Shown here: in pieces, positions 1 through 64,000 of the stretch
How the letters are laid out: every line of letters starts with the position of its first letter
Numbering within the stretch: the first letter of the stretch is position 1
Source of the DNA: Geomonas agri
GTDB lineage: Bacteria; Desulfobacterota; Desulfuromonadia; Geobacterales; Geobacteraceae
DNA: 64,000 nucleotides
Assembly (NCBI RefSeq): GCF_020179605.1
Contig: NZ_JAINZO010000002.1
Span: forward strand, 992,001 to 1,056,000
Direction of reading: 5' to 3'
Notes under the pieces: model-generated
The model's database searches: none
What the model was told of the DNA's origin: nothing
Seen by the model: only the letters and a program-made list of their open reading frames with translations
Position numbers and translations under genes: made by a program

Positions 1-1
1 C

Positions 2-2194
2 CACAAACTGAACCCTCCCCAGCAGGAGGCCGTGCTGCACGGCGAGGGACCGCTCCTGGTCCTGGCCGGCGCCGGCTCCGGCAAGACCCGCGTCATCGTG
101 CACCGCATCGCCCACCTCATTCACGAGCGCGGCGTCCCACCCTGGCAGATCCTGGCCGTCACCTTCACCAACAAGGCCGCCGGCGAGATGCGCGAGCGCA
201 TCCAGCACATGCTGGGGGAGGGGGAAACTCCCCTCGTCTCCACCTTCCACTCCACCTGCGCACGTATCCTGAGAAGCGACATCAGGAGCCTGGGCTACGA
301 TTCCAACTTCGCCATCTACGACGACAAGGACTGCGAGCGCCTGCTGAAGGATTGCGCCACCGAGATGAACCTGGACGAGAAACGCTACCCGGTGAAGATG
401 CTCGGGAGCGCCATCGACGAGTTCAAGAACCAGGGGATGAGCCCCTTCGACGTCCCGGCCGACTCCCCGTACCAAGCGACCCTGGCCCGGGTCTACCGCT
501 GCTACCAGGAGCGCCTGAAGCGCTGTAACGCGGTCGATTTCGGGGACCTGCTCCTGTTGACCGTGCAGCTTTTCGAGGAGCACAAGGAGGTGCTGGACAA
601 GTACCTGCAGCGTTGGCGCTGGCTCCTGGTGGACGAGTACCAGGACACCAACCCCGTGCAGTACCGCCTGGTGCAGCTTTTGGCCGGCGCGCGCCAGAAC
701 CTCTGCGTGGTGGGCGACGACGATCAGTCCATCTACGGCTGGCGCGGCGCAGATATCCGCAACATCCTGGAATTCGAGAAAGACTTCCCCGGAGTCAAGG
801 TGGTGAAGCTGGAGCAGAACTACCGCTCCACCAAGACCATCCTGGACGGCGCCTGGCACGTGGTGCAGAAGAACAAGGGGAGGAAGCCCAAGCGTCTCTG
901 GACCGACAACCCCGAGGGCGAGCGCATCGTGTACCGCACCCTCCCCAACGAATGGGAGGAGGGACGCACCGTCTGCCGCGAGATCGAACGCTTCCTCGCC
1001 GAAGGGGGTGACCTCTCCGAGGTGGCCGTCTTCTACCGCACCAACGCCCAGTCCCGCGTCATCGAGGAGGCGCTCGTGGGTGCCCAGATCGCGCACCACA
1101 TGGTCGGCGGCGTCCGCTTCTACGCTCGGCTCGAGATAAAGGACATCCTTGCCTACCTCAAGGTGCTGGACAACCCGTCCGACGACGTGGCGGTGAAGCG
1201 GATCATCAATACCCCGCCGCGCGGTATCGGCAACACCACGGTCCAGAAGATCGCCGATTTCGCCAATGAAAAGGGGCTCCCGTTCTACGACGCCATGCTG
1301 GAAGGGGCCTATGGCCCGCTGCTCCCCGCCGCCGCGCGCGGCAAGGTGGCCGCCTTCGTCAACGAACTGGAGGGATACAAGACCCTGAGCGAGAAGCTTC
1401 CCCTGTCCGAACTCACCGCCGCCGTCATCAACGATTCCGGCTACTATGCTCGCCTCAAGCTGCAGCGAACCGACGAGGCCCAGGAACGGATCGACAACCT
1501 CCAGGAGTTGGTGACCGCCATGCAGACCTACGAAAGCATGCCGGGCGAGCACGGGTTGGCCGACTTCCTGGAGCGGGTCGCACTGGTGTCCGACCTCGAG
1601 CACGAGGGAGAGGGGAAGAAGGCGTCCGCAACGCTGATGACCCTGCATTCGGCCAAGGGACTCGAATTCCAGCTGGTCTTCATGATCGGCATGGAGGAGA
1701 AGCTGTTCCCCCACGTGCGCGCCCTGGAGAACCCGGACCAGATGGAAGAGGAAAGAAGGCTCTGCTACGTGGGGATGACCCGCGCCAAGAAGCGCCTGTT
1801 CCTTTTGAACGTGCGCCGGCGCCACATCTTCGGGCAGGAGCAGATGAACGCCCCCGCCCGCTTCATCGCCGACATCCCCAGGGAACTTTTGGACAGCGGC
1901 GACCTCTGGCAGCGCCCCGAGCCCTCCCGCGACTTCTCGACCGGCCACAACCTGGCCTCCCTCTTCGATGAAGAGATCGAACCGGAGTTCGAGGACAACG
2001 AGGTGCGCATGGTCCCCGACGACGAGGACGATGGCATCTGGGTCGGCATGAAGGTGCGCCACGCCCAATTCGGGCCGGGCACCATCAGGAAGATTGAAGG
2101 GGAAGGGGACAACCAGAAGGTGATCGTCTGGTTCAACTCGCTGGGCGGCCCGAAGAAGCTCCTGGTGCGCTTCGCCGGGCTTGAGCGAGCCTGA
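2..2194 (+). CDS. uvrD: UvrD/PcrA superfamily 1A DNA helicase (5' end outside the window)
   Basis: ATP-dependent 3'-5' DNA helicase of nucleotide excision and mismatch repair. The reading frame is open to the first base, so the N-terminus is missing; the visible part starts HKLNPPQQEAV, a few residues before Walker A (GAGSGKT). Also visible are the helicase motifs VDEYQDTN (Walker B), GDDDQSIYGWRGA, QNYRST, TLHSAKGLEF and VGMTRAKKRL. The C-terminus (about 50 residues, VGMKVRHAQFGPGTI to VRFAGLERA) is the Tudor-like tail typical of PcrA/UvrD, which in Bacillus PcrA binds RNA polymerase. About 730 residues are visible, close to full length, so only about 10-15 residues are probably missing. RecB and Rep are less likely because of the tail. 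It is followed after 55 nt by a lipoprotein gene with its own ribosome binding site. Confidence 0.95.
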   Translation, partial: HKLNPPQQEAVLHGEGPLLVLAGAGSGKTRVIVHRIAHLIHERGVPPWQILAVTFTNKAAGEMRERIQHMLGEGETPLVSTFHSTCARILRSDIRSLGYDSNFAIYDDKDCERLLKDCATEMNLDEKRYPVKMLGSAIDEFKNQGMSPFDVPADSPYQATLARVYRCYQERLKRCNAVDFGDLLLLTVQLFEEHKEVLDKYLQRWRWLLVDEYQDTNPVQYRLVQLLAGARQNLCVVGDDDQSIYGWRGADIRNILEFEKDFPGVKVVKLEQNYRSTKTILDGAWHVVQKNKGRKPKRLWTDNPEGERIVYRTLPNEWEEGRTVCREIERFLAEGGDLSEVAVFYRTNAQSRVIEEALVGAQIAHHMVGGVRFYARLEIKDILAYLKVLDNPSDDVAVKRIINTPPRGIGNTTVQKIADFANEKGLPFYDAMLEGAYGPLLPAAARGKVAAFVNELEGYKTLSEKLPLSELTAAVINDSGYYARLKLQRTDEAQERIDNLQELVTAMQTYESMPGEHGLADFLERVALVSDLEHEGEGKKASATLMTLHSAKGLEFQLVFMIGMEEKLFPHVRALENPDQMEEERRLCYVGMTRAKKRLFLLNVRRRHIFGQEQMNAPARFIADIPRELLDSGDLWQRPEPSRDFSTGHNLASLFDEEIEPEFEDNEVRMVPDDEDDGIWVGMKVRHAQFGPGTIRKIEGEGDNQKVIVWFNSLGGPKKLLVRFAGLERA

Positions 2195-2249
2195 AAAGCG
2201 GTATATATTTACCGTGTGTTGCTAATGAAAATATCAAGGAGGCTTCCCC

Positions 2250-2984
2250 ATGAGAAAACTAGCCGTCTTCATGATAGCGATGATGCTGTTCTCCGGTTGC
2301 ACCCATTACAAGAGCCAATACGTTTCCTTCCGCCCCCCCGAGGCGTACCAGAACCACCTGGAGCAGTCCGGGGTCTCGTTGGGCGGCGAGGCATATGCGA
2401 CCTCGGACGCGGCCGAGCAGGCTTTCGGCTTTGACATCAAGGGGGCGGGCCTGTTGCCGGTCATGCTGGTCATGGACAACAAGAGCGGGAAGACCCTTGA
2501 GATAATGGGCGGCCAGACCTTCCTGGTGGACGAGGGGGGCAACTACTGGCCGCTGGTCACCAACAAGGTGGCCTTCGACCGGCTGGAAAGCTCGACCCAG
2601 TTTGCCTCCTTCTTCGGCAAGGGTGCCGGCAAGGGGGCCCTGCTCGGAGCCGCGGCGGGCACCATTCTCGGGACGGCGCTCGGCATCGTCTCTGGTAAGA
2701 GCGTGGCCGGGTCGCTGGGCAAGGGTGCCGCCATCGGTGCAGCCGGCGGCGCCATCATCGGCGGGACCCAGGAAGGGACCTCCAACGACCGCGAGAACCG
2801 CATCTCGGACGACCTGAGGAGCAAGGGGCTGGAAGGGCGGCTCATTCCGGCTGACAGTCTCTCCAACGGGTTCATCTTCTTCCCGGGCGAGGCGCCCAGT
2901 GCCAAGGAACTGAGGCTGCAGTGGAGCGAGAAGGAATCCGGCCAGGTGCAGAAGCTGATCCTGCCGCTCAACGTGCGCAAGTAG
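2250..2984 (+). CDS. Lipoprotein with glycine-zipper segment
   Basis: Predicted 244-residue envelope lipoprotein of unknown function. The N-terminus is a short basic and hydrophobic signal with a lipobox (LFSGC), so Cys19 or a close neighbour should be lipidated. The middle (about residues 120-175) is rich in Gly and Ala with GxxxG spacing (KGALLGAAAGTILG and GAAIGAAGGAIIGG), a glycine-zipper pattern that can insert in or oligomerise at membranes. The ATG follows a good ribosome binding site (AAGGAGG, 2237-2243). A weak palindrome follows the stop. The gene stands alone between uvrD and pdxA and gives no hint of a pathway. The C-terminal third (SNGFIFFPGEAPSAKELRLQW) looks like a beta-sandwich edge seen in bacterial DUF-type lipoproteins, but I cannot name the family. 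Confidence 0.75.
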   Translation: MRKLAVFMIAMMLFSGCTHYKSQYVSFRPPEAYQNHLEQSGVSLGGEAYATSDAAEQAFGFDIKGAGLLPVMLVMDNKSGKTLEIMGGQTFLVDEGGNYWPLVTNKVAFDRLESSTQFASFFGKGAGKGALLGAAAGTILGTALGIVSGKSVAGSLGKGAAIGAAGGAIIGGTQEGTSNDRENRISDDLRSKGLEGRLIPADSLSNGFIFFPGEAPSAKELRLQWSEKESGQVQKLILPLNVRK

Positions 2985-3013
2985 ACGCGCGTAGTGGCCG
3001 CAGGCTGAAGTGG

Positions 3014-3037
3014 AATAGGGGCTTAAGGGCCCCTATT
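3014..3037 (+). terminator. Possible weak terminator after the lipoprotein gene
   Basis: Eight-base-pair inverted repeat (AATAGGGG ... CCCCTATT) 30 nt past the lipoprotein stop, followed by only a short T run (CGTTTG). It may act as a weak terminator or mRNA 3' end before pdxA. Confidence 0.45.
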
Positions 3038-3102
3038 CGTTTGTGGGCGACCGGGTGAGGGCGTTGCTCCTGCTACCCAGCCGCCGTGAAAGGAGAACAC
3101 CT

Positions 3103-4098
3103 TTGCAAAAACCGATCATAGCCGTCACCATGGGTGACCCCTCCGGCATCGGGCCGGAGATCATCGCGGCCGCGCTGGCGGACCCAGCCGTCACGGCACT
3201 GTGCCGGCCGCTGATCCTCGGCGACCGTGCCGCCATCGAGCGAGGCATCGCCGTTGCCGGTGCCAAGCTCGCCATCCTCTCCGCCCCGGACCTGCTCCCC
3301 CCCGCGGAACCCGCTCCGGCAACCCTCTACCTGCGCGAACTCTCTGCCCTCGAACCCGCTGACATGGTCTATGGTCGCCCCAGCCCGGCGGGGGGCGATG
3401 CCTGCTATCGCTACATCTGCGCGGCTGCCAAACTGTGCATGGACGGTACCGTTGCGGCCATGGCCACCGCCCCCATCAACAAGGAGTCGCTGAACAGCGC
3501 CGGGCACCATTTCCCCGGGCACACCGAACTCCTGGCGGAGCTGACCGGCGGGCACGAGGTGGTGATGATGCTGGCGGGCGACCGGCTCAGGGTCACCTTG
3601 GTCACCATCCACGAGGCGCTGGCCCAAGTGCCGGAACTGGTTACCTTCGACCGCGTCCTCTCCACCATCCGGATCACCAACGACTCGCTCTCACGCTGGT
3701 TCTGCAATAAGCCACGCCTGGCCGTTTTGGCGCTCAACCCGCACTGCGGCGAGGGGGGGATGTTCGGCAACGAGGAGAGCCGCATCATCGCTCCGGCGGT
3801 GGCCGCGGCGCGGGAAGAGGGGATCGAAGCGGTGGGGCCGCTTTCCGCCGACACCCTGTTCCACTTCGCCGCGCAGGGGGGGTACGACGCCGTGGTCTGC
3901 ATGTATCACGACCAGGGGCTCATCCCGCTCAAGCTGTTGCATTTCGATGATGGGGTCAACGTCACCCTCGGCCTCCCCATCATTCGCACCTCGGTCGACC
4001 ACGGCACTGCCTACGACCTGGCCGGAACCGGCAAGGCGAGCCCCGCCAGCATGAAGGCCGCGCTGGTCATGGCCGCGCAGATGGCGCGTCCGCGATAA
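3103..4098 (+). CDS. pdxA: 4-hydroxythreonine-4-phosphate dehydrogenase
   Basis: NAD-dependent oxidation of 4-phosphohydroxy-L-threonine in the DXP-dependent pyridoxal 5'-phosphate pathway; cytoplasmic, metal-dependent. The 331-residue protein begins with the PdxA signature MGDPSGIGPE near residue 9 and carries metal-site blocks GHTELLAEL, LNPHCGEGGMFG, HDQGLIPLK and the C-terminal TSVDHGTAYD. The start chosen is TTG at 3103, seven bases after AGGAG; the open frame runs 60 nt further upstream, but without a ribosome binding site and outside the conserved family start. Length matches the family (about 330). The neighbours are unrelated, as is common for pdxA. It is followed by a REP-like palindrome and mtgA. 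Confidence 0.95.
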   Translation: MQKPIIAVTMGDPSGIGPEIIAAALADPAVTALCRPLILGDRAAIERGIAVAGAKLAILSAPDLLPPAEPAPATLYLRELSALEPADMVYGRPSPAGGDACYRYICAAAKLCMDGTVAAMATAPINKESLNSAGHHFPGHTELLAELTGGHEVVMMLAGDRLRVTLVTIHEALAQVPELVTFDRVLSTIRITNDSLSRWFCNKPRLAVLALNPHCGEGGMFGNEESRIIAPAVAAAREEGIEAVGPLSADTLFHFAAQGGYDAVVCMYHDQGLIPLKLLHFDDGVNVTLGLPIIRTSVDHGTAYDLAGTGKASPASMKAALVMAAQMARPR

Positions 4099-4104
4099 AA
4101 CCAC

Positions 4105-4164
4105 CTCCCTCATCCCAGTTCCCTCTCCCTTCGGGAGAGGGTGCCCGGAGGGCGGGTGAGGGGG
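4105..4164. repeat. REP-like palindromic repeat 1
   Basis: Palindrome between pdxA and mtgA: a 9-bp stem CCCTCTCCC/GGGAGAGGG (4121-4129 and 4133-4141) with outer CCCTCA and GGTGAGGG arms. The same CCCTC...GGGAGAGGG...GGTGAGGG theme recurs at 5196 and 5277, so it is a dispersed intergenic repeat rather than a single terminator. Confidence 0.7.
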
Positions 4165-4188
4165 AATATCCGTAAAGGAATCGCTGCT

Positions 4189-5163
4189 ATGAAATTGAAG
4201 AAATACCTCCTCTGGGGCGCCGGTCTTTGCGCCGTCTACGCGGCCTACGTCGCCATCTCTCTCTTGTTCGTTCCCCCGGTCACGGTGCTCAAGGACAAGA
4301 AGATGAACATGACCATCCAGGTCAAGGACTGGCAGGGGAACTACCACCCGTTGGTGGTCGGCCCCAAGAACCGTTACTGGGCCCCGCTGTCGCAGATCCC
4401 TTCCGAGATGAAATGGGCCGTCATCCTCGCCGAGGACGCTTCCTTCTACAAGCACGAGGGGATCGACGTGAAGGCGATCAAGGAGGCCATCAAGTACGAC
4501 CTGGAGAAGCAGAGCTTCGCCCGCGGCGCCTCCACCATCACGCAGCAGGTGGCGAAGAACCTGTTCCTGTCCCGGGAGAAGACACTGACCCGGAAGGCGA
4601 AAGAGCTCTATCTGGCCAAGCGCATGGAGCAGGAGATCACCAAGGGGCGCATCATCGAACTCTACCTGAACGTGATCGAACTGGGGCCCATGGTGCACGG
4701 CATCGGTCACGGCGCGCGTTACTACTTCGGTAAGTCGCCGGCCGCGCTGACCCCGCGCGAGTGCGCCTTCCTGGCGGCCATGCTGCCGGGGCCGCGGGTC
4801 GCCTACAACCCGTACAAGAACCTGGACAAGGTGCTCAAGCGCTCCAATATGATCCTGCGTCTGTTGGCCAACAAGGGTGTGCTCTCCTCCGGCGAATACC
4901 AGGCAGCGCTGGCCGAGATGCCCAACATCGGCCGGATGCAGAAAAAGGTCGACGAGAGCATCAAGCAGGTCGAGGTCATGGCCAACCATACCAGCGCCAC
5001 CGTGCCGCAGGGGCTCACGTCCCCACCGGAGCAGGGCCCCGCCGCGCCCGCCGCAGGAGCACCGGCCGAGCAGCATCCTGGCGCCGGGGAACCCGCCCCG
5101 GAGAAGCCGCAGGAAGGCGCCGCCCCCGCCAAGGAAGGGACCCCGGCGCAAGACAAACAGTAG
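4189..5163 (+). CDS. mtgA: Monofunctional biosynthetic peptidoglycan transglycosylase (GT51)
   Basis: Polymerises lipid II into glycan strands at the outer face of the inner membrane. The start is ATG 4189 behind AAAGGA; the upstream frame is REP sequence. Residues about 5-25 form a signal anchor. The GT51 domain shows EDASFYKHEGID (catalytic Glu of motif 1), RGASTITQQVAKNLFL (motif 2), KRMEQEITKGRIIELYLN (second Glu region), GHGARYYFGK and LAAMLPGP. There is no penicillin-binding transpeptidase domain. The last 50 or so residues are a Pro/Ala/Glu-rich tail (APAAGAPAEQHPGAG), unusual for MtgA and probably disordered in the periplasm. The protein has 324 residues against about 240 for E. coli MtgA; the excess is the tail and an extended N-terminal region. 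REP elements lie on both sides. Confidence 0.9.
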   Translation: MKLKKYLLWGAGLCAVYAAYVAISLLFVPPVTVLKDKKMNMTIQVKDWQGNYHPLVVGPKNRYWAPLSQIPSEMKWAVILAEDASFYKHEGIDVKAIKEAIKYDLEKQSFARGASTITQQVAKNLFLSREKTLTRKAKELYLAKRMEQEITKGRIIELYLNVIELGPMVHGIGHGARYYFGKSPAALTPRECAFLAAMLPGPRVAYNPYKNLDKVLKRSNMILRLLANKGVLSSGEYQAALAEMPNIGRMQKKVDESIKQVEVMANHTSATVPQGLTSPPEQGPAAPAAGAPAEQHPGAGEPAPEKPQEGAAPAKEGTPAQDKQ

Positions 5164-5195
5164 CTGGCAAAGCAGTAGCAGCGCACCTCTGTCGC

Positions 5196-5232
5196 CCCTC
5201 CCTCTCCTCCGGGAGAGGGCCGGGGTGAGGGC
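5196..5232. repeat. REP-like palindromic repeat 2
   Basis: Copy of the CCCTCTCC/GGGAGAGGG palindrome, ending in GGGGTGAGGG, directly downstream of mtgA. With the oppositely oriented copy at 5277 it makes a head-to-head pair, as in BIME elements. Confidence 0.65.
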
Positions 5233-5276
5233 GCTGCAATCACAACGCAAAGGGTGCTGAACTTCGTCAAAGCAAT

Positions 5277-5312
5277 GCCCTCACCCCTACCCCTCTCCCT
5301 GAGGGCGAGGGG
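5277..5312. repeat. REP-like palindromic repeat 3 (inverted relative to repeat 2)
   Basis: Begins CCCTCACCCC and contains CCCCTCTCCCTGAGGGCGAGGGG, the reverse orientation of repeat 2, about 45 nt away. The 290-nt gap between mtgA and the next gene therefore mostly holds this inverted repeat pair plus an AT-richer stretch (5355-5420) that may hold the promoter of the downstream signalling operon. Confidence 0.6.
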
Positions 5313-5457
5313 GAATCGCCGCCCCCATTGCGCCATCACAGCCTTTCGTCCCATCCCGCTTAGACTTATCTTAGAATTCTCCCCCTCAAGTTCCCATTAA
5401 ATCTGCCGAAAACTATGAAGTAGACCAATCAGCGTCCCAAGCTACTGGAGAAGTGTG

Positions 5458-6531
5458 ATGGAAACAGCTATATCAGGCCGCGTCATCCTCGTAGACGACG
5501 ACCCTTATGTCTTGGAAAGCGTAGCGTTGCTCCTCTCTGTGAGCGGCTTCGAGGTGCATCCGTGCTCAAACGGCATGGATGCCCTGGAGTTGTTACGCCA
5601 GTCACCTCCCGACGTGGTACTCACCGACGTGAACATGCCGCAGATGTCCGGCATCGAGCTCCTGGAGCAGATCCACGAACTCGACAAGGACATCCCCGTG
5701 ATCCTGATGACCGCCTACGCGGAACTGGAGATGGCGGTGTCGGCGATCAAGAAGGGGGCCTTCGACTTCATCATCAAGCCTTTCAAGACGCCCTACCTGA
5801 TCTACGCCGTCGAAAAGGGGATCAACTACCAGAGACTGCTGCTGGTGGAGAAGAACTACAAGGCGGAGCTGGAGCGCCAGGTGCTGGACCGGACCCGGGA
5901 ACTGGGCGAGGCGCTGGTGCAGATGCGCAGCATGAGCCGCGAAACCATCGAGAGGCTGACGGCGGCGGCCGAATTGAGGGATGAGGACACCGGCAAGCAC
6001 ATCGCCCGCATCGGCCTGTACGCCAAGCGCCTGGCCGAGCAGCTGGCGATGCCGCGCGAGTTCGTCGACGGCATCGCCATGGCCTCGCCCATGCACGATG
6101 TCGGCAAGATCGGGATCCCTGACGCCATCCTGCTGAAGGCGGGTCCGCTCACCAACGAAGAGTTCGGCATCATGAAGAGCCACACCTCCATCGGCGGCAA
6201 GATCCTGGCCGGGTCCAACCACCTGGTGCTTCAGATGGCCGCCTCCATCGCCAACACCCACCATGAACGCTGGGACGGCACCGGCTATCCGCGCGGCCTG
6301 GTGGGAGACGCCACCCCCATGGAGGGGCGCATCGTCATGCTGGTGGACCAGTACGACGCCTTGAGAAGCAAGCGCGTCTACAAACCTGCGCTGGACCATG
6401 AAAAGACCGTGGAGATCATCACCAAGGGGGATGGCAGGACCATGCCCAACCACTTCGATCCCCAGGTGCTGCAGGCGTTCGACGCGGCTGCTGCCGATTT
6501 CGCCACCATCTTCGCCACCCACAACGATTAA
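5458..6531 (+). CDS. Response regulator with HD-GYP phosphodiesterase domain
   Basis: Likely cytoplasmic cyclic-di-GMP phosphodiesterase controlled by phosphorylation. Residues about 8-125 are a receiver domain (LVDDDPYV acidic pocket, phospho-acceptor Asp in VVLTDVNMP, Lys in IIKPF). A helical linker (about 130-165, LERQVLDRTRELGEAL) joins the HD-GYP domain, with RDEDTGKHIARIG, metal ligands in MHDVGKIGIPD (about 213-214), KSHTSIGGKIL, HHERWDGTGYPRGL (the GYP motif is intact) and VDQYDALRSKRVYK. All expected metal ligands are visible, so it is probably active. ATG 5458 is chosen because GGAG ends seven bases upstream; a GTG lies one codon earlier. Only 12 nt separate it from a diguanylate cyclase gene, so synthesis and breakdown of the same messenger are probably co-transcribed. 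Confidence 0.92.
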   Translation: METAISGRVILVDDDPYVLESVALLLSVSGFEVHPCSNGMDALELLRQSPPDVVLTDVNMPQMSGIELLEQIHELDKDIPVILMTAYAELEMAVSAIKKGAFDFIIKPFKTPYLIYAVEKGINYQRLLLVEKNYKAELERQVLDRTRELGEALVQMRSMSRETIERLTAAAELRDEDTGKHIARIGLYAKRLAEQLAMPREFVDGIAMASPMHDVGKIGIPDAILLKAGPLTNEEFGIMKSHTSIGGKILAGSNHLVLQMAASIANTHHERWDGTGYPRGLVGDATPMEGRIVMLVDQYDALRSKRVYKPALDHEKTVEIITKGDGRTMPNHFDPQVLQAFDAAAADFATIFATHND

Positions 6532-6543
6532 TACTTCAGAGCA

Positions 6544-8988
6544 ATGGTCAGGTTCAGCCTGAAAATAAAGCTGGCGCTGGTGGTCTTGCTCCTGATCGGC
6601 ACCGTGAGCACGGGTGTCGCCGGGCTCGGCCTGATGTTCTTCATCAAGGAGTTCAAGGCCAGCATGGCCAGCCGCCAGTATTCCGTGGTCACCGCCATGG
6701 CCGCGAATATGGATGACCGCATCGCGTCGGCGCAGCGGGAACTGGTAGCGGTGGCGATGAGCATCCCGTCTTCCATGGCATCCGATCCGCAGCGCCTGCA
6801 GCGCTTCCTCGATTCCCGCCTCGACCTGCACCAGGTCTTCAGCGACGGCACCGGCTTCTACTCTCCCAAGGGGATCCTGCTCGCCTCGGCGCCGGGGCAA
6901 ACCCTTTTTCTCAACCAGGATTTCTCCAGCCGCGAATACTTCATCCGCACGGTCGGCTCCGGAAAGCCGTACATATCCGAACCGCTCATCTCGGCGCGGG
7001 GCAACCTCCTGGTCATCTTCACCGCCCCGGTGCTGGGCGAGAACGGCTCCCTGATTGGTGTACTGGGAGGGCGGGTGGAGCTTGCCGAAGAAAACTTCCT
7101 GAGCCGGTTGGGCCAGTTGCGGGTCGGCGACGGCGGCAACTTCTTCCTGTTCAACGACCAGCGGCGCATGATCGTGCACCCGAACCGGGACCGGATCCCG
7201 TTGCCGCTGCCGCCGCCGGGGCGGCAGGAACTCCTGGACCGGGTCATCGCCGGCTACGAGGGGAGCGGCGAAATGATCGGCCCCTCCGGCGTCGCCGGTA
7301 TCTATTCCTTCAAGAGGCTGCAATCCACCCGGTGGATCCTGGCGGCGGAACGTCCGCTGTCGGAGGCGTACGAGCCGATCTACCGTGCCCGCGCGCTGGT
7401 GCTGTACAGCCTTGCTGCGCTGCTGCCCGTGGCCTTGATCTTCGTCTGGCTCTTCGTCGGGCGCCTGACCGCTCCCTTGCTGGCCTTTGCCGCCCGGGTG
7501 CGCAGCATGGGGGAGGGAACCTCCTTCGAACCGATGCCGCTGCCAAGCCGGGACGAGATCGGCGAGCTGGTGTCGGCTTTCAACGCCATGATGCTGGAGT
7601 TGACTAGCCAGAGGCGCCTGCTGGAGCGGGAAAAGAGTTTCGCCGTGCAGCTTTTGCAGCACAGCGCAGTCCCCTGTTTCGTCATCGACGCCGAGCACCG
7701 GGTCATCATCTGGAACAAGGCCCTGGAGGAGCTGACCGGCATCGGCGCCGGTGACCAGGTGGGAAAAACGGAGGCGTGGCGCGCCTTCTACGAAGAGAAG
7801 CGCCGGATGCTGGCCGATGTCGTGATGGACGGCGCGCTGCAGGATATGGCGGATCTGTACGACTGCTATGCCGACTCCGAATTGATCCCGGAAGGGCTGC
7901 GCGCCGAGGGGTGGTACCGGCTCAAGGGGAAACAGCGCTACCTCTGCTTCGACGCCGCACCGCTCAGGGACAGCGAGGGGAACGTGGTGGCCGCCATCGA
8001 GACCCTGCAGGACGTGACGGTCAAGGCCAACACCGAGGAACGGCTGACCAAGATGGTTGAGGCTATCGGTGAAAGCGAGGAGCGTTTCCGGCGTTTGGTG
8101 GAACTGTCGCTGGATGGTATCGCCATTTTGGTCGGGCGCCGCTTCGTCTTCATCAACCCCGCCGGCAGCGAATTGCTGGGGTGCCAGTCCCCGGACCAGC
8201 TCATGGGGCGGGAGATGCTGGAGTTCATCGAACGGGAGTCGGCGCAGTTGTTCCTGGAGCAGGTAGGCTACGCGGAGCAGGGAGACAGCAGCGCGCCCTG
8301 GATCGAAGAGCGGCTGTTGCGCAACGACCGGACCAGCATCGAGGTAGAGCTGGGGGTGGGACCCTTCGTCTACCGGGGCGAGCGGGCGCTGCAGGTGATT
8401 TTCCGGGACATCACGGAGCGCAAGCTGGCCAAGGCGCGGCTGGAGACCCTGGCCCACTACGACTCGCTCACCTCGCTCCCGAACCGGGTGCTGTTCTTCG
8501 ATCGCCTGAAGCACGCGCTTTTCGAGGCAAAGCGGTACCAGCACCCGATGGCCCTCATGTACCTCGACCTGGACTTTTTCAAGGAGATCAACGACCGGTT
8601 CGGACATGCGGCCGGGGACGCCGTGCTCCTGGAGGCGGGGCAGCGGCTTAAGGACTGCGTGCGCGCCTGCGACATGGTGGCGCGCATGGGAGGGGACGAA
8701 TTCACCATCATCCTGACCAAGATGGCGGAGCCCCAGGACGCGTCGGTGGTGGCGGGGAGGATCATCCAGGCGTTCGCACGTCCCTTCCTGGCGGAAGGGG
8801 ATGAGGCGACCGTCGGGGTGAGCATCGGGGTCTGCATCTACCCGGACTGTGGCGACGACCTGGACGGGATGGTGCGCGCGGCGGACGGCGCGATGTATCG
8901 CGCCAAGCAGGAAGGAAAGAACGTCTACCGCTTCACTCCCCCGGTGCAGGGGGAGGGAAGCGGCGTACAGGAAGGGGTTACAGCCTGA
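6544..8988 (+). CDS. Membrane sensor diguanylate cyclase (Cache-HAMP-PAS-PAS-GGDEF)
   Basis: Makes cyclic-di-GMP (or, in some Geobacter enzymes, mixed dinucleotides) in response to a periplasmic ligand. Order: membrane segment about 8-32; periplasmic double-Cache-like sensor about 35-280 (FSSREYFIRTV and GKPYISEPLIS are typical); second membrane segment about 283-305; HAMP about 305-360; two PAS domains about 365-495 and 505-635; GGDEF domain about 645-805. The active-site motif is an intact GGDEF at 716-720 with an RxxD inhibitory site (RACD, 707-710) at the usual spacing, and the substrate motif DSLTSLPNR is present. There is no EAL domain. It lies 12 nt after the HD-GYP regulator. Its last 11 nt overlap the 3' end of the convergent PP-loop gene. 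I cannot tell from motifs alone whether it is a Hypr-type enzyme. Confidence 0.92.
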   Translation: MVRFSLKIKLALVVLLLIGTVSTGVAGLGLMFFIKEFKASMASRQYSVVTAMAANMDDRIASAQRELVAVAMSIPSSMASDPQRLQRFLDSRLDLHQVFSDGTGFYSPKGILLASAPGQTLFLNQDFSSREYFIRTVGSGKPYISEPLISARGNLLVIFTAPVLGENGSLIGVLGGRVELAEENFLSRLGQLRVGDGGNFFLFNDQRRMIVHPNRDRIPLPLPPPGRQELLDRVIAGYEGSGEMIGPSGVAGIYSFKRLQSTRWILAAERPLSEAYEPIYRARALVLYSLAALLPVALIFVWLFVGRLTAPLLAFAARVRSMGEGTSFEPMPLPSRDEIGELVSAFNAMMLELTSQRRLLEREKSFAVQLLQHSAVPCFVIDAEHRVIIWNKALEELTGIGAGDQVGKTEAWRAFYEEKRRMLADVVMDGALQDMADLYDCYADSELIPEGLRAEGWYRLKGKQRYLCFDAAPLRDSEGNVVAAIETLQDVTVKANTEERLTKMVEAIGESEERFRRLVELSLDGIAILVGRRFVFINPAGSELLGCQSPDQLMGREMLEFIERESAQLFLEQVGYAEQGDSSAPWIEERLLRNDRTSIEVELGVGPFVYRGERALQVIFRDITERKLAKARLETLAHYDSLTSLPNRVLFFDRLKHALFEAKRYQHPMALMYLDLDFFKEINDRFGHAAGDAVLLEAGQRLKDCVRACDMVARMGGDEFTIILTKMAEPQDASVVAGRIIQAFARPFLAEGDEATVGVSIGVCIYPDCGDDLDGMVRAADGAMYRAKQEGKNVYRFTPPVQGEGSGVQEGVTA

Positions 8989-9982
8989 GGGCCTCGACGG
9001 CTGCTTCGTCCAGGGCGTTGGTGGTGCTGAACTCGCTCTCGCCGCCGTCGCAGGTCACCGCGATGGTCGCCGCGGCACCGGGCTCGGCCTTGGTGTAGCG
9101 CAGAAGGATCTGCGCGGCGCGCTCCAAAAGCTCCGGCGAACTCTCGCCCATGACCGCCGCCAGGGGGCTCTTGCCCTCCTTCCAGCGCAGGGCGGCCTCG
9201 CCGGCCTGGATGGCCCGTTCCAGCAGTTCGTTCTCGGCCTCGTTTCTCCCCATGACCACCTTGGTGCGGCGCCCGATCCTGAAGTGCCTGCCGAGCTTCA
9301 ACATCCGGAAGTCCCTGAGGTTCAGCTGGTCCGAATGGTCGAAGACGTCGCGGATCTTGCCCACGAAGGAGAGTTCGGTCAGCAGGCACCCCCCGGCCGG
9401 GCAGGGATAGTTCTTCACGTCCAGTTCCTCTGCCAGTTCGAACTGCTCCTTGCGGGAGCGACCCGAGATGGAAAGGAGCTTCTCGCGGTCCACCCACCCT
9501 TCCTGTTCCGGGATGGTGGGGTTGAAGTGTTTGGCGGAAAGGGGGCGCAGCAGCAGCCCTTCCAGGCCGCTCTCCCGCTCGATTATGCGCAGGGTGTCGC
9601 GGCGCTGGCTCATCGGGCGCTGTCCCAGCACCTCACCCGTGATCACGAAATCGGCCCCTGACTCCTCCATGTACTCCTTGGCCTTCTTCAAAAGGTAGAT
9701 GCGGCAGTCGATGCAGGGGTTCATCCCCTTGCCGTGGCCGTGCTTGGGGTTCCTGATGATCTCCAGGTAGTCGGCCCCCTTGTGCATTACCTTGATGGGG
9801 ATCTTGAATTCCTCCGCCACCCGCACCGCCTCCGACTTGCAGCCCGCGTTCTTGCCGGTGCAGGTGCAGAAGGGGGAGGTGAAGTTGAGCGCCTCTACGG
9901 CGATCCCCTGTTCGAGGAGCACCTTGACGGCGAGGGTGGAATCGAGTCCGCCCGAGAGCAGGGCGATGGCTTTTCTTTGCAT
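8978..9982 (-). CDS. PP-loop ATPase, tRNA thiolation-like (ThiI/MnmA-like with C-terminal NFACT-R-like region)
   Basis: Probable cytoplasmic tRNA-modifying enzyme that adenylates a uridine before sulfur transfer. The N-terminus has a PP-loop (ALLSGGLDST, residues 7-16), then cysteine pairs FCTCTGKNAGC, NPCIDCR and NYPCPAGGC that could carry persulfide or bind an Fe-S cluster or zinc. Blocks TGEVLGQRPMSQRRDTL and LLRPLSAKHF resemble ThiI/MnmA-type thiolases. The final 120 residues (LRDFRMLKLGRHFRIG to TKAEPGAAATIAV) resemble the RNA-binding NFACT-R_2 module. Such genes are often annotated tRNA (5-methylaminomethyl-2-thiouridylate) methyltransferase, a label that names the wrong reaction. The 334 residues start at an ATG behind AAGGAG. 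It is convergent with, and overlaps by 11 nt, the GGDEF gene. The exact tRNA position is not deducible. Confidence 0.82.
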   Translation of the reverse strand: MQRKAIALLSGGLDSTLAVKVLLEQGIAVEALNFTSPFCTCTGKNAGCKSEAVRVAEEFKIPIKVMHKGADYLEIIRNPKHGHGKGMNPCIDCRIYLLKKAKEYMEESGADFVITGEVLGQRPMSQRRDTLRIIERESGLEGLLLRPLSAKHFNPTIPEQEGWVDREKLLSISGRSRKEQFELAEELDVKNYPCPAGGCLLTELSFVGKIRDVFDHSDQLNLRDFRMLKLGRHFRIGRRTKVVMGRNEAENELLERAIQAGEAALRWKEGKSPLAAVMGESSPELLERAAQILLRYTKAEPGAAATIAVTCDGGESEFSTTNALDEAAVEALRL

Positions 9983-9992
9983 GCAAACTCCT

Positions 9993-10029
9993 TATTCAAT
10001 TGACAACTGGTAATTGGCAATTGACAATG
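9993..10029. repeat. Inverted copy of an AATTGTCAAT-type intergenic repeat
   Basis: CAATTGACAACTGGTAATT followed by GGCAATTGACAATG lies just upstream of the PP-loop gene. It is the reverse complement of the ATTGTCAATTGTCAAT-type units at 10190-10289. Confidence 0.6.
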
Positions 10030-10189
10030 TATGGTCGTTTTCTGTACTGATGGCAGTGACTTGCAACGCGACTGACAGATAAGCGGGAAGGGATCTGCGT
10101 TGAGGTTCTGCTTACGTCGAGGTTTCGCATCCGGGGCTTCGTTGCCTTTGGCAGAGCCGGCTATTGCCACTGGGCCTGCTGCCCATCGC

Positions 10190-10289
10190 ATTGTCAATTA
10201 GTCCACCGTCAATTGTCAATCGATTTGTCTGGTCGACCGTCGATTGCCAATTGATTCGTCTGCTCCATTGTCAATTGTCAATCGGGGCG
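10190..10289. repeat. Tandem array of about 31-bp repeats (ATTGTCAATTGTCAAT type)
   Basis: Two 31-bp units (10206-10236 and 10237-10267) both begin CCGTC, continue with a GATTG or AATTG core and end in GTCTG plus six bases; a third unit starts at 10268 and a partial one lies before 10206. The array sits in the 362-nt gap between the divergent PP-loop and PilB-like genes, about 55 nt before the latter, with an inverted relative on the other side. The 160 nt between the two arrays (10030-10189) hold no gene I can recognise. Confidence 0.7.
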
Positions 10290-10344
10290 TTTTCAGGTAC
10301 ATTTCCCCTGGCACGGCCATCTGCAGTATCCCGGAGGTTATGCA

Positions 10345-12003
10345 ATGAACGGGCTTGTCAAGGAAGGGTCCATCGGTGAGGTACTCTTCAAATCCCAGAT
10401 TATCACCGAGCACGAGTTGAGGGCCGCCCTCGAGGCGCAGAAGGTCTCGGGATGCCGGGTCGGCGAGGCGCTGGTCCGGATGGGGGTGGTCACCCAGGAG
10501 GACATCGACTGGGCACTCGCCAACCAGCTGAACATTCCCTACGTACGACTCAAGAAGGAAAACATCGACCCAGCTGCGGTGGAGAAGGTCCCGGGGCAAC
10601 TGGCCCGGCGCCACAGCCTGTGTCCGGTGGTCCTCATCGGCAGCGAGCTGTCGGTGGCCATGGCCGACCCGCTCAACAAGGAGGCCATCGAGGAACTCTC
10701 CCGCGTCTCCGGCTGCAACATCAACATCTCGGTGGGCCTGATCCGCGAGATCAGGGAGATGCACGAGATCCTGTACGGGCCGGACGTCACCCAGCCGGAG
10801 CTGGGCTTCATCTCCGGACAGTTCAGCGCCAACGTGCTCGCTGCGGTCAACGCCGACCTGACTGGCGCCATGCTCCTGAACCACCTGCTGTTGCGCGTGG
10901 TGCAGAAGAAGTTCTCCGGGATCGCCCTGCAGCCCTTGGGAGACCAGGTGCGCGTCGTGGTGCGCAGCGGTCACAAGAGCATCGAGCTGGGCAGGATCGC
11001 CATGACCCACTACCCCCGCCTCACTGAGCGTATCCGACGACTGTCGGGGCTCCCGACCGACGGAGAGGGGGCAGCTAGCGGTGTGATGAAGTTCCTCTTG
11101 CAGGGTAAGAAGATCCCCTTCCAGGCGTTTCTCATGGCAGGTGACGGCGGCGAGTACGTGACACTCAGGCTGCACACCGTGGCGCCCCAGTTGAATACCA
11201 TGGAGGACTTGGGGCTCACCACGCGCCAGCGCGACGACCTAGTCAGCCTCGCCGCCGCAAGGGACGGCCTGATCCTCTTCGCCGGGCGCTCCGCCGAGGA
11301 GCGCAGCCGGCTCATCGACCTGTTTCTCGATTCCTGCGACCATGCCGACCGTAACGTGCTGCTGATCGGCGAGCGGCTGGGCCGCGGCAAGAGCCGTTTC
11401 CCACGTCTTGCCAGCGTCCGTTGCAGTTGCGAGGACAACGCCACCGTCATCGGTGCGGCCATGGAGCACGACCCGGACATCCTGGTGATCGAAGACGTGA
11501 CCGACCTCTCCACCTTCGTCGCGGCGAGCAAGGCCGTTATGCGCGGCAAACTGGTGGTAGCGGGGATGTCGCACGCGAACAAGGGCGAGGTGCTCAAGCA
11601 GCTCATCTACCTGATCCAGAAGAACTACCTCATTCCCACCCACGTGAAGGGAGTGGTTTCCAGCCGTTGCGTGCTGCTGTTGTGCCCCGACTGCAAGGAG
11701 CGCTACACACCGGCGCCCGAGGAGCTGGCGGCACTCAGGCTGGTCCCCGGCGAGCGCGCCTATTACCGCCCGGCCGGTTGCCCCGCCTGCGATCAGACCG
11801 GGTACAGCGGCAAGAAATACCTTCTGGACGTGATCCGGTTCGACAAGGATCTCCTGGAGGCGTTGGAGATGATCCGCGACAGCGACGAGCTGGTGCGCTA
11901 CCTGAGGGAGAATGGCTTTAGGGGCATCGCGGAGGAGGGGGCGGAACTGCTGGAGCGGGGCGAGATCGCCCCGGGCGAGTACGTTGCCTCAATAATACTG
12001 TGA
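10345..12003 (+). CDS. PilB/GspE-like protein with degenerate ATPase site
   Basis: Has the architecture of a type IV pilus or type II secretion ATPase but lacks the key motifs. Residues about 5-150 are a complete GspE/PilB N-terminal (MshEN-like) domain (GEVLFKSQIITEHELRAAL, LNIPYVRLK), of the kind known to bind cyclic-di-GMP in some relatives. The ATPase core follows, but where Walker A GPTGSGKT should stand (about 312-320) there is FAGRSAEERSRL, and the Walker B region reads HDPDILVIEDVTDL instead of the usual VGEIRD form. The zinc motif is kept (CPDC about 447, CPAC about 479). Start ATG 10345 follows GGAGG. The gap to pilT is only 12 nt, so the two are probably one operon. I infer a non-hydrolysing regulatory partner of the pilus motor; it could also be a decaying copy, although the frame is intact. 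Confidence 0.8.
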   Translation: MNGLVKEGSIGEVLFKSQIITEHELRAALEAQKVSGCRVGEALVRMGVVTQEDIDWALANQLNIPYVRLKKENIDPAAVEKVPGQLARRHSLCPVVLIGSELSVAMADPLNKEAIEELSRVSGCNINISVGLIREIREMHEILYGPDVTQPELGFISGQFSANVLAAVNADLTGAMLLNHLLLRVVQKKFSGIALQPLGDQVRVVVRSGHKSIELGRIAMTHYPRLTERIRRLSGLPTDGEGAASGVMKFLLQGKKIPFQAFLMAGDGGEYVTLRLHTVAPQLNTMEDLGLTTRQRDDLVSLAAARDGLILFAGRSAEERSRLIDLFLDSCDHADRNVLLIGERLGRGKSRFPRLASVRCSCEDNATVIGAAMEHDPDILVIEDVTDLSTFVAASKAVMRGKLVVAGMSHANKGEVLKQLIYLIQKNYLIPTHVKGVVSSRCVLLLCPDCKERYTPAPEELAALRLVPGERAYYRPAGCPACDQTGYSGKKYLLDVIRFDKDLLEALEMIRDSDELVRYLRENGFRGIAEEGAELLERGEIAPGEYVASIIL

Positions 12004-12015
12004 TGGAGAGAAGAT

Positions 12016-13089
12016 ATGGCAAGGATTGATGCGCTGTTCAAGCTGCTAAACGACGCCGGAGCTTCCGATTTACACCTCTCTGCGGGCTCCCCGCCGATCT
12101 TCCGTTTGCGCGGCGAGATGGAGCGCCAGAACTTCAAGACTCTGACGCACGAGGAGCTGAAGGCGATCCTCTACGAGATACTGACCCCCAAGCAGCGCGA
12201 GCACTTCGAGGAGAAGCACGACCTCGACTTCGCCTACTCGGTGCCGGGGCTGGCGCGCTTCCGCGGCAACTACATGATGCAGCATCGCGGCATCGCAGCC
12301 GTGTTTCGTATCATCCCGAGCAAGATCCTGTCCGCCGACGACCTCGGTCTCCCCGAGGGGATCCGCAACATGACCAAGCTCAGGAAGGGGATGGTGCTGG
12401 TCACCGGCCCCACCGGGAGCGGCAAGTCGACCACGCTGGCCGCCATGATCGACCTGATCAACAGCACGCGGCGAGAGCACATCCTGACCCTCGAGGATCC
12501 GCTGGAATTCATCCACGAGAACAAGATGTCGCTGTTCAACCAGCGCCAAATCGGCGAGCATTCCGAGAGCTTCGCCAGTGCGCTCAGAGCGGCACTCAGG
12601 GAGGACCCGGACGTCATCCTGGTAGGCGAGATGCGCGACCTGGAGACCATCAGCCTCGCCATGAGCGCCGCCGAGACCGGTCACCTGGTCTTCGGTACCC
12701 TGCACACGAGTTCCGCCGCGAAGACCGTGGATCGCATCATCGACGTCTTTCCCAAGGACGCGCAGGAGCAGGTGCGGGCCATCCTTTCTGAATCCCTGAG
12801 AGGAGTGGTGTGCCAGCAGCTTCTGAAGACGGCCGACGGCAAGGGGCGTGCGGCGGCGCAGGAGATCATGGTCTGGAACCCGGCCATCGGCAACCTGATC
12901 CGCGAGGCCAAGACCTTCCAGATCCCGTCCATCATGCAGACCGGCAGAAAGGACGGCATGCAGCTCATGGATCAGCACATCCTGGATCTGTTAAAGACCA
13001 AGAAGGTGTCCCCCGAGGAGGCCTACCGCTGCTGCCAGGACAAGCGGCAGTTCGAGCAGTACCTCACCGCGCCACCGCAGGAGCATTAA
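12016..13089 (+). CDS. pilT: Type IV pilus retraction ATPase PilT
   Basis: Hexameric cytoplasmic motor that depolymerises type IV pili for twitching and retraction. All catalytic elements are visible: N-terminal PAS-like domain (SDLHLSAGSPPIFRLRG), Walker A GPTGSGKST (131-139), Asp box ILTLEDPLEF, Walker B DPDVILVGEMRD, His box TGHLVFGTLHTSSAAKT and the PilT-specific AIGNLIRE retraction motif. The 357 residues fit the family (about 345-375). ATG 12016 follows GGAGAG. It lies 12 nt after the PilB-like gene with the lost Walker A, suggesting that the neighbour tunes this motor. A clear terminator follows. Geobacter genomes usually carry several pilT copies; which paralogue this is cannot be told here. 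Confidence 0.95.
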   Translation: MARIDALFKLLNDAGASDLHLSAGSPPIFRLRGEMERQNFKTLTHEELKAILYEILTPKQREHFEEKHDLDFAYSVPGLARFRGNYMMQHRGIAAVFRIIPSKILSADDLGLPEGIRNMTKLRKGMVLVTGPTGSGKSTTLAAMIDLINSTRREHILTLEDPLEFIHENKMSLFNQRQIGEHSESFASALRAALREDPDVILVGEMRDLETISLAMSAAETGHLVFGTLHTSSAAKTVDRIIDVFPKDAQEQVRAILSESLRGVVCQQLLKTADGKGRAAAQEIMVWNPAIGNLIREAKTFQIPSIMQTGRKDGMQLMDQHILDLLKTKKVSPEEAYRCCQDKRQFEQYLTAPPQEH

Positions 13090-13112
13090 GAAGCAAAAAG
13101 CGAAAATCATTG

Positions 13113-13144
13113 GCCACGCTTGGGTCCGCAAGCGTGGCTTTTGT
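13113..13144 (+). terminator. Rho-independent terminator after pilT
   Basis: Nine-bp stem GCCACGCTT/AAGCGTGGC with an 8-nt loop, followed by TTTTGTTT. It ends the PilB-like/pilT transcript and separates it from the convergent chemoreceptor gene. Confidence 0.85.
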
Positions 13145-13160
13145 TTCTGGTTTCTGAATT

Positions 13161-14810
13161 TTAAAGCCGGAACTGGCGCACCAGCTGCTGCAGCTGCTCC
13201 GCGTTGCGGTTCAACTGCTCTGCCGCGTTCACCGAATCCTGCGCTCCCCGCGACGTTTCCTGCACCACCAGGGTGATCTGCTGCATGCTGTCGGCGATCT
13301 CCTCGTTGGTCGCGCTCTGCTCCTCGGCCGCGACGGCGATCTGCTGCACCTGTAGCGCCACTGAACTCACCTGCTCCAGGATCGCGCGCAGCGCCCCCCC
13401 CGATCCCGACGCCTCCACGGTACCCGCCTCCACCTGCCGCACCCCCTGCTCCATCGCCTCGACCGCCTCCCTGGTCTCCCGCTGGATCGCCTTTATCAAA
13501 TCGCCGGTCTCGTGGGTCGCCTTGGTGGTCCGCTCGGCCAGGGCCCGCACCTCGTCCGCCACGACCGCGAAGCCGCGCCCCTGGTCACCGGCGCGCGCCG
13601 CCTCGATAGCGGCATTGAGCGCCAGGAGGTTGGTCTGGTCGGCGATGTCCTCGATGGTTCCGATGATGGCCCCGATCTGGTCCGAGCGCTGCCCGAGGCT
13701 CTCCACGGTACGCGCACTCTCCTGCACCTTGGCAGCGATCTGCGCCATCACGGTCACTGTCTTTTCAACTACGGCTGCCCCGGTCTGAGCCGCCACCGCG
13801 GCGTTGTGAGCCCCTTCCGCTGCTAGCTGCGAGTTGGAGGCGATCTCGCCTGAGGTGGCCGACATCTCCTCGCCGGCGCTGGCGACAGCACCGGTTTGAG
13901 CGGCCACGCGCTCGGCGCCTCCAGCGATGCCTTCGGCGGTATGGTGCAGCTGGGCGGCTGCGGCGGCCACCTGTGCTGCATGGTCGGCGACCTCTCCGAT
14001 GATGCGGCGCAGGTTCTGCGCCATGGTCTGCACGGCGGCAGTCAACTCGCCGGTCTCGTCCCGCGAGGTCACCGACACCTCACAGCCAAGGTCGCCATTG
14101 GCGATGCTTTGAGCCACCGACACCAGCTTTTCCAGCGGCTTCGTGATAGAGCGCGCCGCCACAAAACCCAGCAGCCAGGCCACCGCGGCGGCAATTAACG
14201 CCAGCACCAGGACGCTTACCTTCAGCCGGTGGCTGGTCGCGACCGCCTGCTCCGTTGTCGCGGTCATCTCCTTTTCCATGTTTTCGACGAAGCGGCCGAT
14301 CTGTTCCTCCGAGTGGTGCGTCGCGGCTTTGTACTCTTCGATCGCCTTGTTGGCATCCTGAGGCGTGGTGATTGCTCCCTTTTCCACGCGTCCGGCGACG
14401 GCCCGGAACCCTGCCACGTAGGCATCGATCTCGCTTCGAATGGCTGTGAGGCATTCGCGGTCCCGCGCGGCGTTGGGGTAGCCGGGGGTGGAGACGAGCT
14501 TCAGAGAGGAATCCACCAGCTGGTTCAGTTGTTCCAGCGTGGCGTCCCATTTCTTCCGGTACCCGGCCATCTTGGCGGGGTCGCCCATGTTCAGGAAGAA
14601 GTCCTTCTCGTAGCGCCGCATCATGTTGACGCGGGCCAGGGCCATCTGCGAGTTGTCCTGAAGTGTGCCGCGGTTACCGACAAGGTCGTTCAGGTGGGAC
14701 TGCATTCTGCCCATGCCCCAGTAGCTCGCAACACCAATGAGCACGATGAACAAAAGCACTGTGTTGAACAGAATGAAAAGGCGGGTGCCTATCTTCAGGT
14801 TGCCTAGCAT
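13161..14810 (-). CDS. Methyl-accepting chemotaxis protein (four-helix-bundle sensor)
   Basis: Inner-membrane chemoreceptor that controls CheA. The start is ATG at 14810 (protein begins [12 protein letters not shown]), seven bases after GGAGG; the frame runs 168 nt further without a convincing start. Domains of the 549 residues: membrane segment about 8-33, periplasmic 4HB/TarH-like sensor about 35-190, second membrane segment about 193-215, HAMP about 215-270, then the coiled-coil signalling domain with the conserved hairpin [20 protein letters not shown] and [16 protein letters not shown]. It ends at QLVRQFRL, with no CheR-docking pentapeptide. It is one of three chemoreceptors in the window; none is next to a che operon here. 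Confidence 0.93.
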
Positions 14811-15039
14811 CAATGAACCTCCGGGGCAATTTTCCGCGATAACTCGGTAAGTTACCGGCGTGGTGGCCTTATCGCCAGCTTCGCCGCGAACTTTACCTTC
14901 CTGATCGGGATTTAACATTATTTTGTTTACACATCGAGGCAAATGGTTTTGGGGTTCCGTAAAAACTGTTGCCGCCACGAGTGAAGAGTTGTATTAAGGG
15001 GCGTGCGGCAGAGCCGCCATGCTCATGAGGGGGGAGTGG

Positions 15040-16209
15040 ATGAAGTTTCCCGTTTCGGAACTGATAGAGAGGGTCCACCCGCCGCCGATCTCGGAGGTGA
15101 AGGGATGGCTGGCGGCCGCCAACCCGAAGCTTGCACTGATCGACCTGTGCCAGGCGATCCCGGATTACCCGCCCCCGCCCGAACTGATCGACCACCTTGA
15201 ACAGGTGATGCGCGACCCGCTCACCTCACGCTACAGCATCGACGAGGGGCTCCCCGAGGTGCGCGAGGCGGTCTGCCGCGGCTACCGACGGCTCTACGAC
15301 GCCTGCATCGACCCATCCCAGATCTGCCTCACTATCGGGGCCAGCCAGGCGCTCTGGCTCGCCATGGTGACCCTCTGCCGAGCCGGCGACGAAGTCATCG
15401 TGCAGCTCCCCGCCTACTTTGACCACCCTATGGCGCTCGCCGTCCTCGGCATCCGCTGCGTGTTCGCACCCTTCGACGAATCGACCGGAGGCTTGCCCGA
15501 CGTCGCGGCCATCGCCGGGCTGATCACGGACAAGACGCGCGCCATCCTCCTGGTTACCCCCAGTAACCCCACCGGCGCCGTTATCCCGCCCGAGACCATC
15601 AACGAACTCCACCAGTTGGCCCGGCGCCACAACGTGGCGCTGGTGCTGGACGAGACCTACAACAGTTTCATCACCGGCGGCGTCCGTCCCCACGACCTGT
15701 TTCGGGATCCTTGTTGGGGCGACCACTTCGTTCACATCGCCTCCTTTGGCAAGACCTTCGCGCTCACCGGCTACCGCGCCGGGATGTTGGCCGCATCAAG
15801 CACGTTCATCGAGCATGCCCTCAAGGCGCAGGACACCATGGCGGTCTGCCAGCCCCGGGTCACCCAGCACGCGGTGCAGTACGGTCTGGACCATCTTTCC
15901 GAGTGGGTGGCACAAAACCGGGTCATGATGGAGCGGCGCCACGAGGTGTTCCGGGGCGAGATGACCAAGCCCGGCAACCCGTTCCGGCTAGTGGCGAGCG
16001 GTCCCTTCTTTGGGTGGGTGGCGCATCCTTGTGCGGGGCGGACGGGACGGGAGGTGGCAAAGCGGCTGGTTGAGGAGTCGGGGATGCTGCTTCTTCCCGG
16101 CGAGGTGTTCGGGCCGGGGTTGGAGGGGTACCTGAGGCTGGCCTTCGGGAACATCAAGGAGGAAGTCATCCCCGAGGCGGTGCAGCGGTTCCGGGACTTC
16201 AAAAGTTGA
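15040..16209 (+). CDS. PLP-dependent aminotransferase, class I/II
   Basis: Cytoplasmic fold-type I aminotransferase; substrate unknown. Visible family blocks: substrate-loop YSIDEGLPEVREAV, LTIGASQALWLAM, the Asn of TPSNPTGAVIPP, the Asp/Tyr of LDETYNSFI, the Schiff-base Lys in SFGKTFALTGYRAGM and the C-terminal Arg in LRLAFGN. The N-terminus (CQAIPDYPPPPELIDHL) is typical of AspC/ArAT-like enzymes acting on aspartate, aromatic or methionine-type substrates. Start ATG 15040 follows a GGGGGAG ribosome binding site; an in-frame ATG at 15019 has none. It encodes 389 residues, a normal length. It is transcribed alone, divergent from the chemoreceptor upstream and convergent with the hydrolase downstream. 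Confidence 0.88.
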   Translation: MKFPVSELIERVHPPPISEVKGWLAAANPKLALIDLCQAIPDYPPPPELIDHLEQVMRDPLTSRYSIDEGLPEVREAVCRGYRRLYDACIDPSQICLTIGASQALWLAMVTLCRAGDEVIVQLPAYFDHPMALAVLGIRCVFAPFDESTGGLPDVAAIAGLITDKTRAILLVTPSNPTGAVIPPETINELHQLARRHNVALVLDETYNSFITGGVRPHDLFRDPCWGDHFVHIASFGKTFALTGYRAGMLAASSTFIEHALKAQDTMAVCQPRVTQHAVQYGLDHLSEWVAQNRVMMERRHEVFRGEMTKPGNPFRLVASGPFFGWVAHPCAGRTGREVAKRLVEESGMLLLPGEVFGPGLEGYLRLAFGNIKEEVIPEAVQRFRDFKS

Positions 16210-16334
16210 CAACCAAAAAACCATTCACAAGGAGGAAATCTGAGAACGTCAAAGAAGGGGTGCAAAAAAATCGTCTTTCTCCTGCCTTTGGTTTCTCAGA
16301 AGTCCTCAGAAGTCCCCCTTGGTAATGGTTTGGC

Positions 16335-17174
16335 TTAAAGTGCTTCCTGCAGGAAATCGATCAGCCCATCGTTGACCTCCTCTGCGTGGGTCCAGTTGAG
16401 GCCGTGCGGGGCGCCGGCGACGACGATGAGACGGCTTCCCTCGATCGCTTCGTGGGTCCGGCTCCCGGTGGCGGCGAAGGGGAGGATCCGGTCATCGTCG
16501 CCGTGCATGACCAGGGTCGGGATCTTGATGCTCAACAGGTCCTCCCGGAAATCGGTGAGCCAGGAATGCACGCACGAGAGCGTCGCGATGGGCGAGGCCA
16601 TGGCCGCGATGCTCCAGCTAAGCCTAAGCACCTCTTCGCTCACCTTCTTCCCCCCAAACGCATGCACGTTGTAGAAGTTACCGAGAAAGCTGGTCAAAAA
16701 AGAGAGCCGGTCGCTCCTTATTCCCTGCCGGATCCCCTGGAAGATGTCGCTGTCCAGCCCCGCCGGATTGTCCGGCCGCTTCAGCAGGAACGGCGTCACC
16801 GCCGCCATAAACACCGCCTTCTGGATGCGCTCGGAACCATAGCGTCCCAGGTAGCGCGCCACCTCGCCGCCTCCCATCGAGAATCCCACCAACACCGCGT
16901 CGCGCAGGTCCAGTGCATTCAAAAGGGCGTTCAGGTCGGCCGCCAGTGTGTCGTAGTCGTAGCCGGTCGACGGCCGCCCCGACTGCCCAAAGCCGCGCCG
17001 GTCGTAGGTCACCACCCGATATCCCGCCCCCAGCAGCGCGGGCACCTGCCGCTCCCACGACCTGCCGCTGAGCGGCCAGCCGTGGATCAGCACCACCGGC
17101 TGCCCGTCTCCCAAATCCTCGTAATAAAGGTCGATGTTGCAGGAATTCTCCTTCCCCACGGTGATGTAGCTCAT
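16335..17174 (-). CDS. Alpha/beta hydrolase (non-haem chloroperoxidase/esterase-like)
   Basis: Probable cytoplasmic serine hydrolase. 279 residues starting MSYITVGKENS at ATG 17174, five bases after GAGGAGG; the longer frame upstream is not supported. Visible: oxyanion HGWPLSGRSW, DRRGFGQSGRP, the nucleophile elbow GFSMGGGE, acid region MHGDDDRILP and the catalytic His in APHGLNWTH. This arrangement is that of cofactor-free haloperoxidases and esterases; natural substrates of such proteins are rarely known, and halogenation in vitro is usually a side activity. It is convergent with the aminotransferase. The 125 nt between them hold no clear terminator. Confidence 0.85.
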   Translation of the reverse strand: MSYITVGKENSCNIDLYYEDLGDGQPVVLIHGWPLSGRSWERQVPALLGAGYRVVTYDRRGFGQSGRPSTGYDYDTLAADLNALLNALDLRDAVLVGFSMGGGEVARYLGRYGSERIQKAVFMAAVTPFLLKRPDNPAGLDSDIFQGIRQGIRSDRLSFLTSFLGNFYNVHAFGGKKVSEEVLRLSWSIAAMASPIATLSCVHSWLTDFREDLLSIKIPTLVMHGDDDRILPFAATGSRTHEAIEGSRLIVVAGAPHGLNWTHAEEVNDGLIDFLQEAL

Positions 17175-17537
17175 CGGTACCTCCTCACGTTCCTCACCCT
17201 CTCGAGTGGTTAGGCAGCGGTTATCCGGCGCCGGGTCCGGCGCAAGTTGTTCAGATACAACATTTCCTGGACAAGTCAAACGAACCACTGAACCGTCCCG
17301 GTGCCGCTCGTGGTGATCCGTGGCACAAGACCGATCCGCTGCAATGTGAAGGGGTGCAAAAAAGCATCAACTTGTATCCAAACGTATACCGCGCCAGCAA
17401 ATCCATGACTGGAGCGGCTTCGCGTTTACTTAACCTTATAAAGAGCCTCCAACTCGCGACAGCCGTCACTGGCCCAGCTTCCGTCTCCTCCAGTCGTAAC
17501 TATCGGAATATTAGTCGAAAATTTTTTTTATGACTTG

Positions 17538-17553
17538 TGGCACGGTCCCTGTA
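17538..17553 (+). promoter_or_regulatory. Weak sigma-54-like element upstream of the multicopper oxidase cluster
   Basis: The 470-nt gap before the small secreted gene holds no coding sequence I can support. In it, TGGCACGGTCCCTGTA matches the sigma-54 -24 box fully, but the -12 box has GT instead of the near-invariant GC at the right spacing. It lies about 90 nt before the ATG at 17645. It could be coincidental. Confidence 0.3.
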
Positions 17554-17644
17554 ATTACTTGGGCATTGGTTCCACCAGAATGGACTAGACCTGTAATCGA
17601 AAACGGTGATGTGACAACTACTGGGCGTAAAGGAGGATACGGTT

Positions 17645-17863
17645 ATGAGGCGATTAATGACAATGACAGCGGGGCTGATACTGACCCTGGCGTTGGCGGT
17701 AGCCGCGAACGCTGCCCCGGCCGGGAAGGGAGCGGCTCCCAAGACAGCGAAGGGCATCCAGAATGCCAAGAAGGTTGCGCAAGCGAAGATGGAACGAAGC
17801 AAGAAGATGCAGGACTTGGAAAAGAAAGGACACGCCAAGAGACAACAGGCAATGAAGAAGTAA
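17645..17863 (+). CDS. Small exported basic protein upstream of the multicopper oxidase
   Basis: A 72-residue protein with a clear signal peptide (about residues 1-23, ending VAANAA) and a mature part of about 49 residues that is very rich in Lys, Ala and Gln (KKVAQAKMERSKKMQDLEKK), probably a single charged helix. ATG 17645 follows AAAGGAGG at a good distance. It lies 41 nt before the large multicopper oxidase gene and is probably co-transcribed with it. I do not recognise a family. A role as a periplasmic chaperone or partner of the oxidase is only a guess from position. Confidence 0.7.
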   Translation: MRRLMTMTAGLILTLALAVAANAAPAGKGAAPKTAKGIQNAKKVAQAKMERSKKMQDLEKKGHAKRQQAMKK

Positions 17864-17904
17864 ACCAGCAAAGAAACGACCTTGATATGTAAAAGGAGGA
17901 AGTT

Positions 17905-20900
17905 ATGGACAGGCTGAGAACAACATTGGTGGCGTGCCTGGCAACGCTGGTGATCACGCTATGGGGACTGGCTCCTCCACCAGCACAGGCTATCGACGAA
18001 ACGAAAGTACCCCATTATTTCGGACCGGCTCCCAACTGGGCGCTGAGCCCGCTGCCGACGGTCGACCCGTTTACCGGTGCAGTCTCCGGCGGCATCAAAA
18101 AGTTCGTGAACAAGCTGCCCGGCCTGGGCGAGAGCAACGCGAACGACCTCGGTCAGTACCTCCCGGTTGCCGTCGCGGACACCACGACCTACCCGGGATC
18201 GGACTACTACGAGATCGGCGTGGTGCAGTACCGCCAGAAGATGCACTCCGACCTGCCGCCGACCCTGCTGCGTGGCTACGTTCAACTTTCCACGACGGTC
18301 GTCCCCGGCAACCAGGTTGCCCTCACCAACGCCATGGTTGACGGCACCACCGTGTCCGTCGCCGGCTACACCGGCGTGACTCCCCCTAATTACCTCGGAC
18401 CGGTCATCGTGGCCCAGAAGGACCGTCCGGTAAGGATCCTGTTCCGCAACCTGCTCCCCAATGGCGCAGGTGGCGACCTGTTCCTCCCCGTCGACTCCAC
18501 CATGATGGGTTCGGGCATGGGACCGATGTCGATGATGACTCCGATGGACGCCGGTACGGTAACCGACGACGTGCGCAACCCGATGTGCACCGCCAACCCC
18601 AAATCCGACATGTGCTTCAAGGACAACAGGGCGACCCTGCACCTCCACGGCGGCGTGACCCCCTGGATCAGCGACGGTACCCCGCACCAGTGGACCACCC
18701 CCAAAGACGAAATGACGCCCTGGCCGGCCGGCGTGAGCGTGAAGAACGTTCCGGACATGCCCGATCCGGGCCCCGGCGCCATCACCTTCTTCTACACCAA
18801 CCAGCAGAGCGCACGTCTCATGTTCTATCATGACCACGCCTGGGGCATCACCCGTCTCAACGTCTACGCGGGTGAGGCTGCCGGCTACGTGATCCAGGAC
18901 GAGACCGAGCAGGCACTGATCACCAAGGGGCTCATCCCCGACGGCAACAGCACCATTCCGCTCATCATTCAGGACCGCACCTTCGTACCGCAGGGCGACA
19001 AGGTTGCCCGCACGGGCCAGCTCTATGACCAAGACCCGACTTGGGATGCCGACCGCTGGGGTGGCTTCGGCAACCTCTGGTACCACCACGTCTACATGCC
19101 CGCGCAAAACCCGAGCGACCCGAGCGGCATGAGCGCTTTCGGCCGCTGGATGTACGGCCCCTGGTTCTGGCCCCCGGCCAAGCCGGTGTACCCGCCGATC
19201 AAGAACCCGCGCTTCAACATGGATCCGGCGACCGCCTTCACCACGCCACTCGCCAAACCGTGCGACCTGAATGACTCCACCACCTGGCAATACCAGACCG
19301 ACCCGTTCTGCGAGCCTGAGATGATTCCTGGTACCCCGAACATTTCGGTGGGGATGGAGCAGTTCAACGACACGCCGGTCGTCAACGGCACCGTCTACCC
19401 GTACACCACGGTCGATCCCAAGGCGTACCGTCTGCGCATCCTGAACGCCGCCAACGACCGCTTCTTCAACCTGCAGATGTACGAAGCCGACGTCAACACC
19501 GCCAGCGCCTCCGTGAATGCCGACGGCAACCCGATCGGCGGTACCGAGGTGGCCTTCAAGGTGGCCGAACTCGCCGCAGCACAGCTCGACCCGAACGTGT
19601 TCCCGACTCCGGACACCAACCTCTCCCCGAAGGGCCCGGACTGGATCCAGATCGGCAGCGAGGGCGGCTTCCTCCCGGCACCGGCCGTGATCCCGCCGCA
19701 GCCCATCACCTGGATCACCGATCCCACCCGCTTCGACGTGGGTAACGTGGACCAGCACTCCCTGGCGCTGGCACCGGCTGAAAGGGCCGACGTGATCGTC
19801 GACTTCTCCAAGTACGCTGGCAAGACGCTGATCCTCTACAACGACGCCCCGGCTGCCTACCCGGCACGCGTGGCAAGCTACGACTACTACACCGGCGCCC
19901 CCGACCTCTCTCCGGTCGGTGCACCTGGCGTAATCCCGGGCTACGGCCCCAACACCAGGACCGTGATGCAGATCCGGGTTAACCCGCTGCCGGATCCGAC
20001 CGTGACCCCGGCCGCCTTCGACCTCACCTCGCTGCAGGCAGCGTTCGCGCACCAGGCCGACGGCTCCGGCGTCTTCGAATCCGGCCAGCACCCGATCATC
20101 GTCGGCCAGGCAGCCTACAACTCGGCCTACGGCACCAACTTCCCGGCAGCCAGCTGGTGCAACGCTCCGGGGAGCGCCAAGCAGTCTTGCGACGGTTTCG
20201 CTCGCATCTCGGACCAGGGCGGCGACCTGTTCGGTTTCAACACCCTGGCCGCGCCGACCACGAAGTTCCAGATCCCGCTGCAGCCCAAAGCGCTGCACGA
20301 CGAGATGAACGCAGTTGCCTTCGACGAATTCGGCAGGATGACCGCCAACATCGGCGTCGAGGCCGTTCCGGCGGCCCCGGGCGCACAGAACGTAGTGCTC
20401 TACCCGTACGTCAACCCGGCCACCGAGCTGATCGACGGCACCAACCTGCCCAAGGGGGACCTGAACATCACCCCGATCACGACCCAGGATGGCACCCAGA
20501 TCTGGAAAATCACCCATAACGGCGTGGACACCCACCCGATCCACTTCCACCTCTACGACGTGCAGGTAATCAACCGCGTGACCTGGGACAACATCATCAT
20601 CCCGCCGGATGCCAACGAGCTCGGCTGGAAAGACACCGTGCGCGTCAGCCCGCTGGAAGACACCATCGTCGCCCTGAGGCCGATCGTTCCGACGCTGCCG
20701 TTCGAGATCCCGAACAGCATCAGGATGCTCAACCCGATGATGCCGGCCGGCTCCACCGCGATGTTCGAGCCCACCGACGTCTCCGGCAACCCGACCAACG
20801 CCATCATCAACCAGCTGGTCAACTTCGGGTGGGAATACGTATGGCATTGCCACATCCTGAGCCACGAAGAGATGGACATGATGCGTCCGGTCTCCCTGGC

Positions 20901-21837
20901 CCTGCCGCCGAAGCAGGCTGACGGCTTGGCCTTCACCACATCCGGCAACGGCAACAAGGCGCGGCTCACCTTGAACTGGAACGACAACTCCATCAGCGAG
21001 ACCTCCTACGTGGTCCGCAAAACTACCGACGGCACAACCTGGACCACCGTGGGGACCATCGCCTCTCCGCTGGACCAGGCCAACACCACCGGTATCAAGA
21101 CCCTGCAGGATCCGGCGGTCTACAGCCCGAGCGTGGTCACCGAGTACCAAGTACTGGCACTGAACACCGTCGGCTACGGCGGCCAGATGCCGAGCATGAC
21201 CGTGCAGTCGGCCTCGGCACCGCTCTTCACCGGTAGCGCCCCGGTCGCACCGACCAACATGACCGCGGTTCTGGCAGCCGGCCCGAAGGTGACTATCACC
21301 TTCACCGACAACGCGACCACCGAAACCGGCTTCGTACTTGAGCGCTCCGTGAACGGCGGTGCCTTCACCCTGCTGGCCAAGCTTCCGGCCCGCACCGGGA
21401 CCGGCAGCGTGACCTACACCGACAACCTGACCCTCTCGGCAGCCGACGCCACCTACGTCTACCGCGTCGCCGCCGTGAACGTCGCCGGCCTCTCCGGGTA
21501 CGCCGTTTCCCCGACCATCCTGCTCCCGGCACAGCCGGCCGCACCGGGGAACTTCACTGCCACCAACGGCGCTAACAGCGGCAACAGCAGGAGCGTGGTC
21601 CTTAATTGGCAGGATCTTTCCAGCAACGAAACCGGCTTCACCATCCAGAGAGCCACCGACTCGGCCTTCACCAAGAACCTGAACAGTGTCAACCTCAATG
21701 CCGGGGTGACCACCCTGACCCAGACCGGGCTTGCCCGCAACACCAAGTACTGGTACCGGATCAGGTCCAATAACGGCGCTATCGTTTCCTCCGGATGGGT
21801 GAACGCTACTCCGTTCCCCATCACCACCAACCCGTAG
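17905..21837 (+). CDS. Large secreted multicopper oxidase with fibronectin III-like tail (OmpB/OmpC-like)
   Basis: 1310-residue exported protein resembling OmpB/OmpC of Geobacter sulfurreducens, surface multicopper proteins linked to reduction of insoluble Fe(III). It has a signal peptide (1-29, PPAQA). All four copper-binding blocks are visible: TLHLHGGVTPW (about 244-254), MFYHDHAWG (about 306-314), HPIHFHLYDVQ (about 877-887) and HCHILSHEEMDMM (about 981-993). The last has HCH and a downstream His plus Met, as expected for a type 1 site and trinuclear cluster. Residues about 1010-1305 form three repeated fibronectin III-like modules (NWNDNSISETSYVVRK, TFTDNATTETGFVLER, NWQDLSSNETGFTIQR). 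RBS AAAGGAGG precedes ATG 17905. It sits 41 nt after a small exported protein and ends at a strong terminator. Mn(II) or metal oxidation is an alternative activity. Confidence 0.9.
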   Translation: MDRLRTTLVACLATLVITLWGLAPPPAQAIDETKVPHYFGPAPNWALSPLPTVDPFTGAVSGGIKKFVNKLPGLGESNANDLGQYLPVAVADTTTYPGSDYYEIGVVQYRQKMHSDLPPTLLRGYVQLSTTVVPGNQVALTNAMVDGTTVSVAGYTGVTPPNYLGPVIVAQKDRPVRILFRNLLPNGAGGDLFLPVDSTMMGSGMGPMSMMTPMDAGTVTDDVRNPMCTANPKSDMCFKDNRATLHLHGGVTPWISDGTPHQWTTPKDEMTPWPAGVSVKNVPDMPDPGPGAITFFYTNQQSARLMFYHDHAWGITRLNVYAGEAAGYVIQDETEQALITKGLIPDGNSTIPLIIQDRTFVPQGDKVARTGQLYDQDPTWDADRWGGFGNLWYHHVYMPAQNPSDPSGMSAFGRWMYGPWFWPPAKPVYPPIKNPRFNMDPATAFTTPLAKPCDLNDSTTWQYQTDPFCEPEMIPGTPNISVGMEQFNDTPVVNGTVYPYTTVDPKAYRLRILNAANDRFFNLQMYEADVNTASASVNADGNPIGGTEVAFKVAELAAAQLDPNVFPTPDTNLSPKGPDWIQIGSEGGFLPAPAVIPPQPITWITDPTRFDVGNVDQHSLALAPAERADVIVDFSKYAGKTLILYNDAPAAYPARVASYDYYTGAPDLSPVGAPGVIPGYGPNTRTVMQIRVNPLPDPTVTPAAFDLTSLQAAFAHQADGSGVFESGQHPIIVGQAAYNSAYGTNFPAASWCNAPGSAKQSCDGFARISDQGGDLFGFNTLAAPTTKFQIPLQPKALHDEMNAVAFDEFGRMTANIGVEAVPAAPGAQNVVLYPYVNPATELIDGTNLPKGDLNITPITTQDGTQIWKITHNGVDTHPIHFHLYDVQVINRVTWDNIIIPPDANELGWKDTVRVSPLEDTIVALRPIVPTLPFEIPNSIRMLNPMMPAGSTAMFEPTDVSGNPTNAIINQLVNFGWEYVWHCHILSHEEMDMMRPVSLALPPKQADGLAFTTSGNGNKARLTLNWNDNSISETSYVVRKTTDGTTWTTVGTIASPLDQANTTGIKTLQDPAVYSPSVVTEYQVLALNTVGYGGQMPSMTVQSASAPLFTGSAPVAPTNMTAVLAAGPKVTITFTDNATTETGFVLERSVNGGAFTLLAKLPARTGTGSVTYTDNLTLSAADATYVYRVAAVNVAGLSGYAVSPTILLPAQPAAPGNFTATNGANSGNSRSVVLNWQDLSSNETGFTIQRATDSAFTKNLNSVNLNAGVTTLTQTGLARNTKYWYRIRSNNGAIVSSGWVNATPFPITTNP

Positions 21838-21852
21838 CATCAGCCGTCCTTG

Positions 21853-21894
21853 CCTGGGGAGGAGGTGCTGGTCCTCCTCCCCGGGGATTTTTTC
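21853..21894 (+). terminator. Strong terminator after the multicopper oxidase
   Basis: Ten-bp perfect stem GGGGAGGAGG/CCTCCTCCCC with a 7-nt loop, then a T run (ATTTTTT). Confidence 0.88.
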
Positions 21895-21912
21895 CCCAAC
21901 CAGCAGCAATGC

Positions 21913-21944
21913 AAAAGGCCCCTGGCAGATGCAAGGGGCCTTCG
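21913..21944 (-). terminator. Terminator of the convergent chemoreceptor gene
   Basis: Nine-bp stem AAGGCCCCT/AGGGGCCTT with a 10-nt loop; on the minus strand the stem runs into CCTTTT. It lies 25 nt past the end of the chemoreceptor gene. Confidence 0.75.
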
Positions 21945-21968
21945 CTTTGTCCGCTATGTACTCCGGGG

Positions 21969-24392
21969 TCAGACCCGGAACCACTCCACCATACCTTTCA
22001 GTTCTCCGGCCAGGCAGGAAAGTCCGGCGGAGGATTCCCGGATACCACTGCAGGCCGTACGCAACTCCCTGGTGAGCCCCGCGATCTCGTCCACGTTGTG
22101 GCCAACCTCGGTGCTGGTTGCCGATTGCTCCTCGGTGGCAACCGCGATGCGACGCACCATCTCGTGCACCTGCTCCACGTAAGTGGCGATGTGGTCTATG
22201 GCTTCCTCGGTCCCCTGGACCCGGCTCATGATGGTGTCGACCGAGGTGCGCTCCTCGCTCATCTTGCGCACCGACCGGTTCACGCTGTCCTGCATGGCTT
22301 TCACGGTGTGGTCGATTTCGGCGGTGGCCGCTGCGGTCCGTTCGGCAAGCTCCCTGACGTTGTCCGCGACCACCGCGAAACCTCTCCCCTGCTCACCGGC
22401 ACGTGCCGCCTCGATGGCGGCGTTGAGCGCCAGCAGATTGGTCTGGTCGGCGATGTCCCGGATCAGGACCCCGATCTCGCAGATCTGCGCCGACTGCCCG
22501 CTCAACTGTTCCACCATCCCCGCCGTTTCGGAAAAGGTCTGCGCAAAGCGTTGCAACTGTTCGGTGGTCTGCTGCATGGCCTGTTTCCCGGCAACAGCGA
22601 TTTCCATCATGGTATCGGCAGCGCCGGCGGTGGTCGAGGCGCTCTGGGCCATCTCGACGGTGGTGGCTGTCATCTGTGCCATGGAGAGCGCCGACTCCTC
22701 CACCCGGTGCGCCTGGCGTGCCGCTCCGTCCTCGAGCACCCCGGCCGTGGCGGTCATCTGTTCGGAACTGCTGGCGAGGGTGCAGGTGGCGTCGCCGATC
22801 CTCCCCACCACGTTCCTGAGACTGGCCAGCATGCGCGACATGGCAAGTTGAACGCGCCCGATCTCGTCCTTGCGGTCCCCATCAATGCTGATGGCCAGGT
22901 TCCCTTCCGCCGCCTGTTCCGCCAGCGCAGTCAACTGCTGGATGGGGCGGGTGATGCTCCGGAAGATCCACACCCCCACCACGTTTCCCAGGACTCCGGT
23001 GCAGGCGGCGATGACCAGGATCAGGGTCATGCTGAAGCGTATGGTCCGGTTCACGGTTCCGATCGCCTGCTCCTGCCCCTCCTGTGCGGTCGACACCGTC
23101 TTTTTCCCCTTTTCCGCCTGCTTCGCCACCACCTCGCGCAACCGGGCTGATCCCCGTTCCGCTTGCTGCTCGAGCTGCATCTTCTGGCGCAGCTTGACCA
23201 GGATACCGTCCTGTGCGAACACCGTGGTGCGTATGGCGGCCAGGGAGGCGGTCACGCCGCTCAGAATGCGCACTTCGTTTTGGGCCCCCGCCGCCTTCAG
23301 CTGGGTCGCGACCGCTTTCTCGACCTGCCCCAGACGCGCGTAGCGCCCGTCGAACTCCGCGGCAACTGCGTCCAGTTCAGCAGGTGTGTTGGCGAAGAAA
23401 AAACGCCCGGCCAGTCCCTCGAGTGACTTGCCCAGGGAGACCAGTTCGGTGTTTATGGACAGGACGTCAACCGCGGCGTTCGCGCGCGACAGGTAGCCTG
23501 GGAGTTTGCCCGATAGTTTCCCGACCTGGAGTTGCGCCTTGTCCACCTCGTCCTCGATCTCGTCGTCCACCTCGCTCAGTGCCTCGAGCGCCTCCTTGAG
23601 TTGCGCTTCCCCCCGGCGCGGGTCGCCTCCTTCCGCCAGCGTCTTGGCCAGCAGCTCGGCCTTGGCGGTAAAGGTGGCGAACTGGGCGCCGATCCGCTTG
23701 TTGTACCGGATGTTGCTGTTTTGCTGTACCTTTTTCAGCGCGCCTGCGTACTGGCTGAAGATCTGCTTTTTCTCGGGGGCCCGCTGCATGTCGTAGAGCA
23801 GGAACCTCAACTCCTTGAGGGAGACCTTGAGCGTCTCGATGCTGGCGATGTTCTTGGAGGTCTTGTCGGCCTCGTCGTTGGCGGCGGCGTAGGAGGATGA
23901 ACTGGAACGCTGCAGCACCCTGACCTTGCCCTCCAGCTCCTGAAGGCGTGCGCTTGCCTCCTGGCCTTTTTGCAGGATCAGGGTATGGGCTTGGGCTGAT
24001 TCCCTTTCCGAAGCCAATCGCGCGGTCATGGTGGCGTAGAGTTCCTGGGCGATGCTGCCGAATTCCGTCGACGCTTCCAGCTTTTCCCCGGAGACGGCTT
24101 CCAATTTCTGCTGCGCACCTTGTACCTCGGCCAGCGATTTCTCCGCCTCTTTCCTCGCCGCGGCGAACTCTGCCTCGTTGCGGGCGGCGGCTACCTTGAC
24201 CAGGTCGGCCGTGGACCCTTGCAGCGCTCGCTGGAACTCCATGGTGCGCAGTTGGAACGGCGTGCTTTTTTCCGTGAGATAGGAGAGTTTTCCCCTGATG
24301 GAGTTCATGCTGAAGAAGCTTGCGACGGAGACTGCGGCGACCGCCAGCAGGACGATGCCGGCGTTGAGGATCAACTTCGATTTGATGGTCAT
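21969..24392 (-). CDS. Methyl-accepting chemotaxis protein with long helical periplasmic domain
   Basis: 807-residue chemoreceptor starting at ATG 24392 behind AAGGAG. Membrane segment about 7-30; a very long extracytoplasmic region about 30-465 that is almost wholly helical and Ala/Glu/Lys-rich (AAARKEAEKSLAEVQGAQQKLE), with no Cache or PAS motif; second membrane segment about 470-492; HAMP about 492-545; signalling domain about 560-800 with [20 protein letters not shown] and [16 protein letters not shown]. The helical region is more than twice the usual 4HB length and looks like two helical-bimodular or tandem four-helix units. There is no C-terminal CheR pentapeptide (ends KGMVEWFRV). It is flanked by terminators on the 3' side and by ppc upstream. 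Confidence 0.93.
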   Translation of the reverse strand: MTIKSKLILNAGIVLLAVAAVSVASFFSMNSIRGKLSYLTEKSTPFQLRTMEFQRALQGSTADLVKVAAARNEAEFAAARKEAEKSLAEVQGAQQKLEAVSGEKLEASTEFGSIAQELYATMTARLASERESAQAHTLILQKGQEASARLQELEGKVRVLQRSSSSSYAAANDEADKTSKNIASIETLKVSLKELRFLLYDMQRAPEKKQIFSQYAGALKKVQQNSNIRYNKRIGAQFATFTAKAELLAKTLAEGGDPRRGEAQLKEALEALSEVDDEIEDEVDKAQLQVGKLSGKLPGYLSRANAAVDVLSINTELVSLGKSLEGLAGRFFFANTPAELDAVAAEFDGRYARLGQVEKAVATQLKAAGAQNEVRILSGVTASLAAIRTTVFAQDGILVKLRQKMQLEQQAERGSARLREVVAKQAEKGKKTVSTAQEGQEQAIGTVNRTIRFSMTLILVIAACTGVLGNVVGVWIFRSITRPIQQLTALAEQAAEGNLAISIDGDRKDEIGRVQLAMSRMLASLRNVVGRIGDATCTLASSSEQMTATAGVLEDGAARQAHRVEESALSMAQMTATTVEMAQSASTTAGAADTMMEIAVAGKQAMQQTTEQLQRFAQTFSETAGMVEQLSGQSAQICEIGVLIRDIADQTNLLALNAAIEAARAGEQGRGFAVVADNVRELAERTAAATAEIDHTVKAMQDSVNRSVRKMSEERTSVDTIMSRVQGTEEAIDHIATYVEQVHEMVRRIAVATEEQSATSTEVGHNVDEIAGLTRELRTACSGIRESSAGLSCLAGELKGMVEWFRV

Positions 24393-24570
24393 GGGAAAGC
24401 TCCTTCAGCGCGCGATAATCCCTCGGTTTTGGCTCCGGAATTGTCGCGCAACTTATACGACTTTTCGGCAGGAGGCCGGATTTCTTAAGGCTGGAGGGGG
24501 GGGAAACTCATGAGGGAATAAACGGCGGAGGTGGTGCGGATTGTCCCGACGGAGGGCGAGATAAGGGAGC

Positions 24571-27309
24571 TCAGCCGGTGGTGCCCAGCCCGGCTGCGAT
24601 GGCGTTGACCGTCTCCAGGAGCCGGAACAAGAGCCCTCCCGACATGGCGCTGTCCCTGCGCACGGCGTCCTGGCGCCACTGGCGCAAGAGGGCGATCTGG
24701 CGCTCGTGCAGCACCTTGAGGGCATCTTCGCGCCGGGCCAGCGAGCTGTGCACTGCGGCGCGCCGCTCGGCCAGCGACCCGCCGTAGATCTCCTCGAGCA
24801 TGCGCATCGTGCGCCGGTACTCATCGGCGATGGTGACGAAAATCGGCTCCCGGATCGCCGCGTCGCGCACCAGTTCGGCGTAGTTGCTCATGATGCCGAG
24901 GTTGGCGCTGGCAACGCTGGTGGCGGCGTTGCTGACGATGTAGTGCAGTACCGTCCAGCTTTGGCAGTTGCGCACCAGCTTGCCGAACAGGGCTGGGTCA
25001 TGGTTCATGAGCTCTTCCAGGGCGAAGCCGATGCCGTACCAGCCGGAGAGGAAGTAGCGGGCCTGGCTCCAGCTGAAGACCCAGGGGATGGCGCGCAGGT
25101 CGGCGAGGCTTGCTTGGGCGGTACGGCGCGCCGGGCGGGAACCGATGCTGCTCGATTCGATGACGTCGATGGGGGTGGCCTCGCGGAAGAAGGTGACGAA
25201 GCCGTCGCTCTCCAGCAACTGCTGATAGGCCAGGCGGCTACGCTGGGCGAGACGGTCCATGACCGGCTCTAGCGGGTGTCCCGGTCCCGGCCTGTCGCGC
25301 TGCGGGATGCTGACGCCGGCGGTGCCGGCGAGCAGCAGCTCCAGGTGGTAGGCGGCGTTAAGCGGGTTGGAGTACTTCTGGGAGATCACCTCACCCTGCT
25401 CGGTGAGGCGCAGGTCGCCTGCCGCCGATCCATCGGGGAGACCGCGCAGGAAACGGCTGGTAGGGCCGGCGCCGCGGCTGATGGTGCCCCCCCTGCCGTG
25501 GAAGAAGCGCAGGCTCACCCCCTGGCGTCGCGCGGCGGCCAGCATCGCCTCCTGGGCGCGGTACAGCCCCCATAGACTCGCCATGATGCCGCCGTCCTTG
25601 TTGCTGTCGCTGTAGCCGACCATGACCTGCTGCACCGGTTGTTCACCGCCAAGCTGGGCCAGGGTGCGCCGGGTCATGGGATGCGCCAGGAACTGTTCCA
25701 GGATGGCGGCGCTCCCTTCCAGGTCCTTGATGGTCTCGAAGAGGGGGACCACGGGCAGGAGGGAGGCGAGTCCCTCGCCCGTGCTCACCACGAGCCCCGC
25801 TTCACGCGCCAGCAGGTAGACCACCAGCAGGTCGGAAAGGGAACGGGTCATGCTGACGATGAGGGCACCCAGCGAGTCGGGGCCGTAGTCGCGGATCTGG
25901 GCCGCCAGCACGCGGTAGCAGCTGATTACGCTTTCGGCTTCCTTGCCGGGCTTGGCGCCGGGGAGCAGGAAGGGGCGGGGGGAGGCGAGTTCACGATCGA
26001 GGAAGGCGAGGCGCTCGGGCTCCTGCCACTGTGAGAAGCCCCGTTCCACCAGCCCGGCCGCCGCCAGCAACTGCTCCACCGCCTTGTCATGAAAGGCGCT
26101 GTTCTGCCGGATGTCCAGGGATGCCAGGTGGAAGCCGAACACCTCCACGCTGCGCAAAACCGGTACCACGTCGGCGAGGGCGAGCCGCGTGGCACCGCTG
26201 GCAACCAGGGTGTCCCTGAGCAGGCGCAGGTCGTCCTCGAGTTCCCGGGAGTGGCAGTAGCGGGAACCGGCGTCGCCGCAGAGCATCTCCTCCCCGCCCG
26301 AGACGTCGACCGGGAGTTTCGCCTTCATCAGGTTGACCAGTTGGCGCCAGGGCTCCTCGGGGTTGCGCTTGAGCGCCTCGACGCCCAATGTCCCCGTCGG
26401 TGCAGCCAGCGTCTCCAGGCGCCTGGTCAGTTCGGGGGGAGGGGGGAGCAGCAGCCGCGAGATGCTGAGCCGGCTGCCCAGGGTGGTGAGCTGCCCGTGG
26501 ATCAACATGAGCGCGTTCAGCCTCAACTCCCTGAGCGTGGCTTGGGTGACGTCGGCAGTCACCAGGGGGTGGCCGTCCCGGTCGCCCCCCACCCAGGTGC
26601 TGAAGGAGACCCGGGGCAGGCGGTCGGTGAGTGGAGAGAGAGGCCGGGGCAGTCCCGCTTCGCGCCAGGCGCGGCAGATCCTCTTGTCCAGGATCGGGAT
26701 CACCTGGGGGAATATCTCGCGCAGGTGGTAGATGATGGCCGCCAGCTCGTTCAGGACCTGCGGCTTCTCCAGGTGGATTTCGCCGGTGCGCCAGAGCCGT
26801 TCCAGCATGGTCACGATCTCCTCCCGGATGTCGTCCCGCTCCAGAGGGGTCCAGACCGTGTTCTCACGCTTGACCAGCAGGAGGTAGAGCTCGCGCAGGT
26901 GCCGCAGCACAGAGGCCCGTTTCGCCTCGGTGGGGTGGGCGGTGAGCACCGGTTCCACCCTGATCTGTCCGAGCAGTTCCGCGACCTGGTCCTGCGGCAC
27001 CCCGCTTTTGTTCAGCTTCTCCAGCACGCGCCCCCAAAGGCCGGGCTCCGCCACCAGCCCCTGGCTCGTCTCAACCGCCCGCCGCGTCTGCACGGCGAAG
27101 TTTTCCTCGGCCATGCTGAGCAGCTGGAAAGCGATGGACCAGGCCCGCACGAACTTGCAGTCCTCCGAGGGGGCCATCGATCCGGTCTTGGGGAGGCAGG
27201 CGGCGAGCTGTGACTCGCCCAGCCCGTTGAACATCTCGGCCAGGCAATCCATCAGGTAATCGAGGTCGCGCTGCAGTTTTTCCGGTATGGCCGCGTCGGC
27301 GTCGGGCAT
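24571..27309 (-). CDS. ppc: Phosphoenolpyruvate carboxylase
   Basis: Anaplerotic enzyme: phosphoenolpyruvate + bicarbonate to oxaloacetate + phosphate, cytoplasmic, Mg-dependent tetramer. 912 residues from ATG 27309, with AAGGAGGAG just upstream; the frame extends 13 codons further, but without signals. Catalytic blocks are visible: VLTAHPTEAKR (His about 125), STWVGGDRDGHP, VGYSDSNKDGG and FHGRGGTISRGAGP. The C-terminus is GLGTTG rather than the common RNTG, but it ends at the same place. Length is normal for bacterial enzymes. It is transcribed alone between a chemoreceptor and a divergent small membrane protein. In Geobacter-like metabolism it would feed the TCA cycle from acetate-derived C3 compounds. 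Confidence 0.95.
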   Translation of the reverse strand: MPDADAAIPEKLQRDLDYLMDCLAEMFNGLGESQLAACLPKTGSMAPSEDCKFVRAWSIAFQLLSMAEENFAVQTRRAVETSQGLVAEPGLWGRVLEKLNKSGVPQDQVAELLGQIRVEPVLTAHPTEAKRASVLRHLRELYLLLVKRENTVWTPLERDDIREEIVTMLERLWRTGEIHLEKPQVLNELAAIIYHLREIFPQVIPILDKRICRAWREAGLPRPLSPLTDRLPRVSFSTWVGGDRDGHPLVTADVTQATLRELRLNALMLIHGQLTTLGSRLSISRLLLPPPPELTRRLETLAAPTGTLGVEALKRNPEEPWRQLVNLMKAKLPVDVSGGEEMLCGDAGSRYCHSRELEDDLRLLRDTLVASGATRLALADVVPVLRSVEVFGFHLASLDIRQNSAFHDKAVEQLLAAAGLVERGFSQWQEPERLAFLDRELASPRPFLLPGAKPGKEAESVISCYRVLAAQIRDYGPDSLGALIVSMTRSLSDLLVVYLLAREAGLVVSTGEGLASLLPVVPLFETIKDLEGSAAILEQFLAHPMTRRTLAQLGGEQPVQQVMVGYSDSNKDGGIMASLWGLYRAQEAMLAAARRQGVSLRFFHGRGGTISRGAGPTSRFLRGLPDGSAAGDLRLTEQGEVISQKYSNPLNAAYHLELLLAGTAGVSIPQRDRPGPGHPLEPVMDRLAQRSRLAYQQLLESDGFVTFFREATPIDVIESSSIGSRPARRTAQASLADLRAIPWVFSWSQARYFLSGWYGIGFALEELMNHDPALFGKLVRNCQSWTVLHYIVSNAATSVASANLGIMSNYAELVRDAAIREPIFVTIADEYRRTMRMLEEIYGGSLAERRAAVHSSLARREDALKVLHERQIALLRQWRQDAVRRDSAMSGGLLFRLLETVNAIAAGLGTTG

Positions 27310-27458
27310 GACGACTCCTCCTTGCCTGTCCCCGTGCGGTGGGGGCACAGAGATGAATGATACCCGATAATCCTGTTCTGCAAACGGCGCTCCGTACCCT
27401 TGTTCATGTGTAAGTTCCTGTGCTATCGTGTCATTAAGGAGGGAAAAGGAGGAGATTT

Positions 27459-27626
27459 ATGAAAACGCTACTGCTGATATTCCTGGCGATCGTAGCGATC
27501 ATCCTTACCGTCTGGCTGGTGCTGATTCCTATCGAAGTGGTGGCAGGTTCGATCAAGGCCTTCCGCAACGGGGAGCATGCCCACTGGGGCCACTGGAAAG
27601 GGTGGAGGCACCACGGCCAGCACTAG
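27459..27626 (+). CDS. Small His/Trp-rich single-pass membrane protein
   Basis: A 55-codon gene too short for most ORF filters. ATG 27459 follows AAAAGGAGGAG, one of the best ribosome binding sites in the window. The first 25 residues are hydrophobic (MKTLLLIFLAIVAIILTVWL), one membrane helix. The rest is basic and full of His and Trp (GEHAHWGHWKGWRHHGQH), suggesting metal or haem contact at the membrane surface. It is followed 27 nt later by a good terminator, so it is a complete transcription unit, divergent from ppc. I recognise no family. Helix plus His-rich tail recalls small subunits of membrane complexes, but this is inference. Confidence 0.75.
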   Translation: MKTLLLIFLAIVAIILTVWLVLIPIEVVAGSIKAFRNGEHAHWGHWKGWRHHGQH

Positions 27627-27652
27627 ACAAAGCGCATGATTGCAGAGGATAA

Positions 27653-27690
27653 AAAAAGGCCCTGGGCTCGATTGAGCCAGGGCCTTTTGC
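27653..27690. terminator. Bidirectional terminator
   Basis: A-rich, GGCCCTGGGCTC, GATT loop, GAGCCAGGGCC, TTTTGC: a long stem with one bulge, flanked by A and T runs on the two sides. It serves the small His-rich gene (+) and the convergent lipoprotein gene (-). Confidence 0.85.
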
Positions 27691-27713
27691 TTTGGGAAAG
27701 GGTCGCAGCGGGT

Positions 27714-28133
27714 TTACGGGACGCTACGGAAGCCACCTTTGTAGAAGTCCTCATCGTGCCCGAACGAGTATGAAAAGTCCAACTCGTCGAGGCATTCCTT
27801 GTTGGCCACCGGGATCTCGATGGTAAAGGGTTCGGTGCCGGCGAAGCGTCCGCTGAAGGCCTTTGTTTCTTTGGCCATGACCTTGCCTTTGGAGTCCAGC
27901 AGCTTCGCGGTGAGTTGCAGCGAGGTGTAGGGGAGATCCTGGCGGACGTTTTGCACCGTGCCGTCGATCCTGACCCCTTGGGCTGTTTCCTGTGCCTTCC
28001 ACGCGATGGCAACTTCATGATTGCTGAATTGATGGGAGGCATAGGCGGGGTTGGCATCTTGTTTCGTGCGGGTGGACGCACAGGCGGTGATCATGGAAAG
28101 CATCATCACTGTCAAAGCGAGTTTTTTCAGCAT
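27714..28133 (-). CDS. Small lipoprotein of unknown function
   Basis: 139-residue predicted lipoprotein: signal with lipobox (MITAC, Cys18) followed by a Ser/Thr/Lys linker and a beta-rich domain (about 45-130; VRIDGTVQNVRQDLPYTSLQL), which reads like a small immunoglobulin-like or FxLYD/DUF-type sandwich in which secondary-structure strands alternate with polar loops. Start ATG 28133 follows GGAGGTGA. It is convergent with the His-rich small gene and shares its terminator. No pathway is evident from the neighbours. Confidence 0.7.
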   Translation of the reverse strand: MLKKLALTVMMLSMITACASTRTKQDANPAYASHQFSNHEVAIAWKAQETAQGVRIDGTVQNVRQDLPYTSLQLTAKLLDSKGKVMAKETKAFSGRFAGTEPFTIEIPVANKECLDELDFSYSFGHDEDFYKGGFRSVP

Positions 28134-28264
28134 AAGTCACCTCCGTTTATAGGTTGGGCGCTTCCCAAGGAGTCTCGGGACTCTTCGAGTTTAACGCGGT
28201 TATAACGGTGGGCAACTCGGGTGTTTTAGACGTCGCGTTTATAATAACTCCCATGCCGCCTGCA

Positions 28265-28300
28265 ACAAAAAAGGCGGGGCGCCTCGCGACGCCCCGCCCT
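28265..28300 (-). terminator. Terminator after the octahaem cytochrome
   Basis: Nine-bp stem GGCGGGGCG/CGCCCCGCC with an 8-nt loop; on the minus strand it is followed by TTTTTTGTTG. It lies about 22 nt past the cytochrome stop. Confidence 0.88.
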
Positions 28301-28321
28301 CTCACTTGACCTGTTTTCCGA

Positions 28322-29545
28322 TTACTTCTTGTGCCCGGATTCGCGGGTCATGGCTGCCGCCTCGGTCCTGATCTCAACCAGGTCCTTCTGCAGCTCGGCC
28401 AGGCCGTACCAGGTGACGTAGTCGGGGTTCATGTGGAACGCCCCCTGGAAGGCACGCATGCGGTGCTCCAGGAACATCACGTAGAGGGTCTGCTCGATCG
28501 GGGTCCTGGTGTCGTAGAAGGTGAGCAGGTCCGGGTAGGCCGGCTGCCCCTGCTGCGGCTTGATGATCCCTTTTTCGTAGAGGCCGGCGACGATGGTGAT
28601 CGCCTCCGCCATCAGCTTGTCTGCTTCCTTGATCATCTGGTCGGCATTGCCGAGCTGGGTCTTGGCGTAGGTCGCGCTGTGGCACTTGCTGCAGATGTTG
28701 ACCATTTTGTCGCGGGACGCCTGCCACTCTTCCTTGGTGAGACGTGCCACCTTGCCGGCCTTGACCAGCTCGAGGCGGCCGGTCGGCTTGCCTGCCGGGT
28801 CGAGGACCCCGAGACCTTTCAGGATGGTGACGCGGTAGCCCATCCACTCGGCGTCTTCTTCCGGCAGACGCAGGGCGAGGAAGCCCCAGGAGGTCATCAC
28901 GTTGTGGTCGCCGTCGCCCATGTGGCAGGTTTGGCAGGTGGGGGCGCGGCCGGTGTCACCTTCCATCTGGTAGATGGAGCCGTGCTTGGAGTTGGACCAC
29001 ATCTCCCACTGCGGGTGATCGAAGCCCATGTGGCAAGTGCGGCAGGCTTCCGGTTTCTTGGCCTCGGCCTTGCTGAACTTATGGCGGGTGTGGCAGGAGT
29101 TGCACGGGGAGCCGTACTGCCCGTCGGCGCGCGACTTCTCGTCGCGGATGCCGACCTTGTGGCAGCCGCCGCAACCCTTCATCCCCTGGATGTAGGCGTG
29201 GGGCTGGATCTTGTTGGTCGGCATGGCGTCCATGGCCACCCAGGCGGCGGCGTGCTTGCCGGAGGCGTACTGGTCATGCTGCTTGGTGTGGCATTCCTTG
29301 CAGGTCTTCTCGGTCGGCATGGTCACCTTGGCGACGTCTTTGGCGCTCTGGTGGGCGGTGCCGTGACAGCTGGAGCAGTCGACGCTGCCGCTCTTGCCCA
29401 TCTCACCGGACAAGAAATCCTTGACGATGTTCGGTGTCACCTTCTCGTGACAGGTGATACAGTTACTCTTCCCGGCGAAAGCCGCCCCCGCCAGCATCAG
29501 CACCAGCGCCAGCGCTCCCCCCAGTTTCTTCAAACCATGAATCAT
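28322..29545 (-). CDS. Octahaem c-type cytochrome, hydroxylamine oxidoreductase (HAO) family
   Basis: Periplasmic 407-residue cytochrome. ATG 29545 follows GGGAGG and gives a clean signal peptide (1-24, AAFAG). Eight CxxCH motifs are visible at residues 29, 57, 82, 125, 148, 168, 204 and 285. The block from CNSCHTRHKFSKAEA through CRTCHMGFDHPQWEMW to SKHG is characteristic of the HAO/epsilon-Hao group rather than of c7 or NrfA (no CxxCK). The relatives act as hydroxylamine oxidases, or in epsilonproteobacteria as hydroxylamine or nitrite reductases. Which applies depends on the cross-linking Tyr of haem P460, which I cannot place surely near residues 385-395 (TWYGLAEL). No NapC/NrfH-type quinol dehydrogenase is adjacent. 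An FNR/HcpR-type palindrome lies upstream, hinting at anaerobic or nitrosative control. Confidence 0.87.
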   Translation of the reverse strand: MIHGLKKLGGALALVLMLAGAAFAGKSNCITCHEKVTPNIVKDFLSGEMGKSGSVDCSSCHGTAHQSAKDVAKVTMPTEKTCKECHTKQHDQYASGKHAAAWVAMDAMPTNKIQPHAYIQGMKGCGGCHKVGIRDEKSRADGQYGSPCNSCHTRHKFSKAEAKKPEACRTCHMGFDHPQWEMWSNSKHGSIYQMEGDTGRAPTCQTCHMGDGDHNVMTSWGFLALRLPEEDAEWMGYRVTILKGLGVLDPAGKPTGRLELVKAGKVARLTKEEWQASRDKMVNICSKCHSATYAKTQLGNADQMIKEADKLMAEAITIVAGLYEKGIIKPQQGQPAYPDLLTFYDTRTPIEQTLYVMFLEHRMRAFQGAFHMNPDYVTWYGLAELQKDLVEIRTEAAAMTRESGHKK

Positions 29546-29612
29546 GCAATGTCCTCCCCTCGGTAAATAAAAAAACAGGGCACATGTAAACCATATGCCC
29601 GGGAGGAATTCC

Positions 29613-29626
29613 TTGATGTAGGTCAA
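29613..29626. promoter_or_regulatory. FNR/HcpR-type palindrome upstream of the octahaem cytochrome
   Basis: TTGATGTAGGTCAA, a near-perfect inverted repeat matching the CRP/FNR-superfamily consensus (TTGAY-N4-RTCAA). It is centred about 74 nt upstream of the cytochrome ATG, in the gap between it and the CheX-like gene, so either a -40-type activator site or an operator is possible. Confidence 0.55.
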
Positions 29627-29674
29627 AAATCGGTAAACGGCTTCTGCTGCGTCGCCCGGTGCAACCGACTGCGG

Positions 29675-30172
29675 TTATTGCTCCACGGCCAGTGCAACCA
29701 TGAACCAGTCCTCCTCCGAGTCGAAGAGCAGTGTCATCACCTCGGGCTTCTTCGACACGTGGATCGCGTACTGTTTACCGGAAACGATGGACGGGGTGGA
29801 GAGCCGGATAGCCAAAGACTCCGGCGAGAGGTGGCGTTTGAAATCCCCCGCCAGGACGTTGGCCAGCTCTCCCAGCGCGTCCTCGACCTCATCCTCCGTC
29901 GGGCTATCGGTATCGAGGAGCTGCCCTGCCAGGCGCTGGGCCAAGTGGGTGGACACGTGCAGCCCGACCAGGCCGTTGTAATCACCGGCCAATCCCACCA
30001 GGGCGCTGATGCAATCAGTGAAGTTGGATGCAGGGTTTACCGCCAGTGGCAGATGCAGCAGATGGTCCATCCCCATCATGGTGGAGAAGATCTTTCGTAC
30101 CTCCTGGATCAGCGACTTTTCAAGGACCGGTCCGCTGGTGCCGATGGTTGCCAGTAATTTGTCCGAGAACAT
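29675..30172 (-). CDS. CheX-like chemotaxis phosphatase
   Basis: 165-residue cytoplasmic protein of the CheC/CheX/FliY fold. The CheX signature ExxN is at residues 102-105 in ALGELANVLAGDFK; in CheX this Glu/Asn pair removes the phosphate from CheY-P. Only one such helix is visible, as in CheX (CheC has two). The N-terminal half (NFTDCISALVGLAGDYNGLVGLHVS) fits the family strand pattern. Start ATG 30172 is behind GGAGGA. There is no cheY, cheA or receptor directly next to it, although three receptors and a CheB/CheR fusion lie within 20 kb. It could also dephosphorylate a non-chemotaxis receiver. Confidence 0.78.
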   Translation of the reverse strand: MFSDKLLATIGTSGPVLEKSLIQEVRKIFSTMMGMDHLLHLPLAVNPASNFTDCISALVGLAGDYNGLVGLHVSTHLAQRLAGQLLDTDSPTEDEVEDALGELANVLAGDFKRHLSPESLAIRLSTPSIVSGKQYAIHVSKKPEVMTLLFDSEEDWFMVALAVEQ

Positions 30173-30313
30173 GGGCTTCCTCCTCTAGCTACGATGTTGC
30201 CGCCGTCCCGCAAAGGGGCAGTCGGCAGCTTTCCATCGTGGAATAGCAGAGGGTGTGCCATTGCAGTAAGCGATGGTTTTTCAGTAATATGCGGGGCAAC
30301 AGGTGCGATGCTG

Positions 30314-30332
30314 GTGTCCGTATAAGGGACAC
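30314..30332. promoter_or_regulatory. Operator-like palindrome upstream of the TSCPD gene
   Basis: GTGTCC-N7-GGACAC, about 100 nt before the ATG at 30432. A TATACT box (about 30378) lies downstream of it, so it could overlap or precede a promoter. The regulator is unknown. Confidence 0.4.
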
Positions 30333-30431
30333 GGTGGGTACCAGAGGGACAAAGCGTTGTGTCGGCGGGCGGGGTGGCTATACTATGAGCGTCTCGAACT
30401 CCAGTCCGGTGCTGACAGAGAGGGAGGTTCT

Positions 30432-30797
30432 ATGAAGAAGAAGGCACGTCCCGGTTGCGTTCCCAGCGTCACCTTCCAGAAAGAGACCCACTGCGGCAGA
30501 ATCTACGTCACCGTCACCATGGATCACCAGGGGAAACCGTTCGAAATCTTCGTCCGCTTCGGCAAGGCCGGTCATTGCGGTGCCGCGGTCTTCGACGGCC
30601 TGACCAGGATCCTCTCCTACGGCTTGAGGTCCGGCCTCGACCCGCGCGAGGCGGTGAAGGCACTGGGTGGGATCGGCTGCAATTACGGGAAGGACACCTG
30701 CATGAACGCGGTATCCGAGGCCTTGCGCGAGGTCTTGGACGAGGCCGGCGCAACCGCCGCCGGTCATCTGGGTTTGCGCGGTCCGGGAGCGAAGTAG
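30432..30797 (+). CDS. Stand-alone TSCPD-domain protein
   Basis: 121-residue protein made almost entirely of a TSCPD domain, the module found at the C-terminus of B12-dependent (class II) ribonucleotide reductases such as NrdJ. Seen: GRIYVTVTMDHQGKPFEIFV, GKAGHCGAAVFDGLTRILS, LDPREAVKALGGIGC. Cysteines at PGCVP, HCG, IGCN and DTC could bind metal. ATG 30432 follows GGGAGG; the frame upstream is not conserved in style. The last 34 nt overlap the 3' end of the convergent trmO. No reductase gene is nearby, so it either works in trans with one or has its own role. Function is inferred only from the domain. Confidence 0.8.
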   Translation: MKKKARPGCVPSVTFQKETHCGRIYVTVTMDHQGKPFEIFVRFGKAGHCGAAVFDGLTRILSYGLRSGLDPREAVKALGGIGCNYGKDTCMNAVSEALREVLDEAGATAAGHLGLRGPGAK

Positions 30798-31282
30798 CGA
30801 CCTACCTTGGCATCCATCTCGTCTATCCAACCCGCCTTTGATTCCGGAAAGGCGTCTGCGTACGGGACGTAGGGCTTGATATCCAGGATGGGAGTCCCGT
30901 CCAGGAGGTCCACCCCGCGCAGGTGCAGCGTCTTTCCTTCCACCCTGACCAGTTCCACTGCGGAAAGCCCGATGGAGTTGGGACGATGCGGCGACCTGGT
31001 TGCCAGGACGCCGCGCTTTGGTCCCCCGCGCGGAGGCTTCACGTTACTTTTCCACCCCTCGCTCAGGTGGAAGGCGAAGATGAGCCACAGCCTCTGGAAG
31101 CCCCCGAGGTCCTGGATCGCCTTTTCGTCGAGCCAGTCCTGAAGTTCCAGAGTCGCGGTGGCGACGTCGCCGGTTTGGGTACCTGCGACCACGGTGCTTT
31201 GATGGGGGGCGTCGATGCGGCGGGAATAGGGGGAGCGCAACAGGCCGATGGGGCGATAGGTAAAGTGTTGCTCGTGCATCAT
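30764..31282 (-). CDS. trmO: tRNA (t6A37)-N6-methyltransferase, TrmO/TsaA family
   Basis: SAM-dependent enzyme that methylates N6-threonylcarbamoyladenosine 37 of tRNA-Thr; cytoplasmic. The signature TRSPHRPNSIGLSAVELV is visible (about 96-113), with the family start YRPIGLLRSPYSRR and the block GGFQRLWLIFAFHLS. 172 residues, matching the short single-domain form; E. coli TrmO is about 235 with an added C-terminal domain that is absent here. Two ATGs in tandem (31282, 31279) follow AAGGAA. The 3' end overlaps the convergent TSCPD gene by 34 nt. An isolated hairpin-plus-T element lies about 45 nt upstream of the start and might be a leader terminator. Confidence 0.88.
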   Translation of the reverse strand: MMHEQHFTYRPIGLLRSPYSRRIDAPHQSTVVAGTQTGDVATATLELQDWLDEKAIQDLGGFQRLWLIFAFHLSEGWKSNVKPPRGGPKRGVLATRSPHRPNSIGLSAVELVRVEGKTLHLRGVDLLDGTPILDIKPYVPYADAFPESKAGWIDEMDAKVGRYFAPGPRKPR

Positions 31283-31325
31283 GCGTATCTACGTTCCTTT
31301 GTCTGGCGTACGGTGGAGCGAAAAG

Positions 31326-31356
31326 AAAGCCCTCGGCGGTGCCTGAGGGCTTTTCT
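31326..31356. terminator. Orphan terminator-like hairpin in the trmO leader
   Basis: AAAGCCCTC, 10-nt loop, GAGGGCTTT, with T runs on both strands (TTTTC on plus, TTTCTTTT on minus). No plus-strand gene ends here, and on the minus strand it lies before trmO. It may therefore be an attenuator or the end of an unannotated small RNA from 31370-31620. The 400-nt gap up to the next gene shows no coding sequence. Confidence 0.55.
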
Positions 31357-31638
31357 CGTGCGACGAATGGGAGGATGGGGGAGGTCCGTCCGGCAACCTG
31401 CCCCGAGGCTGCCTTGGCCGGTACCCTAATGAAAATCGATCTCCTTGTCAAGGAGGTGCAAAGGCCGGCGACGCCCCTGTCCCGGTGTGCGGCGCCGTTG
31501 TTCACAAAGCGACCGAGAGTGGCGCTTACACAGCGGGTTCCACCAAAACAGCACTCTCGGTTATTGACATTGCGAATTTTCTGACTGTACCTCGCTCAAG
31601 CTGACCCGCGCTACGACCGATAACCAAAGTCACACGCT

Positions 31639-31663
31639 GTCTCTGTATCTATTGGACAGAGAC
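31639..31663 (+). promoter_or_regulatory. Hairpin just upstream of a chemoreceptor gene
   Basis: Perfect 8-bp inverted repeat GTCTCTGT/ACAGAGAC with a 9-nt loop, ending about 12 nt before the ribosome binding site (AAGGGGGAG) of the chemoreceptor at 31686. It could be an operator at the promoter or an mRNA structure near the start. Confidence 0.45.
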
Positions 31664-31685
31664 CTATGTCACTAAGGGGGAGTCC

Positions 31686-33335
31686 ATGCGGTGGTTTCTC
31701 GATCTGCAGATCAGGTTCAAACTTGTGGGAGGCTTTTTGATCCTCGCCATGATCGCCGGCGGCATCAGCTGGATCGGCATCAGCAAGATTCGCGGCATCG
31801 GTACGGTCGACAGGTGGCTGTACCAGAAGATGACGGTTCCCCTTGGTGACATCGGCGAGATGGCGGTAGGTTTCCAGCGGGTGCGGATAGGACTGCGTGA
31901 ACTGGTGGAGACCACGGATCCGGCGGAAAAGAAGAAGATCATAGCGTCGATCAAGAGTATCCGGGCAGAAATAGGCGACAACGTGAAAGCTGTGGAGAAG
32001 ACCATTGAGACGCAGAAAGAGCGCGATCTTCTCGACGAGTACAAGATGGTCAGGGTGGAATACGGGCAGCAGATCGAGAAAGCGGTCGCGCTGGCCGAGG
32101 CCAATAAGGATGACGAGGCCCGCGCGGTATTAAACGGCCCCGGCAAAAGGGCGGCCCTGCACTACCAGGAGGTGATCGACCGGTTGGTGCAGGCGAAGTT
32201 GAAGCAGGCCCAGCTTGCGTCGGACGAAAACACACGGATCGCCGATTCGGCCACCAACATGATGGCGGCGGCAGGTGTTGTCGGAATCGTCCTTGCCGTT
32301 GGCCTGGGCCTGATCATCGCCGGCCTGATCAGCGCTCCGTTGCGCAAAGGGGTCGATTTCGCCCAGGCGGTATCGGCCGGGGACCTGACCCAAAGCCTGG
32401 AGCTGCGCCAAAGCGACGAAGTGGGACAACTGATCCATGCTCTCAACGAGATGGTCGGGCGGCTGGGGCACGTAGTGGCGGGGGTACGCTCCACCTCAGA
32501 CCACGTGGTTGTGGGGAGCCAGACCCTCGCCCAGGGTTCCGAAGAGATGAGCGCGGGTACCGCTATGCAGGCTGCTGCCGCCGACGAACTGTCCAGCAAC
32601 CTGAAGCAGATGGACATGAACATCAGCAGCAACGCCGCAAATGCTGCTGAAACCGAGAAAATCGCGGTGAAAAATGCGGTCGAGGCGCAAGAAAGCGGGG
32701 CCGCCGTGCAGCGCACCGTGGAGGCCATGCGCGAGATCACGGGCAAGATCAGCGTGATAGAGGAGATCGCGCGCCAGACCAACCTGCTGGCGCTCAACGC
32801 CGCCATCGAGGCCGCGCGCGCAGGCGAGCACGGCAAGGGATTCGCCGTCGTCGCCGCCGAGGTGCGTAAGCTGGCGGAGAGGAGCCAGGCCGCGGCGGTT
32901 CAGATCAGCGGGCTTTCCTTCACCAGCGTCGAGGTCGCCGAAAAGGCGGGGCAGATGCTGGTGGAGATGGTGCCGAACATCGAGAAAACGGCGGAGCTGG
33001 TGCAGGAGATTTCCGCCTCCTGCAAAGAACAGGAAGCCGGGACCCGCCAGATCAACGGCGCGGTGCAGCAGTTGAACGAGATCATCGAGAAGAACGCCTC
33101 CGCCAGTGCGGGAATGGCCGCGACGGCGGCGGAGCTGAGTGCGGAAGCGGAAGCGCTGCAGGCTAGCATCGCCTATTTCAGGTCAGCGGGTAAGGCCGCT
33201 CCGTCACCGCGTGCAGTGGGGTTGCGCAGCAGCGGCAAGCTCACCAGTTCTTCGATTGGTCGTGCGGGGCTCGTGCAGGATAGTTGCGCCGACAACGAGG
33301 GTGCGGGGAGAAGCTATAGAGCCGCCAACGGCTAG
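31686..33335 (+). CDS. Methyl-accepting chemotaxis protein (4HB_MCP type)
   Basis: 549-residue chemoreceptor. Membrane segment about 10-33; periplasmic four-helix-bundle sensor about 35-190 ([18 protein letters not shown] is the typical first helix); membrane segment about 192-215; HAMP about 215-268 ([21 protein letters not shown]); signalling domain with [20 protein letters not shown] and [18 protein letters not shown]. The last 50 residues (from [11 protein letters not shown]) are a polar, Ser/Gly-rich tail with no recognisable CheR pentapeptide. ATG 31686 follows AAGGGGGAG, preceded by a perfect hairpin. It has its own terminator. It belongs to a different length class from the two minus-strand receptors. 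Confidence 0.93.
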
Positions 33336-33432
33336 CTTATCGGGGCGCGGTACGACCATGGCGGTCTGCCTGCTGGAGGGGCGCGCCATCATGACATTAA
33401 CGGTGCCGGTGTTGCCGGTGGCATCGAAGCGA

Positions 33433-33469
33433 CGAAAGCCCCCTGGCTTGGCCAAGGGGCTTTCGTTTT
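33433..33469 (+). terminator. Terminator downstream of the chemoreceptor
   Basis: Ten-bp stem CGAAAGCCCC/GGGGCTTTCG followed by TTTTG, about 100 nt past the chemoreceptor stop. The remaining 200 nt up to the exporter gene show no supported feature. Confidence 0.8.
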
Positions 33470-33670
33470 GTCGACCGGGCGGTGCGTATGCTGCTTGTCG
33501 AGCGCGCTGTTGTTGTCGCTTTTGATCTGTGCCCCTTGGCCGGGTTGAGCGGGGCGTGGCAGGTGAGGCTTCCCACGGCGCCGTTGACCACGATCAAAGT
33601 AGGCTCGCTGGGCCTCGACCGACTGCTGTGACTGGAGGGAATGGTGTACGGCGACGCGGCAGTCGTGGCG

Positions 33671-34297
33671 TTACCGGGAGAAGGCGAGGCTGCCGGCAAT
33701 GGTCCACATGGTGCAGCCGACCAGGATGTCAAGCACGCGCCACGCCATCGGCCGACGGAACAGAGGGGCCAGCATCCGGGCACCGTAGCCGATGCCGTAG
33801 AACCAGACGCAGGAGGCGGACATCGCGCCCACGGCGAAGAGCAGGCGTGCTTCTCCCGAATAGCGCCCCGCCAGGCTGCCGAGCAGAACAACGGTGTCGA
33901 GGAAGGCGTGCGGGTTGACGAGGCTGAGCATCACGGTGGTGAGCGCGACCTTGGCAAGACCGCTGGCTACCTCGTTTTCCCTGTCCGGATCGATGACACC
34001 AGGAGTCAGCGCCGACTTGAAGGCGCGCAGCCCGTAACAGAAAAGGAAGGCCACGCCGCCCCAGAGGGTCGCCTGCATCAGCCGCGGCGAGGCGGCGACC
34101 AACGAACTGAACCCTCCGGCGCCGAGGGCGATGAGCAGCGAATCGCACAGAAAGCAGATCGAGCAGACGGCGAAAACGTACTGGCGCTTGAGCCCCTGTC
34201 GAAGCACGAAGGCATTTTGGCTGCCGATAGCGACGATGAGGCTTGCTCCTAGACCGAAGCCGGTGATCATGGGGGAAAGGATAGATAACGGTTGCAT
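33671..34297 (-). CDS. LysE/ArgO-family amino acid exporter
   Basis: 208-residue inner-membrane protein with about six membrane helices. The family block GSQNAFVLRQGLKRQY is at residues about 25-40, followed by WGGVAFLFCYGLRAFKSAL, LVNPHAFLDTVVLLGSL and the C-terminal VGCTMWTIAGSLAFSR. These match LysE/ArgO exporters of basic amino acids (arginine, lysine) more closely than RhtB. Start ATG 34297 has a weak ribosome binding site (AGAGG); the 31-codon upstream extension lacks family features. A LysG/ArgP-type LysR regulator is usual next to these genes, but none is present here. It is divergent from the phosphoesterase lipoprotein gene. Confidence 0.87.
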   Translation of the reverse strand: MQPLSILSPMITGFGLGASLIVAIGSQNAFVLRQGLKRQYVFAVCSICFLCDSLLIALGAGGFSSLVAASPRLMQATLWGGVAFLFCYGLRAFKSALTPGVIDPDRENEVASGLAKVALTTVMLSLVNPHAFLDTVVLLGSLAGRYSGEARLLFAVGAMSASCVWFYGIGYGARMLAPLFRRPMAWRVLDILVGCTMWTIAGSLAFSR

Positions 34298-34510
34298 GTA
34301 CGCCTCTGGTGGTTGGCTTTTGAAGAGGCCAAATACTATCACGCCGGGCTGAGAAGAGCCATGCCGCTGTTTGTCGTCTTTAGTACACAACGGACCATTT
34401 AATAAAAAATATTCTAAAGAAATTAGACACGATAACCGACTGTGAAAGACACTGCGTATACAGTTCGACGAGCCTGTATAGCAGGGTTCTATGACAAGGG
34501 GGGAGGTTCT

Positions 34511-37441
34511 ATGAGGTGGGGAATGTGGCGTGCTCTTACACTGGCTGCGGCATTATCATTCATCGTGGGATGCAACGGCGGCAGCAATGGTACCGGCAGT
34601 GCTCAGTTCCTGCCCAATATGAACCAGTACATCACGCCGCTGGCTCCCTCGGGTTCAGGCTTCGAACCTTTGAACCCCGGCTTGTTGGACAAGCCCGACT
34701 GGTTGGCGGGACAAGCGGTAACCAGCGTGAAAAGCCCTGACGGCAAAACCCTGCTGGTGCTGACCAGCGGCTACAACCGGGTCTATACTCCTACCCCCAG
34801 TTCACCCTACCCGTGGTACACGCCCGACTCCAACGAATATGTCTTCGTGTACGACATTTCCACCGGCACCCCGGTGAAAAAGCAGGTGGTGCAGATCCCC
34901 AACAGCTACAACGGGATCGTCTTCGATCCGTCCGGCAAGGCCTTCTACGTAAGCGGTGGGGGGAGTGACAACGTCCATGTCTTTACCCGTATCGCCGACG
35001 GGGCCTGGGGAGAGGTCGACGCGCCGCTGTCCCTGGGGCACAACAACACCGGCAACGGTCTTCCTTTGAGCGCCAACTTCGGCAACGGTTCCATAAACCT
35101 CCAGATCGGGGTACAGCCGTGTGCCGCGGGGCTCGCCATTTCCAGCGACGGCAAGACGCTGGTGGTGGCCAACTACTACAACGATTCCGTTTCCATCTTC
35201 AGGGGAGGTCTCAACAACTGGGTGCGAACCGCTGAACTGGACCTGCGCCCGGGCAAGAGCGGGGGGACCGCGGGGGTGCCCGGCGGCGAGTATCCCTTCT
35301 GGGTGGCGATCAAGGGGAACGAGGCCGATGGGACTGCGACTGCCTACGTGTCCAGCATCCGTGACCGCGAGATCGTCGTCGTCAGGCTGAACGGCGCTCC
35401 GGCCGTGACCACCAGAATCAAGGTCGTCGGGCAGCCGAACAAGATGGCACTGAACAAGGATCAATCCCTTCTTTACGTGGTGGAAGACCAGTCTGATTCC
35501 GTCGACGTCATTCGCACCGCGGACAACAGCATAGTCGGGACCATACCCGTCATCGCGCCGGCGTCGCTGGTTCCCGCTTCGCTCACCGGGCTCCGGGGGG
35601 CAAACCCGAACAGCGTGACGATTTCGCCGGACGAGAAACGGCTGTTTGTGACCAACGGCAACCTGAACAGCGTGGCCGTGGTGGAACTGAACGATACGCA
35701 CGTAAGCGGTGAGGTGGTCGGCCTCATCCCTACCGGCTGGTATCCGAACTCGGTCAGCATCAGTGCCGACGGCGGCTGGTTGTACGTGGTCAACGGGAAA
35801 TCGGCGACCGGTCCCAATCCGGATTTCCGCTACAGCTACGGCCCCCCCTCGCGTCCGACCGGCTTTCTGACCAACCATTACAACCCGCAGTTGACCAAGG
35901 CCGGGCTGCAGAGCTTCCCGCTACCCGCCGCGACCCAACTGCAGACGCTGACCACGCAGGTGATCTCCAACAATCGCTTCTCCTATGCCGACGGCGCCCG
36001 GGACCAGGAGGTCATGAGCGTTCTCCAGGCCAACGTGAAGCATGTCATCTTCATCATCAAGGAAAACCGCACCTACGATCAGATCCTGGGAGACCTGGAA
36101 GTGGGCAACGGGGATCCCTCACTCACGGAATTCGGCGAGCGCTATACACCGAACCAGCACGCCATGGCGCGCACCTTTGTCACCCTGGACAACTTCTACG
36201 ACACGGCCGAGGTCAGTAACGACGGCTGGGCATGGACCACGTCGGGCCGCGCCCCGGACGTTGTCGAACGCCAGTATGCGGTCGCTTACGCGGGGCGCGG
36301 ACTGAGTCTCGATACCGAGGGGACCAACCGCAGCGTGAACGTCGCCTACAGCACCCTCGCCGAACGCAAGGCCGCCAACGCCCTGACCCCGGACGACGAC
36401 GACCTGTTGCCCGGACAGACCGACGTGGCGGCACCAGATGGCCCGGGTAACGAAGTGAACAAGGGGTATCTCTGGGACGCGGCCCAGCGCCGGGGGCTCT
36501 CGGTCAGAAACTACGGGTTTTTCCTCGACACGACCCGCTACAAAATTCCGCTGGCCGCCGGCGGTATTGGCCTGATTAAGGACCCGGCCGCCGTCGGCGT
36601 CCAGGTCGCCTATCCGGCCAGCGCCGCACTTGCCCCCTGCACCGACATCTACTATCGCGGTTTCGACAATGCGTTCCCAGATTATTACCGGTTCAAGGAA
36701 TGGGAGAGGGAATTCGATGCCTACGAGACGAACGGGAACCTCCCGTCGCTCAGCCTCGTGCGGCTCATGCACGACCACACCGGTGATTTCGGCACCGCGA
36801 TCGACGGTGTCAACACGCCGGAAATACAGCAGGCCGATAACGACTACGCGTTCGGCCTGCTCCTGGAGAAGATATCGAAGAGCCCCAGGTACAAGAACAA
36901 CACGCTCGTTTTCGTCATCGAAGACGATTCCCAGGATGGCGGCGACCACGTCGACTCGCACCGCAGCATCGCGTTTGTCGCCGGCGCCTACGTCAAGCAG
37001 GGGGCCGTTGTCTCTTCCCACTACAACACGGTGAACTTCCTGCGCACCATCGAGGAGGTCCTGGGGCTCCAGCCGATGAATCTCAACGACGCCCTGGCCC
37101 GGCCGATGACCGACATTTTCACCACGGCCCCGGCCCCTTGGAGCTTTACCGCCAAGCCCGCCCCGATCCTCTATGGGACGACTCTGCCGCCGTTTGTCGG
37201 TCTGCCGCCCCTCAGCAAGAAGGTGCAGGCGCCTAAGCCGACGCATGACGCCAAGTACTGGGCGCAGGCCACCAAGGGGATGGATTTCTCCACCGAAGAC
37301 AAGTTCAATTTCGCCAAGTACAACCGGATCCTGTGGAAGGGGCTGATGGGGGACCGCCCCTATCCTGCGGGCCCGACCGGAAAGGACCTGCGCCGCAACC
37401 GCAAGGAACTGCTGGGCCGCTATACCGTGGCTCTCAAGTAG
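34511..37441 (+). CDS. Lipoprotein: beta-propeller fused to phosphoesterase (PF04185-like)
   Basis: 976-residue predicted lipoprotein (lipobox SFIVGC, Cys about 18) behind GGGGGGAGG. Residues about 60-460 contain repeated YVTN-type propeller blades (SPDGKTLLVLTSG, SSDGKTLVVANYYNDS, SPDEKRLFVTNGNLNS, SADGGWLYVVNG). The C-terminal half is a phosphoesterase of the alkaline phosphatase superfamily, as in phospholipase C and acid phosphatase A: FIIKENRTYDQILGD (metal and nucleophile region), TLDNFYDTAEVSNDG, FVIEDDSQDGGDHVDSHRS and SSHYNTVNFLRTIEEVLGL. Likely faces the periplasm or cell surface and hydrolyses phosphate esters or phospholipids. It is followed after 84 nt by a Tat-exported metallophosphatase, which suggests a joint role in phosphorus scavenging. 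No Pho box was identified. Confidence 0.85.
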   Translation: MRWGMWRALTLAAALSFIVGCNGGSNGTGSAQFLPNMNQYITPLAPSGSGFEPLNPGLLDKPDWLAGQAVTSVKSPDGKTLLVLTSGYNRVYTPTPSSPYPWYTPDSNEYVFVYDISTGTPVKKQVVQIPNSYNGIVFDPSGKAFYVSGGGSDNVHVFTRIADGAWGEVDAPLSLGHNNTGNGLPLSANFGNGSINLQIGVQPCAAGLAISSDGKTLVVANYYNDSVSIFRGGLNNWVRTAELDLRPGKSGGTAGVPGGEYPFWVAIKGNEADGTATAYVSSIRDREIVVVRLNGAPAVTTRIKVVGQPNKMALNKDQSLLYVVEDQSDSVDVIRTADNSIVGTIPVIAPASLVPASLTGLRGANPNSVTISPDEKRLFVTNGNLNSVAVVELNDTHVSGEVVGLIPTGWYPNSVSISADGGWLYVVNGKSATGPNPDFRYSYGPPSRPTGFLTNHYNPQLTKAGLQSFPLPAATQLQTLTTQVISNNRFSYADGARDQEVMSVLQANVKHVIFIIKENRTYDQILGDLEVGNGDPSLTEFGERYTPNQHAMARTFVTLDNFYDTAEVSNDGWAWTTSGRAPDVVERQYAVAYAGRGLSLDTEGTNRSVNVAYSTLAERKAANALTPDDDDLLPGQTDVAAPDGPGNEVNKGYLWDAAQRRGLSVRNYGFFLDTTRYKIPLAAGGIGLIKDPAAVGVQVAYPASAALAPCTDIYYRGFDNAFPDYYRFKEWEREFDAYETNGNLPSLSLVRLMHDHTGDFGTAIDGVNTPEIQQADNDYAFGLLLEKISKSPRYKNNTLVFVIEDDSQDGGDHVDSHRSIAFVAGAYVKQGAVVSSHYNTVNFLRTIEEVLGLQPMNLNDALARPMTDIFTTAPAPWSFTAKPAPILYGTTLPPFVGLPPLSKKVQAPKPTHDAKYWAQATKGMDFSTEDKFNFAKYNRILWKGLMGDRPYPAGPTGKDLRRNRKELLGRYTVALK

Positions 37442-37525
37442 CGGCGGACAGGAAGTGCGTGCCGGTGGCTGTCATGCCGGCATGGAGAAAACGGGTTTCC
37501 AATCAACTGCACCTGGGAGAAGGGC

Positions 37526-38992
37526 ATGGTCGACAATTCAGACAACGGCGTGGAGACATTCGGCATAAGCAGGCGGGATTTCGTGAAATATTCGGCGGGC
37601 ACCGTCGCGTGCCTGTACCTCGGGGCATTGACCACCGCCTGCGGCAGCTCAGCCCGCAGCGACTTTCCGGTAGTCGTGTTCTCGGATGTTCATTTCAACC
37701 CCCTGTACGACGGCACCCTTTTCCAGGCGCTGGTGGCAGCGGACGCGAGCGGCTGGGACGCGGTTTTCAGGACATCGGCCATTACGTCCCCTTCGGCCTG
37801 GGGTCAGGACAGCAATTACCCGTTGCTCCAACTGGCACTGGCAAGCATAAAGACGGGACTCGGCACGAGCCCCTTCGTGATATTCACCGGGGATATCCTC
37901 GGGCATGGTCTGCCGCAGATGTTTTATTACCACCTGAACGGTACCACGAACCCTCGGGATGCTGCGGATACAGCGGCAATGCGGGCGTTCACCGACAAGG
38001 CGGTCACCTTTTTCATGGCCAAGGTGAGGGCGGCGGTCGGCACTGTCCCCGTCTTTTTCGCCCTCGGCAACGGTGACTCGTACACCGGATACGGCCCGGA
38101 CGGCGCGTTCCTTGCCAACACTGCGGAATCGTACTACACGACCTTTTTGAACGGACTGGGCGCGCGCCAGGCATTCCTGGAGACGTTCACCAGTGGCGGC
38201 TACTACTCGGTGGAGCCTGCTGGAACCAATCTGATGGTGATAGGCATGAACACCATTATTTTTTCGCCGCTGGTCGCCCCGACGCCCGGCGCCAACGACG
38301 ATGCGGTCGCCGCGCAACTGGACTGGCTGGATGCACGACTTGCCGCCGCGACCGTTGCCGGCAAAAAGGTATGGCTCCTGATGCACGCTCCTCCGGGCGC
38401 GGACATCGGGACGACCGCGCAGCCTGCCAACATCGACGTTAACGGCCACATCTCCACCGCCACCATGATGTGGGTGGCAAAGTACCAGACGCGGTTCCTG
38501 CAGCTAGTCGCCAACTATCCGGGAGTAATCTCCCTGACCCTGGCCGGTCATACCCACATGGACGAGTACCGCATTCTCCCCTCTTTGGACACGGTCGAGA
38601 TAACCCCTGCCATAGCCCCGTACTTTGGCAACAACCCGGCGTTCAAGGTCTTCACCATTTCAGACCGGACTCTGAAGCCGGTCGATTACAGTTCCATGAA
38701 CTACGATCTTGCCGCTGCTCCTGCGAGCTTCTCTCGTTATTACACCTTCACCGCTGCCTATTCTCTAACCGGCAACCTTGATGGGTCATTATCCCGCCTC
38801 ACCCCTGCGCTGGTTACCAACAGTGCCAGTCAGGCGCTTTACCGGGGTTACTACTATTCCGGTCACAACACGCCACAATCCATTACCGATACGCACGTCA
38901 ACCCAATCACCGATACCAACTGGCCCATCTACTGGAGCGGTATCGCGAATATGGATCAGCAGGATCTCGTGGCCAGCGTGGCCGCGTACTGA
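37526..38992 (+). CDS. Tat-exported calcineurin-like metallophosphoesterase
   Basis: 488-residue exported phosphoesterase. A Tat motif SRRDFVKYS (residues 15-23) precedes a hydrophobic stretch with a possible lipobox TTAC. The metallophosphatase ligands are in order: FSDVHFN (DxH), FTGDILGHG (GD), ALGNGDSY (GN, with G-D where H-D is commoner), MHAPPG and LAGHTHMDEYR (GHxH). The layout resembles acid sphingomyelinase-like phosphodiesterases. Start ATG 37526 follows GGGAGAAGG. It is in the same orientation as, and 84 nt from, the lipoprotein phosphoesterase, so both may serve one substrate chain (diester to monoester to phosphate). A strong terminator follows after 90 nt. Confidence 0.87.
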   Translation: MVDNSDNGVETFGISRRDFVKYSAGTVACLYLGALTTACGSSARSDFPVVVFSDVHFNPLYDGTLFQALVAADASGWDAVFRTSAITSPSAWGQDSNYPLLQLALASIKTGLGTSPFVIFTGDILGHGLPQMFYYHLNGTTNPRDAADTAAMRAFTDKAVTFFMAKVRAAVGTVPVFFALGNGDSYTGYGPDGAFLANTAESYYTTFLNGLGARQAFLETFTSGGYYSVEPAGTNLMVIGMNTIIFSPLVAPTPGANDDAVAAQLDWLDARLAAATVAGKKVWLLMHAPPGADIGTTAQPANIDVNGHISTATMMWVAKYQTRFLQLVANYPGVISLTLAGHTHMDEYRILPSLDTVEITPAIAPYFGNNPAFKVFTISDRTLKPVDYSSMNYDLAAAPASFSRYYTFTAAYSLTGNLDGSLSRLTPALVTNSASQALYRGYYYSGHNTPQSITDTHVNPITDTNWPIYWSGIANMDQQDLVASVAAY

Positions 38993-39082
38993 GTCTTTGC
39001 CGGGCAGGCACGCGAAGGGGGGCAGTAGTAACTTTGGAAGTCCGGACGCGACTTCTTTGCCTTTCGGGAACAACGACATGAA

Positions 39083-39120
39083 AAGAGCGGCTCGATCGTG
39101 ATCGAGCCGCTCTTTCTGTT
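39083..39120. terminator. Strong bidirectional terminator
   Basis: A 16-bp perfect stem AAAGAGCGGCTCGATC/GATCGAGCCGCTCTTT with a 2-nt loop and T runs on both sides, between the convergent metallophosphatase and the CheB/CheR fusion gene. Confidence 0.92.
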
Positions 39121-39137
39121 TTGCCGCTACGGCCGGA

Positions 39138-42100
39138 TCATGCCCCGGCCGATTCCGATTCCGACTCGGTGCTGTAGTGCTCCAGCACTTCCCGCAACGC
39201 CTTGAAGTCCACCGGCTTGGTGATCACCTGGGTCACGCCGCCAGCCAGGAAGCGCTCTTGGGCTTCACCCATGACGTGAGCGGTCAGGGCGAAGACCGGG
39301 ACCTCGCGGTTGGGGTTGTCCTGCGGCAGTTGCCGGATGGCCTGGGTGGCGCTGAGGCCATCGATGTCGGGCATGGAGATATCCATCAGGATGACGTCGA
39401 ACTCTTCCTCGGCCACCCGGGAAAGGGCCTGCCGCCCGTTGGCCACCACCGTGGGATGGTGCCCTGACCGCTTCAGCATCTGCGTCAAGAGTTCCCTGCT
39501 CACCGCGTCGTCCTCGGCCAGCAGGATCTTCAGTGCGTTGTCCCGCGGGTGCGCTGTGGCATCCCTCCCTTTGTGCCCCGTCTCCTCAAGGGTTGCTCCT
39601 TCGGCCAGCTGGCACACCACGGTGAAGTGGAATACCGCGCCCCGCTCCGGCTTGCTGGCCAGCCAGATGTTTCCTCCCATCAATTCCACCAGCTGCTTGC
39701 AGATGGCGAGCCCCAAGCCGGTGCCGCCGAATTTGCGAGTGATGGAATCGTCCGCCTGGGTGAAGGGCTCGAACAGGTGCTGGGCCATCGATGGTTCCAG
39801 GCCTATTCCGGTGTCGGCGATGATGAAGTGGAGCCGCAATTGCCCAAGGCCTGCCGGGGACGTCTCCACCTGCAGGGAGATGACCCCCTGTTCCGTGAAC
39901 TTGATGGCGTTGGACAAAAGGTTGGAGAGCACCTGTTTCAGGCGCAACGGGTCACCGATAAGCCCAAGCTGCAGCGCGTCCAGCGGCGTGCAGTCCAGTT
40001 TCAGGCCCTTGGCCAGCAGTCGCGGCGTGTGCACGCGCAGCGTCTCGTCCATGACCTCGCTCAGCACGAAGCGCTCTTTGTTGATGCCGATTTTCCCCGC
40101 CTCGATCTTGGAGAAATCGAGGATGTCGTCGATGATGGCCAGCAGGTTGCCGGTCGCCTGCTGCATGGTTTTGAGAAAATCGTGCTGCTCGGGGGTGAGG
40201 GTGGTCATCTCGAGCAGCTGCACCACGCCCATGATGCCGTTGATCGGCGTGCGGATCTCGTGACTCATGTTGGCCAGGAAGAGGCTCTTGGCGACGTTGG
40301 CTTTGTCCGCCGCCTCCTTGGCCAGCCTGAGCTCCTGGGTGCGCTCGTCCACCTTGCGCTCCAGCTCCCGGTTGGAGATGTGGGCCGCCTGCTCGGCGCG
40401 CTTCAAGGCGGTAATGTCGGTGAAGGTGAGCACCACCCCGTCCACCGACCCCGACTCGGTCCGGAACGGGAAGATCCGGTTCAAGAACCAGAGCCCGTCG
40501 CTGGTGCAGTCTTCTTTTTCCATGTGCTGCCCTGTTTTCAGTACCGTCTTGGCGTCTTCGAGCATCGACTGCAGATTGGTGAGATGGTAGGCGATGTGAT
40601 CGATGGGGCGCCCGATATCCTGCGGCAGCAGCTTGAAGATCCGCTGCAGGGACGAGTTGTACTTGCGGATGCGCAGGTTCTGGTCCAGGAAGACCAGTCC
40701 CACCTCCAGGCTGGAGAGCAGGTTGTCGTGATCCCGGTTCAACTGCAGCAGCTCCTTGTTCTTCAGTTCGAACTCGGAGTTGACCGTATAGAGCTCTTCG
40801 TTGACCGAGTGCAGTTCCTCGTTGGTGCTTTGCAGCTCCTCGTTGCTGGCCAAAAGCTCTTCGTTGGTCGCCTGGAGTTCCTCGTTGGAGGTCTGCAACT
40901 CCTCGATGGTGGTGCTGAGGCTCTCCTTGACCGCTTGCAGTTCCCCTTCGAGTTCGAGCATGCGCTGCCTCACATGCTCCGAGGCAAGCTCGGCGGTGCC
41001 GGTTTCCAGGTCCTCGCCCGTGACGGCCACGGGAACCGGGGAAGAGGGGGTAAAGGAGATGAAGAAGTGCGTCACCTGCGCTTTGCGGTCCGGAAGGGGG
41101 CGCACCAGCAGGTCGAAGCGCTTCTTCTCATCGCCTACCTGCATGATGATCTTCTTCATGATGATGTCGGTCTTTGCCTTTTCCGCGCGATGGAACGCGG
41201 TGCTCAGCGGTATCCGGAGCGCGTCGTCGACGAGCCCCAAGATGTCGTTCTCGTAGCGCCCGGTTGGCGGTTTCAGGAACGAGGATGCGTCCCCGAAGTG
41301 ATGCAGGATCTGGCGCTTCTCGTTGACCAGCACGCCGCAGGGCATGTACTGGCCCAGCAGGAGGTCGTAGTCGTTCAAGAGTTGCCGGTCCATGCTCACG
41401 GAGGGGCGCTCGACGCGCTGCAGGGCGGGCAGGGCCGACCGGGTAGGGACGTTGGCGATGTCGAGGTCGGCGGCAAACTTGAGGTCGCGGCTCTTGCGGT
41501 ACATCTTGGACGGGCTGTCCAAGGTCTCGAACTCGCCCGCGCGCTTGCCGATCCCCTCGCTGCTGCCCAGGAACAGGAACCCCTTGCTGCGCAGCGCGAA
41601 GCTGAACAGCGCCAGCACCTTCTCCTGCGTGGCCGGCTCGAGGTAAATGAGGAGGTTGCGGCAGCAGATCAGGTCCATCCTGGTGAAGGGGGGATCGCTG
41701 ATCAGGTTGTGGGTGGCGAAGACGATCATCTTGCGCAGCGCGGGGCTCATGTAGTAGTGCCCACCCTCGTGGTGGCAGAAGTGGAGCAGGCGCTCCTTGG
41801 ACATGTTCCTCAGGCGCTGCGGCTCGTATTTGCCGTGCGAGGCGGTCTCGATCGATTTCCTGTGCGCGTCAGTGGCGAAGATGGTGATCTTGCCGGCGAA
41901 GCCCAGTTCTCGCGCTTTTTCCGTGAACAGGATGGCGAGCGTGTAGGCTTCCTCCCCGGTGGCGCACCCCGCCGACCAGATCCTTACCTCGTCGTGCTCT
42001 TTGCGACCGCGCAGGATCTCGGGGATGACGATGTCCTCCAGCACCTTGAACGCCTTGGGATCCCGGAAGAACTCGGTGACGCCGATGAGCAGGTCGCGGT

Positions 42101-42935
42101 ACAACGCATCGAGCTCCTCCGGGTCCCGGGCCAGCAGGGCAGCGTACGCGGTCGATTCCCCGAGGTGGCAGAACTCCATGCGCCTCTGGATTCGGCGCGT
42201 GATGGTCGGCGGTTTGTACTTGGAGAAGTCGATGCTGTACTGGCTTTTCAACAAGGCGAAGATCTGCTGGTACTCGCCGTGGTACTGGTCGTCGGCCAGG
42301 TAGCCGTACAACGCCTGACGCCGTTCCTCCGGCGGGGTGCGGGCGTAGCGCACGATGGCCGCGGGCATCTCCTCGGGATCGAGCATCAGGTCGCAAAAAC
42401 CGGTGGCGATGGCGCTGCGGGGCATGCCGTCGAACTGCGCCGAGTCAACCGTCTGCACCAGCACGAGACCGCCGGCATCATGGATGTCGCGGACGCCGCG
42501 CGAGCCATCCGTGCCGGTGCCGGAAAGGATCACCGCGATGGCCTGTGGTCCCGCGTCGTCGGCCAGCGAGCGCAGGAACACGTCGATGGGGAGTTCGGAG
42601 TGCTGCGACGGCAGAAGCTCGGTGAGGTAGAGCTTGCCCTTGGAGACGGTCATGTGCGTTTTGGAGGGTATCAGGTAGATGGAGTTGCTGCGCAGGGCGA
42701 TGCCGTTGGTGACGCGGTGGATGGACATCTTGGTGTGGCGGGCCAAAAGATCGTCCATCAGGCTCTTGAAGTCGGGAGAAAGATGTTGGATCACGACGAA
42801 GGCCATGCCGCTGTTTACCGGCATGGTGTCGAAGAATTTTTCCAAAGCTGCCAGTCCGCCGGCAGACGCCCCGAGGCCGACCACGAAGGACGGCTTCGAC
42901 TTGGCCACGGACCTGCTGTTGGTTGTTTTTTTCAT
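39138..42935 (-). CDS. CheB-CheR-PAS-histidine kinase-receiver fusion protein
   Basis: 1265-residue cytoplasmic signalling protein. Order: CheB methylesterase (about 15-200; triad Ser24 in GASAGG, His51 in QHLSP, Asp143 in GTGTDG), with no N-terminal receiver; CheR methyltransferase (about 210-480; SAM site [13 protein letters not shown] and [19 protein letters not shown]); a PAS-like region and a long coiled coil (about 640-730, repeats of [13 protein letters not shown]); PAS domain about 735-860; HisKA with phospho-His in [16 protein letters not shown]; HATPase ([26 protein letters not shown]); and a C-terminal receiver (ILMDISMP). All catalytic residues look intact. The start chosen is ATG 42935, 7 nt after GGAGGG. 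Known members link receptor methylation to a His-Asp relay, controlling surface behaviour rather than flagellar bias. Targets cannot be told here. Confidence 0.93.
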
Positions 42936-43303
42936 GGCCATACCCTCCACTACTGAAAATCAAGCAAAGCCCAAAGAGGACCATTGAGATTCCGAAGGAT
43001 CAAGTAGCTGAAAGCCCATGATCAAGGTTGTATTCCCTTGAGATCGTTCTCCTTCTGTATGGGTTAAAGAAGACCCTTTAGCTCTTATTAGAGCGCGAGC
43101 CTCATGAATTGTCAATGGCAAGTGCGTCAGGAAAAACGCAGGGGATCATTCAGTTTTCAAGGCAGCCGGTGGGCATTGTTGATAAACCGGTGCGAGGACG
43201 TACGGTGATGCTTCCTGGGGTACATTCGCGTCCGGCTCGGGGACGTGCAACGACCCGGGCCGACATTGTTCGGTCGACAGTGTTTGTTCAGGTCTCAAGC
43301 TGC

Positions 43304-43325
43304 ATCGAATTTATGTTGATTCGAT
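43304..43325. promoter_or_regulatory. Palindrome upstream of the sigma-54 promoter (possible activator site)
   Basis: ATCGAAT-N8-ATTCGAT, about 205 nt upstream of the sigma-54 promoter at 43528, a distance typical of enhancer-binding protein sites. It lies in the 663-nt gap between the CheB/CheR fusion and the peroxidase gene. A second small hairpin with a T run (TGCGAC/GTCGCA then ATTTTTT, 43372-43394) also lies in this gap. No gene is seen in it. Confidence 0.4.
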
Positions 43326-43527
43326 GGAACAATTCCTTTCGGGTATTCACGCAAAAAAGGTTGTATGAATTTGCGACAGTGAGTCGCATTTTTTATGTGG
43401 CATTGTCCCGCGCCCAGTGTGCCTTTAGCGCGACCTCCCGTGTAAGCCGCTGGATATTTTTTGCACCTGTTGTCACTCAACCCGACACCAAGACGCCGTT
43501 TTTACGGTTATTTCCGGGCCCTGGCGC

Positions 43528-43543
43528 TGGCACGGCACCTGCA
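43528..43543 (+). promoter_or_regulatory. Sigma-54 promoter of the dihaem peroxidase gene
   Basis: TGGCACGGCACCTGCA matches the consensus TGGCAC-N5-TTGCA at all but one base, with the exact GG-N10-GC spacing. The expected start of transcription is near 43555, leaving a leader of about 45 nt before ATG 43599. Confidence 0.8.
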
Positions 43544-43598
43544 CTAATGCCCGTCGACAACAACGTGAATCCAAACCGCGTACCACCGGAGGTAAATC

Positions 43599-45029
43599 AT
43601 GAAAGCAAAGCATTTCCTCGCCGTCCTTCCCTTGCTGTGGTCTGCCGCGCCTTCTGCCGCAGTCGAACTCTCCCCGCTGGAAAGCCTGGGGAAAGCCCTT
43701 TTCTTCGACCCTTCCCTGTCCAATCCTCCGGGCCAGTCCTGTGCGTCCTGTCATGACCCCGCAACCGGTTGGACGTCCCCCGATGCGAATGCAAACGCCG
43801 GCGGCGGGGTGCTGCACGGGGTAATCCACACCAGGTTCGGCAACCGCAAGCCCCCCACCGTGGCATACGCAGGCTACACCCCCTTGATGCACCGTCCCGG
43901 GGACATGACCGGCGGCATGGGGACCGGCGGCGGGATGGGAGGTGGTGGCATGGGACCGGGTAGCGGTATGGGCAGCGGTATGGGGCCGGGGGGGATGGGG
44001 CCGGGGGGGATGGGGCCGGGCATGGGCAACATGACGCCGGACACCATCGTCGGTGGGCTCTTCTGGGACGGGCGCGCCTCGGGGTGGAGCCTTGGCGACC
44101 CGCTCGCGGAGCAGGCGATGGGCCCCTTCCTCAACCCGCTGGAGCAGGCCAATCCCAACGCCAAGCACGTCTGTCTCAGCGTCATGCGCACGGATACGGC
44201 AGTGGAGTTCGAGAAGGTCTGGGGGGCGGGGTCGCTCGACTGCGTGAAGGATGTCGACGGCACCTACGAGCGCATCGCGCGCTCCATCGCCGCGTATGAG
44301 CGCTCCGGCGAGGTAACCGCTTTCAGTTCCAAGTTCGATACTTTCTGGAATAACAGCGCGGGCAAGATGCCGCCGGTCCCGATGATCAACATGATGAACT
44401 GGACCAGGTTCAAGGGGCGCGGCCTCGACGACATGGAACTCAAGGGCCTCATGATCTTCAACACCAAGGGGAAATGTTCCACCTGTCACATGCTGCAGCC
44501 GATGAACGGGAGCCCATACCCGCTCTTCACCGATTTCAAGTACCATAACCTCGGCATGCCCATGAACCCGCTCAACCCCTTCTACGAGATGCCGCGCCAA
44601 TGGAACCCGAAGGGGGACCAATGGGTTGACCAGGGGCTCGGGGCGTTCCTTGCCAAGACGCAGGGAATGACGTCCGGCGACGGTACCGACCGCGATTACC
44701 GGAGTTTCGCTGCCGCCAACACCGGCAAGCACAGGACACCTACCCTGCGTAACGTGGACAAGCGTCCCTCGCCCGATTTTGTGAAGGCCTACGGGCACAA
44801 CGGCTACTTCAAGAGCCTGCAGGAGATCGTTCACTTCTACAACCTGCGGGACGTGCTCCCGCTGTGCGATTCTCCCAATCCTCCCAAGGATGCCATGGGT
44901 GGCGCGACCTGTTTCCCGGCCGCGGAGGTGGCGGATAACGTCAACCGTACCGATCTCGGCAATCTCGGCCTTACTCAGCAGGAAGGGATGGCCCTCATAC
45001 AGTTCATGAAGGCACTCACCGACCTCTGA
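43599..45029 (+). CDS. Dihaem cytochrome c peroxidase/MauG-family protein with Gly-Met insert
   Basis: 476-residue periplasmic protein with signal peptide (1-20, SAAPSA). Two haem-binding motifs: CASCH at 48-52 and CSTCH at 293-297, with family blocks LGKALFFDPSLS, GGLFWDGRA, RSIAAYERS, FKYHNLGMP, HRTPTLRNV and YGHNGYFKSLQEIVHFYN. Such enzymes reduce hydrogen peroxide or oxidise a partner (MauG type, MacA in Geobacter). Between about residues 103 and 146 lies a low-complexity insert of Gly, Met and Pro (GGMGPGSGMGSGMGPGGMG) not seen in the standard fold; Met-rich stretches often bind Cu(I). ATG 43599 follows GGAGG. A sigma-54 promoter lies 56 nt upstream and a strong terminator 25 nt downstream, so it is a single-gene unit. 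Confidence 0.9.
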   Translation: MKAKHFLAVLPLLWSAAPSAAVELSPLESLGKALFFDPSLSNPPGQSCASCHDPATGWTSPDANANAGGGVLHGVIHTRFGNRKPPTVAYAGYTPLMHRPGDMTGGMGTGGGMGGGGMGPGSGMGSGMGPGGMGPGGMGPGMGNMTPDTIVGGLFWDGRASGWSLGDPLAEQAMGPFLNPLEQANPNAKHVCLSVMRTDTAVEFEKVWGAGSLDCVKDVDGTYERIARSIAAYERSGEVTAFSSKFDTFWNNSAGKMPPVPMINMMNWTRFKGRGLDDMELKGLMIFNTKGKCSTCHMLQPMNGSPYPLFTDFKYHNLGMPMNPLNPFYEMPRQWNPKGDQWVDQGLGAFLAKTQGMTSGDGTDRDYRSFAAANTGKHRTPTLRNVDKRPSPDFVKAYGHNGYFKSLQEIVHFYNLRDVLPLCDSPNPPKDAMGGATCFPAAEVADNVNRTDLGNLGLTQQEGMALIQFMKALTDL

Positions 45030-45053
45030 GGCTGCCAAGGGATGTGCGGAACG

Positions 45054-45088
45054 AAAAGAGCCCCCGGCTGACGCCGGGGGCTCTTTTC
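45054..45088. terminator. Strong bidirectional terminator
   Basis: A 15-bp perfect stem AAAAGAGCCCCCGGC/GCCGGGGGCTCTTTT with a TGAC loop, between the convergent peroxidase and nine-haem cytochrome genes. Confidence 0.92.
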
Positions 45089-45126
45089 GCTGCTGCGGGC
45101 CGGGGTATCCCGGTGGGGTTGTCTTG

Positions 45127-48111
45127 CTAGGGCAACACGGTGAAGCTGGAACTGGATGTGCCAGTGCCGCCGGCGGTGGTGACCGAGATCCTGCCAGACT
45201 TGGCACCGGTCGGAACCGTCACCACGACCGTTCCGGCCGAGCGGACGGTGAACGATGCGTTCACCCCGCCGATCCGTGCCGAGGTGATGCCTCCCAGGTT
45301 GCTGCCGGTCACGGTGATGGCAGTTCCCACTTTACCGGAGCTGGGCGAGAAGCTCTTGATGCGCGGCGCGACGCTCTTCGAGGAGACCGAAAAGCTGGAG
45401 CTGCTGGTCGCGGTGCCGGCGGCGGTGGTCACCGTGATCCGGCCGCTGGTCGCCCCGGCGGGAACGCCGGTGACCAAGGTGGTCGCCGAGATCACCGTGA
45501 AGGGAGCGCTGACGCCGTTGAACTTGACGCTGGTGGCGCCGGTGAAGTTGGCGCCGGTGACGGTGACCGCAGTCCCGACGCCACCGTAACCCGGGGTAAA
45601 GCTGGAGATGACCGGACTGGAGACGACCGGAGTGCTGGTCACGCTGAAGGAGCTCGTGCTGGTGGCAGTGCCGTTGGCGGTGGTGACGCTGACGGGGCCG
45701 GTGGTGGCGCCTTGCGGCACGATGGCGCTCAGTTGGGCCGCGGACACCTCGCTAAAGCTCGCGCTGGTGCCGTTGAACTTGACCTGGCTTACCCCAACCA
45801 GGTTGGCACCGTTGATGGTGACTACGGTCCCGGCGGGGCCGGAGGCGGGAGTGAAGCCGCTGATTGAAGGTGCGGGGTAGACCACGGTGAGGACCGCAAC
45901 GGTGCTGGTAGCCGAACCCGCGTTGTTGCTCACCACCGCGTAGTACGAACCGGCATTGGCGGAACTGGCAGAGGCGATGGAGAGAACGGATGTGGTTGCG
46001 CCGGCAATGGCGGTGCCGTTTTTGAACCACTGGTAGCTGAGGGGGGCGCTACCGGAGGCCGCGACGGTAAAGCTCGCAGCAGAGCCCGCGTTTACGGTGA
46101 CGCTGGCCGGATTCTGGGTGATGATAGGGGCGCCCGGGGCGATGGTAACGGTGCCGGTGCCGAGGTTAGAGTTCTTGGCGCCGTCGTAGGCGGCAAAGGT
46201 GAAGGTGTCGGTTCCGGTGAAACCTTCACCGGGGAAGTAGGTGGCGACGCCGTTGGCAAGGCCGACGCTGCCGTTGGCCGGCTGGCTCACGATGCGCAGC
46301 ACTGCGTTGGTCCCGGTTACCGGAATGGTCATGGTAACCGGAATCCCTGCCACTCCGGACCCGGTCACGTTACCGACGGTGGGGGCAGTGGCGCTGTTGA
46401 ACGAGGAGTTGGACGGACCCTGGTGGCAGGTGTAGCAGCCAATGGTGGCGCCGCGGAAAAAGGTCTGGGTGCCGAAGTCGCCCAGATTGAGGGTGCGGTT
46501 CGCCTGCATCCTGGAGAGGACGGTGCCCCGATAGTCGGTGCCGTGGCAGGCCTTGCAGGAGGCGACCCCTACGCTGCTGATCATGTCGTGGTGCCCGCTT
46601 ACCCAGCTCTGGCCAACCGGGTGCATGCCGTGCGGTCCGCCGTTGGCGGTGGTGGGCGTCGTGGCGTGGCAGGCGGTGCACTCGACGGTGGTCCCTGCGT
46701 GTCCCTGGAGCTGGACGTTTCTGATGTTGTCGTTGCGCTGGGACGTGGGGAATTCGGCATGGGTGGAGCCGTGGCAGGCCGAGCACTGCAGGCCGCCGTG
46801 GCCGACGGAGAAGCGGTACAGCGAAAGTCCCGGCGCCGGGGTGTCAGCAGTGGTGGCAAAGGTCTGGTCGGCGGGGATGCGGGGCAAACCGTTGCTGTCC
46901 AAGGCGCTGGTATAGCGGATCTGTCCGCTGTTCTTGACGGCGGTGCCGGTATGGCAGCTCTGGCAGTTGGGTTCCATGAACCAGCCGACCCTCGAGCTCG
47001 AGCCGACCTGCGACATGCTGCCGTGGCAGCTCTGGCACTGCATGGCCATGGACCCGTCGGCGGCGATGGCGCTCCCCATTGCGCCGCGCAGGCAGCGCGT
47101 GGCCGAACCGGGGTGACAGCGGTAGCATGCGTTACGGTTGGTGGCGTCGTTCAGGGTGACGTTAAGCACCGGGTCCTGCACGGTGGCGTGCTTGGTGTGC
47201 ATCGATGTGGTGAGCGGCGGCACGCTGCCGTTGGCGCTGGTGAAGCTGGCTGTCCCGAGGGCTTCGGAGGAATGGCAGGCAGCGCACAGGATCGGTCTGC
47301 CGGCGGCTACGGTGGCATAGAGTCCATTGGGGTTGAGCCCCTTGGCGGCGAGGGCGTCCTTGTAAAGGGCACCGTTTTGGGCGAACTGCTGCTCGTCGTG
47401 CAGACGGATGATGTTCAGGCGGTAATCCCGGTCCTTGGTGGTGGCAAAGACCCAGCCGGCAGCGGGTTGGGCCGCCGCCATGGTTCCGGAGCTGTGGCAG
47501 GTGCTGCAATCCATCTCGTCGGACACCGGAAGGACGATGTCGCTCTTGGCGATCACCGTGTTGCTTGCGTCGCGCGCCACAAGGCGCATGAGCGGGTAGG
47601 AGTTCTTGTTCCCCTTGTCGTCGATCGGCGTCAGCGGGATCCCCTCGGCGCGGAACCAGTTGACCGGGGTTGAGACCCCGGGAGCGGGGGCGTTGTAGGT
47701 TTCGAATCTCATCTGCTGTGGGACGTTGGCGGCGCCGGGCATGTTCCAGCCGACCAGCCCGGTGTCGGCGCTGGCCGAGGCCGGCAGGCCGTAGAGGGCG
47801 TTGGCAAACAGCCCCCAGTTCCCCTTGCTGATGGAGGTGGAGTTGATCGAGCCGTCGGGGTCGGCGACGGCCTCGTAGCTAACCGTGTAGCCTGAGCCGC
47901 TCTGTACCAGCTTGCCACCCACGAGGAGCTGTGCCTCGATGGTGTTGTAGGGGGGGAGGATGGAAAAGACGGAGTAATCGCTGTCCATGCAGTGCATGCC
48001 CAGGTTGTTCCAGCCGAGAATGGCGGCGCTGGCCCCGAAGGCCTGCGACATGAGCCCGGAAAAGGCGAGGCAACAGAGTACGACGATGAATACCAGGCGG
48101 GTTTGTTTCAT
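45127..48111 (-). CDS. Nine-haem c-type cytochrome with Ig-like and IPT/TIG domains
   Basis: 994-residue exported cytochrome, starting MKQTRLVFIVV at ATG 48111 behind AAAGGAGG; signal peptide to about residue 27 (SQAFGAS). The N-terminal 180 residues (AAILGWNNLGMHCMDSDYSVF) form a domain common in Geobacter surface cytochromes. Nine CxxCH motifs follow between about 200 and 560 (CSTCH, CAACH, CYRCH, CQSCH twice, CSACH, CTACH, CKACH, CYTCH). The rest is haem-free: a cadherin-like segment, an Ig-like domain (SYQWFKNGTAIAGATTSVL) and three IPT/TIG repeats (ISGFTPASGPAGTVVTING and relatives). This suggests a surface or matrix electron carrier held on an adhesive stalk. Expression is probably gated by the riboswitch and terminator in its leader. 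It is convergent with the peroxidase. Confidence 0.9.
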   Translation of the reverse strand: MKQTRLVFIVVLCCLAFSGLMSQAFGASAAILGWNNLGMHCMDSDYSVFSILPPYNTIEAQLLVGGKLVQSGSGYTVSYEAVADPDGSINSTSISKGNWGLFANALYGLPASASADTGLVGWNMPGAANVPQQMRFETYNAPAPGVSTPVNWFRAEGIPLTPIDDKGNKNSYPLMRLVARDASNTVIAKSDIVLPVSDEMDCSTCHSSGTMAAAQPAAGWVFATTKDRDYRLNIIRLHDEQQFAQNGALYKDALAAKGLNPNGLYATVAAGRPILCAACHSSEALGTASFTSANGSVPPLTTSMHTKHATVQDPVLNVTLNDATNRNACYRCHPGSATRCLRGAMGSAIAADGSMAMQCQSCHGSMSQVGSSSRVGWFMEPNCQSCHTGTAVKNSGQIRYTSALDSNGLPRIPADQTFATTADTPAPGLSLYRFSVGHGGLQCSACHGSTHAEFPTSQRNDNIRNVQLQGHAGTTVECTACHATTPTTANGGPHGMHPVGQSWVSGHHDMISSVGVASCKACHGTDYRGTVLSRMQANRTLNLGDFGTQTFFRGATIGCYTCHQGPSNSSFNSATAPTVGNVTGSGVAGIPVTMTIPVTGTNAVLRIVSQPANGSVGLANGVATYFPGEGFTGTDTFTFAAYDGAKNSNLGTGTVTIAPGAPIITQNPASVTVNAGSAASFTVAASGSAPLSYQWFKNGTAIAGATTSVLSIASASSANAGSYYAVVSNNAGSATSTVAVLTVVYPAPSISGFTPASGPAGTVVTINGANLVGVSQVKFNGTSASFSEVSAAQLSAIVPQGATTGPVSVTTANGTATSTSSFSVTSTPVVSSPVISSFTPGYGGVGTAVTVTGANFTGATSVKFNGVSAPFTVISATTLVTGVPAGATSGRITVTTAAGTATSSSSFSVSSKSVAPRIKSFSPSSGKVGTAITVTGSNLGGITSARIGGVNASFTVRSAGTVVVTVPTGAKSGRISVTTAGGTGTSSSSFTVLP

Positions 48112-48226
48112 GAAACCTCCTTTTTGCGAAAAGCTTGGTTGTCCTTCCCGGCGGCAGACGCCTCCGGGACTCCTTTGGATGAGCGGGGACATCCCGCTTA
48201 CCGTGAACAACTCCGGGTGTGCGCAC

Positions 48227-48275
48227 AAAAAAAGCCGGGTTGCTTCGATATCGTGAGATATTTCGGCAACCCGGC
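48227..48275 (-). terminator. Riboswitch-controlled terminator in the cytochrome leader
   Basis: On the minus strand GCCGGGTTGC ... GCAACCCGGC (10-bp stem, 48266-48275 with 48234-48243) is followed by seven T. The upstream arm is also the 3' part of the GEMM-like aptamer, so aptamer folding and termination should exclude one another. Confidence 0.8.
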
Positions 48276-48332
48276 TGTCTCGGTGAGACCCTATAGGCTT
48301 TCCGCCCCATCCTCGCGGATGGTTTAGTATTA
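48264..48332 (-). promoter_or_regulatory. GEMM-I class cyclic dinucleotide riboswitch
   Basis: Read on the minus strand: AAACC, a P2 hairpin CCATCC-GCGA-GGATGG with a GNRA tetraloop, the joining segment GGCGGAAAGCC, a P3 hairpin GTCTC-ACC-GAGAC, then AGCCGGGTTGCCGA. This order and the GAAAGCC and GCCGGGTTGCCGA blocks match GEMM-I aptamers, which bind cyclic-di-GMP or, in Geobacter (GEMM-Ib), 3',3'-cGAMP. The base just before AAACC differs from the usual G or A region in my hand alignment and P1 looks weak, so ligand identity is open. It lies about 155 nt upstream of the nine-haem cytochrome and overlaps an intrinsic terminator, which predicts an ON switch. Confidence 0.78.
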
Positions 48333-48662
48333 TCGTCTATCTATTTTACGTGAGGCTGTGTGTGAAGCTCAGTCAGTGGCTGGGCTTCCGGCTTGCTCTC
48401 AGCTTGCCGTTGAACTGTCTCAGAAAAAAGTGACGGGAATGTAGCATGTTGCATTGCTTCAGTAAAGTATATTTTTATTTATATTTGACTATATCGCATT
48501 ATAAATTCCCAACAAAATTGTTTCCCGCGTTGCAACCTGCTGCTTTCATTTAAGCTCCCGCCGAAGGCGAACCCGCGACAGGACCCGTTGTCACTGATCG
48601 TCCTGTCCGGATGCCGGATGGGGCGGTTACTTCCCCCAGGGACCGCAAGAGAGGAGAGCGGC

Positions 48663-48771
48663 AAACGAAAAAGGCCCTTGGATTTCTCCAAGGGTCTTTT
48701 CAATAAATGGTCGGAATGAGAGGATTCGAACCTCCGCCCCCCTGCTCCCGAAGCAGGTGCGCTACATTCCG
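48663..48771 (-). repeat. Left direct repeat of the island (tRNA-Pro 3' region plus terminator, degenerate)
   Basis: 109-nt imperfect copy of 59148-59269. It contains the hairpin AAAAGGCCCTTGGA/TCCAAGGGTCTTTT (one mismatch relative to the right copy) and a 64-nt tRNA-like sequence. Similarity ends abruptly at ATTCCG on the right side and just before AAACGAAAAAGG on the left. Confidence 0.8.
48708..48771 (-). pseudogene. Degenerate tRNA-Pro copy lacking part of the D-arm
   Basis: Identical to the intact tRNA-Pro(CGG) at 59193-59269 except for one substitution in the variable/T-arm region and a 13-nt deletion between two GCGCTAC repeats (plus-strand sense), which removes most of the D-arm. Anticodon arm, T-arm and the encoded CCA remain. 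It is 64 nt long and unlikely to fold or work as a tRNA. Confidence 0.8.
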
Positions 48772-49401
48772 AAGAAATTATTTTTTAGCACTTGCGGTCA
48801 GTTTTGTTTCAAGTTGAAAGACGGGGCAGGGAACGGAGGGGGAACTAATGGGGACCAGATAAAGCACCAACCCGGATGGCACGTATCCTATCCCGTGACT
48901 GTAGCGTAGTCTACCACTCGACAAAACTATTAGAAATGTGTATATAATACCGCCTGACAGCCTCTTTGACATGCCACTTGTAGAGACCCTACCCAAAGAA
49001 CCAGTCTCAACTGCCTCTGCCGGACCGGTCAGTCATCTCCACATCCTTGGCTTGAGCTCATGGTCATAGACAATGATTGTCATCAAAGCAGTAATCATGC
49101 AATTAAACCTTCCAATGCGGAAGGTTACCAAAAACTGGGGTGGTTTAACAATGACGAGGCCATGGCCAAACAGCTCTACATAGCTTTGATGAGCATCTTG
49201 AAGAAATGAACCATGTCAATCAAGGATTGAAAATCGACACTTCAGGCAATTCAATATCATGTTTAAAGTAAGGCTACAGAACATCTGAATTCAAAATCAT
49301 TTACACAAATACTTAACAGGCCCCTGTTTTATAGTTACACATAGCTTATCCAAGCTATTCTAGCAGGCTGGTATCGTTATTGTATTAACGTGAGGATATT
49401 C

Positions 49402-51186
49402 ATGACAGTACAAAATGGAATAATCAAAACCCCTAAAAATGCTAACAATTTACAGTTAATATTATCACGTTCATGGCCCATAATCATAATCCTTCTTGCT
49501 GCTACGCAATGCATCTACACAGGGTGGGGGCGCTGGGGTGATTTGATTGTCGATACCGGCCGGGAATTGGAATGGCCAAGACGGATATTACAAGGTGAGA
49601 GCCTATATTCGGACCTGCGGTTCAACTATGGCCCCTTCAGCCCCTATTTCAATGCACTTTTGTACCGGCTATTCGGTGTTAAACTTGAGGTTCTTGCCGG
49701 TGCCGGCGCCACATCGGCTCTGATTGCTGGGTTCACTTTGTATGCCTTAGGCCGGCGCTTTATTTCCAGACTTGGTGCAACAATCGTTGTTCTTTCCTTT
49801 TTCTATCTTTGTGCGTTTTCCCATTATTTACAGCGCGGAATATTCAATTGGGTCCTTCCACATACTTTTGCTGCAACCTATGGCATGCTCGCCGCCTTGC
49901 TCTCTCTATATTTTCTGGTTCGACATGCTCAGGATGGGAAATATACAGATCAGGTGGTTGCCGTTTTTTTTGTCGGCTTGTCAGCACTTTGCAAGGTTGA
50001 AGCTTTTTTCCCGGCCTTGGTTGCCTATGGCGTGTGGATATTGGCTACGGATTCTATTTCACGCCGAAGAGCAGTCCCAGTGGCTTTTTGTTTTTTCATG
50101 TTAGTTGCAGCAGTATATGGATTCTTCTCCATCCGTGTTGGATTTCCCCTTTGGCGAGACAATCTTGCAGGTGTAGCGAACCCCGGCTCTGATTACTTTA
50201 TCAAGTTTATGATGGGATTTCAGGATAGTTACGGGAACCTGCTTTACTTACTATATGGTATTTGTTATCTTGCATCGGCTATTGTGCTAGGTGTTGGAAC
50301 TGCAACAATAGTTAAACGTGATAATATTAATCCTTATCTTAAGTCAGTGTGCATCATGCTGGTTTTTATCTTGGTCGCTGCAGTTCCTAATTTTGTTCTG
50401 AGTGAACCTGACTTATTATATCAAACAACTCCAGTAATTTCAGTAGCCGTTTTGTTGTTTTTATTTTATAAATATATCAGGCAATCTGCTGAGCGCAGTA
50501 AAGTTCTCCCAGATATTCTAGTTTGGATTTTTGCACTGGCCAGTATTCCGAGAATAATTTTTCAGGTCACCCCGCAATTCTATGGATACTACATGCTGCC
50601 ACCGGCAATTTTGGGGCTTGGAATTTTTCTCTATAGCTACATGCCACGTCTGTTCAAGGATCTGTGGGGGTACGGGGCGATGGTTGCTATTGGAACAGCA
50701 CTCCTTTCAGGAACGATGATAGGTACCTACTTGGTTTCACTCGAACGTATGGCCAAAAAAACGGTGGCCCTCACGTCACCTAGAGGAGAGATGTGGCTAA
50801 CTCCAACTGTTGCTGAAATGTTCATCCCATTGATGGAGAAGATAAAAACCTTCCCACGTGACACAAAGTTACTAATAATACCTGAGGCATCTGCGATAAA
50901 TTTTCTGGTCGAACGCCAGGGTGTCGACGGGATGTTCAGTCATCTACCTATGGACTACTACGGGGGCTTCACAGATGAAGCGGTCTTGGTGCGCTACAAA
51001 ATGTCACCGCCCGAACTTATCTTGTTCTATGACTCTTACATGCCGCATTTTGGTGATGCAAGGTATGGAGTGACGTATGGCAGGAAGGTATACAGATGGA
51101 TAATTCAGAATTATATACCGATAACGGATCTTAGAGAAGACGCCGTCTTGCTGATACCAAAAGCAAAAGTTGCGGGGAGGCAGTGA
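49402..51186 (+). CDS. Polytopic membrane glycosyltransferase-like protein (GT-C fold)
   Basis: 594-residue inner-membrane protein with about 11-12 hydrophobic segments and a soluble C-terminal part (about 470-594). The first outer loop has the GT-C layout DLIVDTGRELEWPRRILQG then YSDLRFNYGPFSPYFNALLY, in which an acidic residue acts as base on a polyprenyl-phosphate sugar donor. Distant relatives include the dolichyl- or undecaprenyl-phosphate mannosyl and arabinosyl transferases (GT39/ArnT). Start ATG 49402 follows GAGG; a GTG 12 nt upstream is the alternative. Codon use is AT-rich. Its stop overlaps the next start by 4 nt (GTGA), so the genes are translationally coupled. The acceptor is unknown. 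Confidence 0.75.
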   Translation: MTVQNGIIKTPKNANNLQLILSRSWPIIIILLAATQCIYTGWGRWGDLIVDTGRELEWPRRILQGESLYSDLRFNYGPFSPYFNALLYRLFGVKLEVLAGAGATSALIAGFTLYALGRRFISRLGATIVVLSFFYLCAFSHYLQRGIFNWVLPHTFAATYGMLAALLSLYFLVRHAQDGKYTDQVVAVFFVGLSALCKVEAFFPALVAYGVWILATDSISRRRAVPVAFCFFMLVAAVYGFFSIRVGFPLWRDNLAGVANPGSDYFIKFMMGFQDSYGNLLYLLYGICYLASAIVLGVGTATIVKRDNINPYLKSVCIMLVFILVAAVPNFVLSEPDLLYQTTPVISVAVLLFLFYKYIRQSAERSKVLPDILVWIFALASIPRIIFQVTPQFYGYYMLPPAILGLGIFLYSYMPRLFKDLWGYGAMVAIGTALLSGTMIGTYLVSLERMAKKTVALTSPRGEMWLTPTVAEMFIPLMEKIKTFPRDTKLLIIPEASAINFLVERQGVDGMFSHLPMDYYGGFTDEAVLVRYKMSPPELILFYDSYMPHFGDARYGVTYGRKVYRWIIQNYIPITDLREDAVLLIPKAKVAGRQ

Positions 51187-52679
51187 TTGTGTTTGCTACA
51201 CTTTTCAATAATATAATTTACAGGTTAAAGAACGAGGCACCAGCTCGCTATGCTCTCTTGACGATCAGCATACTAGCGGTAATTGTTCGGTTCTATGGAA
51301 TTTCTCGGAGGAGCATCTGGTTTGATGAAGGGGTAACCATAGGGGTTGTGCGGCTCCCTCTGATGGATCATCTGCGTCATGCATGTGATATTTGCTTGAA
51401 CAATCAGATGCTTTATTATTTCCTGCTGAAGCCATGGCACTACTTTTTGGGAGATACAGAAATAGCCTTCCGAGGTTTTTCTGCTATGGTTTCAGTAGCC
51501 GGAATAGTTATTATATTTCTGTTAGGAAAGCAACTTTTTGGCGCTAAAGCTGGGCTTATTGCGGCATTAATTCTAGCCTTTCATCCAGCCTCAATCAGGT
51601 ACGCGCAAGAAGCACGAAGCTATAGTCTTGCTATCTTTTTAATCTTGCTTTCATCGTTTTATCTGGCAAGGGTCATTGATGGAGGAAGTCGTGGTGACAT
51701 GATTGCCTGGATAATATTCACAGCCTCTTCATTTTATTCACATTTCTTTGCTGGACTAATTTTTGAGGTTCAACTTATTGCAATCCTATCCTTAGGACTT
51801 ACAGAATTAAAAAAACGCAAGGGTTTAATGTTGGCAACTTCAGCCATTGTGCTTCTGGCTCTGCCTGTAATATTTTTTATGATTCGTGAACCAAAATCAA
51901 CCTTGTTATGGATTGCCCCAATAAGCATCAGTAGAGTCTTCGAACTTGCTGTATTTCTTGCTGGGGGGTCTAAGTGGCTGTTGGGCATATTTTCTTTTGT
52001 CATTTTATATCTTGCAATCATTCTCATAAAATCAAATAAAAAAGATTATTTGCCGGTCCTACTAGTGCTATTATGGACAATCCTACCTCTTACAACGATG
52101 GCTCTTGTTTCATTAAAACAGCCGATTCTCATAGAAAGATATGTCTTATTTACGGTACCGGGGTTGGCCTTGGCAGTGGGCTTTGTATTTGGAATGATTT
52201 TGAATCAAACTTCGAAAATTTGTACTGCCTCAATCATTTTAATTCTTATGCTTATTTTATCAATTGACATATATGAAATACACTTGCTAAACAAATTACC
52301 TTATCCAGCAGGTAACGCTGATTGGAAAAAGGCGGCTACCGAGGTCTCAATGGCAACTTTATCCGGGGATGGCATAATTTATAACCAGTCTTGGAGCGGA
52401 CTCACTTTTGAATATTATTTCGATCGCTTACCCCAAAGACCCAAAATGCTTCAAACAGACATATTATTTAATGATGCATTCAATTTGAAAAGTATTTCGG
52501 AGTTAGATCGTGTATGGCTTGTTGAGTTCGCAGAAGTTCATGATTTAAGTGTAAATATATCCAATATACTAACCCAAAACCATCCCTTTGTAAGTTGGAA
52601 GGAATATAATGGAGTGTTGAGAGTGATACTATTCGACTCAAAACAACGATTTCACGGTGATGGCTCATTTGGAAACTAA
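51183..52679 (+). CDS. GT39-like polytopic glycosyltransferase
   Basis: 498-residue membrane protein. Residues 40-60 carry RRSIWFDEGVTIG, the DE motif of GT-C enzymes, and about 130-150 reads HPASIRYAQEARSYSL, a hallmark of the PMT/GT39-like family. About ten more hydrophobic helices follow and a short soluble C-terminus (from about 390). It would transfer a sugar from a lipid-phosphate carrier to a periplasmic acceptor (protein or glycan). Start GTG 51183 overlaps the previous stop by 4 nt. It is probably in one operon with the preceding gene and the two that follow. AT-rich codons mark it as part of the island. Confidence 0.82.
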   Translation: MIVFATLFNNIIYRLKNEAPARYALLTISILAVIVRFYGISRRSIWFDEGVTIGVVRLPLMDHLRHACDICLNNQMLYYFLLKPWHYFLGDTEIAFRGFSAMVSVAGIVIIFLLGKQLFGAKAGLIAALILAFHPASIRYAQEARSYSLAIFLILLSSFYLARVIDGGSRGDMIAWIIFTASSFYSHFFAGLIFEVQLIAILSLGLTELKKRKGLMLATSAIVLLALPVIFFMIREPKSTLLWIAPISISRVFELAVFLAGGSKWLLGIFSFVILYLAIILIKSNKKDYLPVLLVLLWTILPLTTMALVSLKQPILIERYVLFTVPGLALAVGFVFGMILNQTSKICTASIILILMLILSIDIYEIHLLNKLPYPAGNADWKKAATEVSMATLSGDGIIYNQSWSGLTFEYYFDRLPQRPKMLQTDILFNDAFNLKSISELDRVWLVEFAEVHDLSVNISNILTQNHPFVSWKEYNGVLRVILFDSKQRFHGDGSFGN

Positions 52680-52735
52680 TATATTGCACAGTTTGTATAG
52701 TTGATACTACTTAAGATACGGAAGCAGGCAATCAA

Positions 52736-54139
52736 TTGAGATTTGAAAAAAAAAATATTATTATAGTGTTATTTGTTGTGGGCTCACTGCTTCGCATCCT
52801 TCTGTGCAGCTCAAGCCCGACCGGCAATGCGTTCGACAACCATTACACCCCAATATCCATTATCATGGAGACAGGTGAAATTGCGGCAAAAGATGCATGC
52901 CCACAATGTTATCATCCGCCGGTATTTTACCTGGTCTCTGCAGTAATCGGGAAAATTGTCCTTGGGACTGGGTTGGACGTAAGATATGTTATGAAACTGA
53001 TCCAGTTTTCTTGTTGTTTATACGGGATCTTGACGTTGTACGTAATATATCTGATCCTGTCGAAGATGAACATTTCGGATTTTTCACGGGCCATCGCATT
53101 TGGAACTGTCTGTTTTCTGCCGCGGCACATATATATGTCGGCAATGAACTCAAATGACGCCATCAGTTATCTTTTCGTTTCCTTGTGTGTATATCTGATG
53201 TTGCTCCTGCTAGAAACCAATTTAAAATACAAATATCAAGTGATGCTGAGCGTAGCGGTAATCGTTGCTGTTTTTATCAAATACACCTGCTATATATTGC
53301 TGCCTGCCTTTGCAGTATTATCTTTACTTCTTCTGAAGTCAAAAGAGTTTCCCAGAAAAAAATTGATAAGCTTTGCTCTTTTATCATACGGATTGCCCGC
53401 ATTGCTTCTCTGTGGCTACTCTTTATACAATTACAATACGTACGGGACGTTTCTTCCGGACAATGTTGCCGCTGCAAGTATTTTAAAACAACCTCAGGAC
53501 CCAGGAGGTGTTAATTTCTTTACTTTCAAGCCTTGGCTCAGTATTCAGAATCCATTTCTGGCGCCTGGTAAATTGGGCTCATTCTGGACGCTTATATACA
53601 GCAGTACATGGTATGATATCGATGCAATGTTCATTCGTTTTTTCGACAACAAAGAATCTCTCTGGGAGCCTTATTACGACTGGCTTAAAGGATATGTTGC
53701 TTTTCCTGACCCCAGACTGATAGTACCTCATTATGCAAGTAACATGGGGGCGGTACTTGTGACTTTGGGACTGATGCCATTATGTTTTACGGTCCTCGGT
53801 TTCTTTATTGCTGTGAAGAACAGCTTTTACAGCTATACAAAAAAAAATGAGCAATCTCTATCAGAATGGTATAAAACACCTCTATTTATTATGTTGGCAC
53901 TGTTCAATATTGCTCTCATAGTCGCTTTCACAGTGAAAAGGCCCTTCTACAGTAGCATAAAGTCATCCTATATTCTTAATGCTTTGCCTGCGTATGCTAT
54001 TTTCCTGAGCTTTGGCATCATGAGTTTACGAAAATTCTTAGACAATAAATATATAGCCATATTTTTTGGCTCGATATTCATATTTGTAATTATACACATA
54101 AATTACATTGTTTACCACATTGGCATATTCAACTACTGA
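52736..54139 (+). CDS. Third polytopic GT-C-type membrane protein
   Basis: 467-residue membrane protein with about ten hydrophobic helices. Near the start are DNHYTPISIIMETGEIA and CPQCYHPPVFYLVSAVIGKIV; the HPP-FY pattern after an acidic loop is common in GT-C glycosyltransferases of the GT83/GT39-like group. The CPQC pair in the first outer loop is unusual. The start is unclear: the TTG at 52736 is the first codon of the frame and no strong ribosome binding site is seen (GGAAG 52719-52723 is nearest). It lies 56 nt after the second glycosyltransferase and 92 nt before the GT2 gene. The substrate is unknown. Confidence 0.7.
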   Translation: MRFEKKNIIIVLFVVGSLLRILLCSSSPTGNAFDNHYTPISIIMETGEIAAKDACPQCYHPPVFYLVSAVIGKIVLGTGLDVRYVMKLIQFSCCLYGILTLYVIYLILSKMNISDFSRAIAFGTVCFLPRHIYMSAMNSNDAISYLFVSLCVYLMLLLLETNLKYKYQVMLSVAVIVAVFIKYTCYILLPAFAVLSLLLLKSKEFPRKKLISFALLSYGLPALLLCGYSLYNYNTYGTFLPDNVAAASILKQPQDPGGVNFFTFKPWLSIQNPFLAPGKLGSFWTLIYSSTWYDIDAMFIRFFDNKESLWEPYYDWLKGYVAFPDPRLIVPHYASNMGAVLVTLGLMPLCFTVLGFFIAVKNSFYSYTKKNEQSLSEWYKTPLFIMLALFNIALIVAFTVKRPFYSSIKSSYILNALPAYAIFLSFGIMSLRKFLDNKYIAIFFGSIFIFVIIHINYIVYHIGIFNY

Positions 54140-54231
54140 TTTATACTGTTAAATAAATTTAGCTATTACGAGTTGCTGACTATATCAATACGTCCAAAAT
54201 AATATATTTTAGCTCAGAAGGAATTAAATTA

Positions 54232-54915
54232 ATGAAATTATCTGTTGTTATCCCAATTTATAACGAAAAATCCACTATCAAGGAAATTTATGAGTGCGTT
54301 AAAGCCGTAGAGATCGACAAGGAAATAATATTGGTGGACGACTATTCAACTGATGGAACTCGTGAGATACTTTCTAGTTTTGTTGATGATGCAACTAAAG
54401 TTGTCATGCATGATAAAAATATGGGAAAAGGAGCCGCTTTGAGAACGGGCTTTCAACACGCAACAGGTGATATGGTAATTGTTCAAGATGCCGATCTTGA
54501 GTATGACCCTAGCCAATACCCGAAATTAATTCAGCCAATTCTGGATGGTAAGGCCGATGTCGTTTATGGTTCTCGTTTTGTGTCAGGCGATTACCGCAGA
54601 GTCCTTTACTTTTGGCATATGGTCGGGAACTCGTTTTTGACACTTGTTTCCAATATGTTTACCAACCTAAATTTAACAGATATGGAAACCTGTTATAAAG
54701 TTTTTAGAAGAGAAGTATTGGATAAGATTACTATTGAGGAAAACCGTTTTGGTTTCGAACCCGAGATAACGGCGAAGATTTCAAAATTGGATTTGAGGAT
54801 TTACGAAATTGGGATTTCATACTCGGGCAGGACTTACAAAGAAGGAAAGAAAATTGGCTGGAAGGATGGTTTTTCCGCTCTTAGATGCATATTGAAATAT
54901 AACGTTTTATCATAA
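54232..54915 (+). CDS. GT2 polyprenyl-phosphate sugar synthase (DPM1-like)
   Basis: 227-residue cytoplasmic family 2 glycosyltransferase. Visible: [16 protein letters not shown] (nucleotide-binding start), [29 protein letters not shown] and the DXD-type QDADLEYDP, then [10 protein letters not shown] and the acceptor-side [15 protein letters not shown]. This is the dolichyl-/undecaprenyl-phosphate mannose or glucose synthase type, without the extra membrane helices of GtrB. It would charge undecaprenyl phosphate with a sugar for the three GT-C enzymes encoded upstream. ATG 54232 follows AGAAGGAAT. A terminator follows about 100 nt later and ends the cluster. Confidence 0.88.
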
Positions 54916-55013
54916 TTAAAATAAATGTATAATTAAATCAATAAATACGACTTATTAACTTCACAATTAGTATCTGTAAAGTATTTTTGTAAATAATAGA
55001 TTTACCACTCAAG

Positions 55014-55046
55014 CCCCTTTGGCCATCCAGCCACTGGGGTTTTTTT
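55014..55046 (+). terminator. Terminator of the glycosyltransferase cluster
   Basis: CCCCTTTGGC ... GCCACTGGGG stem with a 3-nt internal mismatch, then seven T. It lies 100 nt past the GT2 stop. Confidence 0.75.
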
Positions 55047-55081
55047 GTCTAATCCAAACTTGAAAGAGGTGAACCCGCTTC

Positions 55082-55228
55082 TGGAAGTTGTTCAAGGCCC
55101 TGCGCCGTACAGGTCACAGATGGAACCACAAGCGCGTCTACCGGGTCTACTGCGATCTTTGTGATTCACCCACGGCCACCGGTAGGTGCTTCCGGGCACT
55201 CTTTAATATTCATCGACGAGTACAATAA
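55082..55228 (+). pseudogene. IS3-family transposase (OrfB) remnant
   Basis: In frame from 55082 the translation [14 protein letters not shown] then [12 protein letters not shown] matches the N-terminal helix-turn-helix region of IS3-family OrfB transposases (the [10 protein letters not shown] block is diagnostic). After this about 25-residue match the similarity ends, and the frame runs to a stop at 55226-55228. No catalytic DDE part and no inverted repeats are seen, so it is a short, dead remnant. It is GC-richer than the neighbouring glycosyltransferase genes. Confidence 0.7.
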
Positions 55229-55522
55229 CAGAAAAGGGGTGGTGGAATCTTTCCCCACCCCTTTCAAATAAAGTATTAATCGGAGAAGCGCAATGAGTGA
55301 CGGCTAAAAAAATATTCCGAGTGGCTTTCGAAAGCGGCGGACATCGAGCCGTTCAAATATCGCTACATCAGAAATCCGGCTTGCAGCAGACAACTACAAT
55401 AGCAGCGTTAAAATCGACGTCTGCATAATAAATGAACCGGATGCCATAACTCGAGTGAAGGAATTGACCATTGCTCAAACTATCCGTAATGCGATTGAGC
55501 GAAAGCTGCTAAAAACTGTCGG

Positions 55523-55618
55523 CTGCAAGCTAACCAGCGCTATGCGCATTTGTCGGACGCGGGGCTCAAGAAGGCGACCGAAAGCGTCTCCGCACTGCTG
55601 GACCAAGCGGTAGCATGA
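55523..55618 (+). pseudogene. C-terminal remnant of a tyrosine recombinase (integrase)
   Basis: The frame reads LQANQRYAHLSDAGLKKATE and ends SALLDQAVA plus stop at 55618. RYAHLS is the C-terminal block of phage-type integrases that holds the catalytic Tyr. Upstream of 55523 the frame quickly loses similarity, and no catalytic Arg/His boxes were found, so only the last about 30 codons survive. It is plausibly the former integrase of the tRNA-Pro island. Confidence 0.65.
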
Positions 55619-55623
55619 GATTT

Positions 55624-55656
55624 CCCCCGGCCCCGGAAACGGGCCGGGGGCTTTCC
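55624..55656 (+). terminator. Terminator-like hairpin after the integrase remnant
   Basis: Ten-bp stem CCCCCGGCCC/GGGCCGGGGG with a 7-nt loop followed by CTTTCC, six bases after the integrase stop. It supports the view that 55280-55660 is the true 3' end of an old, GC-rich gene. Confidence 0.6.
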
Positions 55657-55698
55657 TGCGAGAGCAATAAAAAATCAATCGAAAGGAGGAGGGCGAAT

Positions 55699-55890
55699 AT
55701 GCCGTATGTTTACGATCGAAAGATGCTAGAGGACGCGAAGAGTGGGGGGGGCACGTGGTGGCCGAGGCGGGACCCAGTGACACGGAGGTCGTAGCAGAAG
55801 ACGGCGCGACCGTCCTGCTGGACGAGAGAAGAACAGCGGTTCCCGCACCGTACACCTTAACGCGAAGAGTAAAGCCGTCTTGGAAAAGTT
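55699..55890 (+). pseudogene. Small gene broken at a G run
   Basis: ATG 55699 follows AAAGGAGGAGGG, an excellent ribosome binding site, but the frame stops after 31 codons. A shift at the eight-G run near 55744 would join MPYVYDRKMLEDAKSGGG to HVVAEAGPSDTEVVAEDG and continue to a stop near 55890, about 64 residues. The product is not recognised. The rest of 55890-56065 shows no supported gene. Confidence 0.4.
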
Positions 55891-56065
55891 AGGCCGGGGG
55901 CATCGTGAAAATCGCGTATATGGGTGCAGGGTTCTCCTCTGGAAAAGGGAAGCATTAGGTATGAAGGTAGAGGGGCTGTGGTTTCTACGATCTCCTGGAT
56001 AGAGTTTACCTGAGCTGTATAGAATGATTGACTGTTGCACAGAGGGGCAGTATAGTGTTTGCTAA

Positions 56066-56512
56066 TTGGTATATACTTACGTGCTATTTTTCAAACTACT
56101 TAAAGCATATCTGATGCTAGGTGCAATTTCAGCCTTTATCACTGTGCCTCATAGAAATGGCCGTTTTGATTTTAAAGAGTTTAAGGCTCATTATTTGTTC
56201 TGGCCTTTTTTTCTGCTGATCAAACTTGGAGATGCAATATATAAAATAAAATCTGTGTCATCACCGCCTGTCCCACCTGCGTCGCCTACAAAGGCCACCC
56301 AATGCACCCCAGTTGCACCTTCTGCCGAATTATTAGAAACCGTCAGAACTTCCTCTTTGGAGTCGCAATCAATGTCGGATGGTTTAGAACCGGTCTGTCC
56401 TAAATGTGAGCGGAAGATGATGCGCAGGACTGGGCGATACGTGCAGTTCTGGGGATGCTCAAATTATCCTCGCTGTCGGGGAACTCGTGACATACTCAAG
56501 ACTGAGGTGTAA
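56066..56512 (+). CDS. Membrane-anchored protein with topoisomerase-type C4 zinc finger
   Basis: About 148-residue protein. The N-terminal third has hydrophobic stretches (AYLMLGAISAF, LFWPFFLLIKLGDAI), a Pro/Ser/Thr linker (about 70-105), and at the C-terminus CPKCERKMMRRTGRY with CSNYPRCRG, the four-Cys zinc ribbon found at the end of topoisomerase I and in small nuclease or accessory proteins. The start is uncertain: TTG 56066 or GTG 56081, neither with a good ribosome binding site. The stop is followed 2 nt later by another small gene, so they are coupled. It could act on DNA near the membrane; no function is assigned. Island cargo, AT-rich. Confidence 0.6.
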   Translation: MVYTYVLFFKLLKAYLMLGAISAFITVPHRNGRFDFKEFKAHYLFWPFFLLIKLGDAIYKIKSVSSPPVPPASPTKATQCTPVAPSAELLETVRTSSLESQSMSDGLEPVCPKCERKMMRRTGRYVQFWGCSNYPRCRGTRDILKTEV

Positions 56513-56514
56513 CT

Positions 56515-56703
56515 ATGGTTCTCGGTATCTTACTATTTGCGTTCGGTGCTTATCTTGTTGTGGTTGCACAACAAGATGCACAAAAGAAGGGCAGAAGTAC
56601 CCTGAGTAATATTCTTCTCTTCGGAGGAATCGCTGTTTTAGTTATCTGGTGGAAGTTGGTCACCTTACCAGGGAGTGAAAGCAAGCATATATTGCCCTTT
56701 TAA
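56515..56703 (+). CDS. Small two-helix membrane protein
   Basis: 62-residue protein with two hydrophobic segments (LGILLFAFGAYLVVVAQ and ILLFGGIAVLVIWW) joined by a short polar loop (QDAQKKGRSTLSN). ATG 56515 lies 2 nt after the zinc-ribbon gene stop, which suggests translational coupling. No family is recognised. The following 270 nt (56704-56973) hold no supported gene, although the minus strand from about 56840 to 56722 reads FIHPNEPWIGSEFRKALASE, perhaps the tail of a lost GC-rich gene. Confidence 0.55.
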   Translation: MVLGILLFAFGAYLVVVAQQDAQKKGRSTLSNILLFGGIAVLVIWWKLVTLPGSESKHILPF

Positions 56704-56973
56704 ATGACTGCGTTCTTTTATGAAAAAACGGCACCGTCAGCACCTGCATCCTCGGGAGGAAGCTTTAATGCGCTTCCCTCTTCTTCGCTGGCCAGTGCTT
56801 TGCGGAACTCGCTCCCGATCCACGGCTCGTTGGGGTGAATAAAGTTTTGCAAAAGACTACTCTGTTAATTGAAAGATTGACGGCTGCTCAGGGGAGTTAG
56901 TATAGTTCTGGTTAATTGGGCATGGTTTATGTAGTGTGTCTGGTGAACTGTGCTTATCCTGTGAGGAGGGACT

Positions 56974-57261
56974 ATGGGATTTTTGTCTGGGCTGTTTCCG
57001 TCTCAAGCTGAAAAAAATTTCAAAAAGGGCTATAGCAAAGAATTCCACGAAGGCAACTGCATTCAAGCCGCACATTATTACCAGTATGCTTCATACCAGC
57101 AGCATCCCGAGGCCACCTATAGACTCGCTTTGCTTTACATGAATGGCGCAGGAGTTACTCAGAATTACAAAATGGCGCTTGCTTTAGCTAAGGATGCAAT
57201 AAAATTGGGTTACTTGGGAGCAAATAGGATAATTTCTGAACTGGAGAAACAAGTAAGGTAA
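56974..57261 (+). CDS. Small Sel1-like repeat protein
   Basis: 95 residues with an excellent ribosome binding site (GAGGAGGG). Residues about 28-75 form a Sel1/TPR-like helix pair: AAHYYQYASYQQHPEATYRL, LALLYMNGAGVTQNYKMALA; the MNGAGV-QNY element is the Sel1 repeat signature. One to two repeats only. No signal peptide; the start MGFLSGLFPSQ is a short amphipathic helix. Sel1 proteins mediate protein contacts. It is part of the small-gene section of the island, 32 nt before another small gene with a similar N-terminus (MGFLKNM). Confidence 0.65.
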   Translation: MGFLSGLFPSQAEKNFKKGYSKEFHEGNCIQAAHYYQYASYQQHPEATYRLALLYMNGAGVTQNYKMALALAKDAIKLGYLGANRIISELEKQVR

Positions 57262-57293
57262 CTGCAATTGTTGTCAAACGCAAGAGGTGCTAA

Positions 57294-57671
57294 ATGGGTT
57301 TTTTGAAAAATATGACCATAAAATCCACCGCTAAGAGTTTGATAAATGGTGTGTATCAAGAGCTAATTAAAGCAAATATTGGTCTGTCTTACTGTTATGA
57401 AGATTACACTTTGCCCATATTTCTAGAAAGAAGGTATAAAAGAATTTTTGGCGAAGAACCTGAAGAACAAGAGGTAAATGAAAATTTTAAACGCAGAGCA
57501 TTTTACTTGCTTTGTAAGATGGTTATGGTGAAAACATTTGAAGAATTATCTTTTAACAACACAGTTGGGTCTATTCAGGACCAAAAGCTTGTTATCGAAA
57601 CGGTAGCAAGTCATTGGCCGTTATTTCGGACAGTAAAAGCAGATCTTATCAAATTAGAATCACGCTTATAG
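57294..57671 (+). CDS. Hypothetical protein (island cargo)
   Basis: 125 residues, start ATG 57294 behind AGAGGT. Charged, probably helical, without signal peptide or membrane segment (LPIFLERRYKRIFGEEPEEQ, NENFKRRAFYLLCKMVMV). AT-rich codons as in the rest of the island. Its N-terminus MGFLKNM resembles those of the Sel1-like gene before it and the broken gene at 58077. I recognise no family. Confidence 0.5.
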   Translation: MGFLKNMTIKSTAKSLINGVYQELIKANIGLSYCYEDYTLPIFLERRYKRIFGEEPEEQEVNENFKRRAFYLLCKMVMVKTFEELSFNNTVGSIQDQKLVIETVASHWPLFRTVKADLIKLESRL

Positions 57672-57706
57672 TATACAACTGATTGTATCGGGCGTCAGGA
57701 GGCTGC

Positions 57707-57956
57707 ATGCCGGGCAATGAAGAAAATAAAAATCTTCTTGAAGCAGAAATAAAAAAACAGTTCACCGAAAACAATTCTGATATAGCTGTTTTTTTATAAT
57801 TGTGTATCATTGGCCATCCCTAATATAGATAACCTTAACAGTCTTGCAATTACAACTGTAGATTGGAAGAAATTGACTGAATGGGCGGCAGCACGCGGGT
57901 GGAAAGTTTCATCACCCCCTGAACCTTACCATTCAATAATTTTTTCCGTTTTGTAA
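57707..57956 (+). pseudogene. Short frameshifted small gene
   Basis: ATG 57707 with AGGAGG at a good distance starts a 30-codon frame (MPGNEENKNLLEAEIKKQF) that ends just after a run of seven T. In another frame, from about 57812 to 57956, an open stretch reads NIDNLNSLAITTVDWKKLTE then WAAARGWKVSSPPEP. Together they could be one gene of about 80 residues broken at the T run. Not recognised. Confidence 0.4.
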
Positions 57957-58076
57957 CTATACATCCTGGAATGGACTAAGATGTTTCTTAATATTTGTCC
58001 TTATCTACTCGCTACTAGGCTGCAGTGGTTGCAGTGCAAATCAATGTTTCGGCAGTGATATTTTAAGGGAGAGTTT

Positions 58077-58658
58077 ATGGGCTTGCTGAGCAAGTTGTTT
58101 GGTGGTAGTAACCCACCAGAAGTAACTATACAAACCATATCTGATTTTATTTTCGACTTAGCGCATTGATCCATTTCAGAAGAGAATCTAAAAGATGACA
58201 AAGTAGAATCGAGAATTCTCGATGCAAATATTATTAATTTTGAAATGAGAATTTTGTTTTTGTTTATTCATGTGATGGGTCGTCATCTGCATGAACTCCC
58301 TGTCCATTGTAGGAAACAAGTTTGGTCTGAAGTGTCAAACATTACCATAGCTAATAAAGTAAAAGCCTATGAAAAACTAATCGAAAAAAAATACAATACT
58401 ACGATTGATACTGAAGCAATGTTTGAAAGATCAATTGAAGAATTCAATAAGGTTGGCGTAAATTATAGAAATTGTGCAAGGATAGCAGATGGCCCATATT
58501 TAATGGCTCCTGGATCCGTTGTAGGTGAGCTGATTGAAGCCATAAGAAAGTGGATAAGTCTTAGTCCCGCGAATACAATACCTCTTGCTGTCAGACTGAC
58601 GACACAGTGTATGGAGTTATCCAAAACGATCACAGCTTTATTCACTGAAACTAAATAG
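58077..58658 (+). pseudogene. Hypothetical gene interrupted by an in-frame TGA
   Basis: ATG 58077 follows AAGGGAGAG and opens MGLLSKLFGGSNPPEV; the frame meets one TGA at 58167-58169 (after DLAH), then continues without any other stop through EENLKDDKVESRI to the end at 58658, giving 193 codons in total. Only the part after 58245 (137 residues from an internal ATG) would be translated as a separate protein. Most likely a nonsense mutation (TGG to TGA). Selenocysteine is possible but no matching hairpin was found. The protein is helical with a hydrophobic segment ILFLFIHVMG; no family recognised. Confidence 0.6.
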
Positions 58659-59152
58659 CATCAAGCACTATGGGGGGAGGAGTCACAATTAAAGGCCCAG
58701 CAGTTCACAGGGATGAATGGGATAAGTAGTCGGAATCGACTAGCAGGACGGTGGATATCGATGTCTTACCGCAGTCGGGAGTTAAAACGGGTACAAAAAA
58801 ATCTAGATGATTGATGGGGAGCGAGGACGAACAAGGGGATCGTCCAGGATCTTCCTGTGCTCGGGTGGACAAGGCGGGGCTAGTCCTAACGATGCTGACG
58901 GAAATCGCCCAGTCCTGGGAGGTCGAGCCAAGTGTCTACATGGGGTGAGCCTGGTGGATTGGCCGGGCACAGCTGGGTAGTGGGGTAAACCTTCGTCTGG
59001 GATGGGGTTAGGTGCCTCCTCGTGTGCCCCGGCTGCGAGACGACGGGGTAGGGAGCTGTGGTGTCGAGGAGAGCGGTCCGGAGGCAGGCGAAACTCTCTA
59101 ATAGGTGCAAGGAGAATTCTTCGCGGACCGGAAGAGGACCGGAACTGAAACG

Positions 59153-59186
59153 AAAAAGGCCCTTGGATTTCTCCAAGGGCCTTTTC
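59153..59186 (-). terminator. Terminator of tRNA-Pro
   Basis: Perfect 14-bp stem AAAAGGCCCTTGGA/TCCAAGGGCCTTTT with a 4-nt loop; on the minus strand it lies about 8 nt after the tRNA 3' end and runs into TTTTTCG. Confidence 0.88.
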
Positions 59187-59192
59187 AATTAA

Positions 59193-59269
59193 TGGTCGGA
59201 ATGAGAGGATTCGAACCTCCGACCCCCTGCTCCCGAAGCAGGTGCGCTACCAGGCTGCGCTACATTCCG
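59193..59269 (-). tRNA. tRNA-Pro (anticodon CGG)
   Basis: 77-nt tRNA gene including the encoded CCA. Acceptor stem CGGAATG/CATTCCG, D-arm with GCGCAGCCTGGTAGCGC, anticodon arm CCTGC-TTCGGGA-GCAGG (anticodon CGG), T-arm GGAGGTTCGAATCCTC. It matches the bacterial proline tRNA pattern. It is the intact copy at the right edge of the AT-rich island, with the 3' end facing the island as expected for an integration site. Confidence 0.93.
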
Positions 59270-59415
59270 GCTTTGAAACTCTGACGGGTCAATCAGGAGG
59301 AGAGATATAACAGTATTGGACGCAACTTGTCAAGCACTAAGAATAGCTGGGACCTAAAATTCCATCTTCCGCTATCTATGTCCCGGGCAATTGTACCTGG
59401 CGAATGAAGATACCC

Positions 59416-62022
59416 CTATTTAATTTTCACCCGGTAATCGAGTCTGAAACTGCCGCCAGACCGGATGTTGCCGGCCATGGGAATGCGCCAGTTGGTGATG
59501 TTACCGTCGTAGCCTGCAGGCGCACCGCCTGCACCGGATGCCGGAACATAGCTCCAGCTGGCGCCCTTATCGTTCGAATACTGCGGGGTGCCGAGAGCGA
59601 GACCGGAGGCGGGGGCACTGTCGGTGAAGGAGAATGGTGCGCCTCCACCGAGGAAGAAGGAGGAGTAGGGGCCCATGTCGTCGGTGAGCACGATGTTGCT
59701 TCCGGGCCCCCCGCCGGTATTGACCAGTTCCACGGTATAGACCACGTCCTGACCGGGATCAGCGCTGCTGCGGCTGGCGGATTTTAGGATCGAGATGAGC
59801 GGCATGGCACCCACGGTTACGCTCGCACTGGCACTGGTGCCGGTCAGGCTGGCGGGGCCAGTGGCCAGGGGGAACGCGGTGGTGTTGGTCAGGGTTCCGT
59901 AAGCGGAACTGGTTACGTTGAGGCTGACCTGGCAGCTTGACCCCGGGGCAATGGAGGCTGCCGTGAAGCGGACGGCGCTGTCGCCGGCGGCGGAGGCTGC
60001 ACCGGAGGTTTGGGTCACGTTGCCGCAGCCGGCCGGGGAGAAATTGAAGCTCGTATTGCGCAGCACCATCCCGGCTGGGAAGCTGTCGATGACGCTGACT
60101 CCGGTCAGGGGCGCGACGTTGGCAGCGGGATTGGCGAGGATCAGCGAAAGGTTTACCGGTGCGCCCACAGCAACGGTGGCAGCGCCGAATGACTTGGCCG
60201 CTGTAGGAGGGGTGAAGACGTTCAGGGTTGCGGTGGCGCTGCTGGTGTCCAGCCCGCCGCCCTGGGCGCTGAACCTGGTGGCGTCGTTAAGATAGGAAGC
60301 TGCTGCGTCGCCCCTGACGGTGGCGCTGAAGCTGCAGCCGGCGCTCCCCGACGTGATGGTGCCGGAGGCGAGCGAAACACTCGATGCGGTGTACGAGGTG
60401 GTGCCGATGCAGCCGGTGCCGGAGACGGGACCGACACCCGTGACGGTAAGTCCGCCAGGGAAGGTGTCGGTGAAGGCAAGTCCCGACTGGGCGGGCTTCG
60501 TGATCGGTTCGTTGACGATGCTGAAGTTCAAGGTGCTGCTGCCGCCGACGGCTATGTTGCCGATGCCGTAACTCTTGCTGAGGGTCGGGCGCGGCAGATT
60601 GGTAAAGGTGCAGGTCAGCTCGTCTCCTGCGGCAGGCGCGAGTGTGTAGCTTGATGCCCGCAGCGCGTTGGGAAGGAGTGCGCCCGTCGTAGCTCCGGGA
60701 CCCGCATAGGCGTTGCTGCAGGTGAGGTTTCCAGCGTACTTCGTGGCCGGCGTGCTCCCGGCGCTCATGATGTCGGTAAGAGTCAGGGGCTGGTTAGGGG
60801 CGCAGTTAAAGACCGTACTGGCCGAACTTTGAGTACCGGAAGTGGTGGCGGAGGCGGTGCCGAATATGGTGCCGCTTGCGCTAACCGTGAACTGGTCCCC
60901 GGCATTAATCCTCACCGGCAGGTTTTTCACCAAGGTCACCCGTGGCCGCTTGGTGTTGGTGATGGTGCAGGCCGCGGCGGAGTTACTGGTATTGAGCGTG
61001 GCGCTCATGCTGCGCTGCGCCGGAGCGGTGCTGAGGGCGGGGGAACCGGTCACGGGGAGGCAACTGATAGCTGCGGTCGGGTCCCAGTCTCCCCCGGCGG
61101 CTGTTTCGGTGATGGTCAGGGTCTGGTCGGCGGCCACGGCGTTTATGAACACCCGGGCAGTTTCGTTGTCCCTGAGGGTAAAACTGACACTGTTTCCTGC
61201 CACGGCGATGGAGGCCGGGGTGTAGGTGCCACCCGTGGCGGAGGTTGCGGTCAGGGTGGCGCCGGTGAGTACAACGACCTTGGAGCCGGCGGGCCCCGTA
61301 GCCGTGAAGGTGAATGGCTGGGTATTCCCGTCAGGGAGCGTCTGCTTGGTCACGTCGACGAAGGCGCCGGTTAGGACGCTGACATTTCCAGCGACGGTGG
61401 CAATGCCGGCGTTGCACTTGGAGGGGGAGCCGTTACTGACATCGCCCGGACCGGAACAGACGTTCCCGGGGTTTTGCCAGTAGGTGACGACGTAGGGTAT
61501 CTTGAGGGCGCCGGTGCTGTCGCCGCTGCAGAGGACCTTTATTTCGTCGACGGTGGTGGTGAAGTTCGCCCCGCCCTTGAAGTCGCCGCAGCCATCACCG
61601 TCCAAGTTGAGCCATGGACTGGGACTGGTAGGAAAGGTGGCGACGGAGCAAATGTTGCCTGGCGTGGTGTCACGCGGGTCATTCCCCTGCTGCCCAACGA
61701 AGAAGCCGACGTCGTAACGGTCGGTGTTGGTGCCAGAGAGGCCGAGTTCAACCTTGAAACGGAAGTCACTCCCCATGATGCAAAAGGGGGCGGTGCCGGC
61801 TTGAGCGGTAAACACCGGCGCTATGGTGAATTCACCCGCCGTACAGTTAAGACCGCCGGTGCGGTACCCTACACAGGTTTGGTCCTGCCAGGCGTTGGTG
61901 GTGAGCGCCGGCGAAGGGGACGGAACGGCGAGCAGGGCAAGAAGTGCTGCCGTCGCCATCCCGAGCCCATGCCGGTGCGCTTTCTTCACGATCGATGATG
62001 TCCTGAGGTTGCCCTTCTGCAT
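59416..62022 (-). CDS. Large secreted repeat-domain (DUF11-like) protein
   Basis: 868-residue exported protein. ATG 62022 follows AGGAGA; the signal peptide lies around residues 15-40 (ALLALLAVPSPSPALT). The N-terminal part has paired cysteines (DQTCVGYRTGGLNC, NVCSGPGDVSNGSPSKC). A prealbumin-like module (VDVTKQTLPDGNTQPFTFT) and several beta-sandwich repeats follow, of the kind seen in bacterial surface proteins (PTLSKSYGIGNIAVGGSSTL, TAAKSFGAATVAVGAPVNLS, SILKSASRSSADPGQDVVYT, the last being a typical DUF11 start), ending in a strand RLDYRVKIK. It is 68 nt downstream of a beta-barrel gene on the same strand, which may export or anchor it. Function probably structural or adhesive. Confidence 0.75.
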   Translation of the reverse strand: MQKGNLRTSSIVKKAHRHGLGMATAALLALLAVPSPSPALTTNAWQDQTCVGYRTGGLNCTAGEFTIAPVFTAQAGTAPFCIMGSDFRFKVELGLSGTNTDRYDVGFFVGQQGNDPRDTTPGNICSVATFPTSPSPWLNLDGDGCGDFKGGANFTTTVDEIKVLCSGDSTGALKIPYVVTYWQNPGNVCSGPGDVSNGSPSKCNAGIATVAGNVSVLTGAFVDVTKQTLPDGNTQPFTFTATGPAGSKVVVLTGATLTATSATGGTYTPASIAVAGNSVSFTLRDNETARVFINAVAADQTLTITETAAGGDWDPTAAISCLPVTGSPALSTAPAQRSMSATLNTSNSAAACTITNTKRPRVTLVKNLPVRINAGDQFTVSASGTIFGTASATTSGTQSSASTVFNCAPNQPLTLTDIMSAGSTPATKYAGNLTCSNAYAGPGATTGALLPNALRASSYTLAPAAGDELTCTFTNLPRPTLSKSYGIGNIAVGGSSTLNFSIVNEPITKPAQSGLAFTDTFPGGLTVTGVGPVSGTGCIGTTSYTASSVSLASGTITSGSAGCSFSATVRGDAAASYLNDATRFSAQGGGLDTSSATATLNVFTPPTAAKSFGAATVAVGAPVNLSLILANPAANVAPLTGVSVIDSFPAGMVLRNTSFNFSPAGCGNVTQTSGAASAAGDSAVRFTAASIAPGSSCQVSLNVTSSAYGTLTNTTAFPLATGPASLTGTSASASVTVGAMPLISILKSASRSSADPGQDVVYTVELVNTGGGPGSNIVLTDDMGPYSSFFLGGGAPFSFTDSAPASGLALGTPQYSNDKGASWSYVPASGAGGAPAGYDGNITNWRIPMAGNIRSGGSFRLDYRVKIK

Positions 62023-62089
62023 CTGCTTCTCCTGAGGCCGTCGCTGAAACCTTACCCGCAGGCCTTCGGCTCATTGTGTCATTACTGCG

Positions 62090-64000
62090 CTATTCGCCGC
62101 GGTTCAGGGCGGCCAATCCTTCCTTGACGGAGTTCTGATCGAATTTGAAACGGAACTGGACGAACGGCCCCTGCGCAGTGTAGTTGGCCGCCGAGAAGTC
62201 GCGGTCGCGGAAGCCGAGCAGGTTGTAGCCCAGACTGAGCCAGGCATTTTGCATCACGTTGCAGCCGATCGAGGCCCCGAGGCTGTAGTTCACCTGGTGC
62301 GCCTGCCAGCTGTGCAGGAGCGATCCGCGCAGCCCGATGTCCCAGGTATCGCTCAGGTCGTGACGCCCCTCCGCGCCGATCAAATCGGTCACGCCGCTGA
62401 AATCCTGGTCGTCAAGCTGCTCCAGCACGTATTTGACGCCGTACTGCAGGGAGAGCTGGTTGCGCTTGTCCGGGCGGAAGTTGGCGTTCAGGTTATTGAC
62501 GATTCTTCTCCCCTGGGTGGAAGTGTCATTCCCCTTTTCATCCTTCAGTACCAGGTCGAGCCGGTCCAGGACGATCCATTTCGTGACCGGCGGACGGTAG
62601 GCGAGCCCTAGCCTCAGGTCGGCATCCGTGCTACGGGCGCCGTCGGTCGAGCGGGTGTGCAGCACCTGCAGTTTGCCGGTCCAGCCCCAGTACAGTCCCT
62701 GCTCGTTGGTGAGCCCGGTGATCAGGCCCCACTTGTCCTGGGTTTCGCCGTCGCGGTACTCCACCCGGTTGGACCACAGGAGCTTCTTCTCCTGGTAGGT
62801 GGTGCCGAGTGAAACTGCGCTGTAGTCCTCGCCTTCCGAGGCGCTCGGAACTTTGGTGTCGAACTGGTAACCGGTGCTTTTGCGGATGGTCTGGCTGCGG
62901 TCGAAGCCGCCGTCGACGGACCAGAAGCTGTTTACCTGCCATTTCTGGGCGAGGCCGACGTTGGCGAAGGTCCTCTCGTCGTTCTCTTTCCGGTCGTTGG
63001 CCATGGAGGTCGAGAAGGTGCCGCCGCTCCAAGGGGTGGCCTTCATGCCGATCCTGGTGGTGTTGCTGTCTGCATCATCGGCCTGGGTAAACTCCTGCTG
63101 GGCGAAGAGGAGCAACGACGGGATCACCTGGAAGTCGGCCCCGAGTATGGTCCTCGTGGGATAGTCCGCGTTCTGGTTCTTGCTGAACAGCGCCTGTTCG
63201 TGGTCGGCCCGCAGCGTCAGGCGCTGGTCCAATGTCTTCCAACTGCCGCCTACCGTGCCCAGGATGGACGTGGCATCTCTGCCATCGGCGAGACTGTCGT
63301 TGGCGTAGCGCAGCCCTGCCTTGCCGGTGAACGTCTTGTCGGTGTAGCCCACTTGGGCTTCGGCGAAGTCCCGCACGTTGTTGTCGATCAGGTTGTACTG
63401 ACGGTAAACCTGGCTCCCCAGCGACACCTGGTCGTTGACGCGGTAGGTCCCTTCGGCGCCGAACTTGCGCGTACCTGCCTCGCTCCCTTTCTGCTGCCCG
63501 AGACCGAAGTTTTCACCCTGTTCGCGGAAGTACGCTTTTCCTTCCAGCTTCTGGTCCAGGTGGGTGATCTCGGCCAGGTACGCGTTGCCGGAAGCCTTGT
63601 CGCCAGGCATGTTGCGTTGCGTCGTGGCGATCTCCGCCCGTGCCTTGGTCCCGGGGGCGAGGGTTGCTGTGGCGTCGGCGCCGTACAGGTTGCTGTCGCC
63701 GCTCACGTGGCCCTCGTGGATGTAGCTGCCGCCCATCTTCAGCTTTCCGTCCAGCAGCTTGACGCCGGCCCGGCCGCCATAGGTCAGCGCCTCGCCGCCG
63801 GCGTCGGTGACCTCGTAATCCACAACGATGTAGATCGGGTTGAGCTGGTCGTCCTTGCTGAACACCGGGCTCTTGAAGAAGATGGTGCCCGCCTCGTAGT
63901 CGATGCTGTAGTCGATGAAGCGGCTCAAAGCGCGACTGTCCAATACCCTCTCGCTATGGAAGCGGTCGCGCGACTCGATGGTGATGTTCTCTGAGTTGGC
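62090..64000 (-). CDS. Outer-membrane beta-barrel protein (5' end outside the window)
   Basis: The frame is open to the last base of the window and continues upstream (ESRDRFHSERVLDSRALSRF), so at least 636 residues are present without the start. The sequence is a series of alternating strands and tight turns (LRLGLAYRPPVTKWIVLDRL, RKENDERTFANVGLAQKWQV, NQVSLGSQVYRQYN-type repeats), as expected for a large porin-like barrel, and it ends VQFRFKFDQNSVKEG plus a short tail. The N-terminal visible part (SIDYEAGTIFFKSPVFSKDD) is common in Geobacter outer-membrane proteins encoded beside DUF11-type secreted proteins. It lies 68 nt before that gene, so an operon is likely. Confidence 0.75.
   Translation of the reverse strand, partial: ANSENITIESRDRFHSERVLDSRALSRFIDYSIDYEAGTIFFKSPVFSKDDQLNPIYIVVDYEVTDAGGEALTYGGRAGVKLLDGKLKMGGSYIHEGHVSGDSNLYGADATATLAPGTKARAEIATTQRNMPGDKASGNAYLAEITHLDQKLEGKAYFREQGENFGLGQQKGSEAGTRKFGAEGTYRVNDQVSLGSQVYRQYNLIDNNVRDFAEAQVGYTDKTFTGKAGLRYANDSLADGRDATSILGTVGGSWKTLDQRLTLRADHEQALFSKNQNADYPTRTILGADFQVIPSLLLFAQQEFTQADDADSNTTRIGMKATPWSGGTFSTSMANDRKENDERTFANVGLAQKWQVNSFWSVDGGFDRSQTIRKSTGYQFDTKVPSASEGEDYSAVSLGTTYQEKKLLWSNRVEYRDGETQDKWGLITGLTNEQGLYWGWTGKLQVLHTRSTDGARSTDADLRLGLAYRPPVTKWIVLDRLDLVLKDEKGNDTSTQGRRIVNNLNANFRPDKRNQLSLQYGVKYVLEQLDDQDFSGVTDLIGAEGRHDLSDTWDIGLRGSLLHSWQAHQVNYSLGASIGCNVMQNAWLSLGYNLLGFRDRDFSAANYTAQGPFVQFRFKFDQNSVKEGLAALNRGE

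Follow-up and report, generated by a model that had tools for sequence, protein, structure and literature searches.

The window analysed here, a 64,000-nucleotide stretch from a 4.7 Mb genome in seven contigs (G000; the other G-codes denote congeners), contains an intact tRNA-Pro(CGG) gene on the reverse strand at positions 59193..59269, identified by ARAGORN and scored at 66.3 bits by the Rfam tRNA model. A terminator scan placed an intrinsic terminator behind it, at 59153..59186 on the same strand. At the other end of an intervening segment of ~10.4 kb lies a displaced copy of the tRNA (48708..48771, reverse strand) with its own terminator (48675..48694, reverse strand), the two together spanning 48663-48771. 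Self-comparison of the window recovered the two ends as a direct repeat of 103 nt with 97% identity (48663-48765 and 59148-59250), and inspection by eye extended the left copy past the aligned repeat to 48771, where it includes the tRNA 5′ strand CGGAAT. The two copies share their orientation and bracket the DNA between them; the 3′ end of the intact gene, which we read as the restored target, points toward the interval, and the displaced copy lies on that 3′ side. A preliminary description of this DNA had proposed an island bounded by two tRNA-Pro copies with terminators, the intact gene being at the right with its 3′ end facing inward, and both points were borne out by these searches.

The displaced copy keeps the acceptor stem, the anticodon arm, and the T arm, and its D arm is short by 13 nt. 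The Rfam tRNA model scored positions 48711-48771 at 49.9 bits (gathering threshold 29) with D-arm positions absent, and ARAGORN did not call the copy as a tRNA. Read by eye, the intact gene runs CGGAAT-GTAGCGCA-GCCTG-GTAGCGCA-CC, and the left copy runs CGGAAT followed by GTAGCGCACC; what it lacks is precisely one 13-nt unit that ends with the repeated GTAGCGCA. The displaced copy reads as a near-whole tRNA with an internal loss, and the loss is what slippage would remove, which suggests descent from a whole tRNA. Upstream of the intact gene, a TTGACA-17-TTATAT arrangement was recognized by eye, although the promoter scan listed none there; the upstream leader of this gene is not duplicated at the left copy. 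In the interval 48500-49500, the scan returned four sites against 1.9 in shuffles (sd 1.1), two of them on the strand of the left copy, with the end of the nearer one lying 173 nt before the 5′ end of the copy, and no clear promoter for the left copy was recognized in this interval.

The preliminary description also called the interval AT-rich, and the suggested check of GC content and codon usage revealed a sharp fall in both GC and GC3. In 1-kb windows, GC ranged from 0.33 to 0.52 between 49001 and 59000, with 0.65-0.67 in the adjoining flank at 45-48 kb and 0.60-0.66 at 59-64 kb; elsewhere in the 64 kb, the lowest 1-kb windows had values of 0.54-0.55. Third-position GC was 0.29-0.44 in eight island frames compared with 0.85 and 0.77 in two flanking genes.

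Four collinear genes on the forward strand, between 49390 and 54915, make up a probable glycosylation module. The first (49390..51186) encodes a GT-C-like transferase of 598 aa with 10 TM-like segments (throughout, a simple hydropathy count), whose PMT_2 match (E 4.5e-5, 24.2 bits) falls under the cut-off of 26.1; its residue D55 was invariant in an alignment of seven sequences, from which one of the seven homologues had dropped out. The second (51183..52679) encodes a GT-C transferase of 498 aa with a PMT_2 match above the cut-off (E 3e-8) and a match to the NCBIfam mannosyltransferase NF052499 (E 2e-17) that lies far below the cut-off of that model. The third (52736..54139) encodes a polytopic membrane protein of 467 aa with 11 TM-like segments, possibly a third GT-C enzyme, for which no Pfam or NCBIfam match was found and whose single-sequence AlphaFold model (pLDDT 43) was unusable for a fold search. 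The fourth (54232..54915) encodes a GT2 polyprenyl-phosphate sugar synthase of the DPM1/GtrB-like kind, 227 aa long and without TM-like segments, supported by matches to Glycos_transf_2 (E 1.5e-37), to dolichol-phosphate mannose synthase (PDB 5mlz, E 1.5e-21), and to a GtrB-like PHROG (E 2.4e-34). The GT2 domain resembles 5mlz over residues 1-215, a match that specifies neither the sugar nor the lipid carrier. The predicted GT2 synthase is thereby upheld, while of the three GT-C transferases predicted with it, one passes its family model, one stands just under the threshold, and the third has 11 TM-like segments and no family match.

By analogy with known systems, the GT2 enzyme would attach a sugar to polyprenyl phosphate, for the GT-C enzymes to transfer to acceptors on the outside, and the module probably modifies a surface glycan or surface proteins. 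The serotype-conversion cassettes of phages comprise a GtrA flippase, a GtrB synthase, and a specific transferase. The window is similar in having a GtrB-like synthase beside polytopic transferase-like proteins in an apparently mobile island; unlike these cassettes, its GT2 is a 227-aa protein free of TM-like segments, it has two or three transferases, and no GtrA-like protein was found among the scanned frames with Pfam or PHROGs. Distant relatives of the first transferase (23-28% identity, E 1e-15) were present in 7 of 394 other genomes of the phylum sample, and around these seven, some of them on short contigs, the sole match to another island protein was one GT2 with 29% identity near one relative. 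A search for relatives of the same protein among GTDB contigs gave 12 pattern matches, none of which was confirmed. The second transferase had relatives in 6 of the 394 genomes at E 1e-20, with 28-33% identity, and had no match among PDB sequences.

The remaining cargo, all on the forward strand, consists of remnants and small frames. A transposase remnant at 55073..55228 matched HTH_21 with E 1e-4 and 22.9 bits, under the cut-off of 28.1, and three places, two in G002 and one in G005, matched its DNA with 86-90% identity over 66-80 nt. The preliminary description had named it an IS3 transposase remnant; HTH_21 supports a transposase, the match being short and below the cut-off, and the IS3 label is one that we presume from the domain. 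The same description had listed remnants of a tyrosine recombinase, which turned out to be less certain than claimed. A possible C-terminal piece (55499..55618) was 50% identical over 24 aa to the integrase of G013 (E 0.48; profile E 4.8), and a possible core piece (55823..55996) was 41% identical over 59 aa to the integrase of G004 (E 0.003 without composition correction; profile E 0.62), both matches being weak. Pfam gave no recombinase match in these candidates, and a profile built from seven congener integrases, run against the six-frame translation of the island, gave nothing below E 0.5; taken together, Pfam, pairwise, and profile searches detected no integrase gene in the island beyond these weak remnants. 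Next come a Zn-ribbon protein of the topoisomerase C4 type (56066..56512; PF01396, E 6e-12), a Sel1-repeat protein of 95 aa (56974..57261; PF08238, E 2.5e-7), and a protein of 125 aa (57294..57671) predicted as an open reading frame, with no match above the cut-off in Pfam or NCBIfam and none in defence models or PHROGs. The last of these frames (58170..58658) is open for 162 aa, or 137 aa from the ATG at 58245, encodes a protein of unknown function, and had no relative in 47 other genomes of the family. Several frames at 55-58 kb appear broken when inspected by eye. Defence models had no match in the four island proteins searched with them, and among eight island proteins, Pfam and PHROGs revealed no conjugation or virion genes of the sort that would mark an ICE or a prophage.

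Regarding the same locus in relatives, the tRNA-Pro query had matches in all 19 genomes of the genus, and each of the 18 congener stretches fetched yielded a single tRNA-Pro(CGG) with ARAGORN. Flanks were compared in all 18 congeners and downstream gene order in 10. The upstream side of the tRNA matched over kilobases in seven congeners (G001, G002, G005, G006, G007, G009, and G010), partially in G015, and over at most 75 nt in the remaining ones. On the other side, the backbone corresponding to window positions 39142-43146 stops 144 nt from the tRNA in G001, the cytochrome block and the island both being absent in between. G002 and G010 carry the backbone and the cytochrome block in window order, followed by 1.8 and 6.65 kb of other DNA, respectively, and then the tRNA, and in both the homology to the window ends at 48513. 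The order differs in G005, where the backbone ends 2.3 kb and the cytochrome block 17 kb from the tRNA. Some 110 nt adjoining the window's tRNA are common to G002, G005, and G010. The 150 nt to the left of the left copy (48513-48662) had no match in the 18 congeners, so the pre-insertion junction was not seen. Eight island proteins had no match in the fetched genus stretches, and the two cargo proteins tested had no relative in 47 other genomes of the family. Given these differences in gene order and the absence of the cargo, the locus is variable, and within this sample only G000 has the island. The comparison that had been proposed with relatives was thus answered in part: G001, G002, G005, and G010 have other DNA or none at the tRNA, the island being absent or replaced there, though none of the relatives compared showed an exact empty site, in which the cytochrome block would directly adjoin the tRNA.

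Besides the window's own, the fetched genus stretches contained 21 displaced tRNA-Pro/terminator fragments. These stretches were chosen from matches to the tRNA query only, alignments scoring below 60 were dropped, and terminator-only pieces (e.g., at 365547 in G001) stand outside the 21. In 8 of the 18 congeners (G006-G009 and G014-G017), fragments occurred downstream of the intact tRNA at distances of up to ~22 kb, and nine of the 21 lay on other contigs or hundreds of kilobases from the intact gene, some of which may reflect contig breaks. Their alignments began at tRNA nt 8-16 in six cases, at nt 21-33 in eleven, and at nt 43-67 in four, those in G007 and G008 starting where the anticodon loop does, at nt 33. 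None reached nt 1; since the alignment is blind to gapped 5′ ends, and missed that of the window copy too, the 21 were also inspected by eye. The unusual attachment layout pointed out in the preliminary description is therefore real, as the left copy has the 5′ strand of the tRNA and none of the other displaced copies aligns to nt 1. One might suppose that CGGAAT stands in the left copy by chance and that the copy is an ordinary 3′ fragment from tRNA nt 20, which is where the same ungapped alignment starts it, close to the starts of the eleven fragments at nt 21-33. However, the chance of CGGAAT at this 5′ position is ~2e-4 given the local base composition, or ~0.5% over 22 copies, and the missing stretch corresponds to precisely one 13-nt unit between the GTAGCGCA repeats; we find this explanation, which would alter the reading of the left copy only and not of the island, very improbable.

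Open integrase frames adjoin a displaced fragment in G007, G008, and G015, that of G007 having Arm-DNA-bind_3 and Phage_integrase domains. Another integrase, 88% identical between G013 and G004, starts ~2.3 and ~0.9 kb from the tRNA in these genomes, respectively, and pieces of this type lie 1.4-2.5 kb from the tRNA in G017. The tRNA-Pro(CGG) gene is an accretion hotspot in Geomonas, where elements with different integrases and cargo have inserted repeatedly; in the open-licence collection searched, no genome paper on Geomonas genomic islands was found. These congeners also bear on the possibility that the tRNA was duplicated in tandem and that transposons or homologous recombination, rather than an integrase, then gathered foreign DNA between the copies. 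Such a duplication would account for the 5′ strand in the left copy, which a crossover in the anticodon arm need not copy, and a transposase remnant does lie inside the island, but the upstream leader of the intact gene was not duplicated with it, and integrase genes and displaced 3′ fragments occur at the same tRNA in congeners, making this origin very unlikely.

Just past the tRNA terminator, direct repeats with a period of 10-13 were detected at p<0.05 in 8 of 19 loci versus 5 of 228 control windows; among the eight, the one in G017 is a simple TCCTC repeat, leaving seven clean loci, and 11 of 19 fail this threshold. The repeat units are CGTGCAACCTCT in G007, CGTTCTTCCTCT in G008, TGTCACCT in G015, CTCCGGTCC in G002, G010, and G016, and TTCCGGTCC in the window. 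In G007, G008, and G015, copies of the tRNA-side repeats are also present no more than 200 nt away from the distal fragment, and four matches each were counted within 350 nt. Those of G007 comprise three exact direct copies and one inverted copy with one mismatch (0.23 expected), those of G008 three copies with one mismatch, one of them inverted, and one with three mismatches (0.20 expected), and those of G015 two stray copies and, side by side at the expected place, two more that have one and two mismatches (0.81 expected). Judged from sequence, integrase-specific repeats at both ends thus appear clear in G007 and G008 and weak in G015. This is the layout of the arm-type sites of tyrosine integrases, and the repeats would accordingly be putative arm-type sites that bind the integrase.

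In the window, two CCGGTCC sites on the reverse strand, at +50 (59136..59142) and +61 (59125..59131) after the tRNA, are putative arm-type integrase sites. Pairs of CCGGTCC-like sites 9-13 nt apart, mostly near +50/+61, were found at 9 of 19 intact and 6 of 22 displaced copies and in 8 of 3040 control windows from the same stretches and both strands (5 of 1810 at GC ≥0.6), counts that are not independent because the loci are related. On the island side of 11 congener fragments tested, including those of G004 and G013 and not necessarily all ends of the CCGGTCC class, such sites showed no excess (0-2 versus 0.66-1.62 expected). The left end of the window's island had three CCGGTCC-type matches against 0.71 expected, none of them exact, and a single CCGGTCC-like site follows the left copy. 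As the ~110 nt at the tRNA side are common to G002, G005, and G010, that end may be ancestral. An integrase of the CCGGTCC class likely inserted the window's island; the strongest of the remnant matches involves the G004 integrase, which is accompanied by CCGGTCC-type repeats, and at the level of sequence the remnants are suggestive only of this class.

The same features could belong to a cis-mobilizable element, with usable attachment sites at both ends, which an integrase of like class encoded elsewhere could excise or move. As such an element would, the island has the tRNA and its terminator in two copies, lacks a recombinase gene, and carries a CCGGTCC pair at its right end, and ssrA islands without integration modules have been suggested to be elements of this kind in Dehalococcoides (PMC3146451). 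On the other hand, the left copy is altered by the loss of 13 nt and followed by one CCGGTCC-like site, and several frames at 55-58 kb look broken; we regard continued mobility as unlikely.

The interpretation given in the preliminary description is supported overall, the tests having gone mostly its way, and we read the interval, with a probability of roughly 0.86, as a decayed integrase-type genomic island at tRNA-Pro(CGG), within the accretion hotspot. It would have arrived by an integrase route, in which a tyrosine integrase, since lost, recombined the attP of the element with the host gene at a point within or close to the anticodon arm of the tRNA. With the element would have come a replacement for the 3′ part of the tRNA, a terminator, and probably the CCGGTCC pair as arm-type sites, and the tRNA could therefore have stayed intact at 59193-59269 while the old 3′ part and terminator were displaced by ~10.4 kb to 48663-48771; the left copy would have been a whole tRNA before slippage removed 13 nt. 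In favour of this reading are the duplicated tRNA and terminator, the break in GC and GC3, the two cargo proteins absent from 47 other family genomes, the variable DNA downstream of the tRNA, the fragments and integrase genes of congeners, and the integrase-specific end repeats. Counting against it are the missing integrase gene, a left copy that, in contrast to the other 21, extends as far as the 5′ end of the tRNA, the 150 nt beside it that match no congener, the lack of a distal CCGGTCC excess in congeners, and the possibly ancestral ~110 nt at the tRNA side. A bolder and improbable version holds that attP contained the whole tRNA body and terminator without a promoter, so that pieces of tRNA and terminators would be exchanged among the elements of the hotspot as portable end modules, together with integrase-specific arm repeats at a fixed distance; in its boldest form, the left copy, a tRNA-Pro lacking a normal D arm, would still be transcribed and processed.

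When compared to known systems, the window's island resembles those described for Islander, in which a tDNA that remains intact is accompanied, 2-200 kb away toward its 3′ side, by a displaced copy of like orientation, and among which anticodon-centred sites are the larger class (2083 of 3919; PMC4383910). It differs from them in its displaced copy, which is no plain 3′ fragment, since the 5′ strand of the tRNA is retained and part of the D arm is gone; having no integrase gene, the island would be rejected by Islander's integrase filter, and with weak integrase remnants it is at best a decayed member of the tRNA-integrated islands. The ssrA islands of Dehalococcoides, of which 15 of 31 lack an integration module (PMC3146451), are likewise low-GC cargo islands that have accumulated downstream of a single RNA gene and have displaced 3′ repeats. 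Those islands involve a serine recombinase, a tmRNA gene, and a 20-bp repeat, whereas the Geomonas hotspot has tyrosine integrases, tRNA-Pro, and a ~100-nt repeat that includes the terminator. The object itself is a fairly ordinary tRNA-linked island without a recognisable insertion enzyme, its odd detail being the near-whole displaced tRNA and its useful by-product the integrase-type-specific repeats beside the tRNA. Several integrase types appear to have used one anticodon-arm site at tRNA-Pro(CGG) and left fragments with type-specific repeats, which make the insertion history of a single Geomonas locus readable. The cargo at this hotspot differs among genomes, with a probable surface-glycosylation module in the window and phage-defence genes in G007.

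At the same tRNA-Pro, the congener genome G007 carries a 9-kb element (L043:4090-13024, in a stretch fetched from that genome) in which genes encoding a KAP NTPase (PDC-S20), a ThsB-like TIR protein, and AbiD adjoin the integrase; this element is a predicted defence island. To the left of the AT-rich island, the multiheme cytochrome with Ig/TIG domains (45127-48228, minus strand) is itself variable among congeners: when the 18 congeners were compared, matches at 87-94% were located near the same tRNA in G002, G005, and G010, and a 72% match was situated on a different contig in G016, while matches in the remaining congeners were weak or absent. Directly upstream of this gene lies a c-di-GMP-I-GGC riboswitch-like element (48261-48337, minus strand; 47.3 bits, under the gathering threshold of 59), a riboswitch class capable of cGAMP sensing in Geobacter. 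On the right, the tRNA-Pro adjoins a surface protein with DUF7933/SpaA/DUF11 domains (59416-62022, minus strand), retained in only part of the genus.

Two further tRNA-Pro/terminator fragments, approximately 120 nt apart, were identified in the G. agri genome on a different contig from the window (fetched stretch L064; C1:913355-913414 and C1:913536-913642), and comparable stray fragments are present in G006, G007, G008, and G012. Pieces of this tRNA/terminator also turn up beyond the genus, in G024, a genome from another genus of the family (C4:197072-197173 and C4:198922-199000).
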